From: Zingiber officinale
Lineage: Eukaryota > Streptophyta > Magnoliopsida > Zingiberales > Zingiberaceae
Reading direction: 5' to 3'
NCBI RefSeq assembly: GCF_018446385.1
Contig: NC_055987.1
Location: forward strand, 5,665,705 to 5,729,704
Length of the DNA stretch: 64,000 bases
Part shown: positions 1-64,000 of the stretch, one piece after another
Position numbering within the stretch: position 1 is the stretch's first letter
How the letters are laid out: each line of letters begins with the position of its first letter
Notes under the pieces: generated by a model
Database searches by the model: none
The model's input: only the letters and a program-made list of their open reading frames with translations
Told to the model about the DNA's origin: nothing
Program-made: the position numbers and the translations under genes

Positions 1-3000
1 GCTCGTATGGACGAGTTAACGGGGATGAAAACGGAGTCCGGAAAAGCCTGTTTAGGCTACCCTGTTTTAATGAGGAAAAGTTTTAATTTTTCCTTTTCCT
101 TTTCTTTTTCTTTTTTCTTCTTTTTCTCTGGTTTTCTCCGACGCTGAACCCGCGTGCCGACTTCTTCCTCTTCGCGCGCCCGACGCCACCGAGCCCTAAC
201 CGCTCGAGGCGATTCTTCATCCCCTCTCCTCTCCCGAGCCGATCTTCACTTCTTCCCTCTTCTCATCTTTCTCTCCTTCTCTGCCGAGCCGGTCGAGCCA
301 CCACCCGTCCACCTCTTTCGAGCGCCGGCAGCCGACCTTCCCCACTGCTCTCGGCCGACACCGTTCAACAACGCCAGCGTTCATTGGGTTGTGCCCTAGC
401 GCCGCTGCCTCCCTTGCCCTATTGCGTTTTCCGGTCGCCACAGCCGATGCCGACGGACCAGAGCAACACTGTGCCCTAGATTTGCAGCGTCGCCGACCCA
501 CTCTGCCCTAGTTATCTCCGACACTGCCCTCTTGCAGTGTGCTTCGCCCGCCACCGCCCTTATGATCTAGTGCTGGTCGGCCAGCCGTCGAGTGCCAGTA
601 GCCACCTTGTTATCGGCTTGAGTGTCTGGCACTAGGGTTTCCAGCAGCAGCCTTGTCCGGTCCTTGGTCGTTGCAGGCAGTAAAGGAAGAGGTAAAGTGC
701 TCAGGTTATGTTGGAAATTAGGGTTGTGGTTTGATTCCTGTGGTTGATCTCAGTTCTTGATTCTTGCTTGGACAGTTGGTGGAGTTTCCTGCTTGAGCAG
801 CAACCTCTGTCTCCAGCAAAATCTTTGGTCCAACAATCCTAAGGTAAGGGTTTGGAGTGTGGTTGATTTGGCACGTTCTTGATACATGTTGTTTTAGGTA
901 TGATTGTTTTGGTTGTAGGTGAATTATACTGGATGGTTAGGTTGATTAGGGTTTACCCTAATTTAGCCTTAAGGATTTTAATTAGCCATTTATTTGGATT
1001 GTAGCTAAATAAAAGAAATAATATACACATTGATACCACAGGACTTTGACGCGAGACGAGCATCTTGACGGCGAATTGGGACCGATTTGGATCTTGTTAT
1101 TTTGAGGCGGGTACCTCTTGACTTATCTTTTATGATATTGTCATTGGATATGCATAGTATTTTATAACTACATGCAATGAACATGTTTGCCTTTGGTATG
1201 TCACTGTTTGATATCCATAGCATGTTAGGTTTGTCACCTGTGATGTATCCGTGCTTATATCTCATGATTTGTTGCCATGATTATCTTGTTACCATGAGTA
1301 TCTTAGTTTCTAGAGTGACATACCATGCTTACTGAGGTTAGGACTAGGATTTGGATTGTTGTTTCTGGCCTGTGTATCTAGATTATCTGATACTTAGGTT
1401 TTTGTGCCATATCAGATTTGTGTACCTCTATTTGTATATCATATATGATTCGGGTGTTTAGACCCTGATTCTTTGATCTGTGTATATTGTTGGTACATAT
1501 GCTATGAAAGAGGGATATGATTTGGGTCTAGGTTGTTATGCCTTAGAGGATTTGTATACCCTAGATCTGCGGATTTGGCTTACTGATACTGTGGTACCCA
1601 TATTATGTATATATGGATTTTTCTATGCTGATCATGATATTCCATACTTATTATGTTCAGGACCATAGGTTTTTTTTTGATATTCTATCTGACATGTGTA
1701 TTCAAGATTTTGGTATGTGACCATCGCTTTTACAGTACCCATCTTGTATATATGGATATGGTTATGTTGATCAGTTTTTGTTATGTATAGTGACATGCAT
1801 CATGATTGCATGCTGTGCGATTGTCGGCTCCACTATGGTTGTGCCCATCGCCAGTTACATGTACTGCACACACCCCCACTCATGGTTTAGTGGTACATCA
1901 GACAGGTGTGTGGCGGTTCTGCTGTTTGGCTCCGTTGGTCTGAGGACTCAGCGTGGTAGCCGGCAGACAGTTCCGCTCTATTTGGCTCCGCTGGCATTTA
2001 GTGTAGCAGCGTAGTAGCCGGCAGACGGTGGACTCTGTTTGGCTCCATTGGTCAGGTGACTCAGCGTGGTAGCCGACAGAGATACCTCCCCGTCATCGTG
2101 TACCGGGAGTTGAGAGCATTGAGCTCCCCCATTTATGATTTGGGGTCACAGGACAGGAGTACTCCGACAGCATCCCGTCCACTCGGTCACTCATCAGGAG
2201 TAGTGACGACAGGGTGCACGGTTGTCACAGCCCTACCCACTCGGTCTCACCATTTGTGTGTGAGATGACTGACTGGCGTCAGGGGTGACCAGGACGCATC
2301 ATTAGCATCATATGCATTGATGCATTTATATTTTTATGATTGTGTTTGCTGCATTTGGTTGTTGCATTTTGGTTGGATACATACTTTTGACCTGTATATA
2401 GGAATATTGACACTTTCGGTTTGACGATCCTTTTTGTCTGGATAGGAGTTCCTGGTGAGTACAGCTTCCTCAGTTACCTTTCAGTTTTTGCGTATTCCCT
2501 ATATATGATTAGGAAGCTGTATTCCATGTTTGTTGCTGTTAGATATATTTTACTACTCATGTCCATTGGTATTCGCTGAGTTGTTGAACTCATCCCCGTT
2601 GATACTATGTTTTTCAGGTACCAGGTTGGTTTTGGTGTCGCTTGGAGTATCCTGTCTGCTGGTCCCCACGTCACATCAGAGGACTTATCGATTTCACGTA
2701 TGTTTTGTTTGTTTATGTATCAGTTTGTTTAGCTCTGTACTCCGGTTTGTTTTTGGAGTGTTGATGTCGTTATGTGGTATTTTGTATTTGTTATTGGTTG
2801 TGTAAGCCTAGCCGGCTAGCAGTTTGTGTTTTGGTTTTGGTACAGCCGAGTGGGCTGCTTTATTTTTAACTGCGTGGTGGTGTCAGCCAGAGGCTGAATT
2901 TGATATTAACTGCGTGGTGTTTGTTTTCTTTTATTGTTATTATTCCAGCCGCATGTGGCTGAGGTATATAGTGCTTGTAGAAAAGTTTCAGATTGTCCGC

Positions 3001-3058
3001 CGTACAGGGGAGATGCTGCCGAAATTTCTTCGGACAGAGACTCCTCTGGGGCGTGACA
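1..3058. mobile_element. Gypsy-type LTR, right part only (fossil)
   Basis: No host gene is visible. The stretch ends at 3058 in GGGGCGTGACA, the kind of end seen on long plant Ty3/gypsy LTRs (Tekay/Del-like), and the sequence changes to AT-rich CACTA sequence right after. It is long (over 3 kb, start outside the window), has a CT-rich opening, and carries a 57-bp internal tandem repeat. No gag or pol reading frame is present, so this looks like LTR sequence alone. The left end is not in view, so a solo LTR cannot be told from one end of a larger element. Family assignment is by end motif and length only. Confidence 0.5.
1924..2094. repeat. 57-bp tandem repeat, three copies, inside the LTR
   Basis: Units begin with TTTGGCTCC at 1924, 1981 and 2038, giving an exact 57-bp spacing. 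Each unit also carries a GTAGCCGGCAGA-like core. The copies differ at several bases, so the array is not recent. Short direct repeats of this sort are common in plant LTRs. Confidence 0.75.
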
Positions 3059-3257
3059 AAAACTCGTATAGAATTAAATATGAATTATAAGAAGAATTAC
3101 CAATTTGTGTTGTACTTGAGCAAAAGATGTCCTTCTAGTGGTTTAATGCATTATCTTGTGCTTTCTGGTAGCTTTATTTTTTTTTTGCACATTTCCTAAT
3201 ATATTGAAATACACACATGTTACTCAAAATAAAAATTTACATACGATTAGAATCAAA

Positions 3258-3781
3258 TTATATTCTAAATAAAAAAATATTGTCTACCTTTGTTTTTTCT
3301 TTGTTCCAAAAAATAATTAGTCCCATATACTGTTCGGCATGAGCTCTTTCATCTCTTTGTTCTAAAAGAACTTGAATTGATAATTCAGGATTATAATACT
3401 TCTTTTTAAGTTCTAACTTCCTGTTTCTCCATTTTTTTGCTATTGAGCGTAGTGCCCAATTTTCTGTCCCCGGAGGAAGATCATACTTTTCCTTCCAAAA
3501 ATATTTAGATAAATTATCATTGCATAAATTAAAAGTCTTAAACACTAAAATAATGCAAAAAGTGTTTTAGTTACCTTTATAACATTTAACATGTCTTTCT
3601 TTTTTTCCGTTAGCATTTTATGCCAATTTTCCACATCAATTGAACAATACTTACCATTTCTTGGCAAAGATCCCAAGAAATCTGTAAATTTATTTCTTTT
3701 TGTTCCTATAGGACACCCCATATCATCACATGTAATCTCAATGCATGGTAATGTGCTAGGTCGACCCCAAATTTCTTTCAT
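3258..3781 (-). pseudogene. Second CACTA gene, Ptta/En/Spm plant-transposase-like, fragment
   Basis: Two exon-like open segments on the minus strand (3781-3545 and 3545-3258) look like the Ptta/En/Spm family (Transposase_24). The first contains the GRPSTLPCIEI and KFTDFLGSLPRNGKY region. The second contains YDLPPGTENWALRSIAKKWR, typical of the domain that binds subterminal repeats. It follows the TNP2 gene on the same strand, as in intact CACTA elements. The remaining 3' part is missing or lies beyond the LTR insertion at 3058. Splicing between the two segments near 3545 is likely but unproven. Confidence 0.65.
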
Positions 3782-3782
3782 A

Positions 3783-4915
3783 AACGTAGGACCTCTTTTT
3801 TTTTTCTATTTCTATTATGAAGTACATCATCACTATCTGTGCACATATAAAAAAGATATTTAAGACAAAGTATAAATAATAAAATAAATTATTATAATTT
3901 TCATATATGTTACCTTCATTAGATTTTTCGTTCATATCATCATTTTGGTCTGGAACTAAAGAATTATTTTCAACATGTGGGATATGATCTTGTACATCAA
4001 CATGGAATTGATTTGAAGCTGCATCTCTATGGTTATTCAAGGTACCTTGCATATTTTCACCATATATAAAAGTATTGATTCAAGTAAAAAAATACAAATA
4101 AGAATTTTATATGCATAATTTTAATAATACCTTGTTCAATTGAATGTCGATCTGTGTGATTTGTACACATAGCTGATGGTTGCATATCAATCTCAGTTTG
4201 AAGTTTAAAGTGAGATTTCCTATTAGTTCGACGCTTAGGAGTCATTCCTACTACAAATAATAGTTAGTTACAAATTATAGATAATACAGAATCATAAACC
4301 TTCTAATATCAAATATAAATGTAGGACATCTTTTTTTCCTATTAGTATTACGAAGTACATCATCACTATTTGTGGACATATAAAAAAGATATTTAAGACA
4401 TAATATAAATAATCAAATAAATTATTATAATTTTCATATATGTTACCTTCATTAGGTTTTCGTTCATATCATCATTTTGGTTTGGAACTAAAGAATTATT
4501 TTTAACATGTGGGATATGATCTTGTACATCAACATGGAATTGATTTGAAGCTGCATTTCTTTGGTTATTCAAGGTACCTTGCATATTTTCACCATATATA
4601 AAAGTATTGATTCAAGTAAAAAATTGCAAATAAGAATTTTATATGCATAATTTTGGATAATACCTTGTTCAATTGAATGTCGATCTGTGTGATTTATACA
4701 TATAGCTGATGGTTGCATATCAATCTCAGTTTGAAGTTTAAAGCGAGATTTCCTATTAGTTCGATGCTTGGAGTCATTCCTACTACAAATAATAGTTAGT
4801 TACAAATTATAGATAATACAGAATCATAAACCTTCTAATATCAAATATAAATGTACGACATCTTTTTTTCCTATTAGTATTACGAAGTACATCATCACTA
4901 TCTGTGCACAAAAGT
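3783..4915 (-). repeat. 532-bp tandem duplication inside the CACTA element (2.1 copies)
   Basis: The landmark GAAGTACATCATCACTAT occurs at 3819, 4352 and 4883, a spacing of 533 and 531 bp. The first two copies are near full length and each holds an exon-like minus-strand segment beginning MQGTLNN (4052 and 4584) with the motif FHVDVQDHIPHV. The third copy stops after about 65 bp. Copies differ by scattered changes and small indels. The duplication repeats an exon of the second CACTA gene together with its flanking introns. Confidence 0.85.
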
Positions 4916-5037
4916 TAAACATGAAAAAGATGTACATAACACCATATATCATTCAATCATCATATAAAAATCCATATTATACTATTATTACAATGATAAT
5001 TAAATAAACATAAATGCATGAACCAGATAAATTTTCA

Positions 5038-8000
5038 TCACAAATCGGTATCAATTTCCACTCCTGCAACATCATCACGAATCCAAACCACTTCTTCATG
5101 TTCATTGTAGTCTTTAGAATTACGAATATTACTTTGAAGATATGTATCAACATCTGTCATAGGTTGCATTTTATGCTTTGCTCGTGCATCAATGGTGATA
5201 ATGACATGCCAATCACCATCAATTGGATCTTCCACATAAAATACTTGCATATCTTGAGTTGCTAAAATATAAGGCTCATTATGACGCCTAACATTTTTAA
5301 AATTTGCTAACACAAAATCATCCTGATCCAATTTTAGTCGTTTACCTTTGGAGACCACTCACACTCAAATAACACAACTTTTCGACCTCCTCTATAGTTT
5401 AACTCAATCACATTTTGTAAAACCCATAGTAATCAAGTTCACTTAATACTAGATTATGATCTCTTATACTTGAATGACTTGAAGTAGTTGCCCTAACAGT
5501 TACACCATAATTTTGAGTTTTTCTCTTATGTTCCACTTCCTTTGTATGAAACCAAAATCCATTTGAAATAAAATTTTCATATCGAATGCCAATAGCATCT
5601 GGGCCTCTGACAATTAATCTCAAATCATTTGACACTGGATCATCTGTTGGAAGATTTGTATCTTCAACTTATCATACAATAAGTACTTAATAAATCATAT
5701 TTGAAAATAATTATAACATATAGTTTTAATAACTATTACAACACAACTTACATGACTGGCAAACCATGAGGAAAACATTTCACTATGTAAACGCTCAATT
5801 TGGTGTGGTAGAATACAAGAATGACTTTGATTCAAAATTCTTCGATGTTCATACAAAAAGAATAATAAATTTGTAAATAAAGATGACTTAAATAGTTATA
5901 TATTTAAACACATAATTTATATAAAAAAAATATACTCTATATAAGATTGTACGTGATGACAATTGAATAATACATATTGATGTGCCTTCTTTAATATCTC
6001 AATGTCAAACTTAGTTGCAATGGCCTGTCCAAGTGCATAACCTACGTAGTTGAACACATCTAATGCAAATGTAGAGTCAATATTTATATCATCATTTTTT
6101 GATAATTGATTAAATCTTATTTCTACATAATCTACTAAATATAAAGAGCAGCATGTCAAACATTCCTCAGCTAAATACCCTTCAACAATAGATCCTTCTG
6201 GTCTACTTCTATTTCGAATATAAGATTTTAATGTTCCCAGGTACCTTGTGTCAAAACACAACAATTTGTATTATTTATCTAACAAACTATTTTTTAAAAA
6301 ATATCAATAAGATTTGTATAATACCTTTCAATTGGATACATCCAACTATAGTGAACTGACCCAGCAAGTTGTACTTCAGTTGCCAAATGAATACTTAGAT
6401 GAACCATTATGTCAAAAAATGGAGGAAAAAACTTTTCCAATTCACATAGGGCACTGCAATATCTCTCTTTAAACGAACCAAATCTGTAGGAGAAATTACT
6501 TTACAACATAACTCTTGAAAATATCTGCTTAATCTAATCAAAGGAATCCGAGCAGATTTAGATAAAGTTTTGCGTAGTGCTACTGGCAATAATTGCTGCA
6601 TTAAGATGTGATTGTCATGACTTTTTGGACCACTTAATTTTGCCGATTTCATTTGAACACATCGTGATATATTGGATGCATAGCCATCTATAACTTTGAT
6701 TTTTTTAAGACCTTGCAAAATATATCCTTCTCTTTTTTTTCCATTGAAAAAGATGCAGGAGGTAAATAAACTTTATTTGATCCTTTCTCAATAGGATGAA
6801 GTGATGATCTTATCCCCATTTCTTGCAAATCAAGTCATGATTTGAGATTATCTTTCGATTTTTCTTCTATATTCCGCAATGTCCCACAAATAGATTCACA
6901 TACATTCTTTTCAATATGCATAAGGTCAAGATTATGACGTATTATATTATCTTTCCAATATAGTACATCACAAAAGATACTCATTTTTTTCCCAATTGAA
7001 TGACAGAGCTGAATTAACATGAACTATTTTTCCAAAAGTAAATTTCAAAATTTTCAACTCATTTATCACCATGTCTCCTGATAGTATAAGTGGTGGTCTA
7101 CCATGCTCTTCTGTGCCATCAAAAAATTGAGCATTTTTTTGAAATACATGACACTATTTAAAAACCTCCGATGACCCATATAACAATATTTTCCACCATG
7201 TTTTAACCATTGGGAATGTTTAAATTGATGCCACACTGGGCATGCAAGTTTTCCTTTAGTACTCCATCCAGATAAGTTTGCATATCCGGGGAAATCACTT
7301 ATTGTCCATAGTAATGCAACATGCAATTGAAAATTCTGTTTAGTTGATGCATCATATGTTTGAACTCCTATCTCCCATAAATCCTTCAAATATGTAATAA
7401 GGGGTTGCAAGTAGATGTCGATGTTATTTCCTGGAGAGGATGGGTCAGGTATCAATAATGACAACATAAAGTATGGTTGCTTCATACACATCCATGGTGA
7501 AAGATTATATGACATTAAAGTAGCTGGCCACGTACTATGTGTCACACTTATATTTTTGAATGGATTAAATCCATTTGATGCTAAACCAAGCCTTATGTTC
7601 CTAGGATCCTTTGCAAATTCTGGGTGCTTATGGTCAAATGTTTGCCAAGCTGGAGAGTCAGCCGGATGCCGCATGTAACCATCTTTTGTACGGGATTCAG
7701 AATGTCATCTCATATGGGATGCTGTTTTGGATGACATGAACAAACGTTGTAATCTAGGCTTCATTGGGAAATACCATAAAATCTTACGTGCAATTTTTCT
7801 CTTCTCACCAGTAGGATCATTTTCAGATGTTTCCTATCTAAGTTCACTACATATTTTGCATTGAATTCTGTCTTTATCCAACCTCCAAAACAAAGTGCAA
7901 TCATTAGGATAAACATCAAACTTTTCGTAACCAAGTCCTAATTGCTTCATCAATTTTTCTACTTCATAGTATGACTTAGGCAAATCATCCATTGAATTTG

Positions 8001-8583
8001 GAAATGCTTCGTTCAACAAACTTAAAAGTATATCAAAAATCTTGTTAGTCATTTTCCCTAGACACTTCAAGTGAAGCAAACGAATAATAAATGCAAGTTT
8101 TGAGAATTTCTTACAACCTAGATATAATTCTTTTTGTGAATCATCAATTAATTTATAGAATTTCTATGCTTCTCTAGTTGGAATCTCTTTATCATTTTCA
8201 AATTCTGATGTGCTAATAATACTATCATTATGCTCTGGGATTCCAAATGTCTCATAAACTAATCCTTGCATATCATCTACATCCTTTCGAGATGGAACAA
8301 AAGCAGAGCTTGTAGATGCACTATATGTTATCTCTCCATGAGCTACCCAGTGAGTATAACCTTTGATATATTCATCAACCATCAAATGATCGTAAGCAAC
8401 ATCTCTTGAAACAAATATACCAATCTTACACCGTACACAAGGGCATAAAATCACTCCATTTATGTTAGTAGTAGAAAATGCAAAATGCAAGAAACTCTCA
8501 ACTCTATTTCTATACTCTTCAGTTTGTCTCGGTAAAATCATCCAACTCTTATCCATAATGATTCTACAAAAGTACTTATTCAC
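5038..8583 (-). pseudogene. TNP2-type CACTA transposase, degraded
   Basis: In life this protein binds the CACTA ends and moves the element. The N-terminal piece (8583-8164) shows the transposase-associated domain, with MDKSWM at the start, a CPCVRCK cysteine motif and a W-V-A-H-G-E end. The middle (7674-7066) matches the Transposase_21/TNP2 core, including MRHPADSPAWQTFD and the SDFPGYANLSGWSTKGK-like motif. Next come DUF4218-like sequence (6718-5917), with PVALRKTLSKSARIPLIRL, and DUF4216-like sequence (5635-5038), with VFYVEDPIDGDWHVI. In-frame stops interrupt it, for example after PTREA near 8162 and after CSELR near 7834, and a further break lies near 7678. About eight open segments remain, so it is a pseudogene, although each domain is still easy to recognise. 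Confidence 0.85.
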
Positions 8584-10092
8584 ATAAGTTTAACATTATG
8601 ATAAATTGAAAAACAAATTATCATGGCAGTGGTAAAGCAAGTGAAATTAATGTCTAGATAGTATAATCTTTATTTTAAATGTGCTCTGGAAATATTTTAT
8701 AAAGCAAGGTATATTGTTAGGGAATATTATATCCCGTGATGATCAATAGACAAAATTCAAGTTGAAGTAAAATTGAAGAACCAATATATTACATTTCCTA
8801 ATATAATTATCTCAACCAAAAGAATCATAATTAAAACATTGTAATTAAGCAAACTTTATCACTGGTATTACTCAAGGACATTATTAAAGTGATATTTTGC
8901 TAGTTAATGGTATAAGCATAAACTTGATTAGAATCATTTAAAATTTCTCAAATGAAACTATGTTCATCTTATTAGTTAACTTATACAAGGTATTGGAGTT
9001 TTCAACATGTAATTAAGAAAGATAATATAACTTTTAACGATTCTTGACAGTATTGATATAAGTAGACACACCTAGGATGCAACAAAATAAAAATTGTTCA
9101 AGGTGTGGAAAACATTAAGAGTAGAAAGGTCAATGTGGTAGAGATGGACATGCTAAAGTAATGAAGTAGTACTAGTTGTCTAGCTTGCCTTTCCTTGTTG
9201 TGAATTGAGATATCCATTGATCCACCGAATCATCCAATAGGACTGCATTGACCCACATTAATACATATGTTTCATTGAGTTTAGACCTCAAATTTGGTAG
9301 ACCTATGATTAATTCCCTCTAAACGATTTTGGGGTATGGAATCATAACACATGTGAACGACAAATTTATCCACATGAATGTAATATTAAGAAAAACAAAA
9401 CAAAAAAAGAAATAAGATATAAAAAACATAAAACTCTTACCCTAATTGCTAGAAAAGAGGGAGAAACAAGAAAGAATTAAGATGTACAAACCTGAGAGAA
9501 TATGAAAGATGGCTTCAGCGCGTTGCAGGAAAAGGCAGTGAACTTGCGGCGTGAGAAATAAATGTAGCGGCGAGCGAAAAATATAACTGTGTGTGTCGTG
9601 AGAAAGAGGCGCGATGTTGGGAGAAGAGAAGATCGAAGGAGATGAGGTGGTGTGCGAAACTTGAAGTGGTTTGTGGTGTTAGACAACAAACAAGAGAAGA
9701 GGAGATCGAAGGAGAAGAGGACCAGAGGCTGTGTGTGGAGTGAGAAAGAAGTTCGATGAAGGAGAAGAGGAGATCGAACAGGCCGTGTGCGGTGTGAGAA
9801 AGAAGTTCGCGCGATGAAGGAGAAGGGGAGAACGATCGAAGCAGTGCGCGCGAGAAAGAAGTTCGGCAGGTGCAAGGGATTGCGATGAATCAAGGGTTTT
9901 AATTAAGTGAGAAGAATTAGTAATCGATTAATAATGATATTTATTAAAAATGTTAGTAAATAGGGTCTAATTTGATATTTATTTTTTAATTATTTTTGTT
10001 TTTTGATAAGTGTCATTATAAGGTGTCTATTATGACACTTATAGATAAGTGTCGTAAAGAAAATGTCTTAATAGATCTTTTTTCTTGTAGTG
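8584..10092 (-). other. CACTA 5' region: leader, GA-rich repeats and subterminal repeats
   Basis: This stretch lies between the TNP2 start and the transposon tip. From 8600 to 9470 it is AT-rich with no recognisable coding sequence. From about 9600 to 9860 it holds imperfect direct repeats of a GA-rich unit containing GAGAAAGAAGTTCG and GGAGAAGAGGAGATCGAA. Their minus-strand translation is a 138-residue Ser/Phe/Arg-rich frame of low complexity, which I do not regard as a protein. From about 10005 to 10065 short AGTGTC/GACACTT motifs in both directions look like subterminal transposase-binding repeats, ending at the CACTA tip. Confidence 0.6.
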
Positions 10093-10694
10093 TTCCTTGC
10101 ATCATTACAAGTCTTGGATGTTTTTGTCACTAATAAAATTACTAGTTTCACCTTCGGAATGATTGGCAAAGAAATGACAACTTCTAAAGAAGTGAAATTG
10201 AAAAAGTCATTATTGACAAGACCTAGTTTACATCATTGCAGATAACATTTATCTCAATCCTTTTATCTTTGTTTTTTGTTAATTCTTGATAGAGATCACA
10301 AAGATATTTTGGGTACGATAGGTATTCGACCAATGACTTTTCATGCCACAATGATAACATTTGTTCCCATCTTTTTTTTGTTGTGGCTTTCATCATTTTC
10401 ATTACTAGTCTTCCACTTATGGGGATGAGTTGTCTTTCATGTGCCCACCATAATTTGTATAACTATACTGGTCACGTCCACATCCACATTCACATGCACT
10501 GCCACGTCCACGACTCCAATCATGATCTCAACCTTTATATGCATTATTGAAATGCACGGCTGTCACATTTGCTTCAGGAAATGGAGTAACACCAGTTCGA
10601 CTAGTCTCTTGGTTTTTCAATAAAACTCATTATTTGGATTAATAACCAAGATGTAAGAAATTAATTCATAATATTTTTTGAAACATTTTTCACG
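10093..10694 (-). mobile_element. Copia-type gag relic, C-terminal part (fossil)
   Basis: Minus-strand sequence resembles the C-terminal half of a plant Ty1/copia-type Gag: a region like the ELI..LLV..NNE segment, then an Arg/Gly-rich stretch, then a zinc-knuckle region near 10340-10380. It carries several breaks. It abuts the CACTA tip on one side and the L1 LINE on the other, and continues the gag piece at 15750-16239. It is old. Confidence 0.7.
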
Positions 10695-11070
10695 AAAATA
10701 GGTAAATATATATAAATCTGCTTTGAGAGATAAAAACTCCCAAAGCAACATATCAAAACATACAAAATGTCTAGGAGCTTAAACCTCTACAGTTGAGGTA
10801 AACTCCACAATCTGCACTCAATCACTATACTCCATCATGCATCAAGTGAGAACATTCTATCCATTTTGATGCATCACAATACAACATACATAAAATATAT
10901 CATGACAAACTAGGACATAACAAAGTTGCATACAATCAATCACAAAATCGAAACCCACATTACACCTCATGATGTAACTATCACCTGAACCATGCTAAGC
11001 CAAATAAGAAGTATTATGTTGGCTTGAGATTCACAAATCGGTGCACATGGATCTGAACTTTGTGGAAAAT

Positions 11071-14000
11071 TCAATCAACATCTGGAGCAATCCCTTGATA
11101 CTGACTTCTATTGTGAGCTTCCCATATGAAGTAGATCATGCTTGAGATGACTAGGTATTGAGTGTTTGTTTTCCAGCTACCATCTTTATAATTCCGCCCA
11201 AGGACCTGCTGTAATTCATCAAAAGAGTGGAAAATCAAATTAATATCCAACCATTGCTTCACTTTGCTCCATAATCCGCAAGCTATAGAGTATTCAAAGA
11301 ATAAGATATGATTTGATTCTTCTTGATGCCGACACAATACACATTCTTTGTTTGGTTCATATTTCATTCTATCATTAGTTCTTAGATTACCATTTTCTAG
11401 CATCCATAAGATGAACCGATGCTTTGGCATGATTTCCTGCCTCCACATTATCGAATTCCAAGTCACCTCTAAACCCCTTGGTATGAAGAATTGATAATCT
11501 TTTATAACTTCTTTTGCTTTCTTGAGAAACCAATCCATCATTGTCATGTTTGGTCTACCAACTCCATTTGAGGATCTTAAGATCTTGTTTCGGATTTCTA
11601 TAAGTCTCTTGATCAAGGGAGTCCAAAGTCTTGGTTTCCCATGTCTAAAAATCAGTCCCTTTGATATAGTGTTGATGCACCCACTTGACCCATAAAGAAT
11701 TTGTTTTGGCATTGATATTCTATAATATTTTGCTTAACAAAGCCCATTCCATGCAAAAAGATCCCTAAGTCCATATCCCCATCTTTCTTTGATAAATAAA
11801 TCTTTGACCAAAATATAAATGAGTGTTTTGAAGACCAAACAAACATATAACAAATAACTTTGATCTTGTCAATTATTCGACTAGGAGTTGGAAGCATTGA
11901 GAGCCAAAAACACTCTATGCTTTGGAGAACCATATCCACCAATTCTAAATGCTCGACATATGATAAGGTATGCTTAGGCCAAGTATTTATCCTTCTTGTA
12001 ATAGTATCTAGGAGAGGCCTATAGTTAATAATCCTTAGCTTTTTCGTCGCCAATAGGATACCTAATTACCAGAAAGGAAATGAACCTTCTTGGAACCCCA
12101 TGTGACCAAGAAGTTTACTCTTTAAACTTGCATTCACACCAACCATGTAAACTTGTGTCTTTTGAGGATTTGCCCACAACCTCGAAAACCCTCCAAAATA
12201 GTCCAAACATTCCACTATATGTTGTGTAGATGATATATCCACTAGATAAAACAACATTAGATCATCCGCATAAATAAGATGTGTGATGCACACCTCCTTA
12301 ACATTGGATGAAAATAAAAGGAAAGGAAGTTCCAATCAACCATATCAAAAGCTTTCTTTAAATCCACTTTGATAATGCTCTAGGAGAGATCCTCTCACGT
12401 GCATACTTCCAAAGTAATTTTTATGTTAAATATATGTTATCTACTATAGAACACCCCTTGATGAATGCTACTTGGGCTGGATCTAATAAGTAACTCAGGA
12501 CTTCAGATAATCGGCAAGTAAGGATCTTTGCAATAACTTCGTAGAACACATTGCAACAATAAATTGGCCTATAGTCTGAAACACCCACAACATGGTGAGA
12601 TCAAGGAGTGATTCTATTGCTTGAGTATCTTGTCATTTTGAAAAAAAAAATCCTGTACAGCTGCAACAAAATTATTACCAATAATATCTCAAGAGGAGGT
12701 AAAGAATTTTAAACCATAACCATCTGGTCCTGGAGTTTTCCCACATCCAATATTGTGTAGAGCGACCATTATTTCTTCTAGCTCAACCAACTTACATAAG
12801 TTTTCAGATTGTCCCATGGTTAACTTCCTTTCCATGAGCTCATTGCTACCCCAAATGTTGCACATATCCTTTTGGCCAAGCAAACCATGAAAATAATCAA
12901 CAAACTCTTCCGTTACTTCTCTTATGCTTGTGGTTTGATCTCCATTCATTTTCTTGAGTGTGATGATTGCATTTCTTTTATTGTTCTTTTTCACCACATT
13001 ATGAAAAGTTTTTGTATATTTGTCGACACTTTTCAAATAGACATTCTTTACTTTTTGTTGATAAAATTATCTTTCCGCTTCCGTTAGTAGGTTGACTTTC
13101 TTTCTTATGTGACAATACTCCATAGGAGTTGGACCACCATCTAGAATGCCTCTTTACAACTCTTCTAGCTCTATCTTTGCTCTTATTACTTTTTCTGAAA
13201 TGTATCTAAAATGCTTCTTGTTTAGCTCTCTTAAATGTCCTTTCAATTGGAATAACTTTGTTTCAAAAATAAATTGGGCATTTCCTATTGTTGAGGCTAC
13301 CCATGAGTCTTCTATAACCTTTTTGAAATCTTCATGTAATGATCACATGTTAAAAAAAATTTAAAAGCCCTATTTGGTGGTCAGTCCTTGGCTAATGTGT
13401 ACAATGGTACATGAATGATCCGAGAGACATTCAAGCATCGTAAACTCCGTATATGTATCAAAATCTGCTATCAACCAAAAGGTGTTTACTAGAGCTCTCT
13501 CTAATTTACAATAAACATTACCATTAGACCATGTAAAGCGGCATCCAATGGATCGAAGATCTACTAAACCACAAGCTTGTGTAAAAATCTGCAAGTCCCT
13601 CATTTCATGATTTGTAATTGGAGATTCCCCTTGCTTTTCATGAATAGATAAATAAGAGTTGAAGTCTTCCATAATCATCCATGCATCAGAAAAGGTGCCT
13701 CCTAGATCTGTGAGTGCCTCCCATAATGACCTCCTTGTAGAAATTGAATGTAACCCATATACAAAAGTTACCAAGAAGCCCATGCTAGAAATGCAGCATC
13801 GAACATGACAATGTATGTACTGATTGGTGGTCATAATACTATCCATATCAATTTTCTGCAAGTCCCAAAGAAGTAGTATGCGACCATAGTTAGAGAAATC
13901 AAAATTATGTGCATGACTCATATTTGAAAACCTTCTTTGTAATATTGGACCTAAGGAGATCTCATTGAACTTTGTCTCCATTAATGACATAACTTGGATA

Positions 14001-14083
14001 TCTTTTTGTTGGACAAGGTGCAACACTTCTCCATGCTTTAGGGATTTGTGGAAGCCCCTAACGTTCCAAGAAGCTATCTTCAT
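11071..14083 (-). pseudogene. LINE ORF2: endonuclease, reverse transcriptase and zf-RVT, broken
   Basis: Segment 14083-13370 is an AP-endonuclease-like domain beginning MKIASWNVRGFHKSLKH, with the METK and FTWSNG motifs and a C-terminal LSDHSC. Segment 13036-12689 leads into the reverse transcriptase with CGKTPGPDGYGLKFF. Segment 12335-12066 holds the YADD catalytic motif. Segments 12053-11652 and 11712-11071 form the thumb/connection and the zf-RVT region, with a C-x2-C...H pattern (CVLCRHQEESNH). Several frameshifts and stops separate them, one stretch near 12340-12690 being poorly conserved. The product once nicked DNA and primed reverse transcription of the LINE RNA. Confidence 0.88.
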
Positions 14084-14637
14084 TTATCACCTCTTCGGGC
14101 TGCTCACACTCATAGTCGTCTGCCACTTGTTGGGGCTCGTGTACTATTTCCCATATCCACACTTACATTTACTATTGTAGTTGAGGGCAAAGAGGATGTT
14201 GATGTCTCAGATGTTGTATGGATTATCTCACTTGCTGTCTCATTTTCCTGTGCGCCCGTAGAGGATGAAGAGCTCCCCAAGCTAAAATCTATTGACTGGT
14301 GTATTACTTGTGGTAGCTGTATTTCGACACTTCTTTGAGGTATTTCTGCATTTATTTCTACTATTTGTGGAATCTATTGTTGTGGCATTTGATTCGCTCC
14401 TTGGGGATCATTGTTCTCAACAATAGGGGACTAGATAATCACTAGAATGGGGTTGTTTACCAGAATGATGACAAGATCATTTTGCTCAACATGTACTTCA
14501 ACATTTGGTCTTTATTGTGTTAGCAGTCATTGTTGCCTTGTTCAATTTCTATATCTTGTTCTTATCCTCCTATGACCCCTAATTGATTGAGATCTTGATC
14601 TCCCATATCCTTGCATATTTGGATCAACGTGAGCATC

Positions 14638-15724
14638 CTATTCAGGCCATGTAGGTTGCTGCCCAACAATTGCAGTTCTTCTATGACAAATTTCCGATTG
14701 ATGGCCTATCTTCTTATATGTTTTGCAAAAATCTGGTACCATTTCATAGATAATTCTTAAGTCAACTTGTACACCAGTAGGTAGGGTGATAGAGCTCATG
14801 AATCCGCTCTCCAAAAGCCAAAACCTCCACCATGAGACTCGCATACTCTGAATGTTCTCTTGCACATGTCAAATTGTCGGTGTACAATGGTTTTCTAATT
14901 TCTGATTCAATCATGCTTAACACTTTTTGAGTCCAACAATCTGGTCGGAGGCAATGAATTTATATCCAATCAGACACAAAATGTTCATCCTCATCAAACA
15001 GAAAATATTTAGGCATTATCTTCAAAAACATTAGAATACCAAATACAAAGTAAGGGCCTCCTTGTAGTACTTTTTCCCGATCTTCTTCCTTATCAAAGTG
15101 AAAGACTATCCACCCACTCTTATGCATGAAAAACTTGTGGGGAATCTTCCATTGAAAATATATGATTCGGAGACCATCTCTACCTTGATGCCAACCCATG
15201 AAACAACTAACAAGACAAAAATCGATTGAATCCTCCACACTATCTATGTCATTATAGTCAAAAGCTAACCTTTCTTCCTTTGCTTTATACTGATCTAGTT
15301 TTATAGAAAGTTTTGTTTTATGATTGTCCTTGAAGAGGCTAGCCCAATTCTTCTTCTTTGGTTGCGGCACATTCCTTCCATTGTTTATAGCTTCATCAAC
15401 ATGGTTTGGTTGTGCTTCAGCCATTGGAGGTTGGTGTTTTACTTCCTCCGGCAAGATCTCCTCTTCCACCACTGGTGGTGGTGGGTTGTTTCCATGAGCA
15501 TTAGCTTGCTGAGGAGGAACATCTATCCTTAGTGATGTGCTTACCTCATTGGCTTCATTAACCACATCATCATATTGTTCCAAGTCATCATTGTCCAATT
15601 GATCCATTTATTCCATTATCTCTACCACATAAACCACTTCATCTGTCATCTCATCTTGGTTTGCCACCTCCCTAGGTGCCTTTTGACCAGAATGCCTCTT
15701 GGTCTTCCACTTTTCCTTTGCCAT
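14638..15724 (-). pseudogene. LINE ORF1, DUF4283-type nucleic-acid-binding protein, broken
   Basis: The likely start is the ATG at 15724 (MAKEKWKTKRHSGQK), followed by a stop near 15610 and a second open segment from 15607 (MDQLDNDD). A Pro/Glu/Asn-rich N-terminal part is followed by the DUF4283 region, with HKSGWIVFHFDKEEDREKVL and GGPYFVFG, at about 15130-15020. Further down, 14865-14638 has LPTGVQVDLRIIYEMVP and a CKTYKKIGHQSEIC motif like the gag-type zinc knuckle that follows DUF4283 in plant LINEs. It is interrupted by at least two stops or frameshifts. It lies directly upstream of ORF2, as expected for an RNA-binding ORF1. Confidence 0.8.
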
Positions 15725-15749
15725 GTATGAGAAGGCAACCAGTTGTCCC

Positions 15750-16239
15750 TTGAAACCTTTTTCACGATATTGTTGATACATGAGCATATTAGATGTATGG
15801 AAAGTAGAGAATGTTTTTTCTAATAAATCTTCATTGGTTACTTTTTTTTACTACATAATTTCAATTGTAAATTGATATGGAAGATTGATGAATTATACTC
15901 ACTTACACTTTTGAAATCTTACAAACATAAGTGCATCCCATCGTAACGAGCTTTTGGAAGAATGATAGTCTTTTGGTGATCATTACTCTCCTTTCAATTT
16001 ATCCACAAGACAAATGGGTCATTCACTATCAAGTTCTCAATTGTTTGACCTTCATAAAAGTGATGGTGGATAAAAATCATAGCTTTGACATTTTTTTGAC
16101 GGGTGACTTTATTTCCTTCTATGATAGTTTCTCAAAGACCATTCACATCTAGATGGATTTCGGCATCTAGTACTCATGATATGTAGTTCTTTCCAATGAT
16201 ATCAAGAGCGACAAACTCAAGCTTTGCGAGATTAGCCAT
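15750..16239 (-). mobile_element. Copia-type gag relic, N-terminal part (fossil)
   Basis: From 16239 leftward the minus strand reads like the N-terminus of a plant copia-type Gag, starting MANLAKLEFVALDI and later including LLEKTFSTFHTSNML-type sequence. It then meets the LINE at 15749, and the matching downstream part resumes at 10694. Several breaks are present. Sequence right of 16239 may include its leader and LTR, but I could not fix LTR ends. Confidence 0.75.
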
Positions 16240-17346
16240 GATAAAAGAAATCAAAAACAAGAAACAAAACAAACTTACGACAATAACCCAAAAGGAGTAT
16301 TGAGAGTAAGCTAGAGACTTGCGTGTAATAAAACACTACATAACCATACTACAAATAAGGGTATAGTAGAGAGTAATTTAGAGAAAAAGAATTCACTTCT
16401 ATTCCTTTGTCATCCAATATTTCTTTCACATAAGCTACTATTTATAGGTTTCATGTATACACCTTCCATCTTCCACATTATAGATTATAGGACTCCATAA
16501 ATATGAGGGTGCATTTGTTTAAGTTGTCATGTATAACCTTAGTTATCTGATTACCAGATAATTACATAACCAAGTTTATGAAAAATAAAACATAATCTAA
16601 TATTATTTGATTCAATCATAGGTAATACTATGACCCAATTTAATATTTACTATATTACGCATTTTCAATCCTAGACACTTTTGCAACTAAATCAATTTAA
16701 TATTTGATTATTTTTTAAAATAAAATAAAATAAATGATTAATATTAATAATAATAATTATAATAATAAGTTGATAATATATATAGTAAATAAATATAATT
16801 GATTTCTAATTTGGTGGACTAAGTGGTTCCAACAAAAGGAAAATATCCTAAAGGACTCCTTGCAACATCATAGATCTGTAAATGCAGTGGTGGTCGCTTC
16901 CTGAATCTTTGATTGAACGAGATTGTAAAGGGTATAGAAGTAGTCGACGGTGATGGATCTAGTCTGAGGTGTTGGGGAAAGTCAGTGTGGAGGAAGTGGC
17001 GGACAAATGAGATCATGGAACAAGAACGCCCAAGCTAGGAAGAAGTGTACGACTCAAAGTCAAAGCGAGGGGAATCTAGACGATGGTGTCGTTAAAAAAT
17101 CGACAAAGCTTGGAGAGGGCACGAGGGTAAGGGGGAGATGTTAAGTTTGTGGAAGATAATTTTAGAAAAAAAAAATTAATAACCCTATAATCATGAAAAA
17201 TATTAGGCTGCCAAGATTTTCTAATTCTAAATTATATTCTCAAATTATTTACATGGTAAAAATTACTCATTAGGAATCACTCATTATTTAAATTAAATAA
17301 GGTTATGAAGAATAACATAGGATAATGAGATAATAAATGTTCTAAT
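16240..17346. other. Intergenic AT-rich sequence, no gene seen
   Basis: This stretch separates the copia gag start from the MITE at 17347. The first 250 bp may be the leader/LTR region of the copia relic. Positions 16670-16800 are very AT-rich. Positions 16810-17140 are more GC-rich with short open frames that lack any recognisable motif. I support no gene here. Confidence 0.5.
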
Positions 17347-17571
17347 TAGGGGTGAGCATTCGGTTAATTCAGTTAATTTGATATTAATTTTGTATAAATT
17401 CTGTTTATTATTATTTTAAACAAATTTAGTTAATTCAGTATTAACTGAAATAACTAATTCAGTTAATTCAGTTTTAGTAAAATTTTAATTTGATTCGATT
17501 GGCTAACATTAAATCGATTTTCGATTAATTCGATTAATTTATGAACCGAATTAACTGAATACTCACCCCTA
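17347..17571. mobile_element. hAT-like MITE, 225 bp
   Basis: The ends are inverted: TAGGGGTGAGCATTCGG at the left and, read on the other strand from the right end, TAGGGGTGAGTATTCAG. An 8-bp target duplication with one mismatch flanks it: GTTCTAAT (17339-17346) and GTTTTAAT (17572-17579). The inside is AT-rich with repeated GTTAATTCAG-like words. A TAGNG start and 8-bp duplication fit the hAT superfamily. It has no coding capacity and lies just upstream of the CorA-like gene. Confidence 0.8.
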
Positions 17572-17679
17572 GTTTTAATTTTAATGTCAACATGCTAATA
17601 ATATAGGCATCTACTAAAATATATTATTCGTACATTTTTAAAGAAATGTAAATAAAAAGTTGAAAATGAAAAAACAATT

Positions 17680-18154
17680 TGTTTTCTCAACAAACACAAT
17701 TGTCACCGGCGGTTGCAGGTTCCAATTTTAGCCCACAACTTGGCATAATTGGGCCATATCGGTCTCGATTTAGTTCCTCGACAGCTCACTGCCACTCACC
17801 GAGTCTCCAAAGGAGTTCCAGCGCGTACCTCCAGCTCGAAGGTTCTACGTGCTGCCCCCCTTCTCCCTTCCTGTGTAAGTCCTTCAACTTCTCAGTTCTT
17901 TTATGATGCATTCAATCGATTTCTCTGTATTAATTTGAGATCCCATGGAAATTGGGGCGTGTGCCATTGGGGATCACGGGATTCTTCCTGCCAAGATATC
18001 GCAGGACCTTTTTGAGGTCCACTAGTGGATTTTTTTTTATCCTTTGTCGAGATGAGCGTTTGTGCTTTATACAATTGATTGTAATAATCGGTGATATGAC
18101 GATTCCTTCTTTGTCCAGACAAGCAGAAGATTTACCGATTATCAAGAGCAGCCC
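17680..18154 (+). promoter_or_regulatory. Probable 5' UTR exon and leader intron of the CorA-like gene
   Basis: A C-rich segment ends at a strong donor, CTGT|GTAAGT, with the intron starting at 17875. An acceptor TTTGTCCAG precedes 18120, just upstream of the chosen start codon at 18155. This is the usual pattern of a non-coding first exon with a leader intron. No clear TATA box was found, and the transcription start is not fixed. Confidence 0.45.
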
Positions 18155-21100
18155 ATGAAGCTTAATGGTAAGCTTTATTTATTAGTCCAAGTACTCACCT
18201 CATGGATCTTGCGTTTGATTCTTTTCTTTTATCGAAATGATAAACACAGATGGACAAGACTCTGCTAACAAAGACAGCAAGAATAAGAAGCAGGAGGTGA
18301 ATAAGCTCCAGACAACTAAGGATAGCAATCCAAGAAGTGACCTATGGACAAATGGGCTCATCTGTGCTTTTGAATTTGTTCGTTTTCATAAATCACCAAG
18401 TGCGCAGAAATCCATTGCAAAAACCCATCTTTTTCAGAGAAATAATAATCTGGATACAAGAAACCAAGTAAACTTGTCCACACAAGATGGTCCTTCTGTC
18501 CAACTCTTGGATGATCCTGAATCTATTTCTGACATGAATGCAATTGATGATGGTGCTGCAACCTTTAATGCTGATGAAATTCCGCAGTTTGATAACTCAA
18601 AAATTAAAACCAAGAACATCAAGGGTTTACAATGTGGTCGTTGGGTTCCCATTGGATGGGCTAGAATTTCAGAGCTTGTCCAGTTGGTCCAAGTTGATGC
18701 TAGCTGGTCTTCACAGCAAACATATATAGCTGATGAAGAGGAAGATTTTACTGTTGCTGATGTTGCTGCTCCATACTGGGAACGACCAGTAGGGCCGACA
18801 TGGTGGTGTCATGTCACTGCTGGCCATCATGCTATTGATGCATGGCTAAGCAATGCTCAATGGTTGCATCCTGCCATCAACATTGCTTTGAGAGATGAAA
18901 GCCGACTCATTAGTGAAAAAATGAAGTATCTTTTGTATGAGGTAATGGTAACTGATTAAAGTTCTTTTCATTATCTGCTAGATAGAGTGTCTAGAGTACC
19001 TTATCAAATTTTTTTCTGGTTAGAGCACAATAAAATACCCTGTCATTTCTTTTGAATACCTTCCTTGATTCGTCATCACACTATCCTATAAGCAATTTCA
19101 TGTAATTGTATCAGTGGATGGAATATTCTTCATTCCTTTCTTCTAGATGCAAAGTCGCTAAGTTGTATATCTTTCAAGGGATAACTACATTTTTCTCGTG
19201 GTAATTCCTTGCACATTTTGAGTTTTTTGAGGGAATAGATATCAATTTTTAACACATGCTATAATAATAATAATTATTTTAATTTTAATAACAGCATCAA
19301 AACATCAAGGTAAGTTTGTGTAGGAGATATTTATTCTTATTTTTCTGAAAATATATAAGGGTAAGTTTGTCTTTAGTTTGACTTTTTGTTTACATGATAT
19401 TTTATGCTGTGTACCTCTGCAACCATTCACATAGTTGTCAGTCTCTTAACATAGTAGAGCCTGAAATCATAATTATCTCGACCTATTAATTCCCGCACAT
19501 CCAAGTAAGTTATACATAAACATGACATAACATTAAAAAAAGTATATACTTTCTAGATATTGTGCTTCTTGAAGTCAAGGGAACTTGTGTGATTAACTTT
19601 CATCCGAAAATAATATTTTATTAGTACCACTTGACGACTGACATGTCATCAACAATAGTTGATGATCAAATGAACCTCAAAATGCCTGCCTACTACTGTA
19701 TGAAAATTTTCTGCATTACTAAAAGAAATCTGTCTTGGTGAACTTCAGAGAAATTACTGAAGATCATGGAAATATTATAGAACATAGTTCTCTTGCATGA
19801 GCACCTAGGGATGCCAATCACCATGAATATAAATTCTGGGTTCTGTTTTTTCATATTGTTATTAAAAGTTATCAACAGAAAATTATGAGTCTTATGTGAC
19901 GGTTCTGTGGAAGTAAAATGCACTATTTCTGATGTTATTGGCAGTAGTATTTTCTGTTGTGTCTACATGTTTTCTATTAGATCTACTTTTTGTTTTCTTA
20001 GACTTATTTCATCGTGGTGCTAGCTGTTTAGGTCCCAGTTAGGGTTGCTGGTGGGCTGTTATTTGAGCTTTTGGGTCAATCAATTGGTGACCCACATGGA
20101 GAAGATGACATACCAATTGTTCTCCGCTCTTGGCAAGCTCAAAACTTTTTAGTTACTACACTACATGTTAAAGGCACTGCATCAAGTATCAATGTACTTG
20201 GCATAACTGAAGTTCAGGTAAGTAGTCCTTGGTCTGTTAGAAAATTTGGCTAGCATTTTATCTCATGGATAGAATTTATCTTATGTATCTGAATTTCATG
20301 TATAGTTGAGCATCTTTCCAATATTTTGCAGGATTTGCTTCTAGCTGGTGGAAGTGCAGCACCAAAGTCGGTTCATGAAGTCATTGCTCATTTAGCTAGC
20401 CGCCTTTCTCGGTGGGATGATAGGTGCAGTATGATATGTTATCATTCTCTCTGTGCTTGCCTCCCTCTCTAACCCCTAGAAATAGATGGATTCATTCTAT
20501 ATGGTTTAGAATGCTTTCTCCATGAAATTGTTTCAGCACGTCAGCAGTAACCTGATGATTCTTAGTTGTGTTAACATCTGTATCTGTGGCGGCTTGTGCT
20601 CCAAAATTGTATACCTGACAATTATTCATAGTGGAGCTCGCTACCATGGTGCTAAGAGAAAAAAAAAGAGTATGGTTTTATTTAATAATTCGAAAACTTT
20701 GGATCATGATCTTGGTGAATGGTTTGGGATTTATAGTTGATGTATGAGAATTATGAGCACCTAGATTCTCTATTCTGCATCAAAAATAGCATGGATTAAT
20801 CATCTAACTTAAAGATTTCTAGATCTGATACTATTTTTGTCAGCCTTTATATCTTTTTTAAAGATGCTGAATATGTGAAATATGAGTCCTTTCTTGGCTC
20901 TTGCTCCCATAAATTTTACCCGTGACATTGCATTGAAGCCCTAAGTCTAGCTAATTTGTTACCTGTCCAATTGTCAAACACAAGACAACAAAACCCAAGA
21001 TAAACATCCAGAAATCTCATTTTGTGTTTCTAATTAGGAAGAATAAAAGAAATTGCGATTTCCATCTGGTAAAACTACTTACTATATATACTTGTGTAAG

Positions 21101-24100
21101 TTTAGAAGGCTGTTGTTGCAGTAATGAAAATCATTACTTTTCAAGCATCACAATGACAGATTTCCTGATTGTCTGATAGTTCTGATTCTAGCTAAGGAAG
21201 CTAGATCAGTCAGTTGTTTCACATATGTTGGAATAGGAATAAAAAAGCATTGAAGGTATTCTGATCAAGGATCTATGATCGCATCAGACTTTAGTTTCCA
21301 CTAATATAATTTATTTCACATGGATGAAGATCGATATGGGTTAGTCAAATTGATCCTTAGTTCTGGATTGTGGACAATAAAAAAAAATTAATTTTAGATT
21401 GTCCAATCTGGTATAGGATTGAAATCATTGAAGTGACTCTGATCAAGGATCTATGATCTTATCTAACTGTAGTTTCCACTAATATAATTATTCCATTTTG
21501 CATTGATTAGGATCTATGTAGATTTGCCAAATTGATCCTGTAGTTATGAATTGTGGATAATCAAAAAACCCTTTAGATTGTCCTTGTACTAGAATTGGTT
21601 CTGAAGAGAATGTTTTGGAAAAGAAAACCCTGCCCTTTGCAGGTTCTTTTGCAAATTTGCTCAGTTTTTCATTCCGTTCCCAATTTTTTATTTGATGTTC
21701 TTACTATCAGAAAATTCCACTCATCGGATTTACTTTTCTTGACAAATCTGTGGGTTGGTAAATTCTCTGTCAGACATATATCCATGTAACAATATGGGTT
21801 GATAAGTGAATGACAATTTGTCTCCTCTTTTTGAGTGCTTTAGATTGTTCCGGAAGTATGTTTTTGGAGCAGCAGATGAGATTGAGCTAAAGTTTGTAAA
21901 TAGGTGCTCGATCGTTTATACATGTCATCCTTGATTTTTTTTTTTCCGGCTTATCTTAGCAACTTTTTAGGAGCTTTTTATGTGTCTACTTTGACCAGGA
22001 GAAATTATGAAGATTTGAATCTGCTAAGTATCATACTGAACCAAGAAATCAGAAGATTGGCAACTCAGGTATTCAGTTTTTTATTTACCACATTATCATT
22101 ATGTTGGTGTAGGATGTTAAGGTGGATGTGTGGACATACGAGGATGAACAAAATAAGAAATGAGAGTATTAGATAGAAAGTCGGAGTTACATTTATTGAG
22201 GAAAAACTCTGAGAGACACGTTTAAGATGGTACGGACATGTACTTAGACGACCAATAAATGCTCAGTTAGGCGATGTGAAACTATGACAAATACACACAT
22301 CAAACGAGGAAACGGAAAACCAAAAAGACTTGGTTAACAACAATAAAATAAGATAAAATTTATTTAATTATAGGTGATGATATAGTAGGAGATAGAACCT
22401 AATGGCATAAAATGATACATATAGCCGACCCTACCTAGTGGGATAAGGGTTGTTTGTTGTTGTATCATTATGTTGGTGTAGAAGGGGAACCTTGACGCAA
22501 CGGTAAAATTGCTGAGTGTGATCTTGAGGGCATGAGTTTGAGTTGCGGAAATAGCCTCTTGCAATACAATTGCGTACAATAGACCCAATGTGATCCGACT
22601 CTTCTCTGAGACCTAGCTTTAGCGGAAGCTTCATGCACAAGGTTGCCCTTTATTATTATATTGGCGTAGTTTTTCTCCTTTGGATGGTGAGTTCTTTGTT
22701 TTGACAGTGATTTGATACAATAGGACGATATGGCGACGTATATTTCATATCTTCAATTTTGTAGTCACACCTCAGGTTGTTGAGGCACCCCTTTGGCCCA
22801 GCTCACCCCTTCTGGTTGGTGTTCCTTTAGATTGATGTCCCTGTTCGGGTAGTCAAGGAATCTCTTCAAGTAGACAAGGCACCCTTTAGAATAATCTAGA
22901 CACCCCTTAGGTTAGACGTATCCTTTAAGGTAGTTTAGACACTCCGGTTCGGGGCTGATTTGGACAGCGTTGAACAACATTCAGAACTGTTCTTGCAGTG
23001 TTGTTCAGCACTGTGCAAGCAAATGTCAAATGACACTACTTGAGCAGTGTTGTTTGACGCTATCATTCTTTTACATGCAGTCAAACTACAATTTTTTTTC
23101 AGTAGGGACTAATAAAGAAAATGTTACTATAACAATTACATATTGTTTTAAATCTTCCATCAGAACGATGAAGCAACCTATCATGGAGATATAACTATGA
23201 AGCAGGATATTTAGTCTCGACTTTAGCATTTTAAGTACATATATATACTATGCTGATATTACTAGCAACTGATAAAAACTCCTTTTAAGTTTTTTACTTC
23301 TTAAATCCAACTTGTTGCTTTATTTTTCAAGTTTAAATGTGAGAAATTTTGGTACCAAATCTTGTGTTTTCATCATGATAGGGATATCATCTTTGTTGAT
23401 GATGCCACCAATATTGTGTCGGATATTTGCATAAGCTTCTAATAATTTTAGTCTGTTCCTAAGTAGCTGTTTGCCATTTTATCCATATTACCAAATGACT
23501 TAGTTTTCAAATTGCACATAGCTATGGTAGATACATTTATCCTTAACTTCCATTGTTCCTGGTTTTCCCATAATTCGTTTATGGAGAAGCATACTAATTA
23601 GAGTATGTTGGCATCATTTTCTTTTGGTGTCTTGTTCGACTACAATCTCTTGATTAGTTTTTTTCTTTGAAAAAGAAACAAGCATTAATGATTAGCTTAT
23701 ACAACAACTGCTGACGCATGCCAGACAATAATCCGGAAATTAAATCTTCTACTGCCAGTGAATAAATGCAACTTGATGCCAAAACATTTCTTTCATCTTA
23801 AGCATGCTTTTGTTGCTTTATATTCCACTATTTTCATGGGATAAAGAGGACCAAAAAATTTCTACTTATTCATGAGTCTTGCAAAGAGTAGATTGTATAA
23901 GATACCCTGCAATTGCTTTTGGATCATCACTACAGTCCACTTATAGATGAGTCCGAGTTATAAAAAAAAAAATAGTAGTTTATATATGATAACCCAAAAC
24001 TCTTGGATCATCACTACAGTCCTAGAAGGCCTTTTAGTATCATACGATATACATTGGTCTAAAGAAGTACTTATGCCGATTGTGGTTGCAGATTCTAGTT

Positions 24101-24866
24101 AGAAAATTTTCTAGCTCTACTTGAGTGTAACCTTACACATTTTTTCTGGTTGCTAGGTTATTAGAGTTAAATGGTCCTTGCATGCTAGGGAAGAAATTGT
24201 TTTCGAGCTTCTGCATTACTTGAGAGGAAATGCCTCAAGAATCATGCTAGAGACAATTAAGAAGAGCACCAGGGAGATGTTGGAAGAGCAAGAGGCTGTC
24301 CGTGGGCGGCTTTTTACAATTCAAGACGTTATGCAGAGTACAGTGCGTGCATGGCTACAAGTATGACCTTGAAAGATTGTCGCCATGTTGGAATGGACAA
24401 AACATTTTTCTACTTTTTTATATGCAACCTTACCCATAAACCTGCCATCCATGTTGTTTATCTTATGGACTATGTGATCCAGGATAGAAGCCTCCGCGTT
24501 ACGCATAATTTGACCATCTTTGGTGGTTGCGGCCTAGTTCTTTCGATAATCACCGGGCTTTTTGGGATCAATGTGGATGGAATACCCGGGGGTGCAAACA
24601 CGCCATATGCGTTTGGTCTCTTTGCCGGAGTTCTTTTCTTCATAGGGATTGTTCTGATCGGTCTAGGGTTACTTTATCTTGGGTTGCAGAATCCGATTAC
24701 TGAAGAAAAAGTTCAGGTGAGGACGTTGGAGCTCCAGCAGCTGGTCTCCATGTTCCAGCATGAAGCGGAAACCCACGCCAAGGTTAGAGATGCCATCTCA
24801 AGGCATAATCTACCTCCAACTGCGGCAGATGTGCTCCAGGAAGCAGGATATGTTATTATACCATGA
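18155..24866 (+). CDS. CorA/ZntB-like Mg2+/Zn2+ transporter family protein
   Basis: CorA-family proteins are membrane channels or carriers for divalent metal ions. Eight coding exons close in frame to 566 residues: 18155-18167, 18250-18941, 20032-20217, 20332-20423, 21844-21903, 21999-22068, 24157-24360 and 24483-24866. The start ATG gives MKLNDGQDS after splicing into exon 2. The N-terminal 240 residues are soluble, with the WERPVGPTWWCHVTAGH region. A long cytosolic helical region follows. Two C-terminal membrane helices are in exon 8: the first ends in G-I-N (467-469) where classical CorA has G-M-N, the second is around YAFGLFAGVLFFIGIVLIGL. A GIN triplet is known from ZntB-type members, so the ion is uncertain. 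The last intron-rich half contains two retroposons. An AATAAA poly(A) signal is at about 24948. I recall a similar Arabidopsis protein (At2g42950) of the same class. Confidence 0.88.
21232..21580. repeat. Imperfect 180-bp tandem duplication in an intron
   Basis: Two adjacent copies (about 21232-21412 and 21413-21580) share CTGATCAAGGATCTATGATC, then TTTCCACTAATATAAT, then CAAATTGATCCT and TTTAGATTGTCC in the same order. They sit in the intron between coding exons 4 and 5 of the CorA-like gene. The copies have diverged by many substitutions and small indels. Confidence 0.7.
22113..22462 (+). mobile_element. 5'-truncated RTE-type LINE, 350 bp
   Basis: The plus strand encodes the C-terminal end typical of plant RTE reverse transcriptases: MLRWMCGHTRMNKIRNESIR, then sequence like LRWYGHVLRRP. 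It closes with the RTE 3' pattern (GCCGACCC..CTAGTGGGATAAGG) and a TTGTTTGTTGTTG tail. It is flanked by an exact 19-bp target duplication. Stops show it is inactive. It lies in intron 6 of the CorA-like gene in the sense direction. Confidence 0.85.
22482..22650 (+). mobile_element. tRNA-derived SINE (Au-like), 169 bp
   Basis: The element starts AAGGGGAACCTTGACGCAAC, matching a pol III box A region, and has a box B-like GAGTTTGAGTTGCGG region about 45 bp on. It then carries the Au-SINE-like words CCTCTTGCAATACA, TGCGTACAATAGACCC and CTTCATGCACAAGGTTGCCC. Diverged 19-bp target repeats flank it. It is the best preserved SINE in the window; fragments of a similar SINE occur at 55384, 56006 and 56650. 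Confidence 0.82.
22670..24156. other. Rest of CorA-like intron 6
   Basis: About 1.5 kb of intron. Positions 22750-23060 are richer in GC, with repeated CACCCCTTT and TAGACA words and several copies of GCAGTGTTGTT-like sequence, which suggests a diverged repeat whose family I cannot name. The remainder is plain AT-rich intron ending in the acceptor TTGCTAG before 24157. Confidence 0.4.
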
Positions 24867-25523
24867 AAAGAGGAACCACTGACTAATATTATACTTTGAA
24901 CAGCATGTCTCAGCTGCGAACTCTTTATTTAATGAACAGAAAAGTGAAAATAAAGAGGTTTGATAATAATCTGGACGTTCAGATTCCATGCTATTTGGCT
25001 TTTCCTCTATGTAATGAATTTTTGATTTTGAACAAACGTTATCTGTGTATAGGATAGTAATACAAGTCTTTTAGTCTTGGAGAATACTTTGATAGCATCA
25101 AATGTGAGGCTAATTGATTGATCATCTCCAGTTTTCTGCATGGTGAATTATTTTTGCAAATCCTGTTTTATTTTGATAGGTTCATAGGTGTTGTTAGATG
25201 CTTTTCAAAAATTGAGATAATAACTTATGGAAAAAAGCTTGTAACGAAATACACATTCCTAGTTCAGTGAGGGCATTACAGTTTCATTTTAGAGAAACGA
25301 AAGCATAATCATTCCTATAAAAGTATCTGGATATCATTGTAAAAACTTCAGGTTGTGAACCGTGGTTAGGAACAAAATCTCATCCTTACAAGAAAAAGCA
25401 TGTGGCCAGCATCATTAGCAATGCAGCATTCCAACCATTGCTTGGAGTCTTTGAGTTTGACCTAAGAATACAAGTTTAGTCTCCAATGATCAAAATGTAA
25501 TGATGCTGCTCTCAGCTTGTCTC
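24867..25523. other. Intergenic space between convergent genes
   Basis: The 657 bp between the CorA-like stop and the stop of the minus-strand unknown gene hold the two 3' UTRs. An AATAAA at about 24948 may serve the plus-strand gene. No other gene is seen. Confidence 0.6.
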
Positions 25524-28364
25524 TCATTCTTCCATTTCATCAGCAGATGGTGGATTCTCCACCTCGCTACCACTGTTAAAGTAATCTTTGACAGAATCAT
25601 CGTCAATATTGTATTTCAGAAATTTCAACTGTGATCCGGATTCTTCGTTTGCATGTTCCCTTTGCTTTCTCCTCTTCTTGCTCACGTCAGTTTTCATAGA
25701 ATGAGCAGCCGTGAGAAATGCAACTTCTGCTGTTCCCATGTCATCATCTTTCATAGCTTCGTTTTCAACTCTTCCTTTATTATCGAAGAAGAAAAGATCA
25801 TCATCTGCTGTGTTGGTTCCTGAATTGAACTTTGTAGCATCATCGTCATGAGATTCCTCAAACATCACTTTGTTACACAGTTCCAAAATGTCATCTTCAA
25901 AAAGCTTAAGCCCTCGTTCTTCAAGAACCACAAACCACTCTACAAGTTGAAACAAAGTTCTAACATTAACTAGAACACAACTTAAAGTCACGATGTGATA
26001 ATATTCAAAATACTAACTGAGAAGCCCTTGAGGTGTGTTAGCACTGGGTCGGTTGTGTTCATCCAAGCGAATCTGATGAGTGGCCCATTTGACCAAGGCA
26101 TTTGGAACACAGGATGTTGTGAATGCATTAGTATAGGATATAGCTTTGTTATAATCTCTTTTACCCCTGCAACGACAATGAATTTCAGCACTAATTCTAC
26201 CTTCGTCTACAAATATCTGCAGTCTCAAAATGGCTTGTATTCACCTGACTGAACGAATGGCTTCATGAGTAACAATCAGTCTTCTCATTATAAGATTCAT
26301 CAACGAGTCATTGAAGTTTTCTACTTTAAATCCTGGATTTATGAAAGAATAATCCACTAAAATCACAGAATCATAGAGGACATTTCGTATCAGGCTTTCA
26401 TCTTTCGAACTCTGAGGAAAAAAAACTTGCATTAGAAAAAGAATACGATTGAAATGTAGCCCATTAAGTTACATCAGATTACCCTTGAAATGAAATTGAA
26501 AATATCTAGTAGTCGATTGATGTTATGATTAAACAAAAAATATTTAGCATGAAAATAGACTGATATACTCGTAAATCGTAATAGATCTAGAGTTATGAGA
26601 CTTTAAGTTTATTCACTAGTGAAAAGGTCGGATAATTTACAAGATAACTGCTTATCCAGACTCGCATACCATATGAAACCAAAGTTACAGTTTAAGCATA
26701 ATATGATCTGTTTTACTTGGCCTCACATTTTCTTGATGCTACTTGTAGCTCTAACCTACTTGAAATCAAAAGTCCAATTTTCAAAGAACAACTTTCCCTA
26801 CAAGCAATGACTAGTTCATTTTTGTTGTGGACATTAATAGACGGGCATAAAATATTCAAAATCCAAGCAATGACTAGTTCATGATCCTGCTTGTGATCAA
26901 GCAAATATCACCAAATTATATCAAGATTATAAAGCTGGTTCTTGAGGCAAGCATAGCTAAATAATTCATCTGCAAGCTATCTAGGATATCCTGTATATCA
27001 ATTTTCAGTTCATTCACAAAGCAAGATCAACTATGGAGAATGTTGGTAAATATTACATCACGTTGAAATTCTTAGTTATGTCTCATTCATTGTCTTTGAC
27101 TAGCACACTTACCAAGATGGTAATAACTGGCAGTGGCGGCTTCAGTAGCAGTCTCAGTAGTATATCTGTTTATGAAGGTCAGAAGTCAGATAAGAATCAC
27201 AATCTGCCAAGGGAACATCTATCAAATCTAGGGAATGAAATAACACTTAGAACCAATTTAGGCAGTGAATAAGGTGCTGAAGAACTAAAGCTTTCAACAA
27301 TAACATGAAACTGACAGCATCATAAACTATAGTAAGACACAACAAAAACTATTGGTACATTCAAAGTTCAGATACATACTGAAATTAGATCGTATAAGCA
27401 AGTGTAGTAGCTTAGCATGATAATCTTCACACTATTATAAATCAACAGACCATCTAAGCTGAAGTTCCTTGTATGTTGAAATACTACAAATTTAGCTCAA
27501 GACTGAGCAGTTAAATCTTTCACATGAATTTGAAGTATGGGAAAGAAACTTACCAAAGAAAACACAGTTTTGAAACACAGATATTGAACTGACACTCCAT
27601 ATTGTCAGTTCCTTCTGTAAGTCTGGCCTTGGCAAACCATCCACCTGAACCTTCAGTGCCAAATTTAGAAAGAATGTCTCTGCCGCAACAGCACCAGCCA
27701 AATATCCAATTCCACACTTTTCTTGCTTGAAGAATGCACAAATTTCATCACTGAGACAAGGAAACAGAACATTCAAATCATCTCCTTTCTCACAATGCTG
27801 CAGTGTCCACACCCTAACTATATCCATAAAACAAGGCAGCAAGTAGCCATCAGAAAGCTCTTGACCATTAGAACTCCTACCACTACAAATGCTAACGTAG
27901 CTGATAACTGCCTCTGCCAAACTATCTATCTCCTTTCTCAACTTCTTCGCCACTTTCCCAGACAGCTTCTTTTCCTCTCTTACAAAGTAATATAGCTCCG
28001 AAACAACTGGAGCAAGCAAGGCCACGCTCTTTGGGCCATTGCACGAAGCGGAGCACGCCGAAAGAAGCTGAAGAAGGTCTCTCACCGCAAAAATTCGATC
28101 AAAAACGTCCCTTTTCGACCGGATTGCTTCGTGGTAGCCAAGAGCAGAGTAAAACCAGATTACCTCGAGCGGCGGATCGACGCTGGACTGGATCAGGCGG
28201 AAGAAAATCGGTCGGAAGGCGGAGAAGTCATAGGACTCCTTCGTAACTTCAATGAGGAACCGTTCGATGGATTCTTCGAGCATTGTCTGGAAGTTAGTGA
28301 CGGTGAGAGGGCCACAGGCGAGCGATTCGACCGGAGCAGGAGATTCGAGGATGATCGGGTCCAT
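25524..28364 (-). CDS. Conserved plant protein of unknown function
   Basis: I do not recognise a named family. Five coding exons close in frame to 531 residues: 28364-27554, 27165-27113, 26411-26245, 26166-26018 and 25939-25524, each with GT-AG borders and matching phases. The N-terminal two thirds are helix-rich without membrane segments or a signal peptide (MDPIILESPAPVESLACGPL at the start; ALGYHEAIRSKRDVFDRIFA further on). The middle reads like a repeat-helix scaffold. The C-terminal 100 residues are acidic and low in complexity, with a basic KKRRKQRE patch that could be a nuclear signal, and end SGSEVENPPSADEMEE. The clean splicing and frame make it a real gene. It is divergent from the MSAP gene. 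A nuclear or cytosolic scaffold role is only a guess. Confidence 0.82.
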
Positions 28365-28733
28365 TGGAAGTGGTGGGCTTCAGATGTTACTAGGGATCGA
28401 GTAGTCGTGGGCGGGCTGGAGGCTATAAACCCTAACCCTAGTTTCTCCGATCGGTTTTCGGGGGAAAATTTGATTCGGAAAAGGGCCGTTTTTCACTGGC
28501 TGGGGAATTTTCCAATTTATCCTTAAACTTCTCAAATTCCGCCCTTTTACATTTTGAGGACAGAATTATGAGAAATATAATTTCAATCAAGATTTTTTCG
28601 GATCCTAGTATAGGCCAAGTGAAACTATCATAACGGGTCGGATCATAGTCTTCTTGAAGCTTTGATCCAAAGACCAGGTAATCTAAATAGGCACGTATCA
28701 AGTCGCGAGGTGGCGGAGAGCAGAAGACGAGCA
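28365..28733. promoter_or_regulatory. Shared promoter region of two divergent genes
   Basis: Only 369 bp separate the start codons of the minus-strand unknown gene and the plus-strand MSAP gene. The segment contains AAACCCTAACCCTAG at about 28428-28442, which includes the plant telo-box word AAACCCTAA, often found in promoters of growth and ribosomal genes. No TATA box was clear for either side. A bidirectional promoter is inferred from spacing. Confidence 0.55.
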
Positions 28734-31700
28734 ATGGCGTCGCGCTTCCAGTCCTCCCCCTCTTCGTTCCTTTTTCTTCTTCTCTTGCTCTCTTCTTCTC
28801 TTCCCCATTCCCTCGCTTCCTCGAAGAAGCCGCCCGCGGCTGCTCGAAAGGGCGACATCCCCTTCATCAAGTGCCAGGTCTGTGAGAAGATCTCCCATCA
28901 AATTATACATCAGGTGAAGCAAAAGGAGTCTCAGATTTCGCCAAAGAAGGTTCTTATTTTCTCGACTCTTTGTTCAAGTTCTTTCTCATTTGCGCCCGCT
29001 TTTCCTCTATCTAAGTAGATCTGGGTTGATTGGTTTGGTGCTGGATTAGGTTTCGGAGCTCCAGATCATTGAAATAGCTGAAAATATTTGTAATCTGAAG
29101 AAAGAAGAGTCGGATTGGATTCTCCAGATTGACCTTGTTGAGAAAGGCGATAAATTGGAGGTACGTGCAGGAAATTCACTAAGCCGCAGTTAGCTTGTTT
29201 AACTTGTTATATACTAGCATATATAAAAATATAATCTGTCTTGTTCCATTGATTGGATAGTTACTACATTTTAAGGCTTCTTTCTGGAAGCGGTACAATA
29301 TAGAGATTGAGGAATTACAATTTCAACGCTCTAACGAATTCATTGATGCAAGGATGGTATTCTGGGATTGGTTTCTTTGTTACCTGGGGCTGTTTAAATT
29401 CTCTATCACATTTGTTCAATCCCTCGTTTTACATGCTGTTAGATCTCTCTGCAAACCCTTGTCCCGGTGTATGTATTTTGACTTCCAGGTGTAAATGTGT
29501 AATAATCTTGCTATGTATTTAGTTTATGTGGAACTCAATAAGGAGATATGTATTAGTTAAGTGATTGAGCTCAATTATAAATTATGATAACCCCTAAAAC
29601 CTGTTGGTTGCGCACTACCCTTATTATCTTGGCAAAAGTTTTTTCTTCCTGTTTTTCAGAAATACACAAATTGTTAGTTTTAATTCTTCCCCTTTCCTTT
29701 TCATTCCAAGCCACTTCTTGGCACCATTAGTTGGTTTCCTTACTGATATATATTTTTGACCCAATATACTCCTCTTTTGTAATTGTTAACTAGATTTTGC
29801 ATTTTCCAGCTGATTGAGCAAGGTGTTGAAGGATTATGTAATTCAGAATGTAAAACCATTGAGCGTGCTTGTCAAGAGGTATCATACATTTCTTCCATCT
29901 GATGTAAACGTTGTTTGGGCAATGGAAAATATCAAATGTAGTTGTTTTATATAGATTCCTTTCATCAAACTGAGTATTGTTTTTACTGCTTTAGTTGAGC
30001 ATTTCAACAAACAGTTAATGATCAATAATCCTTCTTTTTGTCCATCATTGATATAATGAAACTCAGGTTCTTGCCCTATGTTGTTGGCTGCAGTAGTTAT
30101 GACCTATCACTCTACATTTACTTTGGGAAGAATCTCTATTAAGTATGGCATATAAATGCAGTGATGATGTGCTCTCATGGAAAGGTTTGATATTGTTCCA
30201 TTGCCTAAACTGAAGAGGCTGTGAAATAATCGGCATTCCTTATGCTGTTCTAAAATTATACACTAATTCACTAGTTGATGTCCACACAACACATTGTACC
30301 ATGGTTTATATGTTTGTTGCATTACCAAAATTTATGGTTATGTATCTCTCGGATCAAAGGGGAATAGAAGATTGGTGTTCAAGATTTGACCTCCCACATA
30401 ATAGTTTTGATAGCATCAAGAATCCCTGTTTAATTCCAGTTTTCTTTTAGAAAAAGTCATTCAAAATAAATAGTCAGATGCTAGATAGATTTGTTTACAG
30501 AAAATTGAACCAATGTTCTTTTGTTTCTTGAATTTCCATTTCCTAGTATTATTTATATTAACTTTTTTTTTTTTGTTTTTCAGGAAGATAAACAATATTC
30601 TGTATAACAAATAAATTTAATTATACAATGGTGTCAAAGAAACTTGCATGATTTTTTTATTTGCTTTCCAAATTTTAAATTCATTTTATGGAAAATGTAA
30701 ACTGAAAATAGAAATCTTGAAATGGTTTCCATGAACCAAATGCATCCTTAAACATCTTAATGGATTATCACTGAAAAATGAATAAGTATGCCTACTGGTA
30801 AATTTATATTTCATTGGCCCACTTTTTCCATTTATGTCATTTGTATAGTTCCCGACGCAATATCTTGAGCATTGGACTATTATTGTTCTTCGAGGCCAAT
30901 TTCAAATTTCTGTCAGACCATTGCTGTATGGTACCACACCACAACAAGATTAAAATATAATAAAAAAATGGTTTAATTGTATAAAAAAATTGAAGTTGGG
31001 AGAAAATAAATTCCAAGCAGTATGTCAATTGTGTTGTATGGAATACCATACAGCACAACCCACCTACTAGAAATTTCGAGGTATATGAACTAATCCCTTG
31101 TCGATTTGTTAAATAGCAATTGAGTTGTAGAGATTCAGTTTACTAAACCATGTACTTGATCCAAGGTTTGGAATTTCATTCGTTACAGCTTGGTATATTC
31201 GGAATTCACTTGTCTGGGAGATTGCTAGTAGGTGGACCGCCACTCTTGCTCAGTTCACTAGTAAAAAATTGTACTGGATGTATGCATTCTTGGTAGGTAT
31301 AGCATCTTGTCGGATAGCATATGTTCTATACTGAGCATCACCTGACATTGGTCAATTGACCTTGTGCTTCAATGGACACAACTGTGAGAGGAAGAAGAGA
31401 ATTTGGCTGAGTAGTGGTCAGGTTACCATGGATAAGAATTGGATGCTTATTTCTCGTGCATTTTGGACTTGAGGCCTTCCATCCTGAGAATGTTTTTTCT
31501 ATGTGATAAAAATATGATTTGGCAAGTCATGAATAGGTCTCACTTCTGGATGATTCACTGGATGATAAATCCAAAATATAACCAAAATGATTGGAACTTT
31601 TTATTGTTTTTTCTATTATGAGCACACCTATAGGATCTCACCAATTAGGAGATAAGAAGGGCCAGTGCAAGCCGTTGTTTCCTTGCCTCCTAAGGCAAAA

Positions 31701-33712
31701 AGCTTGTTTCCATAAACTGAACCAGCAACTCAAACTGTCGCTTCTTACTCTTAGACTGCAATGTTGCAACCTTACAGCTGCACAAAACCCCACTTTTTTG
31801 GTTTTGTTTGGCATTATACTGATTTAAGCTTTTAATATGTTGTCTACCACGTTTTGGTTATTTAACACTTAGTGTGCATACTTAGTTTAAGATACTTGAC
31901 TATTTTTATAATATGCATGATACATTCATTTGCAGATCTTGGGTTATACGGATACTGATGTTGCTGAATTTGTGTATAGCACTAGACCTTCAGTTGATCA
32001 GTTGATTAATTTTCTCTGCAAGGACCTTTCTAAAGCATGCTCTGTCAAGCCACCCCCTCTTCCTGCGGTGATTTTCTGTACTTGATATTTATCACAGTTC
32101 AAATGAAAATGAAGATTCCTTGCAAGACTATACTTTGTCATCTATGTTTGTCTTAATTGTAGCATGTGATCACCCAATTAATGCAATTATAGTATCTGAC
32201 AATTTTGACAAGATCAAAAGGGGAAAAACTGAAAAATAAAACGAATCTGTAACAAGTATAGATTTATCATTATATTGTAGTTGTGGTTGTAGTTGTAGCC
32301 AACAAAATGATAGTTATATTGTAGTTGTGGTTCCTGTCTTTTCCATTAGTTCGGATCCTCTATCTCAAACATCCTGTGTCCCTATGTCCCCTCGCCGATC
32401 AAATGGCCATGACATCCTCGAGATGTGTATGACATCCTCGTGATGTGTACTGCATTCTTGAGATATGATCTGGCCCTAATCGACAAGGAGACATGGGGAC
32501 ACGGGGTGTTTGGGACAGAGGATCCGAACTCCTTTTTCATTATCTTTATCGAGCCATATTAATCCCAATTCTGTGACAGGCTACATGATTTATCATTTTA
32601 TGAACTCAGGCCAACTATATAATCAATTGTACACCTTCGAACATATCTTTTAGTTGGATCTACATTTAATTTATCATTAAGTTGCAATTTGTCAATTTTT
32701 ATTGCGCCCTTATTAATATTTCTACTGGATTAACCTTTTTCTTATATTTAATTAGTTCTCTGAAACACACAATTTTGCTTGTCGCTCCACCCCTTTCCCC
32801 AAAACTGCTGCACATGATCTGACCCACTTGTGCAGCTTCAGTTTCCAATCATTTAGAAATAACTTACACCCACATTTAGTATATCATATTAGCATCATGC
32901 AGAGTGCCAACGCCCCATATCTTTATGGCCTTGGGCCAACTCCGATGTCATTGTGGACACATGTACCTGTTGTTGACAAAATAAGTCATCTTGGACTGAA
33001 ATATGTGAATCAGTTTCTTTGATTAACGAATTACCTGACATCAACTGATTTGGAAGTTTCTTGAGATAATTAAAATGCCAAGTATCCCTGCAAACAAACT
33101 GCAATTTAAATATTAAACTTCATGGAGGTACAAGAACTGAATTATACATAACTTCAAATTTGCAGGATAGGATTACTGGAGAAGCATTTGTTGCCAAGCC
33201 CGCCAAAGAAGCTGAAATGGATAAGATTTTGAGATCTATGGAGGTATTTTACTATCGGGTTTAGGCTTTCCAATTTGCTTCATGTAGTGCAATGGATTTG
33301 ATGTCTCCAATTTTTGCGAGAACAGGGCATGCCAGGGGCGCCAGGAATGAAAATGTACTCACGTGAAGATTTGATGAGTGGTAAATTCGGTGGCAGTGAA
33401 GAAGATGATGACGAGGAGGAAGAAGATGACCTCTCTGAGAAACTGGTTTGCCAATTTTTTCCTTCTTGTTTTAAGTAATCAAACACCGAGCTTGAGGCCT
33501 TTTTTTTTTTTTGCTTCATTATTCAGGGAAACATTTTAAAAAGTAAAGACTCTCCCAAGCGGGACTATAAACAGAAGCTTTTGCAAGGTTTTGCAGAAAC
33601 TGGGACAGCGATAAAGAGGCATATAAGCAAAGTATCTAAACATGCTAAGAGCTTGTGGAGAAAGTTTACAAAAGGTTCAAGCCCAGCAAAAGCAAAAAAG
33701 ATTGATCTCTGA
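28734..33712 (+). CDS. MSAP/canopy-type saposin-like ER protein
   Basis: The family (DUF3456; TLR4-regulator/MIR-interacting MSAP, canopy relatives) comprises secretory-pathway proteins with a saposin-like disulfide fold, thought to aid folding of clients. Seven coding exons give 303 residues: 28734-28949, 29050-29160, 29810-29878, 31936-32067, 33166-33243, 33326-33445 and 33527-33712. A signal peptide (about 1-28, with FLFLLLLLSSSL) precedes a C-Q-V-C motif at 47-50. More cysteines follow in LCNSECKTIERACQE and FLCKDLSKACSV, the saposin-like set. After these come GMPGAPGMKMYSREDLMSG, an acidic run (EEDDDEEEEDD) and a Lys-rich end without KDEL. The first donor (AAG|GTTCTT) is weak but joins KK to VSEL as expected. 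Similar to Arabidopsis At1g42480 as I recall it. The start at 28734 puts the signal peptide at the very N-terminus. Confidence 0.88.
32348..32530. mobile_element. Fold-back MITE, 183 bp, in an MSAP-gene intron
   Basis: The left arm AGTTCGGATCCTCTATCTC and the right arm, read in reverse, AGTTCGGATCCTCTGTCCC pair over about 55 bp, almost the whole element. The middle has ATGACATCCTCGAGATGTGT-like direct repeats. The flanks TTTCCATT and TTTTTCATT may be a target duplication, but the offset makes this uncertain. The superfamily is unclear. Confidence 0.65.
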
Positions 33713-35352
33713 ACCTGCAAGAACCATTTTTTTCAGTGAGTGAAATCAGAGTTAGTTTGAGAGCAAGTTTAGTTGCACAAAATGTGATGAACCTGTGCCA
33801 GAACAGTTAGGCATTATTGTTTGCTTCTTTTTTTATTTTATTTTATCCAAAAGTATATTTAATGGGCCTAGTTTTATAATTAGGATTAAGAACTGTAGAC
33901 ATCATTTATGTTAGATATGTTTTCAAAAACCTTGCTCCCTAATGTGAAAGTGAGCTGAACTACAGGTCGAAATTGATGATCTTTCAACTAATCCCTCTTC
34001 AGGTTTCCCCCATCTATAATGAATCAAATGTTTATTTGTAATAATTGACCAATTTAAATCTGCTTTCATTTTTTTTTGGAAAAAAGGTTGTCTCTGCTTA
34101 TCATTGTGTTAAAAATAAAAGTGTTTCTTAAGAAGATTCAGATGAACAGATGCTTAAGGGTAAGGAGAAAGTTAATTTGGACTTTTTTCTTTTCACTTTG
34201 CTACATTCTTCTCTTTTGTTATTCTAAGGAAGTAAACAACCCACACCCCCTAGATTACTTTGCTCCTTATACATAACCATAAAAAATGCATCATATTTCA
34301 AGAATATTACAAGTTCATAATGACTATATGTTTCATTCCTTTCCTCTAATTTGCACATAATTCAAAATTATTCTTTATCTCATCAATTAAGGATGTCGAT
34401 GAATTGGATGAGTTCGGATCAGATTGAAGTAAAAATTTTATAAAAAAATTTCAATCTGAATTCAAACACAAATCCTAAACCCGATTAATTTTTTTATTAT
34501 TATTTTTCTTACCATTCTTCATTTTTATCTTAATATTCATCATTATTGTACTAACCTTAATATTGATGTACATAAAAATATCTTGATTTTTAAAATAAAA
34601 TTTAATTTAATCCTTAAAAAAATCTACTAAACTCTAAATTCTATTCAATCTGAATTTATCCGAACCCAATCTGATCTCGAAAACTCCCAAACCAAACTAA
34701 ATAATTTTAAGATCGGTTTGAATCATGTTAACCGATCCGATTTATTTTTACACTTCTAATCAATTGGTCTATATAATTCACAAAACTTGCTTAAGGAAAA
34801 TAGTTGTTTTCGAGAATGAAATGTTTTGGACACAATATTATTACGAGGATAAATTATATTTAATTTTTTCATATAAAATATTTTAATTTGATTCAACTCA
34901 ACAGATTATACATAACACCCTGTAATTTACTGAATTTTCAATCCTTTTTAAAGGATTTGCCTATACAAGGGAAGAAAAGTGCCCCGCAAACCCTAGTCAT
35001 GTTCCGGAGTCAAAATCTCGAAACTACCCCGATTGGACTCGATGAATAAATTGCCGATGCACTCGCCTCGCCGCTGACGCCCGAGCGGCTGCGTCTTCGC
35101 TTTACGATCTCTTCCCCGTGGTGTCATTTGGAAGGTGACATCCACATCTCTGTTTTCTTCATGCTCTCGACCAATAGTTGCTTCTATGGTTTCCAAATTT
35201 CGTTTTGTTCCGATCGTCTCGTCGGATCTAGGGTTTGCATTCAGTCAATCCGTTTGCACTTTCGTTCTGCCTTTTTTATCGCCGGTTCTTGAAATCGATG
35301 ACTGATAAAATAAGTTTGTTTAAATTTTGGCACAGGCTCTTAGAGTTTGTAG
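33713..35352. other. Intergenic region with 3' UTR, MITE and the ATP20 leader
   Basis: The first 400 bp are probably the MSAP-gene 3' UTR and flank. A hAT-like MITE sits at 34389-34757. From about 34960 the sequence becomes GC-richer, with AAACCCTAG near 34988, and probably contains the 5' UTR of the ATP synthase gene. An acceptor-like GGCACAG at about 35336 suggests a leader intron. No other gene is seen. Confidence 0.5.
34389..34757. mobile_element. hAT-like MITE, about 369 bp
   Basis: The left end (AAGGATGTCGATGAATTGGA) and the right end in reverse (AGAAGTGTAAAAATAAATCG) are weakly inverted. The flanks CATCAATT and AATCAATT form an 8-bp duplication with one mismatch. The inside repeats words like GATCGGTTTGAATC and CCGATCCGATTT. 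The exact edge may shift by one base. Confidence 0.6.
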
Positions 35353-36678
35353 ATGGCGGCGAGACTACATCAGTTTCGATCTAAGGCAGTGCAAGTTTCT
35401 AACTTCGTGTCTAAGCACGGTTGCGCTTACTACAAGGAGCTTCTGGAGAAGAACAAGCAGCACATCGTGCAGCCACCGACCATTGAGAAGTGCCAGGAGC
35501 TTTCGAAGCAGCTCTTTTACACACGTCTTGCGAGGTATAAAGTTAGTTGCGGTTAATTTATCGAGTTCAGGGCCCTTTTCTTTCAATTTTATAAATTTTG
35601 TTTCTCTTAACATAATATGAATGATTTTTTCCCCTTAACCTACAGTAGAGTTTCATGAAGCTGATTCCTTTGGTTTGGTTCTCCAATCAAAGTCAGCATC
35701 TTTGCTTGATGTTAGGATCCATGTTTTGAAACATGTAAAATGCTATCGTAGATAATTTAATTTCTTAATGAGATATATTTGTACTTTCATTGCTTCCTAA
35801 AAGGCTAGATGTTCCACATAATTTAATTTCTGCTAGATATAAACCGTCGAAATAGTTAAACTATCTCCCAAACTAACTCCCAAACAACCAACTTAAAGGA
35901 ATTTAAGTTTCTTGTGGAGACACTTTGTTGTTGGATCTGGCTGACAATAATTATTGAATGGAATTATCTATCTGGATTGTTAGATGCTTGAAAGGGGTTG
36001 CCTGAATCTTGAGCTGCACTGCATTTGATAATTCATGTCATTAGTAGAATGACCTTCATGATCTCTACTAAGAACTAATATTTATGCCCTAGGCCGAGCG
36101 CTTTCCCCTTGAGCTATGGGGTGGCGTGGTATTCCACGGGAGAGGTTATTAACGTGGCACACAGACTGTGTGATGGGCATATATCAATATTTTTGGCTTG
36201 CTTTGCCGCTCTTCTGTGCTGAACAGCAGTGAGAGCGAGGCATAAGCCAACATTTGTACTTTCCTTCTCATCTCTATATATACATGGCTTTTTGATGCCT
36301 TTATTTACTCCGTGCTTAACATATTTTCATCAATTTAGCGTCTTCAAGGATGATGAAGCTTTGGAGTTTACATGATAAGGCACGGATACACTTAAATTTG
36401 AAATGATTTTAAAATTAAGATTTTGCCTTGTGAAAAAAACCTTGTACACAATGAAGTTTGTATTGTACTAATATCAACATTTTTATCACAGCATCCCTGG
36501 CCGTTGTGAGTCGTTCTGGAAAGAGCTTGATGCAATGAAGCGCATCGGGCGAAATCGGAATGATCTCACAGTTGAGGACGCCGGAATTGCGGCACTCTTT
36601 GGGCTCGAGATGTATGCGTGGTTCTGTGTAGGTGAGATCATCGGAAGAGGATTCACTTTCACTGGGTACTACGTTTAA
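35353..36678 (+). CDS. ATP20: Mitochondrial ATP synthase subunit g
   Basis: Subunit g is a small membrane subunit of the mitochondrial F-type ATP synthase that sits by the Fo rotor-stator and helps dimerise the complex. Two coding exons, 35353-35534 and 36492-36678, give 122 residues, the normal plant length. The N-terminal part has FVSKHGCAYYKELLEKNKQH and then EKCQELSKQLFYTRLA. The exon join restores LASIPGRCESFWKEL. The C-terminal part EDAGIAALFGLEMYAWFCVG continues into a single membrane helix with the GxxxG-like pattern used for dimer contacts, ending in GRGFTFTGYYV. No cleavable presequence is evident, which is normal for this subunit. The yeast name is used as symbol; plants often just call it subunit G. 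Confidence 0.95.
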
Positions 36679-37644
36679 ATCTCTTGGATACAAGGCAAGA
36701 TCTGCTTGTTTTGATTTTTGCTGTTGGGTATTTTATCTCAATTTTTCATTTACCGATAAATTCATTGAGCTGGATAGTCAGATAGACAGATTGCAATTCG
36801 TCGAATAATTTGGACGCTTGTTTCTCACGTCGGGTTTGGATACCCACAAATTGAGTTCGGTTTCTACAGTGGCATCCAATAATCTACGTTTGAGATAATT
36901 TTTTTTTTGGTAAATAACATTGTTAAAGTGTAAAATTCTTTCAGAGGAATGATTACTCTATTAAGATATAAAATTCTTTGAATTTCTTAAATCAAAAAGT
37001 ATCATGCGGTCGAAGGGTTCCAATGAGTAAAGAAAGAGTCTTCCCTTATTCTTCAATAGCATTACAAAAAAAAAAGTAAAGTATCATCTTAAAGAAAGGA
37101 GTTTAATAACTCTTAAATCAGAGGTCTGCTTCATAATAAATGCAATAAAAATGATGAAAAACATTGTTAATGAGTTCATAAGTTCATTACTAATTTTCTA
37201 GTTATTCCAAGTCTCTGCAGTAAAATAATATATTTTTAAGAATAATAAATTTATTTTCTGTCGAATTTATATTTTGATTATCAAAATTAGAAAAGAGGTT
37301 TAAAATTTTAATATTTTAGAGTAAATTCCTTTTACATTTGGCTTTTGGTGTTGGACTTTCAAGATAAAGTTTAGACTTTAATGGGTCCCACATATCATCC
37401 AATCACTGTGAGGTGAGCCATAACACAATAGAAAAAGGGAATGGGGATAGATCCCGTCACCTCCCTGTAACCCAGAACAAAAGAACCCGTCAATTCCAAG
37501 GTAACCGAGAAAGAAAGGCACCACTTCCTCCTCGCTATGGAACCTAATCCCCGGCTTGCTTCCTCTTTCTCGCCGAGATCGTAGAGAGGAGAGACGAGGA
37601 CTTGGGTTGGGCGGGAGGACCTTGAACCCCTCGCCGTAGAATGC
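36679..37644. other. Intergenic region between ATP20 and the SINA-type gene
   Basis: Positions 36679-37340 are AT-rich 3' UTR and spacer with no pattern I can name. From about 37400 to 37644 the sequence is GC-richer and likely contains the promoter and 5' UTR of the SINA-type gene. Minus-strand open frames here lack motifs and are ignored. Confidence 0.5.
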
Positions 37645-38763
37645 ATGGATTCGGAAATCATAGAATGCGTGTCGTCGATCGACGCGATGGACCAAGAGGA
37701 GACGTCCGTTCAACACCACCACTCCTCCAAGATCCACGGCGTCGCTGCTCCTCTCGCCCCTAACACCAGCGTCCATGAGCTGCTCGAGTGCCCTGTCTGC
37801 ACAAACTCTATGTACCCCCCAATCCATCAGGTAGGTTCGTTGCTATGTGATCTTTGGTCCTTTTACGCTTTTTAGGTTAACAGTTTAATCAAAAAGCAGC
37901 GGCTATCAATTGAGGTGATCGTGGAAATATTTTAATTTGGTCAACTGGAAGGATGTTAAATTGGTTGATCCTAAAATGTGCTTCTTCATTTTTCTTCAAT
38001 TTCGATCGGCCTTCCTAGTTGCTTAATATTTATGCTGCAAAATGTTTTTACAATATTTTGATTCTTGTATATCAATCCATTAACACACAGGTCCTCTCAG
38101 TTGTTATTCGACGATCTGTTTGATCTTATTGTGTCAGTCAATATTTGCATTATTTGGATATTTTCTAATTTCACACTTTTTACTGGCTTCATCTGTTGGT
38201 TAAAATGTCAAGTTTATCCTGTACCAGACTGTTATCGCCTTCCTTTTAAACTGTTTTCTAGAAAAGTAAATACATTATTTGTCAGTGTCTTCAAAAGGAA
38301 CCTAGTTGATATTTTCGAAAACTTACTTTCTTTCCACATTCTGCTTGTTATATATTTTTTAATAAATTTTGCATGCTATATTCTCACTGTATATAGCATA
38401 ATCAGATGCAATGAGACTTTGAATCTTGTCTGTGCCTACTGTACCATGCTCTATTAAGATTAACTGGATTAATGATTGGCATATTGCTAGAGCTACATAC
38501 TAGTACATTTGAGATAGTTTTTCATAATCATATGATCATTAAATATTGTCTTAGCCAGTGAACAACAATAGTATGCATTACTAAAATATAATTCTATAAA
38601 GTGTAAATGCTGCATTTTGATCCAATAACAGGAAAAACTACTATTCATTTAAAACTTTGAAGGGCAACGAGTCATGGACGCAATAAATATACTATTCTTT
38701 TTACTGTGCAGTATCCTTTTACAATGGCCATATTTCTAGCTGTTGGACATGTTGGTCATATAA

Positions 38764-38803
<40 letters not shown>

Positions 38804-41098
38804 GTATGTGCTGCTTTCAGCGTATATACTTCCTCCCATGTAGATGATGAGTACTATCTTGTTATTGTTTTTGAATTGTGTTGCAATCTCGCTAAAAATG
38901 ATCACTTAGTACAAGCTTTACAAAATGTGATTGTACCTGCGTAGTAGTTGGCAGTAGACATTTATGGGAAGGTCATTTCTTCCACAAGAAAGATGATGAT
39001 TGAATCTGTTAATCATAGTATTTTAAGATTTTTTTGATCCCATTCAATTCCTATGAATTTCATTTAGGGCCCGTGACTTTGGGGAGAATTTTTGTTAAAC
39101 TAACTATTAGAGCTAGAGAATTGTTCCAAAAAAGATAAACCAAATTCTTATTCCAACTCTGAAAATGGTAAACTTTTTGAATTGTTATTATATGGGCTTC
39201 ACTCGACATGGCTCTTTATTGCCTGCTATGATCATCAGCTATATTAACATTTAGTTAATCGAGATTGTTATAATTAAAGGAAAATGCATGACTTTTAGTT
39301 TCCTTATTTGATAAGGTTTGATAGAAAGATAATTACAGTGATGCCATTACAGAAATACTAGATTATAGAACCCATCTAAGCACATGAAATCTCAATTGCT
39401 AGCACAGATAGTGGTTAAAGAAAGAATAGACTCAAGGGTTAATTGTACTGCAACTCTTTTTAGAAAGGGTTAATTTCACTTTGGTACTTCCTAATCTCTA
39501 AAGCTGTACAGTCAAATAGTAATTGTGGCACCTTGAGCATAGTGCCTTTATTTTTGCAGTAGCATGAACTGTTTGGCTGCTGATTTCAATTTAGTAACAC
39601 ATTATTAGCATTCTTTTTACTTAGTTAACAGATTAGTTATGTTTGTAGGATTACAAATTGTCTACCAAATCAAATACTACTACACTGCACTCTACTCAGC
39701 CAATTTATGGTGCATAGGACAAAATATAAATATTTATTCCATAATTGAATTTACTTGTATCACAAGAAGTTTCTGTGCAATTTCAAAAGTTAAGGATTTC
39801 CGGAGTGCAAATAATCCTTTCCCAAGGGTAAGAACCTTCTGCCTGAGAGCTAACCGCGGTGCTAACATCATTAATTATGCCTTTATGTTGATTTTGGTTA
39901 GGTTGCTTTAATCATTATTCTTAGAAATTGTATTGATATTCTTATTTCCAATTGTGAATACCTCTCTTTCTTCTTGCAAAATAGTTGTACATAGATTTTA
40001 TAGTTGTTTTATTCATAGATAGCTTGATCTCTTACATATTTTTTCATACATGTTTATGTGCCATAGTTTAACTAGCAAAGCATTTTGGCATAGAATGAGG
40101 GCTATTTCTTATACTAAAATTGCCTACTTTTGCAGTGTCAAAATGGGCATACACTGTGTTCGACATGTAAAACAAGGGTGCACAACCGTTGCCCTACTTG
40201 TCGCCAAGAGCTTGGAGATATCAGGTGCTTGGCACTAGAAAAGGTGGCTGAATCACTTGAGCTTCCATGCAAGTACTACTCGCATGGATGCCCTGAAATC
40301 TTCCCATACTACAGCAAGCTGAAACACGAAGCTCAATGCAACTATAGACCATACAATTGCCCATATGCGGGATCTGAATGCTCTGTTATCGGGGATATCC
40401 CTTTTTTAATTGCACATTTAAGAGACGATCACAAAGTTGACATGCACACGGGTTGCACGTTCAATCATCGATATGTTAAATCTAATCCACGAGAAGTTGA
40501 AAATGCCACATGGATGTTGACTGTAAGTTCACATTCTTCGTTTTCTGATCTCGTAAGTTCGTTAATACGTTTTTAATCATTTTACATTCTTAAAAAGAGT
40601 CTGAGGAAGGGTGAGCAATTGAGTTAGTTGCCTGTTCAAACGAGCTATCTTTAGAAATCATATTTTTCTAGCCTCATGGAAAATTACCCTCTTGAATAGA
40701 TTTTTCAGTTTGTTCACTTGTGTTACGATTTGCAGGTGTTTCACTGTTTCGGGCATTACTTCTGCTTGCACTTTGAGGCCTTCCAGCTCGGGATGGCTCC
40801 TGTTTATATGGCGTTTCTGCGCTTCATGGGGGACGAAAATGAAGCCAGAAACTTCAGCTTCAGCCTTGAGGTCGGGGGCATTGGAAGGAAACTGATATGG
40901 GAAGGAACACCTCGAAGCATTCGCGACAGTCACCGCAAGGTCCGTGACAGTCACGACGGGCTCATCATACAGAGAAACATGGCACTCTTCTTCTCCGGAA
41001 GCGATAGGAAAGAGCTGAAGCTGAGAGTGACCGGCAGGATATGGAAAGAGCAGCAGAACAATGAGGCTGGTGTTTGCATGCCGAATCTCTTTACCTGA
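37645..41098 (+). CDS. SINA/SINAT-type RING E3 ubiquitin ligase
   Basis: Seven-in-absentia proteins are dimeric E3 ligases that attach ubiquitin to regulators (in plants NAC factors, autophagy and brassinosteroid components). Three coding exons, 37645-37830, 40136-40522 and 40736-41098, give 311 residues, normal for SINAT proteins. The RING is C49-x2-C52...C63-x3-H67-x2-C70-x2-C73...C81-x2-C84, split by the 2.3-kb first intron right before C63. A SIAH-type zinc-finger region follows (CKYYSHGCPEIFPYYSKLKHEAQC and the H-L-R-D-D-H segment), then the TRAF-like substrate-binding and dimer domain from VFHCFGHYFCLHFEAFQLG to the end (MPNLFT). All key residues are present. An out-of-frame ATG at 37641 overlaps the start and could lower initiation. 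I cannot say which SINAT paralogue this is. Confidence 0.95.
38766..38802. repeat. (GA)n microsatellite in SINA-type intron 1
   Basis: An uninterrupted AG dinucleotide run of about 37 bp. Confidence 0.95.
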
Positions 41099-42473
41099 TG
41101 ATTTGCTCCATTCGATCTGATTGTCGTGAGGTAGTATGAAATTTTATGATCTTGTTGTATTTTTAACACTTGTATCGGTGCACGATCAGGACATTGGTTC
41201 CATAATTTCAAGGGTCTGTTTGCTTACAGCAAGTGCTAATAAATAAGGAAACATGCAAAAGATATATGATAATAAAGACCAACTTTTATGAAGCTAGCAA
41301 CAGAGCAAGAAATTAACGACATCACTGACGATGCACGGGCACAGAGTGTCTGTATACACTCCAATATTATATTTTAAAAAAATATAACTCGTATAGCTTT
41401 CATGTAGACTAGGTAGCAATCAGTCATGTGTGATTCTGTCTATTTTGAGCTAAATCGTATAAGGTGTGGGTTTGGCTTAGTCCATGGGTTGGTTTGGACA
41501 AAGGTGGCTCGGTTCATAGTCCAAGTCGAGCATGAAGATTGAGTTGGACTTAGGGATGGCCAACCAGGCTTAGGCCATGACTAGATGTTTGACCCAGCCG
41601 TCATGGGCCATGCATAGCATGCCCCATGATGGTCCATGTTAGGCAAGGGTAGTGTTCGATTTGTATGAGTTCATTATTATTGAAAGATTAAGAACTTGAT
41701 CCATGTTCATTCACATATCAACATTGTGCTTACTCATTGGCAGATTTTAATGGTGATTGGGAAGATAGACACTGATGAGTGGAGCGATTCTGTCAAATGA
41801 AATCCATCATTGTTTACGGAATATGAATCTTCCATATTTAACGTGAATATTGAATATCAAATTGATATTGCCATCAATTAGGTCTGAGGTTCGAATCAGG
41901 TAAAATCGAGGTAAATATCAAACAGATAGTCTTTATTAAGTAATGGATTTGTTGAAGGAAAAAAAACGATCCATTTTAAGTGGTAATTATTTGTATTTAC
42001 CAAATTGCTAATAAACAGTTTTGATATGCAGCATCTAAGCACTGATAATCTTTGGAGGCTCATCTTATATAGTATTCTATATAATCATTATCATCACCAT
42101 CAAATTGTATTAAGGTGGCAACTGCTCAACTGTGGATAATATGAAATAGAAAATTTACAAATAATGGTTGCGAATATCAGGTCTTATGCTAGTCTAATAA
42201 GATGACACAAGCCAGCAAGGGCAACAAAGAATGGACCTCAAAGAAAGAACAAAATAATGGTACCTTTAATTATACTACTACTTCAATCATAGAAGCATGC
42301 CTATTCACAAATAGACACCTAACTTAAGAATCAATATCATCTGGATCTATGCTGCCTCTATATCAAATCAAATCGTCAATTAGTCATCGCTACTTGTGGT
42401 GTCGGGAATAACTGACTGTCCGGAAGTTTTTCACTGAGAATATGTATTTTCTGGATCCATTCAAGAACTGACA
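41099..42473. other. Intergenic space between two convergent genes
   Basis: It contains the 3' UTR of the SINA-type gene and probably that of the epimerase on the other strand. At about 41450-41660 a GC-richer patch with TTGGTTTGGAC, CATGGGCCATG and similar short words looks like a diverged repeat. No gene is seen. Confidence 0.5.
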
Positions 42474-43124
42474 CTACTGGAAAATAGGTTCTCTGTTGAG
42501 AAACTTTGGCACTTCGAAACTAAGGTGCTTCCCATTGTTCGTGCCAAACAATCCATAGTTAAGGTCTTTTCCACTGGCAACCTCAGGTGATCTATCAACA
42601 TGGTGCTTTCCGCTTGCATCCTCAAATGATCCGAAAGTAATGTGCTTCCCATTAGCAATCTCAGACAATCCATAAATAGGCTGCTGGTGGTGACCATTCT
42701 TGAACGATCCAAATGTGAAGTGTTTCCCATTCTTAGGTAACACATAAATTGGGCGATTCTCATTAGTTGTCTCAAATGATCCAAGAGTAACGTGCTCCAC
42801 ATTAGTAGTTTCAGTTGGCCCACAACTAACATGCTTCTTACTGGTAGTTTCAGTTGGACCACAACTAACATGCTTCTTACTGGTAGTTTCAGTTGGTCCA
42901 TAAGAAGCATAATTCCCATTAGCAACGGCAGCCAAATCACAAGTGGCATGCTTCTTATTAGCTATTGCAGTCAATCCAACAGCGGTGGGTTTCCAGTAAG
43001 AGCTCTCTAGTGATTCATGATGAATATGATGCTTTCCATTAAGAATCTTAGGCAATCCACCAGTATGGTGCTTTGCATTTGTAGTTTCAGGTAATCTACA
43101 AGTAGGTTGATTTTCATTAGCAGT
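42474..43124 (-). repeat. 39-bp coding minisatellite in the last epimerase exon
   Basis: On the minus strand the tail splits into about 16 units of 13 residues (39 bp), most of them like E-T-x-N-G-K-H-x-x-x-G-x-P/F. Examples are [13 protein letters not shown] twice in a row, [26 protein letters not shown] and [14 protein letters not shown] few units are 11, 12 or 16 residues long. The nearly identical pair (about 42820-42900) shows recent tandem copying; the other units have diverged. Because 39 is a multiple of three, other frames stay open too, which explains the competing open frames on both strands. Confidence 0.88.
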
Positions 43125-46100
43125 CTCGGGTGATCCAAACCCCCATGGGTTTTTGCTAGCCCAATTCCATTGATCTTGACACATCTCTTCAATGCCATAC
43201 TTAGCCCTGCACAGAAGCCATCAAATTTTATTCAAATAAGTTTCTTTAAAAAAATTGCATTCTAGTCTACACTGGAGAGATGTATCTAATCATTAATGCT
43301 TGATAGGCCATACTTCCAACGTAGTTCCTTCTCTGCTTTGGCAGTGGATGCGTAAACAATTGCAGCATCACCTGGTCGCCGTGCAGCCATGAGCAAAGGA
43401 ATTTTCTGGGTATACCAACTATCATTTATTAGACAAAGGAGAGTGGCATAGACAACAGAAGTGAATTAGCAATAGCACCTTTCCAGAAGCCTTCTCAAAA
43501 GCTGCTACCATCTCAAGAACAGATGTCCCTCTCCCAGTTCCTAGATTATAGACTTCACATCCTGCTTTTTACAGAAAAATGTTAAATCACAATACAAAGG
43601 TTGCTCTGTAATAGGTATTAGGAAGCATAACATATTATTATGTTGGCAAGTACGGTCCCAGAGTATAAAGTTTAAGGAACCACTTGTAACAAGATACAGA
43701 CAAACATTTAGTTAGTGTTTGTACTTAATATGTTACAGAGTCGCAGGTAAGAGTTGTGCTGAAACACATTGCCTTTGCTTTCCAAAAGCATGACAAGTAA
43801 AACATGCCATGAAAAGAAACCAATATTTTGGCTGCACCATAGTCATAATATTAGTGGTTTGTTTCAATCAGTCCATGGTTATATGCTTCCTTTTAGCAGT
43901 TCTTCTAATTCACGATATTATTAAATTAAACAAGGCATAATTGTTGCACTGACAAAAGCAAGTTCATGGATCTGTTTAGATCTTGTTGACTATGGACTAC
44001 AATTGAACCTTTTGACAACCATGACCATCCATCAGTGGTCATGTTGAAATAAGCCACAAACTAATAAGGGAATCTAGCAACAATCCATGTCGATGAACAG
44101 AGAGCAGCTATAGTGCATCCTGTAAGTAAGGCCAATTTGGCTTTGTCTTCTGAATAGGTTTCACAAAGGTGGAACTTATTTAATCAAGGTGAAAAGATTC
44201 CTTTCCCCTGATATCGACCAAAGTCGTCCTTATCAATTATCATAGGTAGTTACCAAGTCTTGCTACCTGGTCTAGCATCTTAAACGCAAGTTAATCAAAA
44301 AAATGTCAAATGGTATGTACAATTCTTTCTCTCATTTGTCATTTTTAGGTTTCAAATTGTTTTTAACGTGACAAATAATGTGTATGTCTCTTTCCAAAAA
44401 AAAAAAAAAAAATTTAAATCTACATATGCACACAGCCTTTCACCTTTATAAGATTCGTAGTTAAATGAAACTCCCCTATGAAATAGTAGTTCTAGTCTAC
44501 CATTGATCTCAAAATTGAAGTCTGAAAAGAATCATGACAGTTTTCATAATCCATCAAACAGTTTCAGTTATGATAAAAATGCTTTGAATGATGACAATTT
44601 TGCAGCCTTCAGGCCATCATTTAGTGATGGCTAGATAACATAAATTTCACATGCGAAAATACATAGGTATTGGATTGCACCAAACTTCGCCAACATAGCT
44701 ATTTTAAGACAACAAACAAGATGATGAAATGCAAATTAAATGTTTAAACGCACCTATCTTAGAACCCTCAAATATCTTCTGCAGGGCTGCAATATGTCCC
44801 TCGGCTAAATCAACCACATGAATGTAGTCCCTTACCTGAAATGGCAGTATAGTATTCAAGACCAGATATTAATACTGAAAAATTATCTAAAATGATATAG
44901 AACTCAACTGACTTTTTTGGTCAGGCTGAAAACAATTAAGCTGAAGGTTATATAGGTAGCATAAAAAATCTTACATAACAGAATATGGAAATAAATTTTA
45001 GTACAAAATGGAAAAGAAACACATCTAGTATCCTATATATTTTTACAACCTATGATCAAGGTCAAATGAAATGAAATATTTTTGTCTGAAAAAGTGTGCT
45101 CATACAATGCTGAGTAGCTGAATCAAAGTTCAATATTAGGCCATAGGACATTACCTAACTTAACTGGTGTTTAATCTTCAAGAAAATGGTTGGATAATGT
45201 ATATAAACCTATTTTAGAAATTTCCACTTAGAAAATGCTATCATGTTTTAGAAAACCTCTTCATAACATACTTGAAAAACTAATCAATTGGTATCTGCTT
45301 GAAAGCACTGATGGAGTCAGGCAAATGATTAAATAAAAGTCAGATATATTAAAATCATTTCTGAACTAGATTGGAGTTCGTGGAAAAATGATATGTAAAA
45401 TTCTCAAAGAAAAACAAAGACCAGTACCCCAGTGCCATCCTTAGTTGAATAATCATTTCCATATACCGTAAGGACAGATCTTCTTCCAACGGCTACTTGT
45501 TGTACAAAAGGCATGAGATTATTGGGAATTCCTTGAGGATCTTCACCAATGTATCCACTGGGATGTGCTCCAACAGGATTAAAATATCTTAGCAGTATTA
45601 CATCCCATTCACCGTCACTTTGACAGATATCACGACAGATATCTTCAGTCATAAGCTGCTTACAATATAATCCAAGGATTATTAGCTCTCATAGAAGATG
45701 AAAAAACATTGCACAAAGGCAAAGCTGAAGAAAAAACCTTGGTTCGTCCATATGGGTTCATTGCACTTAGAGGAAATTCTTCTGTACAGGGTACCTCCTT
45801 GGGCCACCCATAAACAGTTGCTGATGAGGAGAATACCAGCTGAAAAGATAAAGATATATTAGGTATCAAATGATTGTTAACTGAAAATAACCACCACTAT
45901 CACTGTGCACAGGTAACATGTAAATTTCATCCAAGTTAAATAAATCATTTTCTATAAGACTCAAATTCATGGGCTAAAGACAATAGGAAGTCAAAACTTA
46001 AAGCGAAACCTCAAGTATTAAATTAATACTGATAGAGAAATTTCAGACAAAGAACACTTAAAAATGGTGAAGTTGCCAGAAAGACTGACACAATGATGGT

Positions 46101-49100
46101 GAAGTTGACACAATACACTCGAGCTACAAATGCAACCTAGGTGCCTAAGTTACTCCAGGTGATATTCCAAAGTATTTAGATGGAACCTACACCCTAAATA
46201 TCTACTTCTATACCCCATTTGCAATTCCATGAAGGAAATATGGATTTTACCTCCCTTCCAGATAGTGGAGGGCCACCCTGGAGGGGCCACCGAGGTGACG
46301 ATTTCACCTTTTTACTACCAATGAAGGAAATATGGATTTAGTAAAGAATGTCACCAGAATCAGTTCACCTAGTATGCAGTGCATCGACTCAGAGGCAGGT
46401 GCTCAGATAATACAGTTGTTACTACAGGATGAAAAAGTGAAAGCAACAGTAAATTGGTAAGTTGCATAAAAGAGAGTTTTTCTCAACTCATATGAGAATT
46501 AATTGTGAGAACGGTACCATTCTGTTAAATATTTAATGCTTTTAGACATTGTGAATAACTGTTAGTACTTATTCACTATTGGTTGTACTTTTGCTTCATT
46601 GTGCTTGGTGATATGATATTAGAATCTTGGCAAGAATGTTGAGGAATCACCAAGACTACATGGAAATCTATGATTGTTTATTAGAGTCATTTGTTTAATA
46701 AATGTAAGAGAGAGATACCAGATGAGCTGTCTTTTGAACAATTATCTATGATAAGAATCCTTTTATTTGTGCCAAAGTCTTTGACAATGTCCCATCCACA
46801 AATGGAACAATGTTCTCATACAAATTCTCAATAAAATAGGGAAATTGTTCCTACAGATGGAGCATTTATCTCATGCACATTGTAAGAGGAGTCTGATTTC
46901 AATAGATGTTCTAGTGCTCTTTTAACAAGCCTGAACCTTTAGGTATTTTCATCAAAGTATTTAATTTGATAGTAACTAAAATTGGACTATTGAAAGAAAA
47001 ACACAGGACTATGCTTACCTTTTTGCATCCATTTTCAGCCATTACTTCAAGTAAATTGATTGTGCCGATGAGGTTGTTATTGTAATAAAGTAAAGGTTCT
47101 TTAACACTTTCACCAACAGCTTTTAGTCCAGCGAAGTGTATAACAGCATCAAACCTGCAGAAACAAACAGGCATATGAGCTTTAAGGAAAAAAGGGCAAA
47201 ATGATGTCATGCAACGTTAAAAAGGATATCCAAACAAAATCGGAAGCGGAAAGGTAATTGACTGAGAAATAATAAGCAGCAAAGGTCTAAATCACAGTGT
47301 ATTAGACTTGGCAGCCTCAGCTGTCAAATATTTGCATATGTTATCATCCATTGTACAACAATATATTAAAGAACCAGAAATAACTATTCAAGCAAATAAC
47401 AAGGAACCTTCAGCATGCAACGCCAAACAAACATCCACACAGTTAGCAGTCTTTAGTCACTCGCATTAACTAAACCATTCAGTTTCTTGAAGCAATATCT
47501 AGTGTTCTAGTATAATTTAATATTTTATTTACTGTCAATTACATCTCATGGGAGCACATCTCTTTTAAAAAGCAGTTGAACATTATACTAATACTAGAAA
47601 TAAAGATATATACTAAATTAACACCTTTAACAATTTTGAGCTGGAAGATGAATCTGAGGTATGTAACCCCTATTGTCGGTTTATATAATTCAGTTAATGA
47701 ATTATAAGAAATGTATTGATTCACCAAGAAGACTCTTTATCCCAGATTAAACTGAGAATAAGCCATTCAATGTGGAAACAAGTGTGTCATTTCTTTTTGG
47801 GATCACATTGTGCCACCATTATATACTGTAATGGAATCCTCTAGAAGGGAAAATTATGATCCAAATGAAATACAAATAATCAAGAACATGAAATCAGATA
47901 ACACGACCATTTTATCAAAATATTTTAAAACAGACATCAAGAAAGGCCACTGGAAGATAAGGAGGAACATTCATAAAATGGCAAGAGGAGCTAAAAGAGT
48001 AATCAAGTTGCTTCATAAATTACAAAATGTCAAAAAGTAAAAGTAATATTGATGCTAGTAGAATAGAACCATACTTGTTTGATGAAAAAATTTTCTCCAG
48101 TGCTTTCCTGTCTCGAAGATCAACCTACACAACCACCAAAGCATGCTAAAAATCAAATTCATGGATTCAATCCTGTGGTTATTATAGGAATAAAGAAATG
48201 GTATTTTGCAATACCCAATGATGGGTATTTTAACAAGGTATACATCTGTCAAGACTAGTGAGTAATCAAACTTTAAGAAATTTTATTTCAGATATTAACT
48301 TGATATGCATTATAAATTTGAGCAAACATGTTTTTCCTTTCTAAATTCAATTTTGACTGTCTTTTATTTGGAAAGAAAACTTTTTGGGTACCCAAATTCA
48401 GAAACAAAGGACCTTTCTATGCATTGCATTTACCATCATTTTACAACATATAGTTCAAAGGTGGTATGCGTTTGTTGTGCTTCTAGAAGTTGGATAATTA
48501 AATCTTAAAATTTGCAGTATGAGTATGAAATTGTTGTCTAAATTTCAGGTGTTTCCCCCCTCTTTTAAAAAATAAAAATAAGCAATCTGCATGTATGCGG
48601 AGCATATTCCAATTTCCAAGTGAAACAATTTCAAACTTAGATGCGTGGTGAAAGTTCTTAATACTAAATTAGAACCAGTTAACTCACATTCCCAGGAACC
48701 CAGAGATCATATAGCCAACTGGTATTCAGTCAAGAAATCTTAGTCATAAATTTAGTCATGAAGAGATTATAAAGAGACTTGTGTGGCTTATTTGTTGATT
48801 GAAGAAATGTCAAAATGAATACAATGTTTTTTAGTTGGCAACTTGGCATATTGCATAATACCTTGTCGCTAACTCTATGTAAACATGTGTTTCATAACTT
48901 CAATGAGGCACTTCATAACAAGCGAGACCAATATTATCCAAACAATTATGCAAGGGTTAAGATGTGTCTGCGCTGCTGTATGGAATTCCAAATTTGATGA
49001 ATCACTGCAGTTAGAAATTGAAATTATGATGCCAAGAACATTGAAAAGTGGTGAAACCCTTCACATTTTGGCAGCATCTTCTAGTAATAAGATATTAAAG

Positions 49101-49966
49101 CACATATGAGCAAAAAGATAAATCCATGTCTTTTCTCCAAAAAAGTTGTTCATGCTGATGGTTGAATTCTTCAAGAGAGCTTCAGCAGGTAATACAGGCA
49201 AAACGTTCATGATATTATATTAATTAACAGATATTTAGCAAATCCAAGGTCTTAAACAGCGAATCGAACCAATTTGGACTACAAATCCATGTCTAATATG
49301 TTGATTTGAAACCGCAATTTTGACCGTCTACCAAATTTAATTGAATTGAGCAGTTTTTTAAACTTCGAATAGGCCTTTCATTGTCTAGCCGTCAATCATA
49401 TCGTACTGTTTACCTAATTTGACAAAAGAGATGTGATGATGCAGGGCCCTCATAAACACCAACGGCGTGTAATAACTAGAACCAAAATTGAATAGAGCAC
49501 TATAACAAATCCAATTGCAGGAAATATAAGGGCACTGCGACATCCCATTCATTGCTCAACGAGATGAGTAATCTCTCGCTGGAAACGGAGGGAGCTGGAA
49601 GTGCATCATCTCAATCGAGAATCACCAATAAAAGCAAAAAAGAAAAAAAAAATTGTCGATCAAGAATACGACCGAACGCACAGATAAGAAAGAAGACGGG
49701 GGAAAAAAAAAATCAGACATCGAATTAAACCCTCAAATAGGAAGCGGAAGCGCTACACTTCGTACCCGATGGAACGCAAGGTTCTTGCCAAACTCTCCGG
49801 CGAGCTCTTTAACCCGCTCCACTGCGACCAACGATGAGTTATCCAGGTTATCCACCACGACGACGCGGAAACACCCTTTCAGGAGCTGCAGCACCGTGTG
49901 GCTGCCGATGTACCCTGCCCCTCCGGTCACGAGAATGGTGCGCCCCACGAACGGAGAAGAAGGCAT
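42474..49966 (-). CDS. UGE: UDP-glucose 4-epimerase with a long repeat tail
   Basis: The enzyme interconverts UDP-glucose and UDP-galactose using bound NAD, supplying galactose for cell walls and glycolipids. Nine coding exons close in frame to 568 residues: 49966-49766, 48124-48075, 47154-47019, 45839-45738, 45655-45428, 44835-44754, 43561-43479, 43405-43314 and 43206-42474. The NAD motif GGAGYIG is at 15-21, SSSATVYG has its serines at 133-135, and the catalytic pair is Y159/K163 in [18 protein letters not shown] and [10 protein letters not shown] are also intact. The usual C-terminus ([16 protein letters not shown]) is reached at about residue 351, but reading goes on for some 216 residues of a 13-residue repeat. 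The start at 49966 fits the known N-terminus; the frame is also open upstream, but a TATA box at 50093-50100 argues that transcription begins after those ATGs. The exon 4 donor (GTTTTT) is weak. Confidence 0.92.
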
Positions 49967-50092
49967 CAGGCCGACGGAGCGAGGACGACGAGCACAGGAG
50001 TCCTCGGGATCCCTCCGCGCGAAGGGAATCGGAGAGGGGAAGGCAGGAGAGAAGGGGGCGTGGAACTGGAACCCAGGACCGATGGAGGCAGG

Positions 50093-50100
50093 TATATATA
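50093..50100 (-). promoter_or_regulatory. TATA box of the epimerase gene
   Basis: A TATATATA word in a GC-rich setting lies about 127 bp upstream of the chosen epimerase start on the minus strand. Transcription would begin near 50065, giving a 5' UTR of about 100 nt. Confidence 0.6.
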
Positions 50101-50131
50101 CCCGCGGGGCACTCTGATTCCTAACCGCCAT

Positions 50132-51124
50132 GGTCACCGGCCCGGGCATGCGCTGTCCGAGAAGCGTCAACAACCGAGGGGAAATAAAAAATATTCCGGG
50201 AATTATTCGCACTAACAATAAAATATCGTAGAGAGCACGTGGCGGATTTGGGTTGGTAGGTTATGGAATTTTCTCCAGCTGGTCATAGCTGACGGTCGGA
50301 AACGCGGCTCCGCTGTCCGGGCCCAGACACGGGATGCCCTTCCGCTCCGCGTGGGGTCGATTACGAAGCCGGCGGACGATGTCAAAGTGACTGGGTAGCG
50401 AGGAAGGAGGCCAATGTAGGTAAGGTGTTCGACGGAATGGCGAAGTGACCGAGGTTAATATTTTTTTATTAAGATGCAACGAAAAGAACGTCACCGGGGA
50501 GCCACAGAGGGCGTTGGTGGTGGTTGCTTTCCCTGGGGCAATGGCCACACATGGATCGTCTGATCACACTTGCATTGTTTGGTCTGGTAGATACAAATTC
50601 AATCTTAAACGAAAGCGATAGCAGGTGGGCTCTCTCCCTCTCCCTCTCTGTGAGGATGCAGGAAAATGTGTTCGACGAAATGCCCACAAGAAATTGGGTG
50701 GCAAATTCGGCCTCCTCAGCCAGAGGCTACCGTCTCGATTCCGACAAACCGGAATTTATTTCAATATATCTAGTCCTTTATTGATCTGCCGATGCAAGAC
50801 AGCACTCACCCACTGATTGCATGATTTCACATCTCAATTTCTAGCATGCCTTGCTGTAGCTGGTTGTCTCCGTCCTGCTGCGGGCAGAAAGCTTTTGGTT
50901 CTCTGTTCATCATGTGCTCCTGTGGCTCAACGACTTCGATAAAGATGAATGGATTTGGGCCCTCAAATTGGTTGGTGCAATGATTACTTGGGGAGTTCAT
51001 CAGCGCTGGATTAGAGAAAATAATGGAAGGGAATCCGGTAATTAAGGATTTCGACGGAAATGATTGGATTCTTTGGACGACTCCTGTTGAGAATCTTGTC
51101 TAATTAATTTTCTCAGCTAAAAAG
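50132..51124. other. Upstream region of the epimerase gene, no gene seen
   Basis: The first 400 bp are GC-rich and may hold the epimerase promoter. Open frames on both strands (for example 50524-50784) have no recognisable motif or splice context. I support no gene here. Confidence 0.5.
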
Positions 51125-51671
51125 TAGAGCCGTCAATTTGGATTGGGTCCATCAGATTGATCTGCACTCGTCAGACAATTTAAACGGATTGGATTAAAAT
51201 TTTATCCACCCAAGTCCGTCGTAGGTCAACCCACCTAGGTCCGCGACCCGCAGGGGTCGGCCCGCTCGGGCTTGGGTTAACCTGCGGGTTGAAAAATATA
51301 TGTACGTTAAGTTTTAGGCCAATTTATTATCTTTTTTTGTTATAATTTTGAAATAAAAATAGTACTTTTTATCCAACATAAGTACTCATTTGTGTTCATT
51401 TATATTTAAAATACATGTTTATGTATATATTTAATTGTAGAAAACTTTTTCGAAGTAAATGTTGAAGATATGAAATATTTTTTAATTTTTTTTATAATTT
51501 TTGATGAGTCCACGGGTTGGCCCGTCAAACCCGCAACCCGCCTTAAAATGGGTTGGGTTGAAAATTTTCCAACGCACCAAATTGGCCGATTGACCCGTCC
51601 TACCCCGTCAAATGATTAATCCATCACGGATCGATCCGTCTCACCATGAATTGACCCGTCTGACAACTTTA
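51125..51671. mobile_element. hAT-like MITE, 547 bp
   Basis: It is flanked by an exact 8-bp duplication, CTAAAAAG, at 51117-51124 and 51672-51679. The ends are TAGAGCCGTCAATTTGG and, in reverse from the right, TAAAGTTGTCAGACGGG, both fitting the hAT-like pattern YARNG. The inside repeats words such as GGGTTGGGT, CCCGTC and GACCCG and has no coding capacity. Confidence 0.85.
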
Positions 51672-52568
51672 CTAAAAAGGCACTAGCCTCTGGTTTCTAC
51701 GATCGATTTGAGAGCTCAAATATTGCCCAAGGTAGTCTTGATTCCATTAAGAAATGATTAGTTGAGGTTATTAAGACAAAGCAAAGAGGACTGGTTTAAT
51801 TAATTTATCCATGGTTCTGTCTTCTTGTATAGGCCCATTGGGCCTGTATCTGGCCCAATTATCGGGACTTCAATTTAATCCAAAATATTAAAACGTTTAT
51901 TTGAGAGGGAACCTGACTAGGTGAACTATTCCAAGTCAACTAAAAGTTGAAATAAGGCAGCTGGAATGTCACCTAAAAGAAAGCTTTATCAATAAGCTAT
52001 ATTAATTTTTCTGGTACACAAAATAAAAATAATTGTCAAATTTTTTAAAATTTTCAAATTCCAACTAATTGTAAATTATAAAAATAATTTGGAATGGGTG
52101 ATGGTGTTGTTGCACCGATCAACAAAGTAGTTAAGTAGGTTGGTTTGTTCAACCATGGAGTTGAATTTATTTTTCATAATTATTTTTCAAAGCAAATTTA
52201 TAAGATCCAAAATTCTGATTCCCATAGAGTTTGTTTTCTTCTCTCTTTCCAAGTTCTTCAATAAATTTTCCAACATATTTGAGGTATTTTTTATTTTATT
52301 TGAGAAATTGGGTTGCGAGATTATCTGGAATTTAAATTGAAATTTATAAACACAAAAAGTATTTAACAAATTAAAAAATTAATCATATCTTATCATTTTT
52401 TTTTTCGGTCGTCTGCTCAACCAGATCTGGAGGGCAGATGGCTTGGGGTCCCACTTCATCAACTAACCACTTGATTATTCGCATCATATTCTTTTCCTTG
52501 ACCTCCTCCACTGGCGCTGCTCTTCTTCTCGACTCCCATCGCTTCTCGATTCGTCGTCGTCTCCTGCA

Positions 52569-55500
52569 ATGGGGAGAAATGTAGTTGCCCTAATAGTTGT
52601 TCTGGGATTTGCGATCGTGGCCGTCGGTGCGCAACAGGATGGTTGTAGTTCGGAGCTGCCTGCCAGTCTCAGCGGCAACTACTCGGGCCTCGCCTGCAAG
52701 ACTGTCTGGAACAACTTTGTCCTCAGGGTATGAACCCTAGCTTTACCAATTTAATTTTTTTTTACGCCGAAAATGCATTTTTAATCTCGAATAGAAAGAT
52801 TGATGCTTTTTAGCTTTTGTTCATCCGGAGCAAGATTTTTTTTGCTTTAATTAGATTTAAGATTTTCGTGGTGTCCAGAAAATCTCATGTATTTTGGAGG
52901 AGATCATATTCGTCATAGTTATGCTTCCATGCTCATATAAGTTGACTTTTATCTCATCCCCTTCCATTAAACTCTAAACGCGTAATCTAAGCATCAGATT
53001 GGAAACCAAGATGCCGCCTAGTTTGCTGGTAAGGGCCTTGGCTATTGTGCTGCACAACATCTTGAGATCATTTGCTTCCTCCATTGCTTGATTGGATTTA
53101 TGCTAACTTTTCCTCAGAAATTGCATTATTAGGATTATATTGTGAAAGCCCGAACGAGCCTAATCAGATCCAAGATACCAAAACACTTAAGTGAAGATAT
53201 TTTGATATTTAAATATATCTTGAGAACTCTTTTTGAGATGTGAGACTAACGACTAGACTTTATCCTCTCCTCATCTCACATTGTACTCCTTTTTCCAACC
53301 ATGTGAAAGTCCAAGAGAGACAAATTCAACCAAAAATGCTAAGGCACATAGGTGAAAAATCTATGTTATTTAAATATATTTTGAGAACCTCTTCTTGAGA
53401 TGTGAGTTTAAAGGGTAGAGATTATCCTCTCATCTCATGTCCTACTACTTTTTTTTTTAACATATAACAACAATGTCATGTAGTGATTTTTTACCATGTA
53501 AATGAATTTTTGAAAGATGATGAAGTTAGTCCTTATGTAGTAGATAGGTTGAGATAAAGATTGTAAAAACATCTTCAAAATGTTGGATTGACAAAATTTT
53601 CACTTGAACTAACCAAAAGCAGCATTCATTCAGCAAGAACATCATAGTGAGAATTAAACATGGTTGGCTCTTGCAGTACTACCAGGACCAAGACAACGTT
53701 CTGAGCATTGTGTTATCTACCATGTACTCAAGTGGTTGGGTGGGAATGGGATTCTCCAAGGATGGAATGATGGTTGGTTCTAGTGCTGTGGTTGGCTGGG
53801 TGGGGAGAACTGGCCTACCTCATATCCAAAGGTATTACCTTGGTGGTCAGACTAGCCAACAAGTGCAGGTTGACCAGGGGAACTTACTCTTTGCTGCGGC
53901 CACACCTTCTGTTGTTGTTGATCAAGCTAAAATTTATCTGGCGTTCCAGCTGAAGTTTTCAGCTCGGCTTTCTCAGCAGCAACTTTTATTTGCTATTGGA
54001 TCAGCAACACCAGTCAACAATGTACTACAGGAGCATGATGACAAGACGTCTCTCTCATTTGATTTTTCAACAGGTATATAATTTATGCTCTTTTATTCTT
54101 TGTCATCTTACAAGAATTCAAATTTCCATCGATTGGATATGCATGTTTCCACTGTCATTGTGCATGTCCATTGTGTTAGTGGTGAACAAATAAAAAAGCT
54201 GCCTCCGAGTCTTAATCCAACCATGTATGTTCACCACACCTAAGTTTCTTTTTCTTTTTCATGGTTAGGTCAAAATTTCTTCATTGAAGTATTCTTTTTC
54301 TCCCACTGCAATTTACAAGTTGCATCACTACGTTATAAAATCAAGTCACCAACTAATGTAGAAGATTTTAAGTTATTTCAATTGAATAGAAGTTGTAAAA
54401 TCCTTCAAGTAACTAGAAGTGACATCTAATTAAGCCCTATTTAGCAATCCATTTTTTTTATAATTTCCTTTTCAATGAAATTGAAAATTCTGACATGAAA
54501 GTTTTTTTTTATTTTTAAATGAACATTTGTTTGAAATAATTCAACAGAAGAAGTTTTGAAAGTGAAAATTACGAAATTTTATTTGGTATACTTGATCGTG
54601 ATATTTTAGTAGTAACAGTAGTATTTATGATACTATGTAAATTATGGAAATATATCGAGGAGATAAAAATTAGAATAATACTCAAACGGCTAATGAACTA
54701 TCAACATAATAAATTATATTAATTAGACAAAATAATTATCCTTATCATCAAATAATCATCCTCCTTATTAAATTATTTAGTTTTAAGACATAATTATTTC
54801 AATTATCAATGAGTTGCAAAGTGTAGTTTTATTTGGAAATATATAAGGGTGAAATTAAAAAAAAAAATCTTAGGAGACAATTAAAAACTATAAACTGCCG
54901 TGGGTGGTATGAAATATTTAAAATGAAATTGAAAACACAAAAAAGAATTGAATGGGCAAATTATAATTTTATATTAACATTAGGGAAATAGAGGAATCAT
55001 ACAATTGTGAGAGTGAAATAAAATTTAGCTAGTGAAATAAAAAATTGCTGACTTTGAAAGAAAAGAAGTATACAACAACAACCACTAAACTTTATCTCAC
55101 TAGGTAGGGTCGGCTGAAAGGAAAAGAAGTGCAATTGGCTAAAAAATTTTGGAGTGAAATTAAATATAAAAAATTTTAGAGAAATTAATAATCATGAAAA
55201 CTTAAATGTCAGTGTAAAATTTCTAGACCGAATTATAAGTTTTAGAAGAATAAGGATCAGGATATAATAATCTGGTCACATACGATGTTTGTGTAAAATG
55301 TTTGGGAGGAAATTGTAAGTGTTAAAAATTAGTGAATCTTGATGTAATTTGTTTAGAGTCAAATATGAAAACTATATATATATAAGAGGAGTCTTGGTGC
55401 AATGGTAAAGTGTAGTTGTGTGCGAGTTTCATCTATATATATATATATATATAAATAATTAAGCAACTTTGAAAATTAGATCTAATTTCCATAATAGTTA

Positions 55501-55642
55501 TTATTTTGAGTGCTGGAACCTTCTGACTCTGCTTTCTGACAAACACGACTAGGGATGGCAATTTCCACCGAACTCGATGTCGGATCCGATATCCGACCCA
55601 AATGAAGGAAAGTATGAAGGAACTACTGATATCTAACCTGAA

Positions 55643-55700
<58 letters not shown>

Positions 55701-58700
55701 GAAAATTTTCTTTTTTCAAACCCACTTAACTATTTTTGTTAATGTTAGGAGTAGACTATATAGATGTTTAATTTATTTTTTTTAATTATATATGTTTTTT
55801 TAATATGATGTTAATTCTAATATGCTTTTGTTGAACGATGATAGTTGGATGGAAAGAAGACAAATTATTGGTACAGAAGATATCCGATCCTTTAATGGTA
55901 TTGGTATGGAGACGGAGGATATGGAATTAAACTCGAACCTGACCCATTGTCATCCCTAAACATAACGCTATTGTGGAAGACGAGGTGGATTCATATAGAT
56001 TTCATAAGCGGAGTTTTGGCACAATGATAAAGTTGTTATTGTGTGATCGGTTCGAGTTTCATCCACGGGTTGCCCTTTATATATATATATAAAAGGACAA
56101 AAATAATTAAGCAACTTTGAAAATTAGATCTAATTTTCATATAGATTTCATAATAGTTATTATTTTGAGTGTTGGGAAGTGAAATACCACAGAAAGAATC
56201 AATCACTCCCTTCACTACCTTCTCGACCACAAGAAGAAGTTCCGTGATAAAGAGTTGTTGAAGACGATTCTGCTCTTTGACATACATGACGCTATTGTGG
56301 AAGATAAGGTAGGTCGATCTTTATATGGAGTAACGCTGAGACCCAACAGATGGGTTGGTTGGTCTTTAGATGGAGCAACGTTGAGACCCCACCACGGGCT
56401 GAGTCAGTTCGGACATGGCCCAGACCCATAATAATTAAGCAACTTTGAAAATTAGATTTAATTTTCATAATAGTTATTATTTTGAGTGCTCGGTATGGGA
56501 AATACCACAGAAAGAATCAATTACTCCCTCCACTACCTTCTTGACCACAAGAAGAAGCTCCGTGATGAAGAGTTGTTGAAGACGTCTTTGCTCTTTGACA
56601 AACACGACGCTATTGTGGAAGACGAGGTGGGTTCATATAAATTTCATATGAGGAGTCTTGGCACAATGGTAAAGTTGTTGTTGATGTTGGAGTAATCAGT
56701 GTGACCCTAGGTTTTTATATTTAAGCAAAGGTTTAAGTTAGGTTATTTGTTGTATTTGATATGCACTATTAAGTGTGCAGTGGCAGATACAACAAGAAAA
56801 GTCCAAGTGTGATCTTTGCAATGGAAAAGTCCAAGTGTGATCTTGGCAAAGGTTAGTCTAAGTATGATCTTGGCAACATAAGTCTAAGTGTGACTTGGCA
56901 AAGATGAAGTCTCGGAGTGAGGAGCTCTTAGCAAGGTTGAAGTCCCAGACGCAAGGAGCCTCTTGGCAATGGAAGACCCGACAACAAGGATAAGGCCGAA
57001 GGAAGCTCTTGAAGGCAAAGCGTGAAGGATGGGGAAGCATTTGAGGGACGCAGAGCTGGTAGAGAAGGCTAGAAGGCAAGGTCAAGTTGTGCAGGCGAGG
57101 ACGATTGCTAAGTGATTGTACTTGAGGTAAAAACCCTAGTGTTAGGGTTTACCAGTCAACTGGTATATGTCCTAATCGACTGGTGGTTGAGAAACAACAA
57201 GTGTGAGCTTCTGTTTGTTCAGCCTAGGGTGACTAGTCAATCGGTATGTTCATCAGTCATCTGTATCGAGTCTTTGGGGTGTAACAGTCGATTTTTTATA
57301 GAAGCTAGTTGATTGGTAGTGGGAAAATAGCTTGGATGTTTTCCCCTAAGCTCTATATAATGGAGCTTGGGATGGCTGGTTTGGGTGACGAAATTAGAGG
57401 TGGTTAACCCTTAATTAGAGTCTCCAAGCTCTCGTGATCCAAGTGAGCGTGATCGAGTTTGTGGTGAGGTTTCTCCACCGAGAAGGAGTAGCTCATTAGT
57501 CGGAGTTTGCTGGGAACTAATCCACCGACGGATTGAGGGATCGTCCATCTTACGGGCACGCCGTGGAGTAAAAGCACCATCTCCGAACTACGTTAAATGA
57601 ATGTGTTAGGTTTTGTTCTTCTTGTCTGTATTGTCTTCTAGATTAGTTTTCTATCTTGTTTTGTATTCCACTGCGCTAATAAGTGTAGGAAAACGAATGA
57701 AATGGGTGACCTCCTATTTACCCCCTCTAGCTGGTGATCAAAGTCATTTAGAAAAATTAAATTCTATTTCATGTCAAATATATTCTCTGTAATAATTTTA
57801 TTTTCTAAAAATGAAAATTGGAGAAAAAAAATCAGTTTCCAAATGGACCCTAACATTATCAGATTGATGTTTAATATCCAAGGGCTGATAAACACTCCTG
57901 CTCATTCTTTAACTGTAGAAGATCATACATTTTCTCCAGTTCCTGACACATTATTACCCACTCCAAAAGACAAGGATGTGATTCATCACAGATGAAAATT
58001 AATTCTTTTGTTGGTTTATCTGAGAAAGGTATCATATCAGTAGAAAACTTAATGCAACCTATTTTTCCTCAAACTAACTTATATTGACCTTCATGGTTAG
58101 TGGTTACTTTAAGAAGTAAATTGTCATCTGACAGTGGAAAAACAGCTACGTTCCGTCAATTAACTGTACACGATGATAAATCAGATGGTAATCTTTTGAG
58201 TGGATGAATCACAATTTAGTTACAGTACTCATAAACACAACCGGCAACCCGAATACATTCGTGTCATTTTTATGGCTTCCTCTGGTCCACTTGACCATAT
58301 TATGAACTCTGCAAATCTTTCAGGTACTTCATCATCTTCTTCTTATCCATCCAAGCTGAAAAGGACACATGGAGCACTAGCTATATTTGGTTGGGGTGTT
58401 CTTTTGCCAATTGGAGCAATTGTTGCAAGATATTGCAGGCAGTGGGATCCTTTATGGTACTATTTGCATACAGTCATTCAATTTATGGGATTTTTGTTCG
58501 GTCTTGCGGCTGTGATCGCTGGAAGAGTATTATATGACAAGCTGCATGCTACTGTCTATACTCACAGAGGAATTGGCATTTTTGTTCTGGTTCTTGGTAT
58601 CCTTCAGGTAATTTTTTGAATATATTAATTTGACATGAATTGTCTTCCCGTATACAATGGTTCTAAAATTTTGAAGTATTTAGAATTTCCAGTTGTAATT

Positions 58701-59684
58701 GCCTCCAAGATCATTGCTTAACATATGATCTATAGTGCCTCAAGGCTGATGTTAAATTGGAGAGAACATATTAGTATACGAAGACAACTGGCCTGTCAGT
58801 GTATCTATTAACCTTTGAGTTCTCAAGACTAAAGTCAGTCCATAATCTTGGGTCAAGAAGGAAGAAACAAGATTGTGGTAGATCGTTTGGATAGAGATTT
58901 GGAATGAGGCGGATTGATATGTAGCACTATCAATAGGGTTATATGGAGTTCTTTGCTGTTTCCTATCAGGAAGAGGCTGCCGAAATTATCAATTTTAAGT
59001 TACATTGTCTACTTTAGATTTTTGAGATTCAAAATTACCTTCAAGAAATAAGGATGTGACTTTCTAAATATTGTCTAATTTTTGTTTCAAATGGCTGTTG
59101 TTTCTTACAAAAACTAAAATAATAGCAATCGCATCCCAATGATCACTGGGATAGACAAAACAACTAATTAGAGCTAGAGAACAATTAGTTTCCTTATTCA
59201 CCTTAATTTTTCAGTAATTTTTTCCCTTCTCATTGTGTTACATTGGCGTAAGTAGTATAACTATGTTGCTATGTTCTTTGCAAATCAAGTATCATACTGT
59301 GGTTTCCCTCAGAAAAGTTTATATTGTCTTTCTTTATCGAATGTTGAAAGTTTCCTTTTTAGAGAGTTCACCTTTCTTTTTATTGCATTTACAACTGAAA
59401 CATCATGCTAATTCCTTCTGATCATACAGATCCTAGCCTTCTTTCTACGACCCAACAAAGACTCCAACTATCGTAGATACTGGAACTGGTATCACCATTG
59501 GTTTGGGAGATTCGCTCTTTTTTTCGCTGCAGTGAACATCGTTATTGGCATTCGAATTGGAGACGCAGGGAATTCGTGGAAGATTGGCTATGGTTTCAAC
59601 CTTGCTATACTTCTTACTGCATCCATCATCCTAGAGGTCTTGTTGTGGACAAGATGGTCAAACAAAAATGCTCCAGCCTTTTAA
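52569..59684 (+). CDS. DOMON plus cytochrome b561 transmembrane protein
   Basis: CYBDOM proteins pass electrons across membranes, usually from ascorbate, to iron or radicals outside; an apoplastic-facing DOMON domain binds haem. Four coding exons give 364 residues: 52569-52727, 53677-54073, 58324-58607 and 59430-59684, with matching phases. A signal peptide (1-21, ending VAVGA) precedes the DOMON domain (about 30-185) with GWVGMGFSKDGMMVGSSAVVGW. The cytochrome b561 part has the four helix histidines expected to bind two haems: H201 (RTHGALA), H234 (YYLHTV), H266 (YTHRGIG) and H302/H303 (WYHHWFGR). Five or so helices are visible, ending LLWTRWSNKNAPAF. Intron 2 is 4.25 kb and filled with repeats. 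The order and length match the plant type exemplified by Arabidopsis At3g61750. No part is missing. Confidence 0.92.
53144..53460. repeat. Tandem duplication of about 160 bp in DOMON-gene intron 1
   Basis: Two adjacent copies (53144-53304 and 53305-53460) share GTGAAAG at the start, TTATTTAAATATAT(C/T)TTGAGAAC in the middle and TTATCCTCTC..CATCTCA near the end. Divergence is marked. It is a repeat of unknown family. Confidence 0.65.
54074..55383. other. First part of DOMON-gene intron 2
   Basis: AT-rich intron. A short CACTAGGTAGGGTCGGCTGAA word at about 55098 resembles the RTE LINE 3' end in reverse, so a small RTE fragment may lie around 55060-55120. Nothing else is recognised. Confidence 0.4.
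55384..56690 (+). repeat. Three-copy block of SINE fragment plus exon-like sequence
   Basis: The word AAGCAACTTTGAAAATTAGA recurs near 55463, 56111 and 56440. In copies two and three it leads, after TAGTTATTATTTTGAGTG, to an open segment reading GNTTERIN(H/Y)SLHYLLDHKKK and ending LLFD.HDAIVED (about 56187-56310 and 56497-56630). In the first copy only the last part of that segment (GCTATTGTGGAAGACGAGGTGG) remains, after a MITE insertion. Each copy is preceded, and the third also followed, by a SINE-like start (AGTCTTGGCACAATGGTAAAG and variants at 55388, 56012 and 56655). The open segment looks like a copied exon of a gene I cannot identify. All lie in DOMON-gene intron 2. Confidence 0.7.
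55550..55958. mobile_element. hAT-like MITE, 409 bp, with an (AT)n core
   Basis: The ends are TAGGGATGGCAATTTCC and, in reverse from the right, TAGGGATGACAATGGGT. The 8-bp flanks AACACGAC (55542-55549) and AACATAAC (55959-55966) differ at two bases. A pure AT run of about 50 bp lies at about 55646-55695. Sister copies of the surrounding block lack the insert and show the intact site. Confidence 0.85.
56685..57739. mobile_element. LTR-like remnant (fossil), family uncertain
   Basis: The stretch begins TGTTGGAGTAATCAGTGTGA and ends around CCCCCTCTAGCTGGTGATCA. Inside are repeated AAGTCTAAGTGTGATCTTGG-like words (56790-56900), GTCGACTGG-like words (about 57150-57320), and a segment about starch-poor GC-rich signals before ATTTACCCCCTCTAG. 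The end resembles, in reverse, the opening of the element at 62733. About 1.05 kb would suit a solo LTR, but I could not confirm ends or target repeats, and no protein-coding part is present. Confidence 0.4.
57740..58323. other. Last part of DOMON-gene intron 2
   Basis: AT-rich sequence. The frame leading into exon 3 is open from 58200, but exon 2 ends in phase 1 and joins precisely at TTTCAG|GTACTTC (58324), so the upstream open part is treated as intron. Positions 57840-57995 contain another open segment without a known motif. Confidence 0.5.
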
Positions 59685-60176
59685 AGTGTGATCCTTGTAT
59701 CAGTAGTCAATCATTCCTTCCCTTTAATTTGATTTTTTCTGTTAGATACACTGACCAACTCTATAATATTGTCCTCTATATTCTCATCCCGTGTGACTTC
59801 AGAAAAGGGCTTGAAGTGCCTTGTTCAGTGGAAGAACAATGTCCGGTAATTGTTATCAATGTCGACTTTTTTTGTTTCTGTCAATGGAAGTCTAAAGTAG
59901 GTATGCGGTATGCAGAAATAGGAGTCGCTTTTTATCTTACTGAATAAGAACTAAGTTAAAGTAAATATTCGAATCACAGAGGATTGATAAATCTATAAAA
60001 ACCAAGTTGAGCCTTGCACATCTAATTTTTTCATGGAAGTTGTGGAAACTTGCTTTCATGATGCATGCTATCTTCTGATAAAAGTGTCGAGATAGACGGT
60101 GGTAAACATCTTCATTGTTTTACTATTTTTATACATATTTCCAGCCATGAACAGCATGGTGTTAGATTATATATAT
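59685..60176. other. 3' flank of the DOMON gene
   Basis: Probably the 3' UTR plus spacer. Open frames overlapping the last exon are shadows. No further gene is seen. Confidence 0.5.
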
Positions 60177-60354
60177 ATATGCTAAGCGACACTTTGTGCG
60201 CGATCGTGAGTGAAATCCGACGTGGACTATCTGACGCGGTCAAAATCAAATTTTTTTAATCTCTCTCATCTGCATGCAAATGTAAAAATTTTTTAATCTC
60301 TCTCTCATCTGATTACATGCAACAATCACTATGCTGTTAATTTTTAAAGGTGAT

Positions 60355-60780
60355 GTAGCTGCTATAACGTTATAGCAGCTACTACATGTTCTAGCAGCTT
60401 CTGTATAGTAGCTGCTATAACGTGTAGCAGTGTTATTGTGTAACTATTATGTTGTAGCAACTACTGCACCGTTGTAGCAGCTACTGTTTTTGTATCATTG
60501 TAGCAACTACTGCACCATTGTAGCAACTACTGCACCGTTGTAGCAGCTTCTGCACCATTATAGCAACTTCTGCACCATTGTAACAGTTTCTGCACCTTTG
60601 TAACAGCTTCTGCACCGTTGTAGCAGCTATTGCAAAGTAACTGCTACAAGTTGTAGCAGCTACTGCATAGTAACTACTACAAGTTGTAGCAGTTACTGCA
60701 TAGTAGCTGTTACAATGTTGTATCATCACTGTTGTAGCAGCTACTGCATAGTGACTGCTATAAGTTGTAGCAGTTATTAA
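60355..60780. repeat. 20-bp near-palindromic tandem array
   Basis: Units such as CCGTTGTAGCAGCTTCTGCA and CCATTGTAGCAACTACTGCA repeat at about 20-bp spacing from 60460 to 60640. Flanking parts carry the same TAGCAGCTACT words in both directions (for example TAGTAGCTGCTATAA near 60410 and AGTAACTGCTACAAG near 60640). The core GTAGCAGCTAC is almost its own reverse complement, so units can pair with each other. The minus-strand frame (60804-60481) is a simple translation of the repeat and is not called a gene. Confidence 0.85.
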
Positions 60781-60871
60781 AGAAAGAGAGAAAAGTTGTT
60801 GCATGTAGATGAGAGAGATTAAAAAATTTTATAGTTGTTGTATGCAGATGAGAGAGAAAAGTTGTTGCACG

Positions 60872-61305
60872 TAGGGTTGAGTATTCGATTAAAACCGAAT
60901 CGAACAGAATTAACCAAACCGAACCGAACTGATTTTTTTTCAAACAAACCGAACCGAACTGATTTTTGATAAAAACCGAACCGAACCAAACTGAATTTTC
61001 AATAAAATCGAACAAATCGAACCGAACAAATCGAATAAACCATTTTTTTTCTAAAAATTTAGTTTGGCTTAATAAAAAATTGGTTCGATCTAAAATTTAT
61101 GGTGTAAAAAATCGATTTAGTTCAAAAATTTGGTATATTCGGTCAATTTGGTTTAACTGAATAAAAAAATTCAAAACCAAACCCGAACTGAATTAACCGA
61201 TTTTTTGGAAAAAAAAATTGAAATTCTGAATAAATTGAACCGAATATTTATATTCGGTCGGTTTGATCAGTTTATTAGATTTAACTGAACTTTTACTCAC
61301 CCCTA
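60872..61305. mobile_element. hAT-like MITE, 434 bp, inside the long-TIR element
   Basis: An exact 8-bp duplication, GTTGCACG, lies at 60864-60871 and 61306-61313. The ends are TAGGGTTGAGTATTCG and, in reverse, TAGGGGTGAGTAAAAG. The inside repeats CCGAACCGAAC and GAACCGAA words. It sits in the right arm region of the long-TIR element, so it is younger than that element. Confidence 0.9.
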
Positions 61306-61411
61306 GTTGCACGTAGATGAGAGAGAGATTAACAAAATTAGATTTTGGCTGCGTTAGATAGCTCACGTCGGATTTCGCTCACGATTACGCACAAAGTGTC
61401 GCTCAGCATAT

Positions 61412-62732
61412 CAAATCTCTCTCTCTTTATATTTATTTATTTATTTATAACTTTTAGGGTAATTTGATTTTTTTTTTATATTTAGAGTTTAGGGTTTCTT
61501 GACTGAATTATATAAAATCTTATACTTTATATTTCCAAGTATCATTTTTGGATTCAATAATATGGTTAGTTTTATTCTTTTTCTTAATTTCTATATAGTA
61601 TTAGAACGATTCTCCTTCTTTAATCTAATTTTTTCTGTCGTCCCTTGTTATTGCTTCATGTTGCCACTGTCTTCTCCTACTGTTGCTATCAATTTCGGCG
61701 CAGACATCTTTTTCTGCTGATTTTGGCGCCAATACCCTGTGCTACCAATTTCGACGTCGACGTTCTTTTTTGTCGATTTCGACGCCGACGCCCTTTTCTG
61801 TCGATTTCGATGCCGACACCCTGTCCTGCAGATTTTGGCACAGACTCTCTTTTCTACCAATTTTGGCGTCGACGTCCTATGTTGCCAATTTCGACGCCAA
61901 CATTTTTTTCTGTCGATTTCCGTGTCGACGCCTTGTGGTTTCGATTTTGGCATTGACGCCCTTTTCTATTGATTTCGACACCGACGCTCTGTACTGTCGG
62001 TTTTTACGTTTGACATCCTTTTCTATCTCGAATTCTTTGTGTGACCACGGATCATCCTGACACCAATTTTTATAGATTGTACAGATGTGTATCTTTACAG
62101 TTTGATTATTCTGAGCATTATTCGTTTTGTTATCATGTTTGGTGATGCAGATCCTTCATGGAAATCTGATCCGTATATGTTGGAGTAGTTTCAACAGTTT
62201 CTTACTTCATAACCCTCTACCATGTCAGCTTCCTCTCATATAAGTTTGTCATCGTCTGATATTTTAGGTATATCTTCATCCTTATGGATTTTGGACTCTA
62301 GTATCTCCCATCACATGTCATCTAATTTATCATCTTTTGTTTCTTTTTCTCCCTGTTCATCTATATCTATTATGATTGCTGATGGTACTCCTATGTCATT
62401 AGTAAGTGTCAGTTCAATTATTACATCTTGTTTCTCTTACTAATGTTTATTATATTCCGAGTCTTACTTTAAATCTTATTTCTATTAGTCAATTATGTGA
62501 GTATGGATACTTAATCTCTTTTTTTAATCCAATTGTTATATTCAGGACCCGCAATCTCAGAGACTAATTGGGATAAGTCGCAGGCAAGGAGGACTCTATG
62601 TTTTAGATCAACTTAAAGTACCAAAAGTTGTAACTTGAGTGTAGATTTATCATTTTTTCATCTGAGTTGTTCATCTTCTGATTTTTATTTATGGCACTCT
62701 CATTTAGATTATGTTTTAGCATCTTGTTTGTG
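61412..62732 (+). mobile_element. Copia-type relic with protease region (fossil)
   Basis: From about 62140 the plus strand matches a plant copia polyprotein: end of Gag (DPSWKSDPYMLEQFQQF-like), the protease region (WILDSS.SHHMSS..SSF and MIADGTPM, 62222-62443), and the pre-integrase start with a LWHS..LDYV pattern near 62690. A weak primer-site-like word (TATTAGAACGA) near 61600 may mark the end of a left LTR. Most of Gag is gone and several breaks are present. It is cut at about 62732 by the next element. Confidence 0.7.
61690..62010. repeat. 28-bp tandem repeat, about 11 copies
   Basis: Units like TTTCGACGCCGACGCCCTTT plus TCTGTCGA repeat at 28-bp spacing. Copies differ at up to a third of their positions. 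Since 28 is not a multiple of three, the frame turns with each unit, yet all forward frames and one reverse frame stay open because stop words are rare in the unit. That explains the overlapping open frames here, which I do not call genes. It lies in the leader of the copia relic. Confidence 0.85.
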
Positions 62733-64000
62733 TTGGGATCTTAGATGGCTAGAGGGGGGGTGAATAGCCCCTTTTAAAAACTTAAACAAAACTTCTACAC
62801 AGATAATTGTTAGCACAACGGAATTAGACAACTAAAGGAAAACAAAAACACAAGCACACTAACACTAGGATTTACGAGGTTCGGGGATAACTTGCCCCTA
62901 CTCCTCGGCGTGTCCGTAAGGTGGACGACTCCTTGATCTTCGGTAGATCGCACCCCGGATAACTTTCGGCTACAAATCCTCCTTCTCGGTGGAGTAACCT
63001 CCCCACAACGTCTCAAGAAATATCTAAGTTAAAGCACGAGACTTACAGAAGCTCGGTGGCAAAGGAGAATAAAAATGCTTACAACCACGCGAGGATCAGT
63101 AGCAGAACAGAGATCACAGTTGACCCGAGAGCTCAAGAACTTCGCACCACAGCATAGACTTTTCTTTCAAGCTTTCTCTTGTTGTGTTCTATTCTCCCCT
63201 CTCGCTGTTTTTACTGCTTCTCAAACCTGATCTCTGCTGTCACCGATCTGGTCAAAAACTGCGCGAATCAGCGCTGCAGCCAATCCCTCTTCCTCCTTAC
63301 CTGGTTCTCTGAACTCACACCAATGATATCACAGTCATCACTGGCGTCTTCTGAGCTCGAACCAATCCCCAGGAGTCAAGCAGATCGCAGCCAGATCACA
63401 GCAGTATCCGTTGATGCCTGAAATGCACCATGCGCCGCTGAAACCAGCAGAAAGACCATTTGTCGCATTCCTCTTATGAACTTAATTTGAAATTAGGCTT
63501 GGAATGATACCTGTTAACCTGCAAACTCAAAAGCTAACAGCACAGAGGATTATATCACATAAATGAATGAGGTATATCAAAAGCAGTGAAGGAATCGCTG
63601 ATACAGCGAACAAATCAGAGTGTGTGGATCGGTCACCAGACCGATCACAGTGCCTTGGACCGATCAGGCAACATCCTGATCGGTCTGAGGCCATTCTGAT
63701 CGGTCGTAGGGACCGATCAGATTGAGTGTGGATCGGTCACCAGACCGATCCACCCCTTTCTCTCTTCTGCAGGCTCTTCTCCTGATCGGTCTCCCTGACC
63801 GATCAGATTGCACTCAGTGTGCTACTGAGTGTTTTCTGATCGGTCTGCAGACCGATCAGATTTCACTCAGTGTGCTACTGAGTGTCATCTGATCGGTCAT
63901 CAGACCGATCCATGGAACTCAGTTTCACTGGATCGGTCTGCCGACCGATCCACTAATTCATGTGTCACTGGATCGGTCTACCGACCGATCCAATGTGCCA
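62733..64000. mobile_element. Start of another repeat element, continues past the window
   Basis: It begins TGTTGGGATCTTAGATGGCT, followed by AGAGGGGGGGTGAATAGCCC, inside the coding part of the copia relic. The first 500 bp contain GTCCGTAAGGTGGACGACTCC and GGTGGAGTAACCTCC words also known from repeats of monocot genomes. Then comes a plain segment and, from 63627, a dense palindrome array. No protein-coding part is in view. The TG start and nested position suggest an LTR (fossil), but the other end is outside the window. Confidence 0.45.
63627..63991. repeat. Array of GATCGGTC...GACCGATC palindromes
   Basis: Eight units have the form GATCGGTC, 4-5 bases, GACCGATC, at about 63627, 63699, 63731, 63785, 63837, 63892, 63932 and 63972. 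One unit (spacer TGCA) is a perfect 20-bp palindrome. Another inverted pair (GACCGATCAG/CTGATCGGTC) lies near 63659-63686. Between some units a second inverted word, CACTCAGTGTGCTACTGAGTG, occurs twice. The spacing is irregular, so this is a cluster of hairpins and not a simple tandem array. Confidence 0.9.

Follow-up and report, generated by a model that had tools for sequence, protein, structure and literature searches.

The UDP-glucose 4-epimerase (UGE) gene in the 64-kb stretch of ginger DNA analysed here (the window) encodes a complete enzyme core that is followed, in frame, by a tail of about 16 diverged copies of a 13-residue (39-bp) unit. We favour, as the likely explanation, a coding minisatellite that gives the intact UGE core a tolerated, loosely constrained appendage. 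Our confidence is high for the anatomy of gene and tail, moderate for the predicted translation of the tail, and low for any specific function that may be proposed for it.

The epimerase gene and its repeat tail

Nine exons on the minus strand make up the gene (Table 1). The coding sequence of 1707 nt specifies 568 residues, all eight introns are GT-AG, and the reading frame is open throughout. Residues 1-351 of the predicted protein are a complete plant-type UDP-glucose 4-epimerase core, which bears out the identity proposed in a preliminary description of this DNA. Residues 7-350 align with residues 5-349 of maize BZU3 (PDB 7xpo) at 640 bits, PDB 8wop (named UDP-glucose 4-epimerase 2) matches at 622 bits, and the TIGR01179 galE model scores 439.2 bits, above its curated cut-off of 262.3. 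The NAD-binding glycine motif GGAGYIGSH is found at residue 15. BZU3 is described as a homodimer with the triad S133/Y157/K161 (PMC10359280). In the alignment, the predicted ginger triad falls on S135, Y159, and K163, with an offset of 2.

Plant UGEs are customarily near 350 residues long, although this length is not a requirement for function. The 568 residues of the ginger protein exceed it, and the excess is an addition to a core that is itself complete. In rice, a nonsense mutation at codon 335 of OsUGE2 is reported to give a fragile-culm mutant, the residue being called conserved and needed for function (PMC7260720). Therefore, the native UGE end matters, and it is intact in the ginger gene. 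At the other end, the frame upstream of the UGE start is open (49967-50260, minus strand) and holds a further in-frame ATG 61 codons earlier, from which a longer N-terminus is possible.

Exon 9 is open from its acceptor, past the native end, to a TAG stop codon at 42476-42474. The tail would lengthen the enzyme by more than half, adding 217 residues to 351. An in-frame tail of 216 residues had been described previously; the tail is confirmed, but re-segmentation places its start one codon earlier and gives 217 residues.

The tail is divided into 16 segments, 13 of them 39 nt long and one each of 81, 33, and 30 nt. Identity at lag 39 is 0.536, compared with a mean of 0.284 (sd 0.018, maximum 0.348) in 5000 codon shuffles, so that the 39-bp repeat is far beyond chance and the previous reading, about 16 diverged 13-residue copies forming a 39-bp minisatellite, is confirmed. 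The units are in tandem and within the roughly 10-60 bp of a minisatellite, their lengths are multiples of three, and the frame is open. The consensus of the 15 aligned units is ETANGKHLTYGLS, near the ETTNGKHxTxGSF given in the preliminary description. A unit profile detects 14 of the 16 segments at E 0.0017 or better, by construction, as it was built from those same 14 segments. For the 81-nt segment 3, the profile match is no better than E 0.53, and there is none for the final 30 nt of the tail. Aligned without gaps, these 30 nt are 60% identical to segment 3 and 23 to 47% identical to the other 14 aligned units, and the piece is only weakly assigned as a repeat unit. Counted to the final base of the stop codon, 33 bases follow the last clear unit, which ends at 42507.

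Units 6 and 7 (42890-42852 and 42851-42813), which are covered by a TRF row at 42805-42900, differ at 1 of 39 bases (97% identity). One nearly identical pair had indeed been noted before, and it represents one recent duplication. In the one sequence studied, this pair suggests a recent change of the array. With the pair excepted, identity among the 15 aligned units ranges from 36 to 79%. Adjacent units average 59% (56% without the near-identical pair) and non-adjacent units 55%. Neighbours are thus hardly more alike than distant units when the pair is excluded, a pattern that does not reveal the history of duplication.

Table 1 Features of the UGE gene and its repeat tail in window coordinates.
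Feature	Position	Strand	Basis
UDP-glucose 4-epimerase gene, 9 exons	42474-49966	-	Intron/frame model; PDB and TIGR01179 matches
Exon 1, start ATG and GGAGYIGSH	49766-49966	-	Gene model, motif
Exon 2	48075-48124	-	Gene model
Exon 3	47019-47154	-	Gene model
Exon 4, SSSATVYG and catalytic YGRTK	45738-45839	-	Gene model, motifs
Exon 5	45428-45655	-	Gene model
Exon 6	44754-44835	-	Gene model
Exon 7	43479-43561	-	Gene model
Exon 8	43314-43405	-	Gene model
Exon 9, native C-terminus, repeat tail, TAG stop	42474-43206	-	Open from acceptor to stop
Native last 39 nt, in register with array, probable founder	43128-43166	-	Identity ranks among core windows
Tail, 16 segments of 13-residue unit	42477-43127	-	Segmentation, profile, lag-39 identity
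Segment 3, 81 nt, one or two worn units	42969-43049	-	Segmentation; profile E 0.53
Units 6 and 7, 38/39 bases identical, most recent duplication seen	42813-42890	-	TRF, identity
Unit 10, 33 nt, 6 bases short, frame kept	42702-42734	-	Segmentation
Last partial unit next to stop, weakly assigned	42477-42506	-	60% to segment 3; profile silent

Origin and age of the array

The native end of the enzyme is in register with the array; therefore, the array probably grew out of the enzyme's own C-terminus, which is the simplest account. The last 12 native bases (TTTGGATCACCC), compared with the end of the unit, rank 1 of 1042 core positions, and the mean identity of the last 39 native nt to the units ranks 5 of 1015 core windows; the boundary between core and array is our own choice, and this founder ranking is partly circular. 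With that caveat, the rank of the last 12 bases supports the previously proposed growth from the native GSPE region. Other UGEs share the aromatic-Gly-aromatic part, which is therefore native: it reads NPYGYAG in 7xpo and NPYGYNSS in 8wop.

The copied segment would have been 39 bp long and have spanned the natural end of the UGE gene; slippage or unequal exchange would have multiplied it, in tandem and in frame, to about 16 units and so formed a coding minisatellite. Since 39 bp corresponds to 13 codons, the frame survives the gain or loss of units, each of which would add or remove a 13-residue block behind the last native residues. The two internal segments of odd length (81 and 33 nt) also keep the frame, since their deviation from a whole number of 39-nt units is divisible by 3. 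The tail is presumably translated and would project from the surface of a dimer that is otherwise ordinary. Selection may act, perhaps weakly, to keep the frame open, but would scarcely act on the sequence of individual units. We propose that the tail is a polar, flexible appendage that the enzyme tolerates and whose effect on solubility, turnover, or weak contacts is at most modest, possibly with weak metal binding through the His-rich units. Such a gene would be a clean example in nature of an enzyme whose repeat tail arose from its own end, and it would help in asking under what conditions repeat tails remain neutral or take on a function. Were the tail translated, the gene would also offer a ready test of the C-terminal load that the dimer tolerates.

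The array is not young, because its 15 aligned units, apart from the fresh pair, have diverged to the extent given above. The same divergence fits a possible, if rather doubtful, alternative, in which the tail is old and standard in the UGEs of this plant's lineage and absent only from the collections searched. This alternative is compatible with a coding minisatellite on an intact core and would alter only the age of the tail. It is countered by the closest solved UGEs, maize BZU3 (355 residues) and 8wop (370 residues), presumably also a plant enzyme. Both resemble ginger UGE in the whole catalytic core, the triad, and the end motif NPxG[FY], but their chains end soon after NPYGY, where ginger UGE adds its 217 residues. 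In addition, no UGE with a repeat tail was found among the titles and abstract beginnings of the open-licence papers retrieved.

Several known systems resemble the ginger gene in part. The GAL10 bifunctional protein (PDB 1z45, 699 residues) likewise carries extra C-terminal sequence on a UGE core, but its extra part is a folded second enzyme, whereas that of ginger UGE is a short-unit repeat. Aromatic-Gly and Asn-Gly recur in another plant repeat, the BURP/PG1-beta motif FxxYGxxxNGxxxxF, which has YG-3-NG spacing and a period of 14. The tail is not a member of this family: its spacing is YG-5-NG (for example, YGLSEIANG), its period is 13, and a BURP domain is absent by Pfam. A literature search with the motif FxxYGxxxNGxxxxF found it in none of the open-licence papers retrieved.

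Repeats in coding sequences, also of metabolic enzymes, are already known (PMC2704214), and a UGE with such a tail is new among the sources searched, in so far as their titles and abstract beginnings tell. In Mycobacterium tuberculosis, leuA encodes alpha-isopropylmalate synthase and contains 57-bp units with polymorphic copy number (PMC2704214). Both genes have tandem units, of a length that is a multiple of three, in a housekeeping-enzyme gene. They differ in enzyme, unit, and organism, and the copy number is described as polymorphic in leuA, whereas the ginger array comes from one sequence. RNA polymerase II also has a repeat tail at the C-terminus of an enzyme, and its number of heptad repeats has been linked to DNA rearrangement (PMC4882425). 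There, the seven-residue unit is conserved, while the ginger units show no constraint.

Reading frame, composition, and splicing of the tail

The array has no stop in 223 codons of the coding frame, compared with 3, 31, 8, 11, and 25 stops in the other five frames. Neutral simulations, which start from the consensus and assume a star tree, so that P values are approximate, predict 4.0 stops in the 15 aligned units (193 codons; 2 of 17 pieces, the later half of segment 3 and the partial unit before the stop, were dropped), whereas 0 are observed (P = 0.013). When the first half of segment 3 is left out too, along with one member of the near-identical pair (13 units), 3.4 stops are expected and P of none is 0.024. 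Frame +1 is almost as open, with 1 stop within the units versus 3.5 expected (P = 0.13), indicating that the openness owes something to the make-up of the unit. Over the array, frame +1 runs open for 166 codons (42461-42961, minus strand) with a high Leu content; a tail frameshifted into it would end in hydrophobic sequence.

The amino acid changes among the units are those of neutral drift. Relative to the consensus, pN/pS is 0.72 (neutral 0.745, sd 0.11). Over all unit pairs, pN/pS is 0.70 (neutral 0.76, P = 0.23) and corrected dN/dS is 0.53 (neutral 0.61, P = 0.27). BLOSUM similarity among units is 2.15, compared with 2.17 under neutrality, and changes at fourfold sites (28 of 103) are no commoner than at nondegenerate sites (114 of 371). 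None of these comparisons detects protein-level constraint among the units. A codon-structured constraint was also considered and discarded, as the third base is the most changed at columns 1, 6, 7, and 11, and 4 of 13 is the chance level. The unit sequence thus does not look selected, whereas the array looks, if weakly, to be kept open as coding sequence.

Is the tail nevertheless a selected functional module? In such a module, the His/Asn-rich units would bind divalent metal or gather partners, two tails would be displayed per dimer, and the number of units would tune valency. His accounts for 17 of 217 residues in the tail versus 6 of 351 in the core; it is present in 11 of 16 segments and forms the cluster HHIHH. 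In the 15 aligned units, neutral drift from the consensus predicts 9.8 His where 17 are observed (P = 0.008, or about 0.07 after correction for the nine features tested); at the main column alone, there are 10 versus 6.5 (P = 0.06). In the same units, 16 Asn are observed versus 9.8 (P = 0.017, one of the nine features), and the nucleotide columns vary unequally (P = 0.0003). The His and Asn excess and the unequal columns are leads. Against them stand the corrected His value, the borderline main column, the lack of an excess of synonymous change, and the failure of Pfam and PDB searches to return a meaningful relative of the tail (see below), and we consider a selected module unlikely. Its fullest form is less credible still: we think it very improbable that, in one plant lineage, the C-terminus has become a selected, length-tunable, His-rich module giving UDP-galactose synthesis new control. 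If true, a highly conserved sugar-nucleotide enzyme (PMC5897480) would have come under, for example, metal-dependent clustering or docking on partners.

The tail had been called probably disordered, and this proves borderline. Its disorder propensity is higher than that of the core (0.156 versus 0.072), but its hydropathy, taken with its charge, lies at the Uversky boundary between order and disorder (0.416 versus 0.417). AlphaFold models computed without relatives have pLDDT of 36.5 for the last exon (243 aa) and 35.9 for units 8-16 (112 aa), values too low to be informative about a fold; both models show weak strands. The tail contains no N-x-S/T motif.

The array could also be transcribed but mostly removed or left untranslated, through alternative splicing or early polyadenylation, giving an enzyme of normal length and an open frame that is partly luck. 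The eight real donors score between 2.7 and 10.5, a range that includes the 7.2 of donor-like GT sites in units 6 and 7 (42869 and 42830), and beyond the stop codon there is an AG (42469) whose pyrimidine fraction is like that of the real acceptors. The neutral-like divergence of the units and a frame +1 nearly as open as the coding frame would fit as well. However, the GT sites near the native end, at 43200 and 43140, score 4.2 and 3.8 with the splice matrix used, below seven of the eight real donors and above the weakest (2.7). Moreover, the T content of the tail is 27%, whereas plant introns are usually T-rich, and the absence of in-frame stops has the low neutral probability given above. 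We regard such removal as improbable.

Relatives of the tail and other features of the window

No relative of the tail was detected in Pfam, PDB, or viral contigs. Pfam returns no family for the tail up to E 10 and none, BURP included, for the last exon up to E 1. The only PDB match of the tail in a search to E 10, TRIM5 at E 1.5, is taken as chance. Among viral contigs, 15 pattern matches to the tail yielded none that was confirmed. Elsewhere in the window, copies of the unit are matched only at E 6.9 to 9.4 by nhmmer and at 1.4 and 1.7 by tblastn. Because hits outside the array have only such weak E values, no dispersed element is indicated in the window.

A SINA-type E3 ubiquitin ligase gene lies on the plus strand, from 40118-40576 to about 41.1 kb, and converges on the UGE gene. 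Its 5' part (40118-40573) matches Pfam Sina_ZnF and Sina_RING, and a further exon was read by eye. Fusion with this gene is dismissed, as the gene is on the opposite strand, is convergent, and apparently ends at about 41.1 kb, 1.4 kb away.

Other features of the window are mobile-element remnants, two further domain matches, and unrelated arrays. Pieces of a tnp2-type DNA transposon (Transposase_21, Transpos_assoc) occupy 7066-8589, and pieces resembling a non-LTR retroelement (zf-RVT, endonuclease, DUF4283) occupy 11071-15607, both on the minus strand. On the plus strand, a CorA-like Mg transporter match at 24261-24866 scores 26.9 bits against a cut-off of 27, and a DOMON-domain frame is found at 53608-54081. 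An array of 20- to 81-bp units based on TTGTAGCAGCTACTGCA lies at 60452-60799. A 143-codon open frame (61629-62060, plus strand), with no Pfam family at E 0.001, runs over a worn array with periods of 28, 56, and 112 bp. At 63782-63992, units of 53 and 40 bp form tandem arrays, one of which holds the palindrome-like CTGATCGGTCTCCAGACCGATCAG.
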